Below are positions 1 to 64,000 of a stretch of DNA of 64,000 nucleotides, piece by piece. Each line of letters opens with the position of its first letter. The first letter of the stretch is position 1. Source of the DNA: Chamaelirium japonicum (taxonomy: Eukaryota > Streptophyta > Magnoliopsida > Liliales > Melanthiaceae); NCBI GenBank assembly GCA_947650365.1, contig CANTAL010000753.1, forward strand, positions 1 through 64,000, read 5' to 3'. The notes beneath the pieces are model-generated. The model was not told the origin of the DNA. It worked only from the letters and a program-made list of their open reading frames with translations, and did no database searches. The position numbers and the translations under genes were made by a program.

Positions 1-1274
1 GGTTTTGGGATGTGAGGGTAAGCAAAGATTAACAAAGGTGCTGATTAATTGGAATCTCAGAAGTATTCTACGTGCATAATTAATCTTCATGAGAAAATTT
101 CTAGAACTCCTCTACGCTACCAATTATGCATAGAAATCTTGGAGAGTACAATGTACACTTACATACATTTTAGTCGCTTATAATTATTTTCGTTGCAGAG
201 ATTAATGCAATTTTCTATATCTGACGACCATGTCTTCTAATTCTTTTTGTCTAAACTCTTTAATCCCTAACCTATGGGAGCATTCTTTCTGATTGCATAC
301 GATTAAATTGTTAACCAACAAGGTATACATGGCAACCGATGCTTTAGGTTTATTGGAGGATCTCTCTCTTGCCAAGTTGCGTTGGTCTGGTTTTAGGCAC
401 TAATCTTAGAAGGTTGATGTCAGGTTAACAGACAATCAAAAAATTCGTGTCAATTCCGTATAATTGACCCATCATGATGGGATAAGACTTGGATAGCGTT
501 GATGACTTTCTCCTTGATGACAAGCAATTACTATTGGATTAGATATGTACGTATCTCTATATATAATAGTTAAATGTACTCATGTAATAATACACAGTAA
601 GCCAATGGTGAGAGTACTTTGAGTATCCGGAGAACCGCGATCAAACAAAATACTTCCATCCAAGAAGAATGCTAGCTCCCAAGAATCAAGATTACTTAAG
701 AATGGCACAATGATTTCAAAATCTGAACTGATTTGAATATACAAAAATTAAGTAGCCCAAAACTATTTTTTGTAGTTGCTTCTAACTTTTCATAATTAAA
801 CTATGAAGTACAAGAGAAAAGTGGGTAATGCAAGGTACTTCAGAAGATTAGATAATGAGTTAAACTTTCTTTTGGTTCATTGGATCTTTTCATCACCTTA
901 TGGGCCATTGAGACATGCGCATGCTTTGATTTTCCTTCAATTTTTTTCATTGCCAATGTCCTATATTTCCATGTTTTAAGGTATTCAGGGCCCTTGGGAT
1001 GAGTTATTTTGGAGAGAGTGGGGTTCTTCAATCAGTGGAGAAGGCACTCTTGATGAATATTTTGTTCTCATAGGAGCTTTCCCTTCCAAGTGGCTGATGA
1101 TATGTACTCATTAGTCTCATTGTGAAGGGGATGTTTTATTGCTTGGCACCCTAGGAGAATAGTTACAATAGACTAAAGAACAATTTTGTAAAAAAAAAAT
1201 AATAATTAATTGAACAAAAAGATGACTCACGCACACAGAGGAAAATTTTCGATTGAACAAAATAATGGCTCACT
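1..1274. other. Gene-free AT-rich DNA
   Basis: I see no supportable gene, RNA or intact element here. The few open frames are short, lack recognisable domains and have no neighbouring exons. A run of A at about 1191-1199 could be an old retroposon tail, but nothing upstream of it is recognisable. Confidence 0.5.
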
Positions 1275-1592
1275 AAACATGAGAAGTTGATTTGTACTCT
1301 CGTGATCGGTGGTCATGGTTCGAATCCCGCTATGGATACTTCCGCTCGGTTGCAGGTGCTCATGGTGGGCCCTCCTAGCTGCGGATCTAATTTCCTCTGC
1401 TCGTGTGGCGACTCCCAGGGCCAGTTGGGGTCCCTTTTTTCCGCTCTGTGTGGCGCACTTCCCGATCGATCGGTCCCTGCTCTAGCTTGGTTATTTCCGG
1501 TTTAGCTATATATGACGACTATCTGTAGGCATACATGGGCTTTTCCTACGCTTTGTGTGGCGACCACTACATGCAATTCATTTAAAAAAAAA
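1275..1592 (+). mobile_element. SINE-like retroposon
   Basis: A unit of about 315 bp has an RNA polymerase III B-box (GGTTCGAATCC at 1317-1327) near its 5' end and finishes in a run of A at 1584-1592. This is the layout of a tRNA-related SINE. A convincing A-box is missing, so the 5' end is either truncated or diverged. Inside, GTGTGGCGAC-like motifs recur. No clear target-site duplication was found. It could instead be another pol III-derived repeat. Confidence 0.4.
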
Positions 1593-1719
1593 TTCTCATT
1601 GAAAATTCATTCTTTCTCTTCACATGACTAGGTCCTTATATAAGCAACAATATAGAAAATTCAACAACCATACATAGAGAAACCAACACTCATTGGTGAA
1701 GTCCAAAGCAGCATAACTT
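1593..1719. repeat. Dispersed repeat, left part of interrupted copy
   Basis: This stretch, containing a TATATAAGC box near 1636, is similar to 11890-12020. The homology resumes at 4565-4713, beyond an inserted LINE, and perhaps again at 6961 beyond an inserted Copia element. The uninterrupted relative at 11890-12175 shows what the target looked like before the insertions. The nature of the repeat (LTR, or promoter region of a larger element) is not determined. Confidence 0.5.
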
Positions 1720-4564
1720 CTTTTTTTTTTTTGGCAACTCTGATTACGCAACAATTACAGACATAGCAATAAGATCAACCCTAGAACCCGGCGGTGAAGA
1801 CATGCACTATTGTCAGTCTGGATGAGATCACAAAATTCCACTGAAAAGTTTTACAACCAAAGCGGGGTGGTCCTCGAACGAGCACCATATCAGGCCATCC
1901 AATCTGCAACGATAAATATGAGAAGAGTGAAATCCTGCGAACAATCCCGAGAAGCCACAAACAATCCAAAAAGCATCGGGTGTAGAGAGTGAGCAGACTA
2001 TAGTTGAGAGATGACAGATTGGCAATCCCCCTCAATCCATATCCGGGTGAATGGTCAGTGGCGCCTGAGGGTCAGAATCCCCTCCCAAAGTGCACGGATC
2101 GATCTTGGTTAGTTATGTTGACGATGAGAAGAAGGCCACAACCCTGGCTGCTAAGACCACCCTCGTCGGAGAACGAATAACATGACCAACATCGGCCAGT
2201 TGTAATGGACAGAAATAGGATCCATCGAAATTAAGTTTAAGCTCACCGAGATCTAGCGGGTACCATTTGATACCAACCGAATATAGCTCTATAGTACAAG
2301 GGGTCACCACCCGAGGAGCAGTAAGGGACATGAAGGCAGAACTGCAAAGGTGAAAGGCACGCCGAACCATCGTAACTGTCCGATCCGGGAGGTCAATATA
2401 GTGGTCAAAAATTGTTTTGTTTATGCTTTTCCAAATGTGCCACGCAGTCAAGGTAATGACAGTGAGAGTAATATTGCTATCTCCATCGCGGGAATCCGGA
2501 GAATGTTGTAGGATAGCGCCAAACTCCAAGAGCGTGTGAGGGGTGGAAGAGAGGTGGAAGAAATGGCTAATCGCTGACCAAGTTTGCGCAACAGAGGGGT
2601 ACTCGAAGATGGCATGGTCGACCGATTCAGGATGGTCCAAACAACGAGAGCAGGAAGGGGAGTGGAGCAAACCGATACGATGAAGGTAACTATAAGTAGG
2701 GAGTTGATCGTGTAATAATTTCCAAACGAAAGCCCGTAGTCGAGCCTCGGATGGAATCCGCCAAAGACGCACCCACGAGTTATCCAGGGAATGGGATGAA
2801 GACACGCCCAAGGCAAGCATATCGTAAGCTTGTTTGGTAGAGTAGGCCGAAGAATGAGTGGGTCCCCACATAACCGTTTGCAGAGGCCGATGGCATAGAA
2901 TCGGGGTAGATGCTATCCGGGAAACCATGTCCGAGGAAAAAAGAGAATGTAGAAGGAGAAGGTTCCATTCCCCATCCGACAAGAAGAGATCAGCAATATA
3001 TGGAAGAAAAGTTACAATTGAACCATGCACGTCGACCAGGACTACCGCCCATTGAATCAAGTGAAGCCCCTTAGAAGAGCCGACCTTGGCCCATAGGTAG
3101 CGATGCAATTCCTTTTCAATAGCATCCAGCACACTCGATGGGACCCAAATATGAGATAAAAGATACAGGGGAATAGACTGGAGCAGAGTGATCCTTCTCG
3201 GGAAGGAAAGAATGTGAGATTTCCACCCCGTAATGCGAGAGAGGATAAATGAAGTGAGGGAGAAAAATTCAGACAAAGGCAACCATTTACCAGAAAGAGG
3301 AATCCCAAGGTAACAAATGGGCCCGATTGATTTAGAAATTTGAAGGTAATGAGTAATCTCGTGGCGTTGAGAATTGCTAATGCGGTTCCCAAACACCACA
3401 GCAGATTTTTGGTGGTTGATTTTCTGACCTGAGGCCAAGAAATATCGTTGCAATGTAGTTGTAAGGACCTGAGATTCGGTCACCATTGCCCGAGTGAAAA
3501 TCATAAAATCATCCGCAAAACAACGCCCCAATAGAACTTCCTGAGGGGGCTGGCCGGACACCAGTGTACTCACCGGAGGAGACGTGTAGCTTGAGGGAGT
3601 GTTGGAGGACTTCCACCCTGAGGATAAACATGTACAGCGCCAGAGGGTCTCCTTGATGGAGCCCACGAGTAGAGCTGAACCAAGCCATCGGGGACCCATT
3701 AAGAAGAATAGAGAAAGAGGGATACTCAATACATCCCCGAATCCATCTTATCCATTTGGCTCTAAATCCAAATCATATCATCACCTTCCCTAGGAATCCC
3801 CATGTCATCCGATCATAAGCACTAGCCATATCCAGTTTGAGGGCCATAAGGTGGTGGTTACTAGAGGCATACTCCATCAAGTGAAAGGCCTCTTGAGTAA
3901 GGATGATATTGTCTGAGATGTTGTGACCTTTCACAAACGCCGCTTGTTCAGGAGAAATCAAGTGAGGAAGGATGGGTTGAAGACGGTTGACGAGGATTTT
4001 AGCGACGATCTTGTAGAGGACATTACAGAGGCTTATGGGGTGAAAATGATCAGGCCACAGAGGGATGGAAGTTTTAGGAATGAGGGTAATGAAAATTGTC
4101 TTCCACTCTGGAGGCATCCATCCAAGGGAGAAGAAGGAGGAAATGGCACGACAGACAGCAACCCCGACGACATACCAATTACTAAAAAAGAATTTGACCG
4201 AATACCCATCCAGGCCTGGCGATTTACCATGGAAAAAAACAGTAGCAAAGATTTCGGCCCAAAAGACCTCACGAGTAAGGAGCAAGTTCTTCCTTTCAGA
4301 GATCAATGAGGAAATGGAACTCATGAGAATATCGTCATTACTATCGAGAGGAGGAAGGTTCCACTTGGCCTTAAAGTGCCGGAGTAGGATGCTTTCCAAA
4401 TCTTTACGGTTTGTCATGGACACCCCAAACTCATCCTCGAGAGTGAGGATGCGATTACGCTTCCGACGGATAGAAGTATTGAGGTGGAAGAATCTAGTAT
4501 TAAGGTCCCCTTGTTGCAGCCAAAGGATGCGGAATTTCTGGCACCACTTGGTTTCTTGTAGCAT
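1720..4564 (-). mobile_element. L1-type LINE, 5'-truncated
   Basis: A non-LTR retrotransposon copy lies on the minus strand. Its poly(A) tail shows as T12 at 1721-1732 on the plus strand. Upstream on the element's own strand come a 3' UTR (about 1733-2112), an RNase H-like tail, a zinc-finger RVT region and a reverse transcriptase. The copy starts within the reverse transcriptase ORF, so the AP endonuclease and ORF1 are absent, as is usual for 5'-truncated LINE insertions. It sits inside a repeat whose flanks continue at 1719 and 4565. Confidence 0.88.
2113..4564 (-). pseudogene. LINE ORF2 remnant (reverse transcriptase, zf-RVT, RNase H)
   Basis: This decayed ORF2 would copy LINE RNA at a nicked chromosomal target. 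Conserved RT features appear in order: KSPGLDGY (about 4240), a PISLCN-type block (about 4030), KLDMASAYDRMTW, which is RT motif A (about 3800), HQGDPLAL (about 3650) and the catalytic FADDF box (about 3510). These are followed by a KSIGPICYLGIPL-type thumb, a Cys/His zf-RVT region (about 2600-2700) and an RNase H-like start with LNFDGSYF (about 2220). The copy is broken by an in-frame TGA near 3773 and by a frameshift between about 3530 and 3650, between the HQGDP block and FADD. The endonuclease half is missing. It cannot encode an active protein. Confidence 0.88.
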
Positions 4565-4713
4565 TCCAAATCTTTCCGATTTGTCTAAAACTCAATGCAC
4601 ATTGCAATCCAGAAGACAACAGGATTGACTCATAACACACATACACATTACTAAAGAGGCTCTTGGGAACTAGTAAAAGGGTTTTCAAATGGGCAATCAT
4701 CTTGTCTTCTTGT
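4565..4713. repeat. Dispersed repeat, right part of interrupted copy
   Basis: This continues the repeat of 1593-1719 after the LINE insertion. It aligns by eye with about 12090-12175, sharing AGAGGCTC followed by a TGGGAACTAG/TGGAGAGTAG-like stretch and then CAAATGGG. The Copia element begins at its right edge. Confidence 0.5.
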
Positions 4714-6751
4714 TGTTAACCGGTGTATTTACTGTTGGGTTATACTGTATAATCCCCATATATGAGCCTCATATTGAGGCCTCTCTTTTGTACATATATT
4801 TGGGCATTGCCCCCTTTAATGACATGGTTCGTTCTCTCCAAACCCTAGCTCTCTCCTCCACCTTCTAATATGGTATCAGATCCCTAGGGCTCCTCCGATC
4901 CTTGGCAACGACTACGATGACCTCCCCCTTCACGGAATCGACGATGACAACAGCCCTCCCTCGATCACCTCTCCACTGATAGCCTCTCACCTATCGTCGC
5001 CCTCCTTTTCTTTGATAGCTATGGTTACTCCATCGTTGTCAGCTACTCTCGTTCGTACCAGGCCTTTCTTACAATTCTCCACATCCACCGAGAGTCACAC
5101 TCATATCGTGGGATAGTTTTGCACATAGAGTAGCAGCATGCTATGACAGAGGATCTTAAGGCCTTTCACCGTAGTCGGACTTGGGACCTAGTCCCTTATC
5201 TATCAGGTGTGGTGCCTGTTAGCTGTAAATGGATCTTCAAGGTCAAGCTCGACCTGATGGATCCATTGAGCAGCACAAGGCATATCTTGTTACTTGTGGC
5301 TTCTCTTAGGAGTATAGGATTGACTATAAGGAGACATTTTCTCCAGTTGCTCGGATGACCAATGTGTGTACCCTCCTTGCCGTAGTCATCGCTCGAGGGT
5401 GGCACCTTCACCAGATGGACGTGATGAATGCCTTTCTCCATTGTGTTTTCTTCGAGGAGGTGTACATGGCCCCTCCATCTGGCCTCTTTGCTCTTTCAGG
5501 GCATGTTTGTCACCTGCACTGGGCCATTTACGAGCTCAAGCAGGCCCATCGCGCCTGGTTTGAGAGGTTTCGCAGTGCCATTCTTGTTGTCGAATTTATT
5601 GAGCATCACTTTAACTATACCATATACACTCGCTCCTTTAGTCAATGTCGTTCCATCCTGCTTTTGTATGTCGATGACATGATCATAATCAGGGGCGATA
5701 GTGCCACCATAGCATTCCTTCAGTACTATCTCCAGATTCGGTTCGAAATGAAGGATCTAAATCCTTTTCATTACTTCCTCGGATATGAGATTGCTCGCTC
5801 AGCCCATGGTTTGTTGGTCTCGTAGCAAATCTTTGACATACTTAGTATGTTGCTCTCACTGACTCTTGTACAATTGGCACACTGATGGAGCTCAACTTGA
5901 AGCCCTTCCCACATATGGTAAGTCTCTTCGTGATGTCTGCAGATATCGTCGGCTGGTCGGGATTTTAATCTACCTCACCTTGACTTGGTCTGACATTGCC
6001 CAATTTATTGGCATCGTTAGTTAGTTCATTCAGGCTCCTGCTCCGTTTACTACACGACTATACTCCAGATTATCTGTTATCTCTGAGGCACTATCGCTCG
6101 TTCACTGTTTCTACCTCTCCTTTAGTGTCGCACGCCTATTCCGATGTAGACTGGGCAGGAAATGTTGCCACTCGTTGTTCTACTACTGGCTATCACATGT
6201 TTCTTGGTGACTCCCTTATTTCTTGGCGCAACAAGAAACATTAGTTAATAACATGTTTTGGTATGGAGCTAGGTAGAATACCGTGCCATACCTCCACCAC
6301 TACAGAGTTTGTTTGGTTTCACTGCTTTATACTCAACTTGGGAGTCAAGGTCTCCGGGCCTATGTCTCTTTTATGTGACAACCGGAGTACTATTCAGATT
6401 GCTAGTGACCTTGCCTTTCATTAGCGGATGAAACACATAAAGGTTGACTGTCTCTATGTTCACCAAGAGTTTTTTGTTCACACCATTTTCTTGTTGTTCA
6501 TCCCTTCAGAGGGCAGATTGTCGACTTCCTCACGAACCCTTCTCATTAGTGCACGCTTCCACGGTCGACTTTTTCTGCAAATTCTTGGTGTATGATCCAC
6601 AATGAGTTTGAGAGGGAGGGGTTAATAGGCGTATATACGGTTGAGTTATACTGTATAGTCTTCATGTATGAGCCTTATATTGAGGCCTCTCTTGTATATT
6701 TATTTGGGCATTGCCCCCTCTAATGACATGGTTAATTCTCTCCAAACCCTA
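4714..6751 (+). mobile_element. Copia LTR retrotransposon, internally deleted
   Basis: The 5' LTR (about 4714-4867) and the 3' LTR (about 6620-6751) are diverged direct repeats sharing TTGAGGCCTCTCTT and GGGCATTGCCCCCT. A primer-binding site of initiator-Met type (TGGTATCAGAT, 4871-4881) follows the 5' LTR, and a purine tract (GAGAGGGAGGGG) precedes the 3' LTR. Only about 270 bp separate the primer site from the reverse transcriptase, so gag, protease and integrase are lost. The 3' LTR is cut short by about 16 bp and abuts a TRIM remnant. LTR divergence, stops and frameshifts mark it as old and immobile. Confidence 0.85.
5143..6560 (+). pseudogene. Copia pol remnant (RVT_2 and RNase H)
   Basis: Fragments of a Copia polyprotein lie in several frames. 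TWDLVPYLSGVVPVSCKWIFK (near 5180-5240) is the start of the RVT_2 reverse transcriptase domain. HQMDVMNAFLH and the catalytic YVDDMII (about 5665-5690) sit in an open stretch at 5355-5825. An RNase H block containing YSDVDWAGNVATR and TTGYHMFLGDSLISW follows at 6136-6240. Further decayed RNase H sequence reaches about 6560, close to the 3' purine tract. Stops and frame changes separate the blocks. The integrase domain, which precedes RT in Copia, is absent. Confidence 0.85.
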
Positions 6752-6960
6752 TCTAACATGCTATCAGAACTGGGACCTCTCTGGATTGCAGCCCCCACCG
6801 ATTGTGCCCCGCTCCGTGTGCTTCGCTTTGAGGGGAGGGGGAGTGTTAAGAAAGTCCACCGGTTAGCCCCACATTGAAAAGGAGGGCACCTAACTGCCAT
6901 ATAGCCTCTAGTGGACATCCCCTTACGACCTAGGTTTTGGGGCGTTGAGGTTATTTAACA
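6752..6960 (+). mobile_element. TRIM remnant (internal domain plus 3' LTR)
   Basis: The sequence begins with CTAACA followed by TGCTATCAGAACT, which reads as an LTR end plus a Met-type primer-binding site. An 80-bp non-coding internal domain and a purine tract (GAGGGGAGGGGGAG, about 6831-6843) come next. Then a TG...CA unit at 6844-6960, with a TTAGCCCCACATTG motif, has the form of a TRIM LTR. The matching 5' LTR is missing: the left side joins the truncated Copia 3' LTR directly. This reading is an inference from short motifs. Confidence 0.5.
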
Positions 6961-7660
6961 CTTGCTACAAGAGTCTGGTCCCTATCTGAAAGGTTGAAAA
7001 CTGACATCAAAAGCTTCTGCTGCCTGAAACTCATCTTTTTTTCCACTTGTTGCATGTTCTTCAACTTTTTTTTCCTTTGAATCTCAATAATTTGATGGTG
7101 CAATCCTGTATTCGTGAGTTAGGAACTCACCAAATTCGAACATTGACTCATGCTTAGGATCATCATACTCTTATTCTTAATTCACTTACTTTTGAAGCTC
7201 TCTATGATCCTTTGGGCTTATTCAATAAGTTGTGTTGTTTGGAATAGCATTATTGGATGTAAGATCAATACAATATTATATGTTTCCTTCTGGTGGAATG
7301 CCAAGTGGAATCTCCTCGAATATATTACCTTATGAAATTGTTGAAAAAATGGTTTCATTATTGATGGAACCTCCTTTTCTCATTTCCTTCCAAATACTAG
7401 AGCTTAAGGCTAATTAATTGCATCCAATTCCTTTTGGTATGGAAATTATTATCCTAATATCGTCATCATTCCATCATTTATTAAAAAATATATTTATATA
7501 CACATCATGGATAACACTTCTATTATATTACCATGTCTATATATGCCAAAGAAGTAAGTTTCAAGTATCAATGCGAACGAAATCACACCAAATCTTATTT
7601 GTATAATTCTTTCCAATTGATAATTGCATAAAACGTACTACATTTTCATGCTTTTATTTT
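6961..7660. other. AT-rich DNA without recognised features
   Basis: The first 20 bp (CTTGCTACAAGAGTCTG) resemble the continuation of the dispersed repeat near 12180. The rest is AT-rich and shows no supportable gene or element. Confidence 0.4.
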
Positions 7661-7982
7661 TGTTGAGCGGTTAGTCCACATCGTTACATATTGTACTCTT
7701 ATTTCTCTAGAAGGTTGGCCTTTTGGAGTACTCCGAGTGTTGTCACATGATATTAGAGATGGGCTTGATCTGAGAGCGTCTCTCGAGTGACTCCATTACA
7801 CTTGTTGATGCCTCTCTTTGCAAGCGGGTAGGTCCCTATTGAAATACACTATGCGTGCAGGCGAATGTTCAGCGGTTAGTCCCACATCGGTAATGGGAGC
7901 GAAGATCATTGTCTTCATATACCCGCTTTGCTCTCCTCCCTCCATAAGGTCGGCCTTTTGGATCACTCCGGGTGTTGTCACA
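7661..7982 (+). mobile_element. Complete TRIM element, 322 bp
   Basis: A miniature LTR retrotransposon has LTRs at 7661-7747 and 7866-7982, both starting TGTT(G/C)AGCGGTTAGTC and ending GTGTTGTCACA. The left LTR carries a deletion of about 30 bp relative to the right one. A degenerate Met-type primer site (TGATATTAGAGA) directly follows the left LTR at 7748. The 118-bp internal part encodes nothing. Flanking ATTTT and ATTTC are a likely 5-bp target duplication. Mobilisation would require proteins from an autonomous element. Confidence 0.72.
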
Positions 7983-8040
7983 ATTTCATTACCTTCTGAA
8001 GCAAAAAAGAGGTCTATGGATATAACTGCTCATTTTTAAC

Positions 8041-9566
8041 CTAAAGACTCGAATAGAGTGAGAGATTAGCAACCTTCTTGAATTGTCGAGTTGACGGTTT
8101 TCCATCTAAATACTTGGGCATTTCCTATTAATGATAGGAAACCAAGAATGGATGCCATTAATAGAAATGATTAAGAAGTGTTTATCAGGTTGGAAAGACA
8201 AATTCTTATCGATTGGGGGAAGATTTACCCTTATTAATGTTGATCTCATTTCTATCCCCTCTAACATCATGCAATTCTATTACTTACCATCTTGAGTGAT
8301 AAAAAAAATAGATCAAGTTCGGAGGAAATTTCTTTGGAAAGGAGCTACAGGCACCTCAGGATCGAATCACCTCATGAAATGGAGGAAGTTTATAAGCCCA
8401 AAAATTGCAAAGGGCTCAGTGTGAAGAACTTGAGAGATTTCAACTTAATTAGCACTTTTGGGGAAATGGTGATGAAGGTTGCAACTAGCCAATAGTGACA
8501 GATGGAAAGAGAAAATACGAGATATGTATTTTAAGAGGTTCTCCCCTATTCAAGTGAGGAGTCGTATTTCGGGCAGACTTTTCACCATTCTGGAAAGGCC
8601 TAATTAAAGTGGGCCAAGCATTTAAGACAAGGACCTCCCTTGTTATTGGTGATGGTCGGCATACCAAGTTTTGGGAGGATAATTGGGTCGGTGATCATAC
8701 GCTCTCTTTTCTTTTTTTGGAGATATATATAGCAAAGAACAAGGGGGCCTCCATCAGATCCTTGTCTTTTATGCAAGGAAGGCACACGGCATGGATAATA
8801 GATTTGATTGAAGACTTTCCAAACCAACTAACTCAAAAGATGGAAGACTAGCTGCACTTATTACAGAATTTCTCTTTAACAGATTCCTTTGATAAGCTGA
8901 AATGGAAGCTTACCTCTTCAGGTACATTCTCAGTGAACTCGTTTTACAATTGGCTTAATTGGGATCCTACAAGTGTTCAGTTGCTAGACATCTTTGGAGA
9001 TCCAAAACACCGCTCAAAGCGAGAATCTTTATGAGATTGGTTATTCAAGACAAAATACTCACGAAAGCTAATTTAACTTCCGAGACTGCCTATGCCCTTT
9101 CTGTAACACCAGTAGGAATCCACCAATCATCTTTTGTTACAATGCACCTTTTCCAAGAAGATTTGGGAGACTATCGAATACAGGTTCGAGATCTCAACAC
9201 ATCCAAGTAGGCTTCTATCATTATGGACCTCCTGGCGCAGAAGGCGAGTGCCAACGAATATTAGGCGTACTGGGGATATCTTCTGCATAGCAGCCTGTTG
9301 GAGTTTATGGAAGGAGCATAATTGCATAATCTTTATGAACAAGCACAGTGGTGTCGAGGCGGTATACACACGTATTATTCAGCTGGTGAAGCTTTTGGCC
9401 ATTGTTTTGCCAAATAGGTGGAGAGAAGATATCTTATCTTTATGTAATTAAGAAATTGTATTTTTCTTTTTCTATATAGTTTTGTAACATTTAGTTCATC
9501 CAATAAACAGGTAGGGGTCAATGCCAAACCCCCCCTCCACACAGAAGGGATTTTTCAAAAAAAAAA
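8041..9566 (+). mobile_element. LINE 3' portion with poly(A) tail
   Basis: Decayed LINE ORF2 sequence in several frames includes KYLGIS (about 8110), a region with IDQVRRKFLWKGA (about 8305-8345), GDGRHTKFWEDNWVGDH (8649-8700), then LKWKLTSSGTFSVNSFYNWL and a zf-RVT-like block with WETIEYRFEI and FCIAACWSLWKEHN (9134-9450). The element ends in a run of A at 9557-9566. The catalytic part of RT is absent, so the insertion is strongly 5' truncated. Several stops and frameshifts rule out function. Confidence 0.82.
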
Positions 9567-9980
9567 TTATGTCATCTCTATGGTCCACAGATGACATCAC
9601 ATACTTTACCATGTGATGTGCACCTCTTATAAATGTTGTTCAGAAGCCAGCTGTCGTCCTCGATAAGAAACGAGTTCATGCTTCAACGAATGACTAGAGA
9701 TTTTTTATGGTCTATATAAGATAGTTGTTTCTTCATTTAGATCTTCTTTAAAGATAGCCTCCTCCAAAAGCTGGTGATCTTCCAATGAGGATAATCAGAG
9801 ACAATGTGACCAAACCCTTGGCACTTAAATTCTCAGCAATTGGAACCCAAAGTGGGAGACCGTCATACTTAGAAGTAGGTTTCTTATAAGAAGGTTTGAT
9901 GGTGTTGAGAACTACTACGCCTATTCTAATTTAACGGCAAGCTTGAAGACGTTATGATATGACCAATATGGTTAAATTTG
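9567..9980. other. Gene-free spacer
   Basis: Nothing recognisable lies between the LINE tail and the TRIM nest. There are no conserved ORFs or repeats I can name. Confidence 0.4.
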
Positions 9981-10070
9981 TGGTCCTCTCGACCCTTGGA
10001 TACCCACCTCCCCATAAAACCGGTTTGCGAGGGGAGGTCCAAAGCGGGTATCTAAATGCAGCATCACCCA

Positions 10071-11048
10071 TGTAACATCCGCCCCAAACACACAAGAAAT
10101 CCGTAGCTCATGATCTCCTTCTTTCCAAGCAATGTGGGGCTAACATGTGGCCTTGTACACCTCACCTCACCTCACCTTATCCATCTTGGCATCACAGCCT
10201 CATGAGTCTTGGATCTTGGGATCTTGGTTGTCACAATCCACCCCCCTTAGGGCTACACGTCCATGTGTAGGGTTAGACCCCCCCCCCATTGCGAGGAGAA
10301 CCGGTTCTGATACCATTTTGTAACATCCGTCCCAAACACACAAGATATTGTCCGCTTTGCCCGTGCCCGCACGAGAACATCCTAGGGAGGTCACCCATCG
10401 TAGTACTGCTCTCGCCCGAGCACGCTTAACTACGGAGTTTTTACGAAATCCGTAGCGGCGCATGATTTTTAAAACGTGTCTTCTATGTTTGGGAGGAGAA
10501 GTTATATAAGTAGCTCAGGATCTCATTCTCTCCAGACAATATGGGACTAATTCGTGGCCTTGTATATCTCACTTCACCTCACCTCATCCATCTTAGCATC
10601 CTAGCCTCAGGAGTCTTGGCTATTAGTTATTGGATCTTGGTCGTCACAATCCACCTCCCTTAGGGCTACAAGTCCTCGTGTAGGGTTAGAATCTCCCCCC
10701 CCCCCCTCTCGAGGAGAACCGACTCTAATGCCATTTTATAACATCCGCCCCAAACACACAAGATATTGTCCGTTTTTCTTGTGCCTGCACGAGAACTTCC
10801 CAGGGAGGTAACCCATCCTAATAATACTCTCACCCGAGCACGCTTAACTACGTAGTTCTTACGAAATCCGTAGCGGTGCATGGTTTTAAGACGCGTTTTA
10901 AAACATTGCGCCGCTATGGATTTCGTAAGAACTCCATAGTTAAGCGTGCTCGGGCGAGAGTAGTACTAGGATATAGACCTCCCTGGGAAGTTCTCATACG
11001 GGCATGGACAAAGTGGACAATATATTGTGTGTTTGGGGCGAATGTTAC
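10071..11048 (-). mobile_element. Cassandra TRIM multimer with 5S-derived LTRs
   Basis: Cassandra is a non-coding TRIM whose LTRs contain a 5S rRNA-like pol III promoter. Three LTR copies lie in the same (minus) orientation: 10071-10236 (5S part deleted), 10319-10648 (complete) and 10737-10893 (truncated). A fourth copy, 10894-11048, is inverted. Each LTR reads TGTAACATCCG...GTTGTCACA on the plus strand. Two internal domains (10237-10318 and 10649-10736) contain, in minus orientation, a TGGTATCAGAACC-type primer site and a purine tract. The 5S-like block includes AGTTAAGCGTGCT and GGGCGAGAGTAGTACTAGGAT. The inverted arms meet at ACGCGT (10891-10896). Confidence 0.85.
10360..10460 (-). promoter_or_regulatory. 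5S rRNA-like internal pol III promoter in Cassandra LTR
   Basis: On the minus strand this block reads like the 3' two-thirds of plant 5S rRNA, with the box A region AGTTAAGCGTGCTCGGG, the intermediate element and a box C-like GGGTGACC. It lies within the complete Cassandra LTR rather than in a 5S gene cluster. Whether it still drives transcription is unknown. Confidence 0.7.
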
Positions 11049-11386
11049 AACCTAGCCCCTTAACTGATATGGGACTAAATCCCCAACAATCCCCCTCTTC
11101 ACACGAGGTTTCAGGCTGGCAAAACTACCAAGACCCCCCTCGCTCCCCCCTAATGCTACACGCCACGAGGCTTAGGGCTGGTGAGCCCCCCCTCTCATGC
11201 ACAATGCGGTGCAGTGCAACATGGGCCAACACTTGGTGGAATATGAGCTTTGACACCACTTATGGTCCCCTTGACCCTTGGATACCTGCCTCCCCACAAA
11301 ACCAACTTGTGAGTATAGGTCCAAGGCAAGTATTTAAATACAACATCACCCACCCCTTTAGTCGATGTGGGACTAAATCCCCAACA

Positions 11387-11889
11387 AAATTCATACTGCA
11401 TAAAATCTATCTCTTGTCGAAGTTCTCCAATGTAGTGAGCAATGCTTTGCTCCTCTGGCTCGAAAATACCGCACTTATTATGAGATGATCAAGATTCCAT
11501 GAAATGAATTCACTGCTGACAATGGTGAAGTCTAAGGAAGATATTGTGCAAATAGTTCTGCAGCAATAATTTTCTTTTGAGCTATTTCTTCAGCTTTTTC
11601 TCTAAGACTCAATTCAATATTTACCTTCATGAAAACATTGTAATTTGAGTTTGATGCCACTAAGCATGGAAACACATATATTTCTTCAATTTGACAGTGA
11701 CGATCTTCACCTAGCTTCCGATGGCGGGGGAACAACCTTGTAATCAAAGAATCGGTTTAACAATGTTGAGCTAGTCGATAAATTCATCAGGTTAGATTCG
11801 ACCTTCAACTTCTGATATATCACTTGACAGCCGACTATAAGAACAATGAAGATACAAATGATGAACTCCTTCTCAAAAACCTATGTTAA
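11387..11889. other. Gene-free spacer
   Basis: No gene or named element is recognised. Short open frames on both strands lack conserved motifs. Confidence 0.4.
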
Positions 11890-12175
11890 AGTTCTTATTC
11901 AAAATTCACTCTTTATTTTACTTGACTAGGGCTTTATATAAGCAGTGACATAAAGAACCCAATAACCACCATACATGGTGAAACCAACAACAATAGGTGA
12001 GTCCAAAGCAACTCAATTCTGTCATAAGAATCAACAAATCTTTGTCACAAGAATCAACATACATTTCATGAAAGAAAACAAAAAGGTTAACTCACAACTT
12101 AAAAATCCCATTATTAGAGAGGCTCCTGGAGAGTAGAAAAAGCGAATGCAAATGGGAATTTGTCTGATTTGTATT
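11890..12175. repeat. Dispersed repeat, uninterrupted copy
   Basis: This copy of the repeat also found at 1593-1719 plus 4565-4713 has no insertion. It shares CTTTATATAAGCA (TATA-like), CCATACATGGTGAAACCAACA, TGAGTCCAAAGCA and GAGGCTC with the other copy. Comparing the two copies defines the LINE and Copia insertion points. Confidence 0.5.
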
Positions 12176-12890
12176 CTTGCTATAGAATTCTGATACATAT
12201 CCTGCTCTTTTTATATCCCTACTCTTTAGTATTTTTTAAGGTTTTTCAATATACATACTCAAAGAGCCAAAAAACAAAGAAAGAAAGTTTGGTCTTTTGA
12301 CGCGTTATCTTAGATAGAAAAAGGATTTTAGCTAGTACATTTATGGTAAAACAATGGAAAACACAATAACCATGAAGCATAATATCTATTATAAGCGTGA
12401 CTGATGAGAATATTAAGGTGGATGTGCGATAAAACTAGGAGGTTGGGGAATGAATATGTTAGAGTTGCATCAAATGGGTGATGCAAAAGAAATTAAAATC
12501 ATATGCGTATATGTGTAGTAGAGTATATGTGTCCGGTCCCAATAAGGAGATGGTTTTATATTAGTGTTAAAGGGTCAAAAGAGATGAGGTGAATACTTCA
12601 AATAATATGGATGGAAGGTATACATAAGAGGATTTTCAAAGAAAAAAAAGAAGAAGAGTATGTATGTATGTCTCTCATTTTAGGTTTTCGAAAAAAAAGA
12701 AGAAGAACGATTTTTTTCACCGTCCTTGAAGGAGTGTGAATATCACTATCCTACTTATTGGTTCATTTGAAGGGTATGTATGCTAGTTTTTTTGACAAGT
12801 AGGTATGTATGTCATTCCAATTTATGCATCATGGTGAAATGACCACAATTCCTTGAAATGGACCAATCATGGGGACGGTGATGTTTACCC
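12176..12890. other. AT-rich DNA without recognised features
   Basis: There is low-complexity A-rich sequence around 12640-12700 and small TATG repeats at 12660 and 12780. No gene is supported. Confidence 0.4.
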
Positions 12891-13558
12891 TGTTGGAGCA
12901 TAATAACCCTAATGAGGTAGAATCGCCGCTTTGATGCTTGTAGAAGTGAATTAGGGTTTCGGATCTCAATGATCCAAAGAGAAGAAACGATCATAGATAA
13001 TATTCACAAAACAAAGAGAGGAAACAATCACACATGACATAAAGACGTTTATTGACGCAGTTCAGAAAAGCCCTACCTATGCAGGTGTCGGTCACCGCCC
13101 TTTGGAGCATTATGGAATTAGATAGGAGAATACAACCATCTTTTTCTTCCTTGCCTCCACGGATCTCAAGGAGAAAATTGACCTATCTTGATCAACACCG
13201 ACCTCCCTTCGTTTCTTACATTCAATTGAGAAGCTCGGAGAAGATCCTAGCAACCATTAAAACCATATGACGCACTATCAACACTCTAAAGGAAAAATCC
13301 CTTAAATATGGCAAAATCTCATGCAAACAATCTCCTAGCTGCTACAGGATTCGTTAGGGCTCCCTCAGAGTTCACCTGGATAAAACCCACATTTGGAACC
13401 CCGTGAAACTCCTCTGCCTGGAATTTTGTTCAGGTGCCCACTGAGGTTCGCTCAGGAGAAACTTGTAGCCGGGCACTCTCGGTTTTCTACTATCTGCAAT
13501 CTCACCTGGGCACCCAAATGGTGGCACCCGAGCTTCGAAATTGAGCTAATATGCAACA
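12891..13558 (-). mobile_element. Solo LTR, 668 bp
   Basis: The unit begins TGTTGG and ends GCAACA, giving the TG...CA ends and short inverted repeats of an LTR. It is flanked by TACCC (12886-12890) and CACCC (13559-13563), a near-perfect 5-bp target duplication. Orientation is proposed as minus because that reading resembles familiar plant Copia-type LTRs. No internal domain lies on either side, so unequal recombination to a solo LTR is the simplest reading. Confidence 0.55.
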
Positions 13559-14003
13559 CACCCTCCTTCAAGGACGATGAACAAAGTCGTTCTCTGTAAG
13601 GAAAGATATGAAAACACTCACTGTGAATAAAGATCCCATAACAAAAATGACTAATGAAGGATTCATAAAGTCACCCCGGATAAATGGGAGAGTTTGATGA
13701 TCATGATTAATTTTTTTGGGGGTCAAAATGACATCCTTAGGGGGAGGGGATTAAGTAGACCTCAATCAATAAAAATTAATAAAAAAATTGACCACTCAAA
13801 ATAATTGAGTATGCTATACAAGGAAATACATAGTAGAGTAGTTGGAAGAGACAAACTAAACAAAAATAAGCATCATTAGAGCTTGACATGGTTTAATATA
13901 TTATATATATAATATTATTGTTTATTCAAGGTAAGGATTAGAGTTGGCAATCGAGTTAGGGTTAGTGTTGGTGGGTTAGGATGGCGCAACCCTAACCCTA
14001 CGT
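13559..14003. other. Spacer with short telomere-like motifs
   Basis: No gene is seen. GAGTTAGGGTTAG-type sequence at 13952-13980 and AACCCTAACCCTA at 13988-14000 resemble short interstitial telomeric repeats bordering the next LTR. Confidence 0.45.
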
Positions 14004-14237
14004 TGTAGACACACGAATTTCGTCGGACCCGAACCCGACTTACGTGTGCCGACGCGGATGCAAACCCGACACGCAGACCCGACTCGCACCTGGCAAAGAG
14101 GAGCGGACCCCATGCGCCAAGGGGGGCCGGCCCCTACTAGGGTCCGAACCCCATGGGGCCGGCCCCTACTAGGACCCGAGCCACATGGGGCCGGCCCTAG
14201 TAGGACCCGAACCCCATGGGGGGCCGGCCGGCCCTGC

Positions 14238-14357
14238 AAGGAAAGGGAAGAAAAGGAAAGAAAAGAAAAGAAAGAAAAGAAAAAGGAAAGAAAAGAAAGG
14301 AAAGAAAAGGAAAGGAAAGAAAAGAAAAGGAAAGAAAAGAAAGAAAAGGAAAGAAAT
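14238..14357 (+). repeat. Purine microsatellite (AAAGA/AAAGG)n
   Basis: About 120 bp is almost purely A and G on the plus strand, made of interspersed AAAGA, AAAGG and GGAAA pentamers. It lies upstream of the LTR TATA box. Apparent Lys/Arg/Glu-rich or Phe/Ser/Leu-rich open frames here are composition artefacts. Confidence 0.85.
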
Positions 14358-14625
14358 ACCGCCATGCGCGGGGGGAGGTAGCGTATGACGTCTGCACACA
14401 CGCGGATCTACGCCGATCCCTCGATCCGACGCACAAGACGAAGCGCCCGATCGCCATCGATTTCGTGCGCAAAAATCCAGCCATAATTGCACCCGCCAGA
14501 AAAGGAAAACAACTAAATGTTATTCCCCTCATCAATGGATGAATAAAATCCGGGTAATTATGAGAGAGATACAAAAGGGATTTAAAATTAAAAAGTTCCC
14601 ATATCTCTCTCCCCACCTCTTTGCC

Positions 14626-14633
14626 TATAAATA
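14626..14633 (+). promoter_or_regulatory. TATA box of the large LTR
   Basis: TATAAATA lies at the transition from AT-rich to GC-rich LTR sequence and about 1.6 kb before the AATAAA signal. This is consistent with the U3/R promoter of the LTR. Confidence 0.5.
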
Positions 14634-14890
14634 GAGGGGGTGGGGGAAGGAAAAAAATGGTCGGGAAATTGAAGACGAAACGCCAGAGCTCTGCAGAAGA
14701 GGAGACGCTTCTTCATCAACCCAAGGCTTCACGAGGCACAGTCAAGCCTGTCCCGAGGGATCGGCTTACTGAAAGTCCTCATCAACGTGAAGACCCTTGC
14801 ACACGAAGATCATCCCTTCAACTCCGTGCACGAAGAAGAAAGCTCGGAGAAGAAGAACCCTTCGACTCCGAAGACGCCAGAAGCAAAGGC

Positions 14891-15250
14891 CGGAGAAGAA
14901 GAGGAGCGGCACTACCCCGTCGTCTCCAACAAGCTTCGACTCCGATCAAGCCCAAAAGCCCGGAGAAGAAGAGGAGCGGCACTACCCCGTCGTCTCCAAC
15001 AAGCTTCGACTCCGATCAAGCCCAAAAGCCCGGAGAAGAGGAGGAGCGGCACTACCCCGTCGTCTCCAACAAGCTTCGACTCCGATCAAGCCCAAAAGCC
15101 CGGAGAAGAAGAGGAGCGGCACTACCCCGTCGTCTCCAACAAGGCTTCGACTCCGATCAAGCCCAAAAGCCCGGAGAAGAAGAGGAGCGGCACTACCCCG
15201 TCGTCTCCAACAAATCCTCGATCCCGATCAAGCCCCAAAGCCCGGAGGAG
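14891..15250 (+). repeat. 70-bp tandem array inside the LTR
   Basis: Five near-identical units, marked by GAGGAGCGGCACTACCCCGT at 14901, 14971, 15041, 15111 and 15182. The spacing is 70 bp three times and 71 bp once, owing to one added G. The unit contains no stop codon in any of the three plus frames, so all three frames stay open across the array. This explains the long but meaningless ORFs at 14621-15333. A weaker 60-bp series (CGTCGCTACCC, 15336-15480) follows. Confidence 0.9.
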
Positions 15251-16226
15251 AGAAGCGAAGCGTCATCACCCCGTCGTCTTCGACTAACACCTGCGCCATC
15301 CACGAAGAAGAAAGCATAGAGCAGATCGTCTGAAGCGTCGCTACCCCGTCGTCTTCATCAACAAAAGTCGACGCTACAACCGTCGCACGGAGACCGTCGC
15401 TACCCTCGTCGTCTTCATCAACAAAAGCCGACACCACAACCGTCGCACGGAGATCGGTGCTACCCCCACCATCTTCGAAACCATTCTTCGACTCCGATCA
15501 CGCCAAAGAAGCCCAGAGAAGAAGAGAAGTCCAGTCGATACGTAAACCGTCGAAGCACCGGAGAAGTAGCCCACGTCGTTCGAAGAAGAAGATCGAGTTG
15601 ACGCCAAAGCTAAAGCCAACGCAAGAAGCCAAAGCAAAGCCCCAGTAAAGCCCGCGCCAAAGCAACGCAAGTGCCAAAGCCAAGCGACTACGCCGGCCAC
15701 GAGCAAAAGCACCGCACGTTCTAGCCGATACAACGCGAAGTCCGGAAGAACGAAAGCATCGCAAGTCTCTCCCAGCTACGTCCAAGTGCAAGCACCGAAG
15801 CAAAGCAAAAGCCAGAGCCACGCCGGAGCCAAGTCAAAGCCAAAAAGCCAAAGCCAAAGCCAACGCCAAAAGCTCGATCGAAGCCGCGAACCGACGATCA
15901 AGGACACCGAGGTCAAGCAAGGAACGAGGAAGACGCGAAGACCGAGGAACGAAGCCGAAAACCCCCTAGCCGAGAAAGCGCGAAGCACGGAAGGGACAAA
16001 GCAACGGTGGACATTCCTTAGCCTCTCCAAAACCCTCTCCCTGTAAAACCCCTGTCCTGGGCAGCCCCTTCAGAGCTCTCGCACGAACACCACGTGGAGA
16101 CGCGGATCAAAGGGATCCCCCAGAAGAGCTTTCCCACAATCCCCTGATCAAAACTCGCCGCAACCCGGACTCGCTACACCCGAGCCACCCGGGTCCCGGC
16201 CACAATTGTAATCTCGTGTGATTCGC

Positions 16227-16232
16227 AATAAA
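16227..16232 (+). terminator. Poly(A) signal of the large LTR
   Basis: AATAAA lies 29 bp before the proposed LTR end, in the position expected near the R/U5 border. Confidence 0.45.
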
Positions 16233-16261
16233 GACGACCCGCGCTTTTTTCCGCGTCCACA

Positions 16262-17019
16262 CACGTTTATTAAACGGGACAATTATCTTAACCCTAACCC
16301 TAGGGTTAATCTTGACGCTAATGCACCTAACCTTCTTAGTATAACATTACATAAGCTAATGTTTCATCTAGTATTACTTATCACATACCTTTATGAAATA
16401 ACAGACAAAAATATCATAAGAGAAGTTGCAGTGGACAGGGTTAATGTTGAAGACTTCGGGAATACAATGTTAGGGCTTTTGATTCCTAGAACAATGCTTA
16501 GTTTCTGTTTGTAACCTGCCACCCAGGAATCCAATAAAGGGAGTAGGATACGAGTGACAAAATCTGTTAGGGTTCCTTTTTTTTTCTTTTTCTTGGTGTT
16601 GTGTGCAGAGGATCGAGCGACATGCAAAGATCAAACCATGCGACAAAGATCAAAAAGGGTCATGATGGGCATCGGGAGAGTCGTACACCATAAATCCCCC
16701 CTTCCCTTCAGCTTGCCCCTAAGCCACCCCTGTTCAGCAAGCCAGGGTGGCAGGTTTGACAGGTCAAGTTAGAGTCATATTATGATTAGGTTTAGCGGGT
16801 CGGATCATGTTTTGCTAGGTCTAGTAAGAATAATAGTGGTTATTGCTTGTCTCAGCATGATAAGTTCAATTCTCTGACATTTCTTGCATGATATGCTTGA
16901 TTTACAGAAACAAATCGCTTCCAAAATAAGAGTAAGGGTGGGGCTATATACAACCCACAAAATACCGTAGCTAGCCCTCGCTTAAAGGTTATCCCCTCTT
17001 TTGCCTCTTTTGTCCGCGT
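16262..17019. other. Gene-free spacer
   Basis: CCCTAACCCTAGGGTTAA (about 16291-16308) is telomere-like. No gene or named element is otherwise visible. A T-rich run occurs at 16578-16590. Confidence 0.4.
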
Positions 17020-17385
17020 GCATGTGGCCACCGGTTGACTCCGCCTTCGACAACCCACCACCATTGGCCCTCCTCCTCCTCTTTCCTCCTCTCTCCCCTA
17101 TCCTCCTCCTTTTTCCTTCTTCCACCTTCTCTTCCCACTCCTTCTCATCTTGGAAATCGCAGCAGTCGACCACACCAGGCCGAATGCATAGAACGGTCAT
17201 TCGGCCATGGTGCGATTTCCAAGATGAGGAGGAAGAGAGGAGGTTAAAGGAAAGCGAAGGAAGAATGGGAGGAGGAGGAGGAGGAAGGAAGGAGGGAGGA
17301 CGAGGAGTAGACAAACCATTGTTGGTGGGTTACCGATGGCGGATGCGGACGGTGTCCCACACATGGCTGGTGACAGGGTGGCAGG
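17020..17385. repeat. Imperfect foldback (inverted repeat)
   Basis: The central arms are nearly perfect: CTCATCTTGGAAATCGCA (about 17145-17162) and its complement TGCGATTTCCAAGATGAG (about 17210-17227). The complementarity continues outward through the pyrimidine-rich left arm and the purine-rich right arm to a CAACCCACCACCATTGG/TTGTTGGTGGGTTACC-like pair. The form is that of a foldback or MITE-like hairpin. No target duplication was identified. Confidence 0.6.
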
Positions 17386-17787
17386 AGTGGGCTACCATCT
17401 GTAGAAAGGCAAGGATGAACCATGAATCGCGACACATCATGTATTTTTTAAAATTTAAGTTAGAGTTGCCTATTTTATTTTGAAATTGGTGAGCTATATA
17501 TAGATCCAAAGAATAAACGAATAATCTATATTACATGTTAGGGCAGTTTGGGTTATTTACAACCTTGACATCCTCAAAATCACACAGAGACAAGTTTTGT
17601 AAACAAGTTGTCCATCCAATCTAATTGTACGTATCAAACACATCTCAATCTCCCCCTCAAATCAAACGGATCAAAAAATCCTTCAAATCCCTCAAAACTG
17701 AAGGCCATGTTTATAACCACCCCCGCCCCTGAAATCCCTCAAAATCGAATCCATTCGATCAAATCAAACGACTAAACCCCCCCTAAA

Positions 17788-18143
17788 ATCCCTCTCTCTC
17801 TTTCTGTCTCTCTTCCTCAAGATCTTCCTCAAGATCTCTCTCTATACCGATCACACCCCCCCTCTCTCTCTCTCCAGTTTCTCTCTCTCTCTCTCTCTCG
17901 CTCCTCGTCTCTCTCTCTCTCTCTCTTTCTATCTCTCTCTCCCTGTCTCTCTCTTTCACCGATCCCCTCTCTGTCTTCCCCATGATCTCTATCTCTCTGT
18001 CGCTTTTCCCCATGATTTCTCTCTCTCTATACACCGATCGCCCCCCCTCTCTATCTTTCTCTTTCTTTCCGATCTCTCTCCCTGTCTCTCTCTCTCTGAT
18101 CCCTTTCTCTTTCCCCCCCCCCCCCTCTCTCTCTCTCTCCGGG
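17788..18143. repeat. Compound CT microsatellite
   Basis: About 350 bp is dominated by (CT)n with interspersed CCCCATGAT(C/T)TCT and ACCGATC motifs. The open frames with Arg-Glu or Ser-Leu runs are composition artefacts. Confidence 0.9.
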
Positions 18144-18200
18144 TTGGGGGGGAAGGGTTGGTCGCGCCGCTTTGTGCCAATCGGCACGGGCATCTTTATA

Positions 18201-18507
18201 TCTATACTAAAATTGAAGCCTCTCTCCCGCGTTGTGACACATGGACATCTTTTAAAGAGCTAGAATTCTTCTTCTATGTGTGAACATGGCTCTCCTTTAA
18301 ATCCATTTAAAAACCTACAATAAAGATGATAAATTTCATTTAATGGCATTTAATGGTCATTTGATGTTAATCTATCTCTCTCTCTCTCTCTCTAACAAGT
18401 GAATCATACTCACTTCAGATTTTACACTTCTTCGAACAGTTGCGATGTCGTCTTTGCCAAATGGCATGCATCAAGCAAATTCGGGCATTGCCCGGGTTTC
18501 TTACTAG
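18201..18507 (+). mobile_element. Non-autonomous Helitron, copy 1
   Basis: The 307-bp unit starts TCTATACTAAAAT and ends CGGGCATTGCCCGGGTTTCTTACTAG. It therefore has a 5' TC, a short GC-rich palindrome about 11 nt before the end, and a terminal CTAG followed by T, which are the hallmarks of Helitron ends. It carries no ORF. The same unit recurs at 20327-21576. Confidence 0.75.
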
Positions 18508-18512
18508 TTTAT

Positions 18513-20324
18513 CTATCTATATCTATACTATATACTAAAACGAAAGCCTTACAAGGAGCTTTCGCCATGTGGCACATCATTAATTTTAATTTAAGCCTCA
18601 TAAATGGAAATTTAAACCCATTTCTCTACATGCTTAATGCTCTTATGATCTATTCCTTTCTTACTGACATTTGAACCCATTCTTGCATGTCGTTTTAAAT
18701 TAAATGCTCTATCGTCTGCAAACCATTTTCTCTCATTTCTCCCGATGCCCATTAGTGGAAAGTTAAACTCATTTCACCCGATGCCCATAAATACTCATTT
18801 AAAGCCGTTTTGCCTTCAGAGGATCCCGTGTTGTTTCTAATTCCTCTTGTATACTTGAGACTTGAGATACCCTGTACTTAATATCCGACGCTTGGGGAGC
18901 TTCGTTGACCGAATGTGAAAAGGGTGGGTTTATTCCCAACTAAACAAAATATCAGAGTAATTCCAAGGGTTCAACTCCTATTATGTAATAGCTCTCCATG
19001 AGATTTCAACGAGATTATAAATCACCTCCATCAAACCCTGCCGCTTCTTTAACTCCAATCCGACCCCCACCTTCATGGCAAGAACCACTACGATGACAAC
19101 CTCGGCGATGAGCTCCACTTCTCCGTCGAACTTCGCCGACCTCCTATGAAGTTTCTTATGGTGGTTTCTTATAGAGTCAGTCAGTACTCCTTCCGCATGA
19201 ATATGTATTACCCTCATGAATCTCTGTTTGTGTTTGTTTTTAAATATTTAGGCAATATCATTTCTTTTGGTTTACAAATTAGGTTGTTTTGGAATTTATT
19301 ACAGTTAATTTTAACATTATGTATCTTCTATTTTTTTCTCTTTGGTACTTGGAAGTAAGAGATGTTGAATAGGTAATAATACGTACATTAGTTTCTTGAG
19401 AATTTTATGATTTTTCTTTCTCGATATTTCAGGTGTCCTGAGCTGCAATGTTTCAGCCTAGAAAATCTTGAGGTATCCGACAAACAATTCTGTAAGGTGA
19501 TCAACAAATTTGATTTTCTTGAGGGCATAGGAGTGGACGAGAGTTTCATCTACCACGAAGGGCTCCAATATGTCTACCAATGCTGAGTGTACGACGTACT
19601 TCACCGAGCTGAAAGTATTTACTGAAACGGTGGCTGAAGGCATGGAGTCTGTCATCTGTGATTGTCTCCTTCAAATCAGAAAGCTTGATACGATGTATTG
19701 CACGATGTCCAGGATGATGACAATATATATTTGTGCATCTTGAATAATCAGGGTATTGGTCAGGGTTCAAAACAATCGAAGGAAGTCTGAATGGGCACAT
19801 GAGTTTTTTTAAATCATCTCATTTGTTGTATGGTTTAAAAGAAAATTATAATAATAATATTTTTTTTCTAGCTCTTTTTGATTCTAATATCATTGATTAC
19901 ATACCAAATACCACTGTGGGTTTGACTGGGATATATGTTTGGAAAATTATCAATGCCAATTAGAAAATCGATTTTTAGTAAAACTGTGATGATTTATATG
20001 CTTTATCCTAGGTTATATAGGTTGAGTTTTAGATTCCAACTTCTTAATTGTATAGCACAATTGAAACTAGGCCGTCGTTAAGTACTTTTTTAAAATATGC
20101 AACGGCTACATGCAGTATTCCCCTTTCACCCTTTCACAGTCGTCTCCACAATTACTTATCCGATTTTTTTTCCTCAAAAAAATGTTGGCATGGCCGAATT
20201 TATTTCTATTTATTCCTTCAATCTATTTTTTTAATCATAAATTCTTTTTTTCTTTTTTATTATAATATATTATTATTTATAATTTTAATATTTTATTTCA
20301 TGATTTGCACGGGTTCAATACTAG
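18513..20324 (+). mobile_element. Second, longer Helitron-like element
   Basis: A 5' head similar to the short Helitrons (TATACTAAAACGAAAGCC near 18533) opens about 1.8 kb of sequence that ends GCACGGGTTCAATACTAG, followed by T. That tail fits the Helitron CTRR-T rule and a GCACGGG half-hairpin, although the partner arm is eroded. It lies between copies 1 and 3 of the short family. The exact 5' end is uncertain. The interior includes a possible captured gene fragment (see 19434-19585). Confidence 0.45.
19434..19585 (+). pseudogene. Possible captured exon, F-box/LRR-like
   Basis: After a plausible acceptor (GATATTTCAG at 19424-19433) the plus strand reads CPELQCFSLENLEVSDKQF and then VINKFDFLEGIGVDESF. 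The spacing of Cys-Pro, Leu and Phe resembles the leucine-rich repeats of plant F-box/LRR proteins. It stops at TGA after about 50 codons. If real it is a gene fragment carried by the surrounding Helitron. The assignment is tentative. Confidence 0.25.
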
Positions 20325-20326
20325 TA

Positions 20327-20620
20327 TCTATACTAAAATGGAAGCCTCTTTCCCGTGTTGTGACACGTGGACGTCTTTTAAAGAGCTAGAATTCTTCTTC
20401 CATGTGTGAACGCGGCTCTCTTTTAAATCCATTTAAAAACCTACCATAAAGATGATAAATTTTCATTCAATGACATTTAATGGTCATTTGATATTAATCT
20501 CTCTCTAACAAGTGAATCACACTTACTTTAGATTTCACATTTTTTCGAACATTTGCAATGCTGTCTTTGTCAAATGACATGCGTCAAGCACATTCGGGCA
20601 TTGCCTGTGTTTCTTACTAG
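20327..20620 (+). mobile_element. Non-autonomous Helitron, copy 3
   Basis: Starts TCTATACTAAAATGGAAGCC and ends TTCTTACTAG. It lies two bases (TA) after the CTAG of the preceding element. It is the same family as 18201-18507. Confidence 0.75.
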
Positions 20621-20623
20621 TCT

Positions 20624-20922
20624 TCTATATATATACTAAAATGGAAGCCTCTCTCCCGTGTTATGACACGTGGACGATTTTTAAAGATCCAAAATCCTTC
20701 TTATGTGTGAACACGACTCTCTTTTAAACCCATTAAAAACCTACCATAAAGATGATAAATACTCATTCAATGACTTTTAATGGTTATTTGATGTTAATAT
20801 CTCTTTCTAACAAGTAAATCACACTCACTTCAGTTTTCACATTTCTTCTAACAGTTGCGATGTCGTCTGTGCCAAATAGCGTACATCAAGTTCATCCTGG
20901 CAATACCCGGGTTTCTTACTAG
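20624..20922 (+). mobile_element. Non-autonomous Helitron, copy 4
   Basis: Head TCTATATATATACTAAAATGG and tail CCCGGGTTTCTTACTAG. It is separated from copy 3 by three bases. It differs from the other copies by scattered substitutions. Confidence 0.75.
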
Positions 20923-20924
20923 TA

Positions 20925-21241
20925 TCTATACTAAAATGGAAGCCTCTCTCCGATGTTGTGACACGTGAACGTCTTTTAAAGGGCTAGAATTCTTCTTCCG
21001 TGTGTGAACGCGGCTCTGTTTAAATCCATTTAAAAACCAACCATAAAGATGATAAATTTCCATTCAATGACATTTAATGTTAATCTCCCTCTCTTTCTCT
21101 CTCTCTAACAAGTGAATTTCACACAAGTGAATTTCCCTCTCTTTAACTTCAGATTTCACACTTCTTCGAACAGTTGCGATTTTGTCTTTGCCAAATGCCG
21201 TGCATCAAACACATTCGGGCATTGCCCGGGTTTCTTACTAG
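20925..21241 (+). mobile_element. Non-autonomous Helitron, copy 5
   Basis: Head TCTATACTAAAATGGAAGCC and tail GGCATTGCCCGGGTTTCTTA, then CTAG. A two-base spacer (TA) separates it from copy 4. It has a local duplication of the AAGTGAATTTC segment near 21110-21135. Confidence 0.75.
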
Positions 21242-21243
21242 GA

Positions 21244-21576
21244 TCTAATACTAAAATGGAAACCTCTCTCCCGTGCTGTGACACGTGGATTGCTTTTGAA
21301 GAGTGAGAATCCTTCTCCTATGTGTGAACACAGCTCTCTCTCATTAATCTTATTAAAAATATATTATAAAGATGATAAATACCCATATAATTCTATTTAA
21401 TGATCATTTGATTAATTAGAAACTTCATTACTATTATATTTCTTTCTCTCTCTAACAAGTGAATCACACTTGGACGATAGGTGAAGACTTCTTTAGACGG
21501 ATGTGATGTCTTCTATGCTAAGTGATATACATCAAGTTCATCTGGGCTGCTGGGCATTCTCCGGGTTTCTTACTAG
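21244..21576 (+). mobile_element. Non-autonomous Helitron, copy 6
   Basis: Head TCTAATACTAAAATGG and tail GGGTTTCTTACTAG. It is the most diverged copy. It ends about 345 bp upstream of the SWAP70-like start codon, so the array forms the distal promoter of that gene. Confidence 0.7.
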
Positions 21577-21921
21577 TCTACTAGTAAATGTAGAGTAATA
21601 CTAAATGTACAAATTTTTATTCGCAGGAAACTGAACCTCCATATGTGTGCAGAAAAGAGCCCTTCATCATGGGTCCCGCACAACACATCATGGCGAACTG
21701 TAGAGCACGTCGCGTGTAAGTCAAAACGCATACATGAGATGGTTTCTCAGCATTGACGCCCAACAAATATATCGACCTTTTAGCCACCATCAGGTCCATG
21801 AAACCAACCCATCAGCTCCTACCTGACGACCCGCCCCCTCCTCCATTTCTGTACGGAAGAACTCGACCCAAAACCCTAACCCTCATCTCTTTCAAGCCCT
21901 CCACTGCTTCTCTTTCCCCAG
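21577..21921 (+). promoter_or_regulatory. Promoter and 5' leader of SWAP70-like gene
   Basis: This 345 bp separates the Helitron array from the start codon. It contains a telo-box-like AAACCCTAACCCT (about 21871-21883) followed by a pyrimidine-rich stretch (CTCATCTCTTTC and TTCTCTTTCCCCAG) directly before the ATG. Both are common in leaders of plant housekeeping genes. A weak TATA-like AAATATATC occurs at about 21765. The transcription start is not determined. Confidence 0.45.
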
Positions 21922-23355
21922 ATGATGGCCGCCAATGGAAGCTCCGCGGTAGCTTCTCTCTCTCGATCCGACTTCTCCCTCGCGGGAATTAGGGTTCCCT
22001 TTCTCCCCCTATTGCCCGACCCAGCTGAGCTCGAAATGTGTTTTAATTTTAATTTTAATTTTTATTTCAGAGGATGGTCGATACGGAAAGCAGCTTGGAG
22101 AAGATCAAGCGGCAGCTGACGTCGGGTTCAGGGAGGAATCTGCTGCAGGGCCCGCTTCTCAAGCGATCAGAGACGGTGTGGCCTTCGATTTGTCATTTTC
22201 GGTGAATTAGGGTTTGATTCTCTCTCGTTACATGGATTGTATGTTGAAAGTTGACTTTTTTTTTTTCCTGTTCTAGAACTCCAACATTGGAATAATTAAA
22301 TGCAGACTTTGGTGAAATTCGAAATCTGAAGATATCAAACACATAATCTACCAACAAAAACTTTCCTCTTAGATCCCTTAGGACGTTAATTAGATGGTTA
22401 TTCAGAAAATCTAGATGCTCGTCGGACTGTATGTCCGACGTCGCACCGTGCGAGGGGAATCTCCGACAACGCAATCAACTCAAAGGACTTGTTCTCAATC
22501 GTGGAAGACTTCACGTAATGTAGATTTCAGCAGCTAATGGGTTAAAAAAAAGTGGATGCATCTGCATTCTAAGGCTTAGGGTAGGTTTAGGGTTTGATTA
22601 ATGGTGTGATTAGAAGATATGGGCTGAAGGGAGCAGTAGGAGGCTAAAGAAGGGGGTGCCAGCCATATCTAGGCTATTGGAGGCAATCGGCTAGCTGATT
22701 TTGAGATATGGGATAGCTGGATGTGCTGCACAACTCGAGGGCCAAATTAGTCTAATTTTGATAGAACAAAGGGATAGCTGGTTAGGGTTTTAACACGAAT
22801 GCCTTTCATTGGACTAGGGTTAGGGTTAGATGTGATTGGATTAATTATTTAGGCTCAGATGTCGTGTTTTGTGCTGAAAGCATAAAAAAAGAAGTGGATT
22901 TGGAGAAGAGGGGATATAAAACAGAAGAACCTTGGGCTTCACACCCTCTGGACTCACTCGGGGTCGTTGAATTTTTTTGAAGTAATGCTCAAACTCATCC
23001 ACAAGAAAGTAAGAACTCAACTTTTTATTCATTGAGTGACGTTCAGCATATGCGTGCACACGCACGCGTGTGTGTGTGAGGAGAGAGAGAGAGAGAGGGG
23101 GGGGGGGGGTTAATAAGTCTAGTAAGGGCCGATGACTAGAAAAATGCCCCTAGTTTTATGATCCCCAAGTCGCTCTGATATGACTCAGGCTACATGAAAC
23201 ACTTAAACCGACTCAACCATCCACTGCTTGACAAACCCAATTACATCCAATATACTGAGTTGCCTAACCTAATCATACCCAAACTGAAAAAACTAAAATT
23301 AATAACTAAAACCACACAATAACATCAACTCCAAAGCCAAATTCTATGATGGCTT

Positions 23356-23387
<32 letters not shown>

Positions 23388-23475
23388 AGTGAAGTGTTCG
23401 GATCGCGGCGACGCAGGCGGTCCGCCGCTCGTGACGTCGCGAGAAGTCCATTGAACCTTATCATTTAGAGGAAGG

Positions 23476-23509
<34 letters not shown>

Positions 23510-26500
23510 TGGAAGGATTATTGTCGAGACTCGAAAAACACGACCGGAAGACCGCGAACGCGTGAACGGAATCCCGCGGAGGGGGGAGGGGCCCGCCCCC
23601 GCCCCACCTCCGCGCCCCCCGCCCGCACCCCCCCCGGGCGTGTGTGAGTTGATGTAAGAACTCAACTTTTTATTCATTGAGTGGCGTTCATCATATGCGT
23701 GCACACGCACGCGTGTGTGTGTGAGGAGAGAAAGGGGGGGGGGGTTAATAAGTCTAGTAAGGGCCGATGACTAGAAAAATGCCCCTAGTTTTATGATTCC
23801 CAAGTCGCTCTGATATGACTTAGGCTACATGAAACACTTAAACCGACTCAACCATCCACTGCTTGACAAACCCAATTACATCCAATATACTCAGTTGTCT
23901 AACCTAATCATACCCAAACTGAAAAAACTAAAATTAATAACTAAAACCACACAATAACATCAACTCAAAAGCCAAATTCTATGATGGCTTTTGTGTACGT
24001 CTTCAATCTCGCTCCCTTGTGGTTCTAGTCTCCATCAATTCTTCGTGACTTGGAAAAATTTGCCTTTGGTGAATGAATCCTCAAGCATTGATTGATGTTG
24101 CCTCTCTGAGAAAAGTTCCGACCCGTATGTACGACATAGCTTCATAGGGGCAATCTAGTCATTTATTAAGTCGGTTATGACCCATTATGTTTTCTTTTAT
24201 ATGGTGGAATGAAAATGTATGAAAGGTCTTGGAGAATAAACCTGGTGAACCGTGAGGTTAAGTTTCCTTTTATCATCTCTTATTTGACACTCCCCCCCCC
24301 TTTTTTTTTCTTGTCTTCAATTTTTATTCTCCTTATTTTTTCGTTTTTTTACCTTTCCTACAATTTTGTTTGTTGCCTTGTTCTCAGATTTTCTGCTGCA
24401 TATATAGTCTTATTGAATTCAATTGAGGATATGCTGATTAGACTTTTGTGCTCATGAATTGATATTTTGGATATGAATCTACCTATGATTTCTTGAAAAT
24501 ATTGCTCCATCCATATATATAATGACTCTTGGGTTGAATTTTCTGCATTAAGCTTATATTGTCTTCATAGGCATCATTTAGGGCTAAGTCCCACTATTTC
24601 TGCATTGATTTTATGAAATTAGCATTGCAGATGTGCAGGATAGCAAGCATTCATTTAATTATCCTTAGATCATATACATAGGACCAATATTCCCAAAAAT
24701 GATTAATCTTCCTAGGGTTACCTCAAAATTTGGGTTATTGGTATCGCAGACCAAAGTTTTCAGACGCGAAGGCATGACGGGAGGCATTTTGCTGGCCAAA
24801 GCCTTGAGGCGTGAGGCGTGAGGCGTAAGGCGTAAGCCTCAAGCGAGTGTATGTTTTAATTAATTAAATATATAATAAATATAGAAATAAATATTAATAA
24901 TTAAATAAAATATAAAAAATAAAGAAAGGAATGAAAATTAATTGTTTCATATCATAATCCACGATTTCACATCCACACATCATAATAGTTTACCAAAATA
25001 TATACATAAAGTATGTAAAGTGTGTCATTATATCTAAATTGAACAATACTTGAGAGTTGAGACAATATGTATAAAACTCTAAGTTCCAAGTCAAATGAAC
25101 CAAATCCACAATTCCATATAATACCACCATAAAATTCTAATTAAATCCATAATTTCCAACCGAAAGTTTTAATCATCGGAAATAAAAAGCACACTTAGAA
25201 ATTATAAATTGTCACTTTAACAAAAAAAACACAAGTCGAAGATTTGCTCAATCAAATTGGAGCTCTTCATCTTCTATAGTATTAAAAGCAACTTCGGGGA
25301 CCATAAACTAGTGTTTTTTTGTTTAAAAACACTCACTTTATTAAAAAAATTACCAAAATCAAGCATAGCTGAGGCTTACGCCTCGGGTTTGAGGCGTACG
25401 CCTCAGCTGCACCTCAGCCTGTGAGGTATACACCTCAGTTGTTTGCACTCCTCATACAACGCCTTTGGTGCGTTTTTGCTGCTCCTTGCTCTGAGGAGGG
25501 CCTCGAGGCATAAGCCTCAGGTGCCTTTGAAAACATTGTCGCAGACATGTGCAGCCCTTGGTTATGGAATTACAATAGGGGAAGATTTCTTGGACAAGAG
25601 ACTGCTATCTTGCAAATCTAGGTGCTGTGAATCCCAAAACAGTGGGTATCTACAAGATTATAGGCTTGAATTTTAGGTTCACCTAGAAATTAAAGAGGAT
25701 AAGTAAAAGAAGGTTCCTTATAGTATAAATCTTGGATTCGTATGAGGAGGTTTTACACATAAATTTAAGGGTTTATGAGGGATGATAATAATATGCAGCA
25801 ATGCACGGCATAATAAAAAATTGAGTTTTCTTGGATCCCGTTTGGTTTTATAGGTCAATGTTGCTTTATAGATAGCCAACACCATGTCATCATTAATGGA
25901 AAAAAAACTATTGTGTTCATGTTCTCAGGGTTTGAAGAGGAAAATGTCGAAAGAGACATATAAGGATTATTCATATAAGCGTGACGATGGTGTAGATGGT
26001 TAGGTGATTTAAATGAATAATTTTAATTGTTTTTTTTTGGATACGTGATTGTGAAATTTTTCAAAAAATAATAGATTACCTAATATGGTTATATTTCTGC
26101 TTATGATATTTGCTTGAATTTATGGCTATGATAGGGTTATGTTGCTCTTGCTGATATGTGATTAATATTTGCAACATATAATCATTGTGGTTGTCGCGTG
26201 ATTCCTATTTGTTGCAATAATAATGGTTTTGTAGCTTGCCATACACTCTGGATCATACCCATTATCAAATAGTATTATTTCGACCATATCTCTATCTAGA
26301 AATTAAATTTTATTATACATTAAATCACAAATTATTTATTTATATATATGACTTATGTTTATTTAATATGTTTAATTTTTTATCGCTTAGGCCTCGTCTA
26401 GGCAGACCAAATCGTGTAGGATCGCCTTGACTATACTGATATAAGGATAAGAAGAACAAAAGAGGAAGAAACGAGGAAGAAGAGAAGAGAAGTGTACCTC

Positions 26501-28100
26501 GGTAGAAATCATTACCAATAAACTCTTCAACCTTTTCATGAAATCATCTTCAATTCATAACAGTTGGGGTTGATTTAACTCCTATATAGAGACCACTAGT
26601 AATTGAACCCTAACTTAAACTATTGACTTAACATACGAATCCTAGCCATTAAACCAAAATTGTCGCATAAGAAAACAAAAGGAATCTTAGGAATGACATC
26701 TCTGTTTTAATCTCGCTTCTCCACTTTCAGGACATAATAACTTGGTCAAAACGGATACTTTTGAAGTCTATAGCACATCCAAATGATGCGTCTCGCCGAG
26801 TCACTCCAAAAGCATTTCTATCAGACTCCGAAATCTGGCATCCTGATCTCAAGTTCAATCTGAAAATAGGGTATTTATTGTAGAGCCACTTATCCATATT
26901 AAATCTAACACCCTAACACCTCAATGGGACTAAGGACCGATCTTATGATATAATTTGGACTCAATCCAACACTGGTTCTAATCTAGTCCCTTGAGATGGC
27001 TTTGCCATCTAATCTAATCCATTAACTTCTATTGCATCCTTAAGTAGGGACATATTATGATCAAGGGGGTCTCTGACACTTGATATTGTTCACTGCTAAT
27101 TTTCCTTGTTCAACATCTACAGATGCTCCTGATAGTTTTACTTAACTACAATTATTAAGCAATTGGAGGTCTTCCTCCAACAAATATTTTCTCTTAACTA
27201 ACAAAATTAGAGTTATAATGTTATATAAACTAAAATATAGTTGTTGAATAAGTGGGGTTGGATGTAATTGTCATTTGTCATACAGACAAACATATACACA
27301 GGTCATGTTGAAGTTGTAGTTTCTAAATTGTGACGTATCTAAACAGAATTTTCAACCGAGTTAATTCTTGTTCTGCATACTTGAATTTTTGAGGGTGAAA
27401 AGGTATTCATTGGACTTCTCCTTGGAGTAATCACTAGCATTTTAGCACAAGAAGCTCTTTACTTTGAACTTATTTGACTGATAGGTTCTAAACCAGACAG
27501 CTTGACTAGCTTTAGTGGCAATCAACTTGTTAGTATATATAAATCAGATTCTTTGAAAATTATAGCTAACCATCATTTGATCTTCATGCACAAGCCGCAC
27601 AGATATGAGCACAATATATCCTCAAGTAAAAATGGATTATCCGAATAATCAGAGATGGTTACAGTGAACTTTGGGGGCTACTCCAAAAAAAAAAAATGGT
27701 GTTCCACCTAGAAGGTCGGGCCTCCATCAGTTGCATACTTGCATGCTTCAGCCCCTTGAAGGAAATTTGTGCTTGTCACTGCCCCCTGGAAAGTTAGGCA
27801 CATAAACACCACATTAAACCTTGAAACATGGGTAGTGGAAACAAAAGATCCATATTCTAATAGAAGTAATAGAATTACTGGGACCTATTGCGTCATAATA
27901 CACTTTCGTCCAGTGCATGGTATCTTTCTTCTTATTCACTATTTTTAGTGCTACATGTTATGCTCTTTTTAGTCTTTTATGGGTTCAACAATCCCTAAAT
28001 GAATAATTTTTTTTGCATTTGTTTGACCTTAGAAAAGTCTATGTTAATAATTATATTCTTTAGGAATTTTGATGTAGCACATGTCTTACTCTTTTATGTG

Positions 28101-28142
<42 letters not shown>

Positions 28143-31100
28143 GGACGGGGAGAGGTTCGAACATACCACCCGATCTCAATGTCAACGTGTTAACCATGAT
28201 ACAGATAATTTAGTAGATGGCCTTGGAAAGCAGATTGAAGAAAACTAGCTTTTGATGTTGTGATGAAGTAAAAAACCTTTACCTAATGCTATAACCGATC
28301 TAAAATTTTATACTAATTCGAATGATTATCATTTTAAACTTCGTTTTGATTGAAACAAACCCTATTCCCCGAAAATTAATGCCAAACCATCGTAGGCTAC
28401 TACTTTCCCTTCATCCCAATATCATAGATTATATTAGTCATTGGAATGCATTGTCATATGAAAAGTGATTCCTTCAATTGACTGTAAGAAGATTTTGGCC
28501 ATGGGAAGGTATGACCCAAACGTGACGTAAAGAAGTAAGAGAGTTGCCTGATTGGCTAATGAGGTATATAAATCTACCTGAATCATCAATTTCTTAAATT
28601 AAACATAGGTCTTTTGATCTTTATTTAGGGGATTTAGACTTTAGAACATTTAGTCCATCTCTCTGGCCAAATCAACTCTTCCAATCTTGGTTGGTGTACA
28701 CCTTGATAAGTGATGCACATCGCTGAAGAGTTTATAAGACCTTTCCAGCCGTCATGTATTATTCTGTACGCTATCCATCCAAGGACCAATTATAGATCTG
28801 GCTAGGGTGTCACTGTTTTTCTTTCTGGGATCAAAACTAACATTATTATTCTGAAGTGTTTATTGCACATATTATTTTGTCTTCTATCACCCATTTAAAA
28901 TAAATATGGGGTGTTGGAGGAATTGCACATTGGATGAGTGCCATTTGAAAATAAGTTGTGTGATTTGGGATTTACTGACGAGCTGTAACAATATTTGTTC
29001 ATTTTATTTAAACAGCTCAGGAAATGGAATGAACGATGGGTGATCCTAGACCCAACTACTGGAAAGATGGAATACAAGTATGGTTTCGGGACGTGTTCTA
29101 TGAGAAGTCTGCGATAAATTCCTATTACCTTTTGCCTTACATTGCAACTCATTGTTTGCTTTGCATAGGTTACGAAGAAATGAGACGGTTGTCAAGGGAA
29201 CAATCGTATTTGACTCCAACAGCACAATAACCGTGTCCCCTGTGAATTTTCAGTAAGATTATTATTGATAGACATCCATGATCACTCTTTAGGCATGGAT
29301 TAGATAGTTGCTGAACTGTTTTCTTGTTTTGCATTTTGCAGTGGACTGCCAAAGTATGATGGTTGCTGTTTTTGTATCCAATTCCTCTATTTGAAAAGAA
29401 AAATTATTTATAGTGTCACTATCGAATTCAGATACGACCGCTATTCCGGTGTTTCTTAATTAACTAACTAGATATTGGAACCCCACAGAAAAAGGAGTAT
29501 TTCCTTTGTGCAGAAACTCCTGGTGCTGCAAGAGCTTGGGTATCCACTCTACAGTAAGCTTGTGGAGCTATACTTCGCATACATTGTTGAATACTTTGTT
29601 GCTTGTCATGACCGTTTTTCTCATCTTTTTGTAGTATTGGTCCTATTGGATAAGTATCCAATTTGTGGAGATCTATAAAAGTGGACATATGAAAATAATT
29701 TTACTTTATCCATTAAGACTGCATACCTGTTATTTATATATATGTACATATGTTTTTACATCTCCTACCCTCTAACGAGATTGTATTCTTGCATGTAAAG
29801 TAAATACACCTATTATATCTATATATTTTCATTTTTGATAAAATGCTTTTTGACAAGTGACGGTGAAGTACCTCATCCTAAAGAAATGAATGAGTATAAT
29901 AAACGCTTAAATACTAACCCAATGACATTATGGTGGCAATAGATCAAGAACAAATCCCATTCACTTCGTTGTAATCGCATTGTGATATTATTAGATGGCC
30001 CTAAAGTTTATTGATTTGTATTTTAATTTTTATCTTGAGAATAAGTCGTAGTTCATCGTTATCATCCAAGTCTTATTCCATTACAATGGAGACGACTACT
30101 GAGTACAACTCGAGTCAAGAATGCTCCACAAAATAATTGGCAAGACTTTTCCAACCGGTTGTCGACCTGACGTTGACTCTCTAAGATAAGGGCTGACAAT
30201 GTGTCGGGCATGGCCTGGACTCAACCACCGGGCCCAGGCCCATATTTTTTTCTTCTACCCAAGCTCTGGCCTGTTTTGTCTTGAGCTATAAAGTCAAGGC
30301 CCAAGTTCAAGCCCATATCAATGATTCGAGCCTGGGCCGGGTCCTAGCCCAAAAGCCTTCAATGACCAACTAACTTTCTTCAGTGGAGTTATTTGGCATT
30401 AATCGAGCTTATTACTACTACTAATATACATGTTATTATTTTATAAATTGTGTTGTAAGATTGCAATGACTATAATTAACTCCTAGATTTTCTCCAATAG
30501 ATTGTTGTTATCTCATCGTCAAAGAGTTCTAAGGGATTTGTTTGGCTCAAAAGCTTATGCATAGGATAAGAACCTTGAATGTGACAAAATATAACAAGGA
30601 ATGACATTCTCTTCATCGTTTAGGTCTTCTACGAAGGCTGGCGATCTTTTGCATTAAATAGCGAGGGAGGTAAATGAGATTGCATAATTGGCTTGATAGT
30701 AAGAACATCAATTATTTAGCTGCTTGACATATATTCACACTCGACTCTTAACATGCTCAACTTTCATTTTAGCTTGATGTAATTCAAGAATGCGATTCAG
30801 GTCATATCATGTCAGTTTGATGGGATAAGGGGCATGATCACATTATACATTATGTATCCTAAATTCCTAATGCAATATTTCAGGATGTAGCATTGTTCCA
30901 TCCAGTAACTTTAGGCATTGATATGAATAAAGATGCTGGAACCCAATCAACAAGCACCAATGCCATAATACACACCACACGAGATTGGATAGAAAATCCT
31001 GTTATGTTCGTTTGGAAAGGAGCTTGGAGCATAAGTTAAGGACACAAGTCATCCTAATGCAAAATTTGAGGATGTGATTCAATATTCTCCAAAGTTTAAT

Positions 31101-33668
31101 ACACATATAAACATAGTGCTGCTACACTGCCAAAGCATTATTGCCATAAAATACACCACATAATATCGAATAGAAAAGCTTTGAAAGTTTTTTTTTCTTC
31201 TGAAAGTTCTACTAACGTAGAACATATGTTATTTAAGAATTACCAGACTAGATAATGTTATTATGACTTATATAGAGAGGGTCCACATACATTCTAGGAG
31301 CTAGCTTTATTTACGAGTCTCATTATCGGTAATGATGAAGACATGCCATCTAAAGGAGGGGACAAAAGGAGGAAAGTGAAGGTTAAGTCTTGAGATAAAG
31401 AATTGAGGATGACATCTCCTTTAGCAAACACCCCTTATAGAAAATAGCACATGCTTGATAAATAAGTTCCCTTTCACACCGACGATCTTGACCACCTTGT
31501 TGGTAGTGTCTATGTCCAACCTTTAACCTTAGTTATCTATTGGCAACATTAAGAGGGCCTCCCTCGAAAGTAAATTTACCAAGGTTTGAGAATTCGTGTT
31601 CGGATTCAGAGGAGCAATAAATGAGCTTGTTCGGACATTACAACAAAAATAAATTTATAAAAAGAAACAATAAGAAATTCATGTTTGATTCGGCTAATTC
31701 GGGTCTGACTTGGTCAATCCAGATTTGATTCAAGTTTGATTTGGTCGATTTGTGCATGATTCGGCCAAAGCGGGACTGATTCAGCCTATTTTGGATCCTA
31801 TCCAGCCGCTTTGGCCAATGCAGTTTCGAAGCAGCCCACATTTTTGTGTTTGGGGAGGTGTTTCAGTTCTAATTGGCCAAAATCCGACGGTTTAGGGAAC
31901 CGATTCGGGTTTGGACAAAAACTCAAACCATGAATTTTATTATGAATTTGGTCAGGTAATTGAAATGCTTCAAGGGTACTAATCTTAGCTAAACTTGAGC
32001 CTTGCAAACCGATTTGGTCCAGCAAAGGTTACAATAACCTGTCCACTAAGGTCCACTCTTAATCTTATCAATACCACATATGCTTTGCATCACTTGGAGC
32101 GATGTTCCTAATTAATTATTCCATAATTCAGATATCATAAGACTTGGACTGAAATGACTGAATTGGATAGGAACCGGGGGATCAGCCCCTAATTTCTTAT
32201 TTGTTTTTCTGCCTTCTTTATGTTTTTGGCCGAAAATAAGTCGAACCAGGCGAACCTAAATCCGTTTGTTTTTTTCCCTGGTCGAACACTAACCTGAATT
32301 CTCAAATCTCGTACCCAAATTCTCAAACCTTGGAACTCACTTATGATGGGTTTGCGAATGGATTTTTCTTGGTTTATGTTTTGTCACTTCAATGAACTAT
32401 ATGTTTTCGACCATACCACTGTTCTTTGTCAAAAATCGTGCAGCTTTAACATAGTTCCATGTGGTTCTCAAATCGAACATTATCTTTTAGTTATGTGACT
32501 AAATGATTAACATGATAGATCCTCAAAGGTTCATTGTTATTTGAATTCAATTCTTAATATAGGCAGTCCAATTTTTTCTGACTTCTCATTATATTACATC
32601 CTGTCAAACAATCAGCGCAACTCTGTTGGTACTACGAGCTCATAAAGAGGCTGTGAATTCCTTAAGTGGCAATGGTTCTGCAAAATTAGGAACAATTGCC
32701 ACCGTGGTTGCAGCTGCCAACTCTACTGCAATGGAAGCATCCAAAGAAATTGAAGCAGCAATGAAGGTCGCTATGAGAGCAGCTTTGGGCATGGTGACAA
32801 ATAAGGCAAATGAAGGCCACTTAGATAATCTAACAATAATGAAGGTATATATCTAGCTAATGTTTTTTTTCTTCATATGGTGTTTAAAGTTTAAACCATC
32901 GCTCACAGAAATTGTTCAATGGTCACCTTTTATTTGCTCAAGTTTTGACATCAGAATATAATTTCTGATGTATATTAGATGTGTTCGACTACTGGTGATA
33001 TTAGTTTATTCATGCAGTTATTGATAGCTTTCTGGTGTTTTCTTTGGTAACTCTGTGTTCATTTGTCCTCTACATCAGAAACAGGTCTTCTATTTAGTTA
33101 TTTGTATATGATTTACAATTATATGCCAATAATCTAAACTCCAAAGGATACACAAGCCTTCTAGGAATAACCTTCCAAGGATATTTCTATTCCCAAAGTA
33201 AGTGGGTACCTTTCTATGACAGTGTTTGGCTTTTAGCATATTGGTGGGAAAACCGACCCGGTTCGATTGGAGGTGATGCGTGTTTACACAAGGAGGACAA
33301 CCCATTCGATTGGGCTCTGGTTTGGCGACGACTGCTAGATGTTGGGCCAGCCCTTACTAGAGTCTTTTATTTGTTGCATCTAGTTTAGCCTTTATTTAGT
33401 CTATTTTTGGATTAATCAATAGGTTTATTTTTAGCTTTATGCAAGCCCGGTATATAATGGGCCTTTTGGTTATTTTTGGGCCCAATACCCATTAGGGTTT
33501 TGGGAGGACATTATTTATTTGGATTGCAGCCATCTCTTTTCATAATGTTGAAATAAAGAAAGAATGGAAGTTTTCTCTAGGTTTTGAGAATCTATTGAGC
33601 GTAGAGACCTCGAGTGAGAGCGAAATCTTTGTTAAGTTCTTGTGTGATTTTGATCATAATCTTCTCTG

Positions 33669-33728
<60 letters not shown>

Positions 33729-36700
33729 GATCGGCGCCAACCGGCAGCCATAAGTGGCCATTGTAGCTAGCCGTAGCTGTGCACAACCAGCCCGACCGTG
33801 TTCGGCCAGCAACTGCCAGCTAGGCTACAACTCGTGTGGGTTGACGGGTTAGCCCAGGCCTAGCCAATGGGGTTGACCTTTCTGCCCATTTCCAATCGTT
33901 CCCGAGGATGGGTTGGGCGGCAATTCAGCCTATTTTAGCCCTACTACGACTAACTAGTGACCACCAGCTAGCCTGTGGTCTGACTATTACCTTGTTGGCC
34001 TCTCGACCTCGTGTTGCATGCTCAGGCTTCTTTTGTTACGTTTGGACGCATGGATCTTCTTCCAACGCTTATGACGATTTCCATATCTTCGGATTTGATC
34101 TTTCTAATCCTTTTTAGCCTTAAAATTATGTTTGATAATCATAACTGAATCCGTAGATCTGAGTTTATTCGCTACATCACTGTTGGCTTGAATAGATCCA
34201 TAAACATTACATGAACCCGTGTCTTTTCTTCTGCTTCATAATGAGCTATTATATCAGTTGAAAGTCTTTAGGGGCCTTTTGACTCCATCATTGTTAGTTA
34301 GGCTGCCTTGGCCTTGGGAGTTTCTCAACCTCCAAACGGCCGCCATCTATTCAGTATTCTGAAGGGTTTAGTTCTCAATGCCTGCTCTCGTCTTTGTTCA
34401 CCATAATTACATATCCTTTATTTTCTTGTTATTGTTGATTCTAGTCTCATCGCAAGACCTTAAATTTCCACATTATTAATTAAATTGGCTTTCTTCATTC
34501 CTGTTGTCATGATAGGATAGGAAACTGCACGAGTATCCCATATCACATATGTTTTACATGCTACTACTATTGTTTGGTTCCAAGGTCAAGTGAAATGGTG
34601 AATATTTGATGTTGGTATTATAGAAAGAGTGATGTTACTGTGATATAATAGATGATATTTAAGAGTCCATACTCTAATCAAGTTCCTTTTTTTTTTTAAT
34701 CTAATGATGCTTTCTAGGATGATGATATGGTCGACTGTAACAACAAATAACTGAGATAGGATTTGTCAACTTGAGCCCAAAATAGATGGGATAAGATTTG
34801 TCGATTACTGTTACGATTTTTTGAAGTTGGTTATCAGCAGATAAGGGAGGCAACCTCTGCCACCAAATGAACCCTCTTGGTTTGTTTTTGACTTGGATTT
34901 GCTGGTAAAGCCGGGCCCTCATGGATCTGCTCAAATGTTTCAAATGGTAAGGCATAAAGCTAGGTACTAGCCTCAACCTCAAGGCTTAAGGTACATGCTT
35001 CATGGATTTTCTTTTTTATGAAATATATATTCAAAAATATGAAAAATCATGTGAGAAACTAAGGTGAAGAATGTGAGATCTGTGTTTGGACTTGGAAACT
35101 ATATAAACATAGGGGAGTATCTCACAAAATCATGAAGCGAAGTGTGGCTTGCTTTGATGATATCACCTGGTTTTAATTTTGTGTAAGGCTTATCGTGTAA
35201 TAAAAATATATCGTACCCAAGGTTTGGAGTTTCGGCCGAAACCGATGAGTTTTGGATCGCTTTCAATCGGAACTGGTCTCGAAATCCTTCAGTTCTGGGT
35301 TTTGGAACTCAACACTCAGTAAAGCAGGACTGAGTTCAAAATAAGGTGTATTTCAGCATGACAGCTTGACATACATATTTACATAAAAACATTCAAGTAA
35401 ATGTTTACTTTAATTTATTTTATGTAAATAAGCGAATACCCCCTATTGGGTTTAATAAAAATATCAAAAAAATTAAAATCCAAAGGAATCAATATGTAAT
35501 TTTTCAATTCCTATACAAAATCAGACTTTACAGCTTTTGGCTAAAAAAGAAAATTCGGTGGAAAAAAACCCTCAAGTATTTTGGACTGGAAAAAAATCTT
35601 AGAATTTGAGAAGTATAAGTTCAACTTAAAAACCTAAAGTCCGGTAAAATATTTTGAATCTATAAAAAAATTCTTTCGCAAGAACTATTTTTCTCTAGAC
35701 TTGGTCAAAATTCAGAATTACGATTTTTCAATTTTTGACAAAAAGTTGGGGTAAAGCAAAAGCCACTCTTTTGAAAACAAGACCATTATGAAGTGGGTAC
35801 CGATGCAATTATTTTTTATATATTTTTTAATATTTTGTAATTATTATAAATTTTAAAAAAGAAACTGAAACCACTGAAACTCCGATCTGAAACTCTGAAA
35901 CCGATCCTTGATGGGCGGACCGAAACCGAAACTACAAACCTTGATCGTACAACATCTAAGTTTGCCATGAGGCCAAATAAAACATCTTGCACATGCCTAA
36001 TGCATGCCCCTTCTATAAAGGCAAAAAATGTGCACCTCACATGAGGCTTTCTATATGATGCATATGCCTCACTTTACACAGCCTTGCCCATTAGCCTTAA
36101 GGCGTTTTTGAAGAACCTCACATTGGGACGTAGGGAAGGAGGGCATCAATGATTCCAGGTACATCTGCAGCAGGCCTGTGGAGCATGCTATAAATCTACA
36201 GAGGTTTAAAAGTTTTTCAACTCCTAATGGTTTTTTTATGATCATCTAGTGAGTGCAAATATCAGTTGATTAAATAAAGACTAAATACTTCATTTCTGTT
36301 TTACTTTCCAAATCCGTGAAAATTACTCGTTTAAAATTATCATTAGATTCTATTTACTGCCTTTTCAGTATACATACTATTTGAAGCAGCATTGGTAGAA
36401 CTGGTTGATATGCGTGATGCGATGGATAATCAGAAGGTTATGACCTCATATCCTAGGAAAGGACATTGAAGGGCTATGTTGTAGCCATAAATTCGTAGAA
36501 ATTTTCCCCTTTGAATTTACAACTGGGTACTTGATGAATGCATGTTTGGGCGAGTCCAACTCGCTAAGTGATAACTAAGTTGTCTTGGGTTAATCTTCTT
36601 CGTATCCCAGTACTTCTCATCGAATAATGCTGGGAAGCCGTCTAGGCCGGGGCTTTTGAGGGACCCTATACTGAATACGACTTCTTTGATCTAGGACAAA

Positions 36701-39700
36701 TTTCTGACTCTAAAAATCGTATATTTTCAGAATAAACTTATGGAGTCAGGAATTCAAATGATAATTTTCCATATTGCTGTAACGATTATAGAGATGACTT
36801 TGGTAAAACTCCGTACTAGTCCGTTCTATTATTTTTAAACGCTGTCACTTAAAGCCATATGGAAAATGAACTAGGAATAATGAATTAACACATATTGGGA
36901 TTGTTCTTTTATCCAAATTAAGGTTTATTAACATTCGTGCATTTGTTAGGGTTCAAGCAGCCATTGAAATATCATGATAAATTTTGTTGATCTCTATCTT
37001 GTTTATTTTGTGGTACCCATTAAGTTTGTCTGCATGAACAAGCGTATTTTTTGTTTTTTTTTTGGAATTTGTTAATGTGAGAATCTATAGTCATTGATAT
37101 GACTAGTTATTGTGCATTTTTCTTGTGTTTTCGTAGGAGACTCTTCGAGTGAAAGATGAGGAACTACAGCAGCTGGCGAAGGATCTCCGTGCTCGAGATT
37201 CCACCATAAAAGAAATTGCCGATAAGTTAACTGAGACCGCTGAGGCTGCTGAAGCTGCTGCATCTGCAGCACATGCAATGGATGAAGAGAGAAGAACTGC
37301 GTGTGCAGAAATTGAGCGCCTAATCTCGGATGCAGAGAAACAATCAGAGTCATCCACGCGTAAGGTACCTACTTTTCTTTTCTTGTAATCCAGATAATGC
37401 TTGATGATAGTTTCTAGTTGGTTTGTCATAATATGCGTACACATTGCAAGAAATGCTAGCATTTGGTTTGTTAATAATTTGAATAATGAAGCCAATGAAC
37501 TGGAGCTTATCAAGTACAACACTAATAATTATGAACTAGATTAATGCTAATGAAGTCATCTCTTTTTATAGCTTTAAAGTTTACTTGTTGAATAATGTTT
37601 CTCACATTTTCATTTTTTGTTTGGTATGGATGAGCTTTAATCTCAATTTTCTTCCTAATCGAATCTAACTATTTGTTTCAGCTATCTTTCCAACTTCTGC
37701 ATTTATGAGTTATGACCATGCAACGATGGTGTTTTCACTTATTTTGCTACAAATGATATTAATTTGCCAAAAATAATTTGAAAATTATTAAAAGATCATG
37801 CTAAACATGAAAGGTAGACAATGACATGGGATTGTTTTATTTTTAGCAAGGTCATCTGGACCATCTTGACACTATTAAAAAAGTAACCATTCAACCCATG
37901 TGCATAGTCCTATCTTTCCAACTGTATTTATGAGTTATGACCATGCAACGATGGTGTTTTCACTTATTTTGATACAAATGATATTAATTACAAAAAAAAA
38001 TTGAAATTATTAAAAGATCATGCTGAATATGAATGCTAGACAATAACATGGGATTGTTTTATTTTTAGTAAGGTCATCTGGAACATCTTGACACTATTAA
38101 AAAAGTAACCATTCAACCCATGTGCATAGTCCATATGCACATGGGTTGTGGCCGTAGGCCAGACCGATACAACTCGGACTTTTTGGGTCTAACTCGGTTG
38201 TATTGGCCGATACAACCCAACTTGTATTGGTATGAACCGTCTCAGGATCCATACTGATACCAATCCTTTCATCGGCTTCGGTCTATAGTAAACCGATATG
38301 AATAAGCCGATACGACCATAGTTATCAAGTCGGAAAACGAAAAAAAAACGGCAGGGAAAAAATCGGAAAGATATGATGAAAAAGGAAAAAACGGGGAAAA
38401 AAAAACGTGAAAACATCGAAAAAAACAAAAAAAATCTTAAAAATTATACCAAGTTTGTATAAATGTCATTTTCCAATATTAAGTAATCAAAAGTTCAAAA
38501 CATATAGCATATGCGTTTATTAAGCACGAACAAAATAAAACCCGAACCCAATTTAAACCCGGACCAAACCCGACGTGTTTTATACGCGTTTTTCCCGTTT
38601 TAAACACGTACAAAACGCGTACGGACGTTTTCTTGAAAAAAAACGAGTTTTTTTCCTGTTTGTTACGACTTCGGATCGATACGCCCGATTTGGTAACTAT
38701 GGATACGACATTATTGGCCAATTTTCTGAACCATGGTGCTATCTGTGGTTTTCATTTATGAAAGAATAAAAAAGACGGTCTAATGCTTGTTAAAATGTTA
38801 GGCACTTGAAATTTTTGGCTTAGAAGCATGGTTGCAAGTGTAATATCCTGTTTCATTTGACTTTTGGGTTAGCAGGCACAAATTGCGAGCCGCTAGGTGA
38901 CTAGGAATTCTCTTATAATGTGCTGTGTCACATAAACAGTAGATATTGTGAGGGCTCGGAGTCTTGGATCGCACTATTACTTTCGACGTTCAAGTTACGG
39001 AATTAAACCCAACTTTGCCAATAAAAAGCTAAAAGAAGAAAATGAAGAGAACACTGACTGTTTTGATACTTAGCAAATTTCAATTTCTGGTATAAGTAGC
39101 CCTTGTGCTTCGTGCTTCGTGCTTCGTGCTTCGTGCTTCGTGCTTCATGCCCTATACATAATTAGAAAACTGGACATAATGGTAATTATTCTGATGAACC
39201 AAATTCGAGTATGCAGGGACCCTCCATGTGTTTCCTTAAGATGCATGCTACCATAAATGTTTCCTGATCCTCAGAGATTTCAAATTCAATAGTCCGATGT
39301 ACTTCATCCTTTTTCATCTCAAAACTTTCGTCCAACTATAGAAGTATTATTAAATTAGATGTTACATGAAATACCTGAAGTTGTTTCTTCTGCCCTTTTC
39401 AGTTGAGAGAATTTGAAGAAAAGTTGGTGGTCCTGAGCAAAGAGAGGGAGGTTCTATTCAAGCAGAGAGAGTCTGCGTTTCAAGAGGCACTACTATGGCG
39501 TTCTGAGCTTGCAAAAGCTAGAGAACGTGCTGTTGTGTTGGAAGCAGCTGTTGTTAGAGCTGAAGAAAGGGCCAGGGTTGCAGAAGCAGATGTTGAGGCT
39601 CGATTAAAGGATGCCGCGGTTAAAGCAGCGGATGCTGCAAAAGAGAAGGAAGACCTTCTATCATTGGTGAATATTTTGCAATCACAAGTTCAAAGGTTTG

Positions 39701-42629
39701 GTTTTTGGTCTCTCCCCTCTACTCACAAAAGGCCTACTTTTAATGCTTATGTTATAATGTTGCGTGCATATAAATTCTGCTCTTTTATTTGTTTTGAAAC
39801 TTGTGGAGCAAGTGCTGAAAATTACCAAATATCGACAATTATAACGGAATACCAGCCCATTAGTAAGTCAACACACTAAAGAGTTGCATGTTTAGGGTCC
39901 TTGTTAGGGCTATAATTTCAAAAGGTATGTACTCGTACGTAAAGTTGTAATTAATTTATACATGTGGATAACAAAGTATAACATGGTTATGTCTCATATG
40001 TGCAACATGTACACACAATTATCTATGTCAAACTCAATTTGGATAATACACCAAGCATTTACCTTGACAGAAAGAATCAACCATGGTGGTGGGCATGGGG
40101 AGCTTTCCTATTCAAGCTGTCCCACCAAAAACTCGCCTCCCAATGACAGAAATCTATTATTGTGATCTTGCTCAGTTTGTTCAAAAAAATCTCCATTCTC
40201 TTTAAAATTCTGCTCAAGTCACTGAATTAAACCTAGCTTTGCGAATAAAAAAATCTGCACAAAAGAAGAGGAAGAAAGCAAAAAGAAGCAAAAGAGCAAA
40301 ATGGAAGAGAGGAAGCGGTCCTCTGGTCCTTCTCTCCCTCTCCCTCTCCCTCTCTTCCTTCTCTGCGTACAACCACAAGCCGACCCCTATTACTAGCCGC
40401 CTGAAAGAGGAGCAAGCTCCTCTGTTCATGTGACGGGCAGCCGCACGGGAGTAAAATCCTGTGCCTTCTGGCACCTGGGGCACCCACGTGGATTTGGGGC
40501 ACCCCATATTTAAAAAGAATAGCAGCCGCAACATCTAAGGGAATCCCAAGGCTGCGATATGATAGAAAGAAATTGTACTGTCTTTTCGAAGACTTGCTAA
40601 ACTCCATAGCCCTTCCGGTATCCTCTTCCGACAACCCTCGTGCTGGGCTCTCATAAATCACACGAAAACATTGGATCTCCTCTGCAATGCTTCTGCGATT
40701 CTCTGAATTATCGAGATTTCTTCCATCATCTCCCTCAATCTATAAGAAAAGAAGTTTTTCTTTCCTTTGGAATATTCTTCGGTTTCTCCTCTGCAATGCT
40801 TCTGCGATTCTCTGAAATTCCATCGTTATTTTATGTTTGCTTGAGATAGTACCCTAAAATTACATGAACTTGAGGCCATTGCAATCAAACCTTGTCGAGC
40901 CATATATTATATTTCTTTCAAATCCTTTGAAGACAATTAGGAACTTTACTTAAATCCGATTAAGCCTAAAAAATTCTAACTTCCATACGGTCTGCCCGCG
41001 AAAACTTTTCGCATGACCCAGATGTGGACTTGTAGGATCTAGGCCTTCCTCTAATATTTAATCATAACCAGCAATAGTTTCCGAATAACTTAAAATTTTT
41101 AACTAATTTTAATCATCATTGTTGAATTTTAATCTGAAATTTAAATCTTTACAATAGATCTTGTTCCTATACTTCTCCGGCATCAGTACCCCTATAAGTT
41201 TCTATTCTTTCATGGAAGTAGCACCCAAGACTTCCTTTTTTATGCTACAACCTTGTAGGTGTGTGGGGGCCACTGATTAGTGCCGACCACTGTTAAAGCA
41301 ACTTTTAATTTCTTTTTCTTAGCTTATATAGTACCCTTTTTTTCCATAACGTTCACCATCCTAAATCTAATCTGAATCATTCATCTAACCCACACTATTT
41401 GCAAATAATCCACCTGGATGCACGAAATATATAAAAGCCCATACTTGGCGAAACTATTATGGAAAACTATGTGGAGTTAAATTGGATTTGAGTTACGTTT
41501 GAAACATAGGACACTACATTGGTTTTCGTTCTGTCCACCATATAGTAGGGTTCGAACATTTGATCGAACCAGTTCCCTGAAGGACCTGAACCAGTTCAGA
41601 ATTCAACCGATTTCAACCTATCAGAAATGAAACACCCCTCCAAATCCGGCCGGTTTGACCGAATTGACTAACCCGATTATTAACAGTGCGAGTTGGGGCA
41701 TGTTAGTTCGTTCGGGGTCAATGGGTCACGAGATGGTCACAGTTTTTCGGTTGGGTAAAAGGCAGAGATCACATTCGTGGTCCTATAGTTGCATGCACAA
41801 CTTGGAGAAGCCACCAGCCGGAAGGTTTCGTTGTACACTGGGGTGGCCACAAGATCCTTGCTGGATCATCACGGTATGTGGAGGTCTATCACAACTCACA
41901 AGTAACGATGTTATTGTACGCCTCAGTATCATCTCAGCCCTTCAGATTGGCATGTAATCTTGCAAAATACTTCATAGTTTTGCTCCAATGTTGCGAATAT
42001 AATTTCCAATACTAGTACTATCTTTTCCAAGTTAAAAAGTAGATTGGTAAAGGTTTTTTGAATGAGGATGGCCTTTGATGGGGCACATTACTTGCAAAAA
42101 GTACTGGAATTGTGGTCTCACGGTCGGTCTTGCTTAGTCATCATCACGGTCGTACGGTCACTTTATTATTTTGTAAATTGCTTGTAATTACAGATAATTT
42201 TTTCTGATATTGTGTTATTTTTGGTTATTTTTTTCCTTTGTTTCTCATCAAGTACAAGAAGATTGACAATAATAGTTACCTTGCAGCCAACAGAGCACGA
42301 CAAAGCAGGTACTGGAAGAGAGGTTGGAGTCCTGCTCTGGCGCCGACGACACCCTTCCATTGACGAAACATGTGGACTCATCGGAGGATGATGTGGACAA
42401 AGCTTGTTTAAGCGACTCAAGGCCGGTTCGGGTTTCGGGGGACAGTGTCGTCCAATTGGCAGTCGACGGTGTAGAGATCCGCTCGATCGGTGATGCTGAG
42501 TGGGGCGATTTCCGTACTGCAGACGCAAGGATAGCTGATGTGAGGGAGATCTCTCCCGAAGCAGAGGTAAGCAGCTTCGACGTACCTGTCGTTAGCCCAC
42601 CAGTTGACGAACACCAGAGGAACTTCTAG
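21922..42629 (+). CDS. SWAP70: SWAP70-like PH-domain and coiled-coil protein
   Basis: Ten exons: 21922-21993, 22071-22175, 29016-29077, 29169-29252, 29342-29373, 29472-29553, 32616-32844, 37137-37364, 39403-39695, 42287-42629; 1530 nt, 509 aa. All junctions are GT-AG and phases agree. Residues about 47-148 form a pleckstrin-homology domain (LLQGPLLKRSETLRKWNERW, GLPKYDGCCFYIGTP, CAETPGAARAWVSTLHAT). Residues about 224-395 are a Lys/Glu/Ala-rich coiled coil, and the C-terminus carries DVREISPEAE and DVPVVSPP. This is the architecture and length of plant SWAP70 homologues, Rho-GTPase (ROP) exchange factors that bind phosphoinositides at membranes and act in immunity. Exon 1 (MMAANGSS) is the least certain: its donor is weak, and ATG 22074 in exon 2 is an in-frame alternative. 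Introns of 2-6.8 kb are filled with transposons. Confidence 0.92.
23009..23355. repeat. Direct repeat flanking rDNA insert, left copy
   Basis: The copy begins GTAAGAACTCAAC and ends CTATGATGGCTT. It is almost identical to 23654-23991. It includes a GTGTGCACACGCACGCGTGTG-like segment, GA and G runs, and GGGCCGATGACTAG. Differences are a few substitutions and a shorter GA/G tract in the right copy. Confidence 0.9.
23356..23653 (+). repeat. Captured rDNA fragment (18S 3' end plus ITS1)
   Basis: 23356 to about 23522 is the 3' end of nuclear 18S rRNA, with ACCGCCCGTCGCTCCTACCG, GTCGTAACAAGGTTTCCGTA and GTGAACCTGTGGAAGGATTA. About 130 bp of GC-rich ITS1-like sequence follows, starting TCGAGACTCGAAAAACACG. 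Relative to the conserved 18S end there are at least two changes (CTGTGG for CTGCGG, ATTATTG for ATCATTG). It is a fragment, not a functional rRNA gene. Confidence 0.92.
23654..23991. repeat. Direct repeat flanking rDNA insert, right copy
   Basis: Second copy of 23009-23355, resuming with GTAAGAACTCAAC directly after the ITS1-like sequence and running to CTATGATGGCTTTT. Confidence 0.9.
24752..25538. mobile_element. hAT-type MITE, 787 bp
   Basis: Perfect 8-bp target duplications TCGCAGAC lie at 24744-24751 and 25539-25546. The ends CAAAGTTTTCA and TGAAAACATTG are inverted repeats. Subterminal GAGGCGTGAGGCGTAAGGCG motifs on the left pair with CTTACGCCTC and TACGCCTCAG motifs on the right. The AT-rich core has no transposase. 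An 8-bp duplication indicates hAT-type transposition. It lies in SWAP70 intron 2. Confidence 0.82.
28098..28139. repeat. CT microsatellite
   Basis: About 21 CT dinucleotides lie in SWAP70 intron 2. Confidence 0.9.
30861..31175. repeat. Diverged tandem duplication in intron 6
   Basis: Two segments with a shared order of motifs (CTAATGCAATATTTCAGGATG / CTAATGCAAAATTTGAGGATG, ATTGCCATAAAATACACCACA / AATGCCATAATACACACCAC, and GATTGGATAGAAAA / ATCGAATAGAAAA) lie about 195 bp apart. They look like an old tandem duplication with no known identity. Confidence 0.45.
31579..32333. mobile_element. TIR element, about 755 bp
   Basis: The left end CCAAGGTTTGAGAATT and the right end AATTCTCAAACCTTGG are perfect inverted repeats of 16 bp. 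The interior has repeated TTCGG/GATTCGGC motifs and no coding capacity. I found no convincing target duplication, so the superfamily is open. It lies in SWAP70 intron 6. Confidence 0.6.
33340..33670 (+). mobile_element. Possible solo LTR in intron 7
   Basis: A TG...CA unit (TGTTGGGCCAGCCC ... CTTCTCTGCA) of 331 bp has a TATA-like GTATATAATGGG (about 33450) and AAATAAAG (about 33550) in LTR order. No clear target duplication is seen, and a CT microsatellite follows at once. The call rests on layout only. Confidence 0.35.
33671..33729. repeat. CT microsatellite
   Basis: (CT)n with one interrupting T lies in SWAP70 intron 7. Confidence 0.9.
35219..35947. mobile_element. TIR element, about 730 bp
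   Basis: The left end AAGGTTTGGAGTTTCGG and the right end, whose complement reads AAGGTTTGTAGTTTCGG, are inverted repeats. TCGTAC occurs on both flanks and may be part of a target duplication. Subterminal GAAACCGAAAC motifs are also inverted. Non-coding; it resembles a Mutator- or hAT-type MITE. It lies in SWAP70 intron 7. Confidence 0.55.
36560..36850 (-). pseudogene. LINE reverse transcriptase fragment
   Basis: On the minus strand the sequence includes SIGSLKSPGLDGFPALF, the conserved block upstream of the LINE reverse transcriptase active site. The fragment is short, has no catalytic FADD box and lies in SWAP70 intron 7 opposite to the gene. Confidence 0.6.
37683..38132. repeat. 228-bp tandem duplication in intron 8
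   Basis: Copies at 37683-37910 and 37911-38132 both run from TATCTTTCCAACT to CCCATGTGCATAGTCC with few differences. The second copy joins the first without spacer. Confidence 0.9.
38317..38701. mobile_element. hAT-type MITE, 385 bp
   Basis: Perfect 8-bp target duplications GATACGAC lie at 38309-38316 and 38702-38709. The ends CATAGTTATCAAGTCGG and CCGATTTGGTAACTATG are inverted repeats with two mismatches. The interior is AT-rich with repeated AAAAAACG and no ORF of note. It lies in SWAP70 intron 8, inside another repeat rich in CCGATAC motifs. Confidence 0.82.
39105..39146 (+). repeat. Heptanucleotide repeat (GTGCTTC)6
   Basis: Six perfect copies of GTGCTTC lie in SWAP70 intron 8. Confidence 0.95.
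40676..40822. repeat. Short direct repeat in intron 9
   Basis: CTCCTCTGCAATGCTTCTGC followed by GATTCTCTGAA occurs twice, starting near 40677 and 40789. The open frame over 40233-40661 on the minus strand has no recognisable domain and contains a low-complexity Glu/Gly/Arg stretch. Confidence 0.6.
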
Positions 42630-42730
42630 AAGCTATGTCTCGGTTGAGGCGGGGGGCGGGGGGTCGACTTTGGTGAAATGTTCCAACTGTGGCGCTTTCG
42701 TGCCTTATGTATTGTTAAACTATACAGGTA

Positions 42731-42908
42731 AATAAAGGTCGTGTCGCTTGATATGCTGAGAGAGCTGTTGTACAACCTTGATGATATTATCGAGAGAGAA
42801 CATTCTAGAGATTATGCTTGGTTACAGAGGGCGACCATTTGTTAGAAGGTTTAGGTTGCCAGTTGTGTGGTGACGTGGTCATTGTATCATTTTATACAGG
42901 TGAATAAA
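42731..42908 (+). terminator. Two poly(A) signals of the SWAP70-like gene
   Basis: AATAAA at 42731-42736 and at 42903-42908 lie 102 and 274 bp after the stop codon. Each is preceded by a similar context (ACTATACAGGTA and TTTATACAGGTG), so the second may have arisen by duplication and could allow alternative 3' ends. Confidence 0.5.
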
Positions 42909-43437
42909 GTTGTTTGATTTGTCGTTTCAATTGGATCAAGTGATGGTCAGGCTTGTCACCGATCGAGCTCGGCTTTGCTTGATTTCAGTAAATTTTCAGC
43001 ACATCCTACCGACCACGGGCCCCACTGCGGTTCAAGAGACATGGGGGTAGGGGCCCCCAGCACTCAGAGCGCACTGATAGGCGCTGAGGGTAGTGGGCCC
43101 TGCGGTTGTAAGGCACGCAGGATGCGCGGAAAGTTAGCCCGTGGTTCAGCAGAGATCAACCACAAGCCAATCTCAAGCTTAAATGTATAGCCAGTACAAC
43201 TGATTGAATTTTTTTTTTTTTGTGTCTAGACTTTGTTGTTATTTTGGACTTTAATTGAAAATGCATTATTTGTCATCGATCAGTATTATGTCATATATCC
43301 AAGGAAAAAAAATTTAATGAAAAAAGTTGTCATTGAGCCAATTTTAGAGACGAGAAAAAAAGAATAAAATTTCATAAACAAAAAGTAAAGCAATCAACAC
43401 CGAGGTTAAAAGATTAAAAAGGAAAAAAACAATAATT

Positions 43438-43510
43438 TCCATTGCCGGGATTTGAACCCGGGTCGTCTGGGTGAAAGCCAGATATCCTAACCGGACTAGA
43501 CGACAATGGA
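43438..43510 (-). tRNA. tRNA-Glu (anticodon TTC)
   Basis: The 73-nt gene on the minus strand folds fully. The acceptor stem TCCATTG pairs perfectly with CAATGGA. The anticodon stem is TCTGG/CCAGA around a CTTTCAC loop (anticodon TTC), and the T arm is CCGGG-TTCAAAT-CCCGG. The D arm holds the box A GTCTAGTCCGGTTAGGA with one extra base relative to many plant copies. A run of seven T follows downstream on the minus strand and suits pol III termination. No intron, and CCA is not encoded, as expected for a nuclear gene. It probably decodes GAA, and serves nothing specific to its neighbours. Confidence 0.95.
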
Positions 43511-43841
43511 TTGTTGCTACACTTTCCACCTATATTTTAATTATAGCGAATCTTGAATTCACTCTCATCAATAAGTGCAGTCGGGCTTGGTCTCAGGCCA
43601 GCCCGGATCCGACCCGGGAAGAGATGGTTTCATGTGCAGGTGTTAAACCTGCATCTGTTGCTTAAGGATCAATATAGCTTCTAGGCTAACGAAGGTTCTT
43701 GAGGTGGCTTTTCGGATCAGCCTATCGGGTCGGATTGGGCTGGGGCATTTTTCGGGCCAGAATTGGCGGCTTGAACCCAGCGAGTGGGGTCTTTAGTTCT
43801 TGCCGGACTTCGGGTCGTAGGGCTTTCTTACACCCTACGGG

Positions 43842-44311
43842 TAGGGGTGGCAATCCTTGACCCGACCCGCCAACCCCACCCAAATCCGACCCGAAGTTAG
43901 CGGGTCTGGGTTTGGCCTAAACGGGTTCCGGTCATAAACGGGTCGACCCGATTGACCTGTTTATTTAATGGGTCGAGTTCGGGTTTGTACTTATAACCCG
44001 ATTGACCCGACTTGACCCGTTTACCAAATGGGTTGTGTCAACCCGACCCAACCTGACCCAACCCGGCCCAATCTGATCCGTCTTGACCCAACCCTACAGG
44101 TTTACATAGGTTCTGTTGACCCAACCCGAGCCAACCCGACCCGACCTATTCAGTAAATGGGTTTAACGGGTCGGGTCGGGTCAACCCGTTTATTAGGCGG
44201 GTAGGGTTTGGGTTTAAGTTTTTGACCTGTTTATTAAACGGGTCGGGTTCGGGTTGAGTGTTTTGCCCTTATACCTATGTCTCAACCCGACCCGACCCAT
44301 TGCCACCCCTA
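43842..44311. mobile_element. hAT-type MITE, 470 bp
   Basis: Perfect 8-bp target duplications CCTACGGG flank it at 43834-43841 and 44312-44319. The ends TAGGGGTGGCAAT and ATTGCCACCCCTA are inverted repeats. The interior is built from CGGGTCGGGTC/GACCCGACCC and AACGGGT motifs on both strands. This matches a familiar plant hAT MITE family. Non-coding. Confidence 0.88.
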
Positions 44312-45088
44312 CCTACGGGGCTCCCAAGCAAATGTCATAGGAGGATCTAATGGTGAGAGACATAAACCCTTTGCGGGTGCTGGAAACGCATACCTAACAC
44401 TAATCTTTGCTGTGTAACCGCTTCAGCCAGGACGGTCGCCACGGCCTAACCTTCCGATTGGGAGAGTCGCGATTTCCGGATATCCTATGTGTCACGTCCA
44501 TCGTGGATGTAGTGGTTGGCGTAGTGCCTTCGTATGCAATTGGTTGTTTTGCCATACCCCTAGCCTATGATCGAGGCCTACCCAATCGTCTTTGAATTGC
44601 CACTTGTCGCGCGTATTATCCCATGATCTATGGGGCCACCAACTCTGCTTTGCCGATACGAACTAATCTTGTAGCTTCCAAGGACAGGTTTGTCAGGATG
44701 GTCGATACTGGGGCATTGATCGGGCTGGATTGATACCGGGAAGCTTGGCTCGAAGTTAGGATGAATAGTCTTGACATCGAGTGGATCTCGACTATCTTTT
44801 GAGTCGGTCATTTGTTCTAGGCGGTAACTTAGACCCTGCTTCGAGGTTGGTCGATACGCCTGTCTATTTTTTTTTCTTCTTTTCTTTAGACTCTTGATTG
44901 CGTAAATTTGACGGCAAAGGCGATGGTGACATGTGTGGCCATCTGCAGGGGACACGTGGATGACTTTTTTTTTTTTGGGGGGGGGGGGGGGGGTGATTAT
45001 TTTTGTCTCTCATATCTTGTGTTTGCCATGATTTATTTCATAAGTATGGAGTATGAGTTCTCTTTTGACTTGAGAAAATTGGGAGGGA
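44312..45088. other. Intergenic DNA with homopolymer run
   Basis: No gene is supported. A T10-G17 homopolymer junction lies at about 44966-44993. Confidence 0.45.
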
Positions 45089-45097
45089 TATATCCTT

Positions 45098-46544
45098 GAG
45101 ATTTTTACCGAAATGGCCACCAACTCTCAACTATTGTTGAGAATGGGCCAGGTTGCTTTTGGCTTTACCAAAATGACCACTGAAACTCTTTGGGACCAAA
45201 CTACCCTCATTTGGACGGCAGCTTCCTCCACCTCTTTCGACTGCAACTTTAGGACGAAAAAATGGACGAAAAATGGAACGAAATTGATAAAATTAACGGC
45301 ACATTTTAGGACGAAAAATGGACGAAAAAATGGATGAAAAATGGACGAAAAAAGGACGAAAAATGGACGAAAAAAGGACAAAAAAAGGAACGAAAAATGG
45401 ACGAAAAAAGGAACGAAATTGATAAAAATGGCTATTCATCATTATGGTTAGGATGAAAAAGGAACGAAATCAACAAAAAGTGGTTGATAGATTAACAGCA
45501 CATTTTAGGACGAAAAATGGACGAAATTGATAAAATCGTCCATTTCAGGCTTCGTCGGATTTAGGTTGCCTTGCCAAGGTATGCTCTATAGACCTAAATC
45601 TTAGCCCTATATTTTCATATAATTTAGTTTCGTCTAGTTTTCGTCACAAAAAAAATCACAGTCATTTCTGCCCGGGACTGGCCTTGGGCTGTGAGACGAA
45701 AATAAGACGAAATAACAAATTTCATCTCTAGTTTTCGTCGCCGAAAAATCACAGTCAGTTCTGGCAGAGACTGGCTATGGTCTGTTTGACGAAAATCGGA
45801 CGAAATAACAAATTTCGTCTAGTTTTCGTCGCCGAAAAATCACAGTCAGTTCTGGCAGAGACTGGCTATGGTCTGTTTGACGAAAATCGGACGAAATAAC
45901 AAATTTCGTCTAGTTTTCATCGCCGAAAAATCACAGTCAGTTCTGGCCGAGACTGGCTATGGCCTGTGTGACGAAAATCGGACGAAATAACAAATTTCAT
46001 CTAGTTTTCGTCGCCGATTTTATCAATTTCGTCCATTTTTCGTCCTAAATTGTGCTGTTAATCTATCAACCACTTTTTGTTGATTTCGTTCATTTTTCGC
46101 CCTAACCATAATGATGAATAGCCAATTTTATCAATTTCGTTCCTTTTTTCGTCCCTTTTTTTGTCCTTTTTTCATCCTTTTTTCATCCTAAAATGTGCTG
46201 TTAATTTTATCAACTTCGTTCCATTTTTCGTCCATTTTTTGTCCTTTTTTCGTCCATTTTTCGTCCATTTTTCGTCCATTTTTTCGTCCATTTTTCGTCC
46301 ATTTTTTCGTCCATTTTTCGTCCATTTTTCGTCCATTTTTTCGTCCATTTACAGTGGGTAAGAAACCAAGTTACCCAGCCACGATAGGTTATTACAGTGG
46401 TAAGGGTCAATATGTCTTTTTACCTGTTTAGTGTCACCGTGCGACCTGTTTCCCACGTGCCGGTGGCCATTTTCGTTCAGATTTCTTGACGGGGTCCATT
46501 CTCAACAATAGTTGAGAGTTGGTGGCCATTTCGGTAAAAACCTC
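45098..46544. mobile_element. MULE-type foldback element, 1.45 kb
   Basis: Perfect 9-bp target duplications TATATCCTT lie at 45089-45097 and 46545-46553, the length made by Mutator-like transposases. The terminal inverted repeats are at least 45 bp and nearly perfect (TTTTTACCGAAATGGCCACC and onward). The halves are also complementary: GGACGAAAAATGGACGAAAA repeats on the left and CGTCCATTTTTCGTCC repeats on the right. No transposase is encoded. The short Lys/Thr/Asn-rich and Phe/Ser-rich frames reflect the repeat. Confidence 0.85.
45630..46018. repeat. 91-bp tandem array inside the MULE
   Basis: About four units centred on ATCACAGTCAGTTCTGGC, starting near 45656, 45749, 45840 and 45931 with a period of 91-93 bp. 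Each unit also contains GACGAAATAACAAATTTC and TCTAGTTTTCGTC. Confidence 0.8.
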
Positions 46545-46553
46545 TATATCCTT

Positions 46554-47811
46554 TGCAGTTCTCGCATGATGGGTACCCAGTGAGGGTCGGTCCCATCAAA
46601 ACCATCACTTTAATGGTTTGAAATCTTGGACGAGTCGGTTGTTGGTTTGCCACATTTCCTCATAAAGGGTATTGCAGCCGATCCACTCTTATCACCATCA
46701 CTCTGTGTAGGAATATTGGATCGCGACACCAATCCTGTACGTCTGTGGAAGCCTGCAAGATGATGCTCGAGATTCGAGGATAGAAACCCTGAAAAGATTG
46801 CACAATCATACAAAAACTATGATGCAACAATATATAATAGCAACGAACACCACTGGTTCACGGGCAATCAAGGATTTCGATTATCACTAGCAAGTATGCA
46901 GTGGTTATCGTTTGTTGGACTCCGCAAACCCTAATCTTGCTCCTCTCACATGTCGCACCCACGAATTAGAGAACAACCCGCCCAAGAGACACAGAGATGT
47001 ACCGAGAATCACCAAGAGATGAAATCGCTCACCAAAATAGAAGCTGAGATGGACATGCTAAGAAACCCAGAGACGATCTGCATACTGTATCATCTTCCTT
47101 TCTTCTTCTTCTTCTTTCTCTCTACTTTCCTTCCTCTGTCTTCTCTTTACGCGGCAAACCCTAAACCGGGTTTCCGTTCTCTCTTCATCCATGACTTTCT
47201 CTCAATTCTTTACTAGAAGAACCACTCCACCATGGACATGGCCGTCATGCTCTCACAAGCATCCGAGAGCCCGAGGGGAAAGCCCAAGAAGCAAACACGA
47301 ACTCGTAGGAGACCAAATAACCCCGAGCCCAAATCCCACGACCTGAATTGTGCTACCAGTCCAGATTCGCCATGACGAAATCATGCTCGTCCAGGCGAAA
47401 TTCCTACACGCTCTGACGCAGACACTACGTAGAATTCACCGAGGGGGCAAGCCCTAATTTTGCCCGAGAAAAATTCGAGCAGGATGTCAATTTGGGCTGG
47501 GTTTTAATAGGCCAAAAAATCCAACAGTCTTCTATGACTCAAATCTTGATTCAAATCTCCAAAAATGATGCATGATTATACTCCAACCAGCCCTCAATTG
47601 GCTCTTCATTTTGAAGACCCAGGCTGGTAGGAGTTGCTCTGAGGAGGTTGTTATCCTTTCTGCAATCACCAAAATCCTTCCATTTCATTTTCCTTTGAAG
47701 AAGCAATACATGGACAGGTTAAAACAATTTGAAAGATTAATTGCAAAAAAAAAAAAAAAAATTGAAAGACAAGTGGACATGTCTGTTATTTAGTTATTTG
47801 TATGGATCGTA
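46554..47811. other. Intergenic DNA without recognised genes
   Basis: No conserved coding sequence is seen. Pyrimidine-rich 47090-47220 resembles, on the opposite strand, 48440-48600, suggesting a diverged dispersed repeat in inverted arrangement. An A run occurs at 47746-47761. Confidence 0.4.
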
Positions 47812-47990
47812 TACCACCCCTGCATAGTGCAGTTGGTAGTGGTACCGCTTCTTGTGGGCATTTACCTGAGTTCGATACCCTACTCCATGCTTGTTGTGGC
47901 ACTTTCGCTCGCTGGTGGTGATTTCTTGTGGGCCAAGTGGGTGTTGGGTTTGGTCCAATGAAACACACACATACACACACAGAAGGAAGG
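47812..47990 (+). mobile_element. tRNA-derived SINE
   Basis: An A-box (TAGTGCAGTTGG, 47825-47836) and a B-box (GAGTTCGATACCC, 47868-47880) about 40 bp apart give the pol III promoter spacing of a tRNA-related SINE head. The tRNA-like part is followed by about 100 bp of unrelated body. The 3' end is set loosely at an ACACACATACACACAC stretch. Confidence 0.5.
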
Positions 47991-48981
47991 AGGACCGATA
48001 TGGTAGGCAGATCGTGCACACGACCTATCTAGATCATGCGAATGGACAATTGGCAAGAAAATTGGTCAGAGAATTCCTGGAGAGATCGTGCACACGATGG
48101 ATTCATCGTGCGCATGATGGGTTCGTCGTGCGCATGACCTAGGTTCTAGCAGCATAGGTCATGTTGGTTGGCCTGCGGGATTGAGTTGTTTTGGCCGAAT
48201 TTGATAGGGAGTTTGGGTCTCCCATGGGCACACTTTTGCTCCCCTATTTAAGGGAAGCAAGGGTGGCTCTAGGATTAGATCCAAGATTGAAAAATCCATG
48301 GGGATTGTCGACGACGGCTACAGTGGTGGGTTCGATATCGTCTACGAGAAGAGAAAGTCGAAGAGAGAAGTGAAAGATCTTGGGGGGGGGGCACGCCAGC
48401 AAGGCGATCCTTCTGGGCTATTGGAGTCTCAATGCGGCGGTGACACGGTGAGTGATTCTTCTCGGTAGAGGATTGAGATCGAGTTATGGACGAGGAGAGC
48501 TGCGCAGAGAGGGAAGAGTAGAATGGAAGTAGAGAGGAAGAAGGAAGTAGAAGAGGAAGAGAAGAAGAAAAGGAAATGATGAGGATACGGCGTGCGGATT
48601 TTCTCCAAATTCTTCATCATGGTTATCAAGGAGGAAAGGCAAAGAAAACGGTGTACTGATCTTCTCCGAGTTCTTCGGTGCAACTATCTTGGTTTCTCCT
48701 CCGGAGTGCTTCGATCTCTTGGTAGCAGCTGGTTCTGTACTTCATGTATATGTGGTGATTTAGAGAAGCAAGATTTGGATTAGCGGATCCGACAAACAAT
48801 GACCACTGCTTGGTATAATCTTTCTAGTTATAATCCAAGTCTTTAATTGTAAGGAGCACCCCCAGCTACATAACAATATACAAACACAAACCTCGGTCAA
48901 TATTTCACTTAAAGCACCCCATGAATTGTTTCATCTTAATTAGTAAATACATAAGGGAGTGAAAAGATTATCCTTAGCCCT
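47991..48981. other. Region downstream of the NAC gene
   Basis: Repeated GATCGTGCACACGA-type motifs occur at 48010-48140 (ATCGTGCACACGA, TCGTGCGCATGA). The rest, including a G run at 48382-48390, shows no gene. It presumably contains the 3' UTR of the NAC gene on its right edge. Confidence 0.4.
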
Positions 48982-51223
48982 TCAAGAGGATCGACACTCG
49001 TAGACGATGAGCGGATCCATCATGAACTCCATTATCCTCCCGAGTTCATCCCAATTCCCTTCTCTGTAGAGCTCATCTGCGCCCAGATTCGGAGTACTAG
49101 GTTGCAATGCTGCAAAGTGAGCTTGGGCTGGTAACTGGTTCGACCCTTCGACGCAAGCGGTAGCTATAGAGGCTCCATGCTCGTCTCCGGCATCGGACTC
49201 GAAACTACTCGTTATCGAACTCGCATCGGTCGGAATTTGCTTGCTGGATGATCCTTTCCAAACTTGCGCGAATTTCTTGTAAGTGGAGTTCCTCTTGAAG
49301 ATTCGACATATTGTCCAAATCTCCTAACAACCAATTAATTAAGTTGATTATCAGTTCATTTAGAGTTGATCCATAGGCTAACACATCGAAAAGATCGAGA
49401 TTGAGGGGAGTAAATCTATCTCACAGCTTCTTGGATGGTGGGGGAGTCGGTGTCGACGCTGTTCTTCCCGCCAGAGGGGATGCGGAACTCGTGCATCATC
49501 CAGTCCGTCTTGGTGCCCTTCCCCGCGCTCCCTCGGTAGTAGACCAAGGACTTCTTGAGGCCGATGCACCCGCCACCGCCGCTAGCAGCAGCGGCGGTTA
49601 TCGGCCGATCAATGCCCGTTGCTTTCCAGAATCCAGACCCTGTCACTCTGTTGGGCCTTATGCTGTTTCTGTACTTCCTGCCCCTCAGGCAAAAGAAGTA
49701 CCATTCCTTCTCCCCCACAGTGCTAACCTCTGAAACATAGCCACATAAGTATTAATTACCTTACATCTAAATTCTATATCTAATTTCCAAAACTTGAAAG
49801 AAAAGAAAAATCAAAGATATATTCTTCATATCTACTCACCATTTGGGTTGGATATAAGATCTCAAGCAGTTATTACCATGCATTTTAATTCTATATCTAA
49901 CTTACAAAACTTGAGAAATAATATTCGCAAGTAAAGAGTGCTAATGAAATTGAACTTCGAGAAAGCATTTGATAGAATCGATTGGTCCTTCGTCTTTATT
50001 CTGGTTGTTGATATCTTTGACTCGATCATCCATCGTGCAGTATCGACAAGCCTGTTGATGGGCATCAGAGATCCTTCCTAGCCGAAAAGTCTCTAATTTG
50101 CACTTTGCGGATGATATCATCTAGCTTATTTTGCTTGCTGACCCAATGCAAGTCATTAATATTACTCTGAAAACTATTTTTTATTCCTTTGAATTCTGCT
50201 CTAGTCTTAAAATAAATTTCAATAAAAGCTCGTTATACTATGTCGGAGATCAAGTCTGGAAGAACGATCTACTAGCTCAGTTTCTTAACCGTGGATCAGG
50301 GGAACTACCTTCTGTGAGATTTACCACACTCGGCAGGTGCGTGTACGGTTAGGTTCTGATACCATGTGATATTTCCTCTATCCCAAGACCCAGGTATTGA
50401 GATGAGGTCCCATCATACATATAAGGATCGTTTTCGTCCTCTATTTTACCAAGGTGGGTCGACGAATGACTTATCGTTCTACATCGAGAAGATAGAAAGA
50501 GGACTACCGATCGAGTTGGAAGGGTAAATTACTGTCCTTAATTGGGAGGGAGGCTTACTCTTATAAATCCAATATTATCTTTCATCCCTACTTGCTCCCT
50601 CTTGGGTTATCCGAGCTATTGATATGATCAGGCACATATTTCTTATGCATGCAGCATTCACTATCTCAAACACTCCTGATTCCTTTTATTGGAGTCTAAC
50701 CGGTTCGAACCAGCTGATGCTAGTAGTTATTTGCAGGAACACAAGAAGCCCTTAATTTAATCACCACAAAAGAAATGTATTTTGCCGACGAACTATTTTA
50801 TTATCATCGGTATAATATAGATTTTTATCGACGGCAATAATAATTTTCATCGGTATAATAACTTCCTTTTTTAACATTTTTTTAAATTTTAATTACCGCC
50901 AAGCAATAAATAGTTGTTGGTATAATAGTTTTGCCGCCGGCTTATACTATAGCCATTGGTAAAATATTATTTATTACCGACAGATAGTAATTTACAGTCG
51001 GTATTATGAATTTTTATATATAATAAAATTTTAATATTATTTACCGACGGTAATAATAGAGCCATCAGAAAATATGTAATTATTTTCGACAGTATAAAAC
51101 TTTTGTCAATATTAATATTTATTTACCGACGAAATATTTGAGTCCGTCAGTACAAATCCTGTGATTAATTTCATCCCAATCCCCTCCCTGCACTAACTAT
51201 TGAATCGATCGATTGATCGAGAG

Positions 51224-51269
<46 letters not shown>

Positions 51270-54200
51270 CGGTGACTGGAGACCCAATCCCCACTTGATC
51301 CTCCCCCTCTCTCCGGACCGGCGACCACTCCTCCGACCGGCAACCACCACCTCGATCTCCGGTGAGTCCTCCATCCCTTCTCTTCTTCTCCTTTGATTCC
51401 TTCTCTCCTCCTCCTCCATCCCTTCTCTCCGGCCGACCTCCTTTCCAATCCTTCCTCATTTCCTTTCCCTCCTCCTCTCTTCCCCTTTATCTTCCTCCCT
51501 CTTATCCTTACAATCCCCTGCCCGACATCCCTTGTGCCCTAGCCGTCAGGTGCAGCAGTAGCCATGGCGGCCGGTAGCAGTCATGGCCGACTGCTGCACA
51601 GTAGCAGCTAGGGCACAAGGTGGCCGGGTTAGGGGTCGGCAAGGCTATGAGGGTGGAGAGGAGCAAAGGAGGCTGAAGAGGAGGGAGGAGGAGAGGAGGC
51701 CGGCGTGGTTAGAGAGGGGGGGGGGGGATTCAGAGAGAAGGCCGATGCGGTTCAGGTCCAACAAATTCGGAGAACGATTCGAAGACAAATTAGGATTAGG
51801 GTTTGGATTAGGGATTTGGATTAGGGTTTAGTATTAGGATTATGATTAGGATTTAGGTTTCGGAATATGGTTAGGGTTAGGATTAGGTTTAAGGTTTAGG
51901 TTTAGGGTTAACTTTAGACCCTACCCTAAACCCTAACTCTAACTCTAACCCTAACCCTAAACTTAACCCTACTCTAAACCTAACTCTAACCCTAACCCTA
52001 AACTAAACCTAATCCTAATAGTAATCCTAATTCAGAGAAGAGGGTAATCCTGTTAGTTACTATTTCCAATGTATTTTCATAAGGTTGTTTCACTTAAACC
52101 TCATCCAGAAGTTGCCATCTTGTCAATTTCTATTTCTAATGTAATTTGATGGTTCCGTGTTTCAGTTAGCATAAAAACAGATAGAGCGATATGATTAGGA
52201 TTTTGGATTATGGTTTAGGATTAGGATTAGGGTTAGATTTAGATTTAAGTTTATGGTTAGGGTTATGTTAAGGTTAGCATTAGGGTTAGGGCTATGATTA
52301 GGGTTAGGATTAGGATTAAGGTTAACCCTAAACCTAACCCTAAACCTATCCTAAACCATAACTCTAACCCTGACCCTGACCCTAACCCTAACCCTAAACC
52401 CTGACCCTAACCCTAACCGTAAACCTTGACTCTAACGTAAACCTAACCTCAAACCGTAATACTAACCCTAACCACTAATTCAGAGAAGAGGGTAATCCTG
52501 TCAATTACTATTTCCAATGTACTTTGAATAATAATTGTTGTTCCGCTTAAACCTCATCCAAAAGAGGGTAATCCCATCAATTTACTATTTCCAATGTAAT
52601 TTGATGGTTCAGTGTTCCAGTTAGTATAGAAACGGACGAAGTAATAATCATTCTGAAGTCCATTAGTTCTAATAATTCAATGGTTTAATGTACGTTCCAG
52701 TTAGCATAGACACTGGTTAGGGTTAGGCTTTAGGGTTAGTGGTTAGGGTTAGATTTAGGTTTATGTTTATTCAAACCATCTCAATCTCTAATTATCTACG
52801 AGTGAACTTACCATGAAACCCTAATATCGTTTAAGACCTTGTAGATTTTAAGGACTGACGTGTCTTGCCACAGCCGATGACTGGCCTTCGGGTCTGACCC
52901 CATTAATTAAAATTGGGTGGAAGCTGTCGCCATTTTTCCAATTCTGATCCAAAAAAAGTTAGGTCTTGAGCCCATTTGAACAATTTGGAGTTATGTCGAT
53001 ACTCTATATTCCATATGAAGTCATCCAAAATACTTAGATAACTGGTGTGGTTGGGACAAAGTCTCATAGGCATGGTTTGAAATTACTGCAAGTTAGGTTT
53101 ATAGTTAACCCAAAACCTAACTAGAACCTAATAACTCTAACTCTAAACCTTACCCTAATTCTAATCCTAAACCTAACCCTAAACCCTAGGGTTAAGTTAA
53201 GGATTAGGATTAGGATTAGGTAGGTTTAGGGTTAGGATTAGGTTGAGGGTTTAGGTTTATGGTTTGGGTTATGCTTAGGGTTAGGATTAGAATATGAAAG
53301 TGAGATTGAGAGTACTGAGAGAATGATTGAGTGAATGAGAGAGTGTGTGAGAGAGAATATTACATTCTCTCACAATCTTACTCATTATCCATGCCATGTA
53401 TCTCTTATTCTCTTTCATTCTCTTTCTCATCCTCCCTATTCTCTTCCTCATTCTCATTATCTCTCTAATTCTCTACGAGTGGATTGTAGGTATATGTTTG
53501 ACCCAATAGACGAAGATGTCTTCGATCGATAAGAGTTGGATGTGTAATTCGAATCGGATAAGCCAAGAGTATAGAGAAGAAGTCAAAAAAATTTTAGATT
53601 TTGCATTTGAGTGTCTTGCACCACTTGATGGAAAAATTATGTGTCACTGCAGAAGGGTGACCAAAAAGGTTCGAGAGAAATATAAGGTTGATCTGATAAT
53701 GTGTGGCATTGACATTAGATATACTCGTTGGTTCTCGCATGGTAAGGAACTAGATGCAGTCCCCATAGCAGCTCATGGTGAAAATGCCTCAATGGTTGGA
53801 GTAATAAATCATTTAATATGTTGGTAAAGTTGTTGAAAGATGTTTTTTCCATAGGCGAGACATTACCGAAATTATTCTATGAGACAAAAAAGATAATAAA
53901 AGATCTCAGACTTGGTTATGATAAAATAGATATATACGTGAACGATTGTATGTTGTACCGGAAGGAGCACGAACATGCACGGTCATGCCACATATTCGAA
54001 TTAAGTATCGAGATATAAAGAGTCGGATACTGAGTCTAGTATAAACCGAAGGAAGAAAAATATATCTGCAAATGTTCTATACTTTCCGCTTAGAGACAGA
54101 CTTCAAAATTTGTTTATGTCATCGAAAACTACAAAGCACATGAGGTGGTACGCACGAAAATGTACAAATGATAGGGTTAAATATCTGACCGACTTTCTAA

Positions 54201-57200
54201 CATGGAAAGATTTTGATCAGACCTATCTTGAATTCATATGTGAAGTTTGAAATGTCAAGTTAGGGCATGTTAGCGATGACTTCAACTCCCTTGTGAATAT
54301 GAGTGTGTCGTACAACATTTGGTCAGTTGTCATAGTTCTATATAATTTGCCTCCCTGATTGTGCTTGAAGAAGTCGTATATGTACAATGCTGATCTCCTT
54401 GTTCATTCCTGAGCCCAAGTTACATGGTAATGATATTGACGTTTACTTACAGCCATTGATTGAGGAGTTGAACTAGTTGTGGGTGGGTGGGGCCGATATG
54501 TATGATGGCTCGTTGAGATAAATTCTTTAGATACATGCGGTACTTCTATGGACCATCAATGATTTTCATGTATATGCTAACTTATGTGAATAGAGTACTA
54601 AAAGAAAATTAGCATGCCCTACATGCAATAAGAAGACACATTTATTACGGTTAAAAAATGAAGACAAGTTCTATTATATGGGCCATCGAAGGTTTCTTCT
54701 TGACGATCATAGGTAGAGGCAGAGAAAAAGAGTACTCAACGGTAAGAATGAACTTACAAAGGCTTCGAAGTAACTTTCGGGTGTATAAGTCTTGTATATT
54801 AGATCAGCTCGATACGGTAATACTTAGGAAAGGCAAAAAGAAGATAATATATGAAAACTTTATGCTTGAGCATAACTAGAAGAAGAAGAATATTTTCTTT
54901 AAACTATCATACTGGAGCCGCCTACTCTTGCAACATAACTTGGATATTATGTATATCAAGAAAAAATATGTGTGACAATATTATAGGAATACTGCTAAAT
55001 CCTGACGATAAAACGATTGATAATCTTAAATCTTGTCTTAATCTTAAGGAGTTAGGTATCTGAAAACCATTTCATCCCCAAGAGATCATGAATAAATATG
55101 TATTGTCAGTTGTATGCTACACCATGAGCTCACAACACAAGACTGCCTTATGTGCATTCCTACGTTCTTTAAAATTATCGGACGGTTACTCTTCGAATAT
55201 CGCACAATACATGCAAGAAAATAGCCGGAAGTTGTCTGGATCAAAGAGTCACGATTGTCATGTTCTTATGCATCGATTGTTATCCCTTGCTATATGCGAG
55301 AATTTAACTGAGTATGTATCCGATCCATTAATTGAGCTCAGTATGTTTTTCAGGCAGTTGTGCTCGAAGGTATTTAGAATAGATCAACTTGATCAGATGG
55401 AGAGTGATATTGCAATCATATTGTATAAGGTAGAGATGGTATTTTTATCTTCTTTCTTTGATGTCATGGTTCATTTGACCATTCACTTGGCAAAAGAAAT
55501 CAAACTCGACGGTCCAGTTTATTACCACTGGATATATTTTATCAAGAAGCAAACGTCTCATTCTTTAATTTTTTTCTTTTATTTTAAATATTGATGTATT
55601 TATCCATAAATTTCTTCTCAAATTAGATACTTATGAATATTTAAATCATATGTTCATAATAAAAGCTATCTAGAGAGATCAATTACTGAAAGATACCTGG
55701 TAGAAGAATGTTTGATATTCTGCTCAAGATACTTACATGGTATAGATACTCGATTCAATCACAACTTAAGCAAAACTATGACGATTGTCCAATAAACTTC
55801 GATATGGATCCCTCAATTCCTTATTAATAGACTAGTACGGGTCTAGACTAAACCCCCCCTCATTCTCTAAGAGGGATTTCTTAAAAAAAAAACCTTCAAA
55901 TAAGATCCATTTATATTTGTCGAAATGGTTAATCTCTAACAAGAGGTTGCAATACTCATCGACTGTCTATAAATGAGCTTCAGCATGCACATATGTATAT
56001 GTTGCGCCAGTGTGGTGAAGTGTGGCTATTCATTGAGTAAGTATTTTATGATCATTTGCTCATATTCTTTCAGTCTATTCATTAAATATACATACTAATT
56101 ATAATTTAATTCATAACCAACAATATAAGGTGTATAAAGCTATCAATAATGATCGGGGTACTCGAAATGCACCATAATTTTATGATCGTGAGTTTCTATC
56201 GTGGTTCGAGAAACACGTAAGTGTTCACATCATGACTGAATTTTATTGATAATAATTATCGAACAATTATTATATGTTTACATCATGAGTGTCATGTGAT
56301 TATAGGCATAAGAACTGCATGATAACCATAATCTGTTGATGAATGAGGATCTCTAGTGCTTATCTTGTAGCCATTTACAGGACATGATATTATTTGATGG
56401 CTATATAGTGAACAGTTTTAAAGTTCGGACGAAAGATAGTGAAAAATCACAAAGAATATAAAATAGTAGGATCGTTGTTAATGGTAGACAAGATGAATTA
56501 GTAAATATCGATTTCTACGATGTCCTCAATAACATTCTCGAGATTCGATACATTAGCAAAAATTAGATCATATTGTTCAAATATGATTGGTATGATATTA
56601 ATAATCATGGTACAAGTTATAATATCGATAAATACACTTTTATCAGCGTTTATACTGTCAAGAGATTGAATACCCAATATACATTCATAATTATCTCTCA
56701 AACGGAGCATATAGTTTATGCACTGGATAACACTGCTCCAAATTACCAAATTATAGTCAAGTCATCACCCAGAGATTATGATATAAAAGATACAGATGCA
56801 GGGGGTCATCATTGATGATTTGGATACACACCAGATGATGAGATAATTATCATCGATGCAATACACGATGAAAATAAAAAGATCGATAATATAAACTAGA
56901 CTACGAATAATGATATAATCATCGTCGATGAAACCATGACAAAAATCAAATAATGAAGAAGAGAAATGCGATGAAAGTAACGGAGACAATACATAAAATG
57001 CTCATAGGGTACTAAAGCATCAGCTTGAGGAGTTCATGGGCCGATTCAGTAGTGGCTTGAAGAAGTCAGAAATTTCTAGATTTTGTATTTGAGCATCTTA
57101 TACCGCTTGATGGAAAAATTATGTGTCACTGCGGAAGGGTGAACATGAAGGTTCGAAAGAAATATAAGGTTGATCTAGTAATGCGTGGCAATAACATTAG

Positions 57201-60200
57201 CTATACTCGTTGATTCTCCTATGGTAAGAAACTGGATGCAATCCCCATGATAGCTCACAGTAAAAATACTAACACGGTGGTCGATGACGATGCCATTAAT
57301 ATGGATGATGACGATGACATTGAGGGTATGATACATGATTTGTAAGGTGAAACAAGCATGAAAACGCCATCAAGTGTTCAACCCAATACTGAAGTAGACA
57401 AGTTCTACAGATTGCTTAAGGATGCCGAGCAACCTCTATACCTGCGGTGTGAGAAATTTTTAAAACTCTCTTTTATTATAAAGTTTATTTATTTGAAGTG
57501 CATCAATGACTGTAGTAATAGATCATTTAATATATTGCTAGAGTTGTTGAAAGAGGTTTTTTCCATGGTCGAGACATTACCGAAAACATTCTACGAGGCA
57601 AAGAAGATAATAAAAGATCTCGAACTTGATCATGACAAAATAGATGCATACATGAACGATTATATGTTGTACTGGAAGAAGCACGAACATACGCGGTTAT
57701 GCCACATTTACGGAGCACCGAGATATAAAGAGGCGGATGCCGAGTCTAGTACCAATCGAAGGAAGAAAAATATATATACAAAGGTTCTCTTATACTTCCC
57801 GCTTAGGGACATACTTCAAAGGTTGTTTATATCACCGAAGACTGCAGAGCATATGAGATGGTACGTATAAAATATATAAATAACAGGGTTATAAGACATT
57901 TGACCGACTCTCTAACGTGGAAAGATTTTGATCAGACCTATCATAAATTCATATATAAAGTTTGCAACATCAATTTAGGGCTTACTAGTGATGGCTTCAA
58001 CCCCTTTGGAAATATAGGTATGTCATACAGTATTTGGTTAGCTGTTCTAATTCCATATAATTTCCCTCTCTGGATGTACTTGAAGAAACCATACACAATG
58101 CTCTCCTTGCTCATTCCCGGACCCATATCACCTGATAATGATATTGATGTTTACTTGCAGTCATTGATTAAGGAGTTAGTTGAACAAGTTATGGGTGATT
58201 GGGGCTGATACGTATGATGTCTGTTTGAATAAAATATTTCGGATGCATGTGGCACTTCTATGGATCATCAACGATTTTTCTGCATATGCCAACTTATCAT
58301 TATGGAGTACTAAAGAAAAATTGGCGTGCCCTACATACAATAAGGAGACACATTCATTGCAGTTAAATAACAGAGGTAAATTCTATTATATGGGCCATCG
58401 AATGTTTCGTCTTGATGATTATAGGTGGAGGTAGAGCAAAAGAGCGTTCAATGTCAAGAAGAAACTTGCTAAAGCTCAGGAGTAGCTTTTAGGGGTAAAA
58501 GTCTTGTATGAATTGGATAAGCTCGATATAGGGACACTTGGAAAAGGTAGAAAGAAGAGAACGCACAAAGACTTTGCGCGTGAGCATAACTAGAAGAAGA
58601 GTATTTTTTTTAAACTATCGTTCTAGAGCCGCTTACTCTTGCGACATAACTTGGATATCATGCATATCGAGAAAAATATGTGTGACAATATTATAAGAGT
58701 TGGGTATCGGATGAAGGATAATCTTAAATCTTGTCTCGATCTTAAGGAGTTGGGTATCAGAAAATCACTTCATCTTAAAGAGATTAGGGATAAATATATG
58801 TTACTAGTTGTATGCTACATCATAAGCTCATAGTAGAAGAGAGTCATATGTGTATTCCTACATTCTTTAAAATTGTCAAACAGTTACTGTTCGAATATCA
58901 CACGATGCATGCAAGAGAATGGTCAGAAGTTGTCTAGATTAAAGAGCCACGATTGTTATGTTCTTATGCACGATTGTTATCCCTTGCTATATGCAGGAAT
59001 TTAGCCGAGCAGGTGTCCAATCTGTTAATTGAGCTCGGCACGTTTTTTAGGTAGTTGTGATCAAAGGTACTTAGAGTGGACCAACTTGATCAAATGGAGG
59101 GTGATATTGCAATCACATTGTACAAACTAGAGATGATATTTTCACCTTTCTTCTTTGATGTTATAGTGCATTTGACCGTTTACTTGGCAAAAGAGGCCAA
59201 ACTCGGCTGTCCAGATTATTGCTGCTGGATATATTTTATCAAGAGGTAAATGTCTCATTCTTTATTTATTTTTTATCTTAAATATTGATATATTTATTCA
59301 TTAATTTTCTTCTCAAATTAGGTACTTATGAATAGTAAAATCATATGTTCATAATAAGAGTTGTCCATAGGGATCAATTGCTGAATGATATCTGACAAAA
59401 GAATATCTAACGTTCTGCTCAAGATATCTGTATAGTATATATACAAGATTCAGCCAACTTGAGCGGAACTATTACGGTGGTATAGTTAACTTCGATGAGG
59501 GTCTGTCTATATTTGTCAAAATGGTAAACCTCTAAGAAGAGGTTGCAATACTCATCGATTATCTGTATATGAGCTTCAACATGCACATATGTAGATATTG
59601 CACTAGTGTAATAAAGTGTGGCTATTAATTGAGTAAGCATTTTACGATCATGCACATATTCTTTCAGTCATATGATTAAAGGCACAAGAGTTGCAAAATA
59701 ATTACTGAACAATAATTATATATTCATATTTTTGATGTCATGTGATTATTGGCACAAGGGTTGCACGATAACCATGATCCGCTAATGAATCAGGATCTCT
59801 TACGCTTATCTAATGGCCCTTTGCAAGATGCAATATCATTTGATGGTTATATAGTGAACGATTTTAGATTTCAAATAAAAGATAATAAAAAATCATGAAG
59901 AATGCAAAATAGTGAGGTTATCGTCAATGGTGGCAAGATGAATTAATAAATATCGACTTCTACGATGTCTTCAACGACATTCTCGAGATTCGACAACTTG
60001 ATAAAAATCAAATCGTATTGTTCAAATAAGATTAATATGATGTTAATAATCACGGTATGGGTTTTAATATCGATAAATATATATGGTTTTATCAGCGTCA
60101 ACACCGCTAAGAAATTAAATACCTAATATCAATATCCATTCATCATTGCCTCTCAAACGGAGCAAATATTTTTCGCACTAGATAACATCGCTCCAAGTTA

Positions 60201-63200
60201 GCATATTATAGTCAGGTCACCACTTAGAGATTATTACAACAAGAGAGATACAGATACAGGGGCCATCGAGGATGATTTAGATACGTACCAGAATAATAAG
60301 ATAATCATTGTAGATGCAATACACGATGAAATTGAAGAGATCAACAATATAAACTGGACTTCGAATGATAGTACAATCATTCTCGATGCAACCCACGGTA
60401 AAAATCAAATGATAAAAGACGATTGAGGAAGGCGATGAGAGTGACAGAGATAATATATAAAATGACTATTTTACTGTGCTCAGAGCACCCACGCACGACC
60501 ACGTCCTCTATACAGGCTTGAGGGTGAAAGAGAAGCTCGTAGGGTACTGGAGCGCGCGTCAACTTGAGGAGTTCATGGGTCGGTTCAATAGTGGCTTATG
60601 ATTAGGTACTAACTAATATTGATAATATTAATATGAATTATGTATCATACTAAATTAATATGCATTATTCATCTAAAATGATCTGATCGAATCTAAACCA
60701 AGTTCAAAATCCAGCAACAAAAACCAAAATACTAAAAGTAAATATAAAATATAAAAAAATATATAAGCCTGAATTATCGGATACAATTCGATTCGATAAC
60801 GATCTGATCGAATCCAAACCAAGTTTAAAATCCAAAAAATAAAAATTTATGATTTTCAAACACTTAGATTCCAAATTAGTCAATCGGAAGGCAAAATCTT
60901 AAAATATCTACTAAATACTTGTTCGTAAGTCTGAAATATAAAAAACCATACAAGTACGAATTATCGGATACGATCCGATAACGATCCGATCGAATCCAAA
61001 CCAAGTTCAAAATCCAAAAAAAAAAAACCAAAATACAAAAGTTAAATCTTATATACAAAAAAAAACATACAAGTCCAAATTATTGGATGCACGCGATCTG
61101 ATTCAATAATAATCTGAATGAAAATTAGATTAAAACTTAAAAAATTTTAACACTTAGACTCGAAATTGGTCGATCGAAGTGTCAAATCTTAAAATAGCTA
61201 CTAAAAACTCTTGAAAACTGCTACGGGTATTTTCTTTGGGACCAAATTAATTTGTCAAAACTGACGACACACAAATGTGAGTTTAACACTTCAACTCGAA
61301 AATTATCTATAAGAGGGATCATCATAAAATAGCTACTAAAAGTTCTAAAACCAGGCATGGGCATATCGTTTGGTGCCAAATTAACTTGTCAAAACTGATG
61401 GGACACAAATCGAAATACATGTTTGAAAATTATCGTACAACTTAAGATTTTTCAACATTTAGATTCAGAATTTGTCAATCTAAAAGCGAAATCATAAAAT
61501 AGATACGAAAAGTCTTGAAAACTGGTACGGGCACCTTGTTCAAGGCTAAATTAACTTGTCAAAATTGACGACATACAAATCTAAGTACAAATTTGAATAT
61601 TAAAGGAAAACGTAAGATTTTTTACAATTAAGCTCGAAATTTGTCCATCAAAAGGTGAAATCGTAAAATAGTTACTAAATGTCCTGAAAATAGGTACGAC
61701 CACGTCGCTAAGAGATAAATTAACTTTTCAAAACTAACGACACACAAATTGTAGTACAAGTTTAAAAATTAAAGTAGAATTTAAAATTTTTGAACATGTA
61801 GATTTGGAATTTGTCCATCAAAAGACAAAATCATAAAATAGCTACAAAAAGTCATGAAAATCAATACAGGAATCTCACTTGGTACCAAAGTAGCTTGTTA
61901 AAATTGACGTTACACTAGAAAACCGACGACACAGATGTCAAAACTATTATTATCGATTAATTAATTTAATATTTTTAATATCTTTTTATAATAATTATAG
62001 ATGTCAAAATCATTTTTATAACAAATATATTTTGTTAATTGCTAGAGGTACAACGTTAGGGGATGAGCAGCACCAATGTGTGTGCCGGGACGGCGACGTA
62101 AGGGGTTGAGGGCACGTAGCTAGGGCACTTTTTGGTTGTGTAAAAATATTTTTGTAATGAATTTAAAAAAATATTAATATTGTGATATATGTTATTGTAT
62201 TATAATTATTTATGATTGTGTTGTATTTTTTAGATATTGTATTTGTGTATTGTGGTAATATAATGTGTATAAAATGACAGAGAATTAAATAACCAGATTT
62301 TAGCATATTATTTAAAATAATTAAAGTTTTTTTACCGACAGGCTTTATATAATTCGTCGGTAAAGTTAAATTTATTAAATAGTAAATAAATAACTATTAC
62401 CGACGGTATAAAATAGCCGTCGGTAATAATAATATATTTACCGACAGTATACTTATATCGGTGTATGTATGTATGTATGTTATACCGTCATGTATTTGTT
62501 TTACTGTCGATAATAATATTATCTACACCGACGGTAACTTAATTATGGACCGTCGGTAATATTATTTATTAATTTTTTTAATTAATCATATATTACCGAC
62601 AGATGATAAAGTTTTTCGATGCCATATTTACTGTCGATAATTGATTATTACCGGTGGATAATGTTCGTCAATAATAAAAGATTTTTTTGTAATGAATTAA
62701 ATGTGAAGATCTTCATATGCTTAGCTACTACAGACAAGATCCTGACTAAGCAAAACCTTCTGAAGCGGAACTTCCAAGGCTTACATGACATCAATTGTGA
62801 TTTGTGTTGGAGTTCAACAGGAATCAACAAATCGGTCACCTTCTTCTAGACTGCCAATTTACTAGACAGAGATGGGAAACCTTTAAATTGAAGTTGGGGT
62901 TAACCGGTCACCCAAAGACTCTGCTTCTGCTTTGGACCTATTGGAGGAAGACTAAAGTTTCACCTGACAGAAGGAAATTATGGAGTATGGTTTCCATCGT
63001 AATCTGCTAGGTAATCTGGAGAGAGAGAGAGAGAGAAGCACTCGCATCTTTCAAATCCTTAAAGAGTTACTGAAATTATGGACGTCACAATCCCGAGACC
63101 ATTGCATAATTAACCCAATCATCAACTTGTAATTGTTTTGTTGGTTTTCATGTACATATTTTAATTTAATATGGTTGGGGGTACATATACCAAACCCTCA

Positions 63201-63454
63201 ACCCATCCTGAGGCTATTGCTAATGGTGTTCCACTCAAAAATATATATTTTCAAACAAATTTTCTTTCTATTCTATTACTCTTTTTTTCTTATGTAGCTT
63301 TGGAAGTGGATGTAAAAATCTTTGTGGGGTTTTCTATTTTTTTTTTGCAATTAGTGGGCTTTCTTTTGGGCATGAAGAATATTTATACTACCTTCCAAGG
63401 TGAGTATATAATTTTATTTTTCTACACTTTTGGGTCTTCTTCTTCTTCTTCTTC

Positions 63455-63523
<69 letters not shown>

Positions 63524-63913
63524 ACAAGATAAGGTTAGAGTACATATGGAATTTAAATATTCCTTCCTTCCTTATACTTATTAATCTTCTAGAGAAGGGA
63601 TGATCTATTTCCATCATATTGATGATACCCACCATCCATGTCAAGTCAAGTGTGATGGGCATGCAAGAGATCGATCGAGAGTAAACTTACTTGGGAGATC
63701 CCATGGGTCATACTTGTAGATATCTATCTGTTTGATGATATCTATGGAGATGGGCTTCTTCTCGACCTTGCGGCGGAGATAGAAGCCGACGAGCTCTTCG
63801 TCGGTGGGATGGAATCGGAACCCCGGGAGCGCCACCTCCTCCTCCTCCACTGCTTCTTCATGCTCTCCTCCAGTACTGCTCTTCTTCAGATCGCCCTTCC
63901 TCTCCTCCATCAA
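48982..63913 (-). CDS. NAC042-like: NAC transcription factor, JUB1/ANAC042-like
   Basis: Three exons on the minus strand: 63913-63691, 49729-49425 and 49323-48982 (870 nt, 289 aa), joined by GT-AG introns of 13,961 and 101 bp with consistent phases. Residues about 28-176 form the NAC DNA-binding and dimerisation domain: [99 protein letters not shown] and, at the exon 3 start, [11 protein letters not shown]. Exon 1 begins MMEERKG with an acidic run. The C-terminal 100 residues are the variable activation region and contain NWDELGRI, recalling ANAC042. Nuclear; family members bind CGTG-core promoters, and JUB1-type members act in longevity and stress control. The first intron sits at the usual NAC position but is exceptionally long. 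Subfamily is from recalled similarity, without a tree. Confidence 0.92.
49936..50761 (+). mobile_element. LINE, left part, interrupted by CACTA
   Basis: Decayed LINE ORF2 with [16 protein letters not shown] (RT motif A, about 49949-49995) and HFADDII (catalytic box, about 50099-50120) is followed by [18 protein letters not shown] and [12 protein letters not shown]. The distance between motif A and FADD is too short, so part of RT is deleted. It continues to a [12 protein letters not shown] zf-RVT-type start near 50670 and stops at the CACTA insertion. Confidence 0.75.
51218..51268. repeat. GA microsatellite
   Basis: (GA)n of about 50 bp lies near the left end of the CACTA element. Confidence 0.9.
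51795..53290. repeat. Interstitial telomere-like repeats within CACTA
   Basis: Blocks of degenerate TTAGGG/TTTAGGG units and their complement AACCCTAA fill 51795-52030, 52195-52470, 52710-52765 and 53090-53290. The orientation switches from TTAGGG to CCCTAA within each block, for example near 51910 and 52320, giving hairpin potential. Spacers carry a second recurring motif, TCAATT(T)ACTATTTCCAATGTA. Confidence 0.8.
53516..57060 (+). pseudogene. TNP2 transposase remnant, copy A
   Basis: Broken CACTA transposase gene. In order: the transposase-associated domain ([22 protein letters not shown]; 53516-53770), TNP2 core fragments ([17 protein letters not shown]; 53818-54660), a DUF4218-like block ([20 protein letters not shown] and [19 protein letters not shown]; 55088-55560) and a DUF4216-like block ([14 protein letters not shown] and [13 protein letters not shown]; 56570-56770). 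A segment of about 230 bp present in copy B is missing after HGENASM. Numerous stops and frameshifts. It joins copy B near 57060. Confidence 0.85.
57061..60602 (+). pseudogene. TNP2 transposase remnant, copy B
   Basis: Tandem copy of 53516-57060, offset about 3.48 kb. It starts inside the transposase-associated domain ([20 protein letters not shown]). It retains the segment lost from copy A (57240-57520, with a run of Asp codons and [17 protein letters not shown]), then [34 protein letters not shown] and [20 protein letters not shown] with [12 protein letters not shown] (about 58230-58370). [19 protein letters not shown]-like sequence follows at 58635-58690, then decayed DUF4218 and DUF4216 parts. 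It ends with a [12 protein letters not shown]-type tail. Not functional. Confidence 0.85.
61140..61930. repeat. 170-bp degenerate tandem repeats in CACTA 3' region
   Basis: AAAATAG(C/A/T)TAC recurs at 61191, 61326, 61496, 61665 and 61835, spaced 135, 170, 169 and 170 bp. Each unit also holds AATTAACTTGTCAAAACTGACGACACACAAAT-like sequence. Before it, 60670-61030 carries three copies of GATCTGATCGAATCCAAACC with AAGTTCAAAATCC. Confidence 0.75.
62695..63240 (+). mobile_element. LINE, right part, after CACTA
   Basis: zf-RVT-type sequence resumes as [20 protein letters not shown] (about 62698-62760), then [11 protein letters not shown] (Cys pair, about 62790), [20 protein letters not shown] and [15 protein letters not shown], matching the order in the LINE at 8041-9566. 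The 3' end near 63240 is approximate; no clean poly(A) tail remains. Confidence 0.72.
63437..63521. repeat. CTT/CT microsatellite
   Basis: (CTT)n passes into about 32 CT units in NAC intron 1, roughly 170 bp from exon 1 (GA on the transcribed strand). Confidence 0.9.
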
Positions 63914-63932
63914 TCACTCTTTGGTTTGAACT

Positions 63933-63950
63933 CTATGATGGGTTGTTCAT
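63933..63950 (-). promoter_or_regulatory. Short upstream ORF in the NAC leader
   Basis: On the minus strand ATGAACAACCCATCATAG encodes MNNPS and a stop, 19 nt before the first NAC ATG. It lies close to the predicted transcription start, so whether it is in the mRNA is uncertain. Confidence 0.35.
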
Positions 63951-63984
63951 GAAAGGAGGAGAGGGTTTGTGGAGCTCAGGAGGG

Positions 63985-63992
63985 TTTATATA
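63985..63992 (-). promoter_or_regulatory. TATA box of the NAC gene
   Basis: TATATAAA on the minus strand, about 72 bp upstream of the first ATG, predicts a start near 63955 and a 5' leader of about 40 nt. The rest of the promoter is beyond the window. Confidence 0.6.
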
Positions 63993-64000
63993 TGATGAGC

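Follow-up and report, generated by a model that had tools for sequence, protein, structure and literature searches.

Structure of the locus

The window, a stretch of 64,000 nucleotides of contig C765 from Chamaelirium japonicum, carries two direct copies of a local sequence, referred to as unit 1 and unit 2, on either side of a fragment of ribosomal DNA (rDNA). The structure lies inside an intron of ~6.8 kb, between the exons coding RMVDTESSLEKIKRQL...SET (22071-22175) and LRKWNERWVILD... (from 29016). The open frames RMVDTESSLEKIKRQL...LLKRSET and LRKWNERWVILDPTTGKMEYK have cag/gt boundaries, with the exon ends judged by eye, and we take the peptide of the host gene to resemble DEF6/SWAP-70-like plant proteins with a PH domain and a coiled coil. 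The peptide joined from the exons gave a Pfam PH match that was sub-threshold (E 0.021), while the single exons 29019-29084, 32563-32853, and 39379-39870 gave no Pfam match (three of the seven proteins run; the other four matched). The features of the region are as follows, with J1 and J2 denoting the two junctions of the insert and L numbers denoting sequences matched elsewhere.

22071..22175, + strand, upstream exon of the PH-domain/coiled-coil gene, open frame RMVDTESSLEKIKRQL...LLKRSET; the next exon found starts at 29016
23009..23355, + strand, unit 1, 347 bp, continuous with the old flank on the left; homologs crossing that boundary: L019 and L031
23046..23110, + strand, hairpin around TGCGTGCACACGCACGC, (GT)n, (GA)n, and G run within the unit; from the DNA fold and direct matches to the filler
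23356..23523, + strand, 18S rRNA 3' end, starting inside ACAC^ACCGCCCGTC; J1, 0 bp microhomology; Rfam RF01960, upstream 18S context from L001
23524..23638, + strand, 5' portion of ITS1, ending somewhere in 23638-23640 (2-nt uncertainty); aligned with 10 rDNA copies of the same genome
23641..23653, + strand, filler TGTGTGAGTTGAT at J2, 13 nt, or 15 nt if the CG at 23639-23640 is counted
23654..23990, + strand, unit 2, 337 bp, continuous with the old flank on the right; homologs crossing that boundary: L018, L020, and L021

In local alignment, unit 1 (23009-23355) and unit 2 (23654-23990) share the same orientation and differ by eight substitutions in 337 aligned columns and by a 10-column gap in the (GA)n/G run; blastn aligned the pair at 94.8% over 347 columns (E 8e-159) and found no third copy of the unit in the window. 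The interval between the units (23356-23653) consists of 283-285 bp of the 18S 3' end and ITS1, followed by 13-15 bp of non-rDNA filler. The 18S portion was identified by a match to the Rfam model SSU_rRNA_eukarya (RF01960) at 23356-23515 (128.7 bits, E 1.7e-34), which with a shorter query extends to 23523, the end of the model; the shorter-query match begins 16 nt before the insert, read as a spurious extension. The ~117 bp after the 18S end align with the ITS1 of 10 rDNA copies from the same genome. A first-pass annotation of the window had described 345-bp near-identical copies with ~298 bp of 18S and ITS1 exactly between them; the near-identity and the 18S/ITS1 assignment stand, whereas the copies measure 347 and 337 bp and the last 13-15 bp of the interval match none of the 10 rDNA copies. 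Within the unit, the DNA fold of 23040-23115 has a z of -3.88, and the stretch at 23046-23110 is possibly break-prone and a possible template for part of the filler.

A second contig with the same arrangement

The succession of unit, rDNA, and unit is present on two contigs, C765 and the 122.5-Mb contig C2 (C2:104914303-104915281), the latter possessing the same exon, the same order of parts, and identical junctions. An alignment of C2:104909300-104919290 with the window has an identity of 99.23% over 10,001 columns, with 63 mismatches and 7 gap openings. Within the structure, C2 and the window differ at four sites of the rDNA, at two sites of unit 1 in addition to a length change in the GA/G repeat, and at one site of unit 2. 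C2 is taken here as the other haplotype, or it may instead be a recent segmental duplication, the haplotype comparison spanning 10 kb. On the strength of the two sequences the arrangement is very likely real.

The unit as a piece of an older dispersed repeat

A search for the unit and the rDNA, which covered part of the assembly (1.52 Gb, 3253 contigs), listed at least 41 matches, comprising the two contigs with the structure, 14 rDNA matches, 21 short matches, and four diverged homologs of the unit. The short matches all fall within query positions 40-109, the simple repeats of the unit. All four diverged homologs were compared with the structure and its flanks, and each continues across one of the outer edges of the structure. 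At the left edge (23008/23009), L019 aligns with 22752-23311 at 60%, and a stricter scoring gives a separate alignment (22951-23032, 74%) that likewise spans the edge. A further homolog, L031, spans the same edge, its alignment (62.6% over 722 columns) beginning at 22358 and ending 22 nt within the unit. At the right edge (23990/23991), L018 aligns with 23779-24040 at 75%, and L020 and L021, which represent the same alignment and are counted once, both align with 23782-24038 at 72%. L019 ends 5 nt short of the right edge.

These alignments establish, at the level of sequence, that both outer boundaries are old continuous DNA and that only the two inner junctions are new. L031 aligns a second time with part of the unit and adjoins a protein-kinase-like exon, and since this homolog has a kinase-like exon, the duplicated stretch appears to be a dispersed repeat. 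The possibility that L031 is a paralogous intron of the same gene was rejected, given the kinase-like exon and the absence of the host-gene exon words sought in the strand read. The region from ~22.36 to 24.04 kb thus seems to be an old dispersed repeat that lies in the intron, of which the unit would be an arbitrary piece, a refinement of the first description of the copies simply as intron sequence.

The two new junctions

At J1, the end of unit 1 (GGCTT) is joined directly to ACCGCCCGTC. The junction reads GGCTT^ACCGCCC, while the intact 18S context reads ..TACAC^ACCGCCC in L001, the 18S of another organism obtained from a distant search of a plasmid collection and serving only as an 18S reference, so that the two share 0 bases.

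J2 is more elaborate. From 23639 onward, all 10 rDNA copies of the same genome continue differently, which places the end of the rDNA at 23638-23640, a limit set within 2 nt from dispersed rDNA copies. The filler TGTGTGAGTTGAT has no match among the same 10 ITS1 copies. Read on the bottom strand outward from unit 2, J2 is TTAC-ATCAACTCA-CACACG-CCCGGG. The sequence ACATCAACTCA recurs in the top strand close to the unit's far end (23957-23967), forming an 11-bp inverted match of 23645-23655 to 23957-23967, of which 2 bp overlap the primer end. Further, 9-bp direct matches link the filler to the GT repeat of the unit; CTCACACAC is found in the bottom strand of this repeat, with overlap CTCA, and the overlap with the rDNA is CGC or shorter. 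In total, 13 of the 13 nucleotides of the filler are covered by unit-derived words of at least 8 bp. The inverted match includes a base that differs between the units, for which L020 and L021 have CTCA and not CTCC, and L018 has CTCT; because L020 and L021 have CTCA, the 11-bp template may be ancestral.

The matches of the filler were set against several chance expectations, all of them post hoc, framed after the match had been noticed, and with a GT-repeat template that is low-complexity. For random 13-mers of the window placed at the filler site (n = 4000), an inverted match of at least 11 bp occurred in 0.55%, a direct match of 9 bp in 3.2%, full coverage by unit words of at least 8 bp in 1.5%, and the inverted match together with full coverage in 0.175%. 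For shuffled fillers the corresponding values were 0.55%, 1.4%, 0.7%, and 0.025%, and for 13-mers drawn from the rDNA insert (n = 4000 for the joint test) they were 0, 0.45%, 0, and 0. Across 5000 random window positions, 1.9% had an inverted match of at least 11 bp within 350 bp; in the same scan, inverted matches of at least 8 bp were absent at J1 and at the left outer edge, and one of 9 bp occurred at the right outer edge. With at least 6 bp copied from a flank taken as the mark of a templated insertion, the 11-bp inverted match would make the filler one, again post hoc. It is likely, not proven, that the filler was copied from the unit itself.

Source and age of the insert

A canonical 45S array returned 0 matches in the assembly by one exact pattern search, and exact patterns for the 18S and the start of ITS1 returned 0 matches in all four scans of genome contig and viral contig collections. 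A distinct family of rDNA cassettes also occurs in this genome as part of a satellite, with an inverted 26S 5' end followed by 18S sequence that begins at around GTAGGCGG. Considered as a donor, these dispersed cassettes were rejected: the insert starts 57-59 nt further upstream in the 18S than all nine of the satellite cassettes examined, and as they stand they are not the source. None of four other rDNA fragments (L017, L022, L023, and L026, the last including 210 N) is flanked by direct repeats within 0.39-1.06 kb on each side. Direct repeats do occur at L017 and L023, each pair on one side of the rDNA.

On each contig the units differ at 8 of 337 positions. Outside the simple repeat there are seven differences in the window and six on C2, five of them common to both contigs. 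At 5e-9 to 1.3e-8 substitutions per site per year, seven changes would place the event at about 0.8-2.1 My ago, with a Poisson range of 0.3-4.3 My. The divergence of the units is ~3x the 0.63% mismatch between the two contigs, and the initial impression of a fairly recent event is accordingly a fair one, short of very recent.

Changes in the rDNA number five common to both contigs and four private, a count that omits the reference-discordant positions 23414, 23451, and 23584 as well as 23639 (taken as the end) and in which the first 57 nt of the insert were compared with L001 alone and not with rDNA of the same genome. Eight of the nine are C-to-T or G-to-A, as would be expected for methylated DNA. 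The shared changes amount to 5/285 in the rDNA and 5/674 over the two copies of the unit, which is not a significant difference (Fisher p 0.17), and the two are compatible with one age.

Discussion

Two direct copies of local, pre-existing sequence lie between outer boundaries that are crossed on the left by L019 and L031 and on the right by L018, L020, and L021, and the inner edges of the copies match their outer edges exactly, as must hold for any tandem duplication that carries an insert. The locus is a tandem duplication whose new junction carries an ectopic rDNA insert, and it is probably the scar of one double-strand-break repair event. Either break repair that duplicated local sequence or a tandem duplication with filler at the junction had been proposed in the first-pass annotation; the old outer boundaries lend support to this proposal, and the rDNA end does bear a short filler, probably locally templated. 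The structure is of a known kind, a repair-associated tandem duplication, in this instance one that captured rDNA and has an apparently templated filler, and is ordinary in kind and unusually legible in detail.

In such an event, widely staggered nicks or a collapsed fork would have produced two ends, each carrying the ~340-bp stretch. From the 3' end at which unit 2 starts, synthesis would then have proceeded by stepwise template switching, taking up first 9 nt from close to the far end of the unit ('AC' serving as primer), next 4-6 nt from its GT repeat (overlap CTCA), and lastly ~285 nt of rDNA (overlap CGC or less), after which the extended end would have been ligated without homology to the end of unit 1. 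One side would represent Pol-theta-like (TMEJ) or MMBIR-like synthesis and the other an NHEJ-like capture, and the resulting structure would be passively transmitted intron DNA with no evident function. The asymmetric junctions would fit a TMEJ- or MMBIR-like activity at one end, whichever polymerase acted. That a single natural event led the extending end through the inverted far-end copy, the GT repeat, and then ~285 nt of rDNA, at a break that gave the ~340-bp duplication, is a tentative and rather doubtful extension of this scheme. If true, the locus would record from beginning to end a long-range hybrid repair (TMEJ/MMBIR) that drew on rDNA as donor, and the same process could bring rDNA into plant introns again and again.

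An origin in replication (FoSTeS/MMBIR), in which a fork stalls at the repeats of the unit and the nascent strand switches to rDNA and then back to the start of the unit, is possible, if on balance unlikely. Template switching of this type yields the same product without a two-ended break, the successive templates at J2 overlap by 2-4 nt, and the unit contains hairpin, GT, GA, and G-run sequence, but the 0 bp of microhomology at J1 suits end joining better than priming and leans slightly against this origin. The integration of a small circular DNA holding one unit and the rDNA, by homologous recombination into a single unit in the intron, would likewise leave old outer boundaries and direct repeats flanking the rDNA, a likeness in structure only. 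Both new junctions would first have to form in one circle of ~640 bp, to be followed by a crossover within 340 bp; nothing observed requires a circle, and among the at least 41 matches listed only C765 and C2 join the unit to rDNA, which makes this route improbable.

Very little speaks for a composite transposon or LTR element with the units as its repeats and the rDNA as its interior, beyond the overall repeat-interior-repeat shape and the dispersal of related sequence in the genome. Because homologs cross both outer boundaries, the outer edges are not element ends; the units run from GTAAG to GGCTT and not from TG to CA, a TSD is absent (the flanking 5-mers AGAAA and TTGTG differ), the interior starts within the 18S, and neither a primer-binding site nor a polypurine tract was seen in the interior by eye, in agreement with the initial remark that this is not a transposon signature. 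An assembly or library chimera, for which it may be said that both contigs come from one assembly and that rDNA is abundant and able to form chimeric reads, is the least credible origin of all, since a simple chimera is very unlikely to have produced two separately placed contigs that have identical junctions yet private substitutions in the units and the rDNA, which argues strongly against the assembly error that had been named beforehand as the finding that would overturn the observation.

The preferred reading, a repair-associated tandem duplication, has several parallels. Such duplications have reportedly been described by Vaughn and Bennetzen (2014) in rice and by Schiml et al. (2016) in Arabidopsis. 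Tandem duplications in plants have been attributed to nicks on opposite strands (PMC5730883; PMC8355091), and the present locus is similar in being a direct local duplication of the type ascribed to the repair of opposite-strand nicks (PMC5730883), while the fill-in model is discussed for small (<100 bp) duplications (PMC8355091). The duplicated stretch here is larger than this class, at ~340 bp, and unlike the plant duplications its junction includes 283-285 bp of rDNA and a filler.

Among work on induced breaks and integration, the capture of the T-DNA left border in Arabidopsis requires TMEJ, often with filler, while the right border can use cNHEJ, and the TMEJ fillers at CRISPR breaks arise by iterative microhomology-primed synthesis and often map to the flanks (PMC10923293). 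The likeness to the present locus lies in the templated fillers from the flanks and in one junction by TMEJ with the other possibly by cNHEJ; unlike that system, the captured DNA here is rDNA and not T-DNA, and the target is duplicated and not deleted (PMC10923293). At yeast breaks, a hybrid mechanism like the one envisaged here is described: synthesis is primed at microhomology from one of the ends, with inverted local copies among the products, and NHEJ captures the other end (PMC11724301). The yeast system differs in being an induced-break assay, and the parts of the report covered here describe no tandem duplication of the target; very few of the rad27 insertions derive from rDNA, unlike those of Dna2-deficient cells (PMC11724301). 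Repair-mediated duplications in vertebrates have inserted copies, filler, and microhomology at breakpoints inside transposable elements (PMC2671141). Unlike the present case, those in which donor and insert lay within 50 bp were removed from that survey to exclude tandem duplications, and the word rDNA is absent from its main text (PMC2671141). Among the listed titles and abstract beginnings on rDNA at breaks and in introns and on dispersed rDNA repeats, no instance of this arrangement was noticed, and its absence from print is not claimed.

In this locus a tandem duplication has captured rDNA at its junction; the example is natural and datable, it is seen on two contigs, and its ancestral boundaries can be identified. 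The apparent order of templates at J2 and the zero-homology J1 make a hybrid model of synthesis plus ligation readable from the sequence. Further, ITS sequence is thereby seen to be able to occur within an intron, away from the rDNA array, a point of relevance to identification by ITS.

Repeats and genes elsewhere in the window

Several other features were located in the window, comprising both repeats and coding sequence:
18199-21600, several copies of a repeat, each ~300 bp and mostly in tandem, starting with TCTATACTAAAAT and ending near GCCCGGGTTTCTTACTAG
49416-49751, minus strand, NAC (NAM domain) transcription-factor exon(s)
51789-53290, both strands, degenerate telomere-like TTAGGG/TTTAGGG arrays
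63641-63913, minus strand, NAC (NAM domain) transcription-factor exon(s)

The ~300-bp repeats look like non-autonomous Helitrons, with TCTATACTAAAAT and GCCCGGGTTTCTTACTAG as termini that we take to be Helitron-type ends. Within the rDNA-bearing intron, positions 22456-22607 are matched weakly (about 70%) by repeats near several contig ends (e.g., contigs C7, C6, C5, and C3), and this stretch may be related to a subtelomeric repeat.

Ribosomal sequences in the reference record and the genome

The 18S reference, L001 (NZ_CP050525.1, positions 1-1764), is a eukaryotic, plant-like 18S rRNA sequence inside a record deposited under Acinetobacter baumannii, plasmid pVB7036_2, and probably represents library contamination; the terminal letters of this 18S sequence are presumably an Illumina adapter. 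An exact 36-base pattern from the 18S 3' region returned no matches in the 1.52-Gb assembly of the plant's own genome. The assembly may lack the canonical 45S array, or the array may differ from the pattern at the searched 18S site.

In the same genome, a ~23-bp satellite (GAATGAATTAGAATGGATCGTAC-like, as judged by eye) forms arrays bearing rDNA cassettes, represented by sequences L011-L016, L024, and L025 (contigs C7, C98, C31, C11, C160, C69, C55, and C190). The cassettes contain an inverted 26S 5' end followed by the 18S end and ITS1 (9/9 copies seen), with the full cassette through the second 26S end read in L013 only. This rDNA-derived satellite is a possible subject for separate study.
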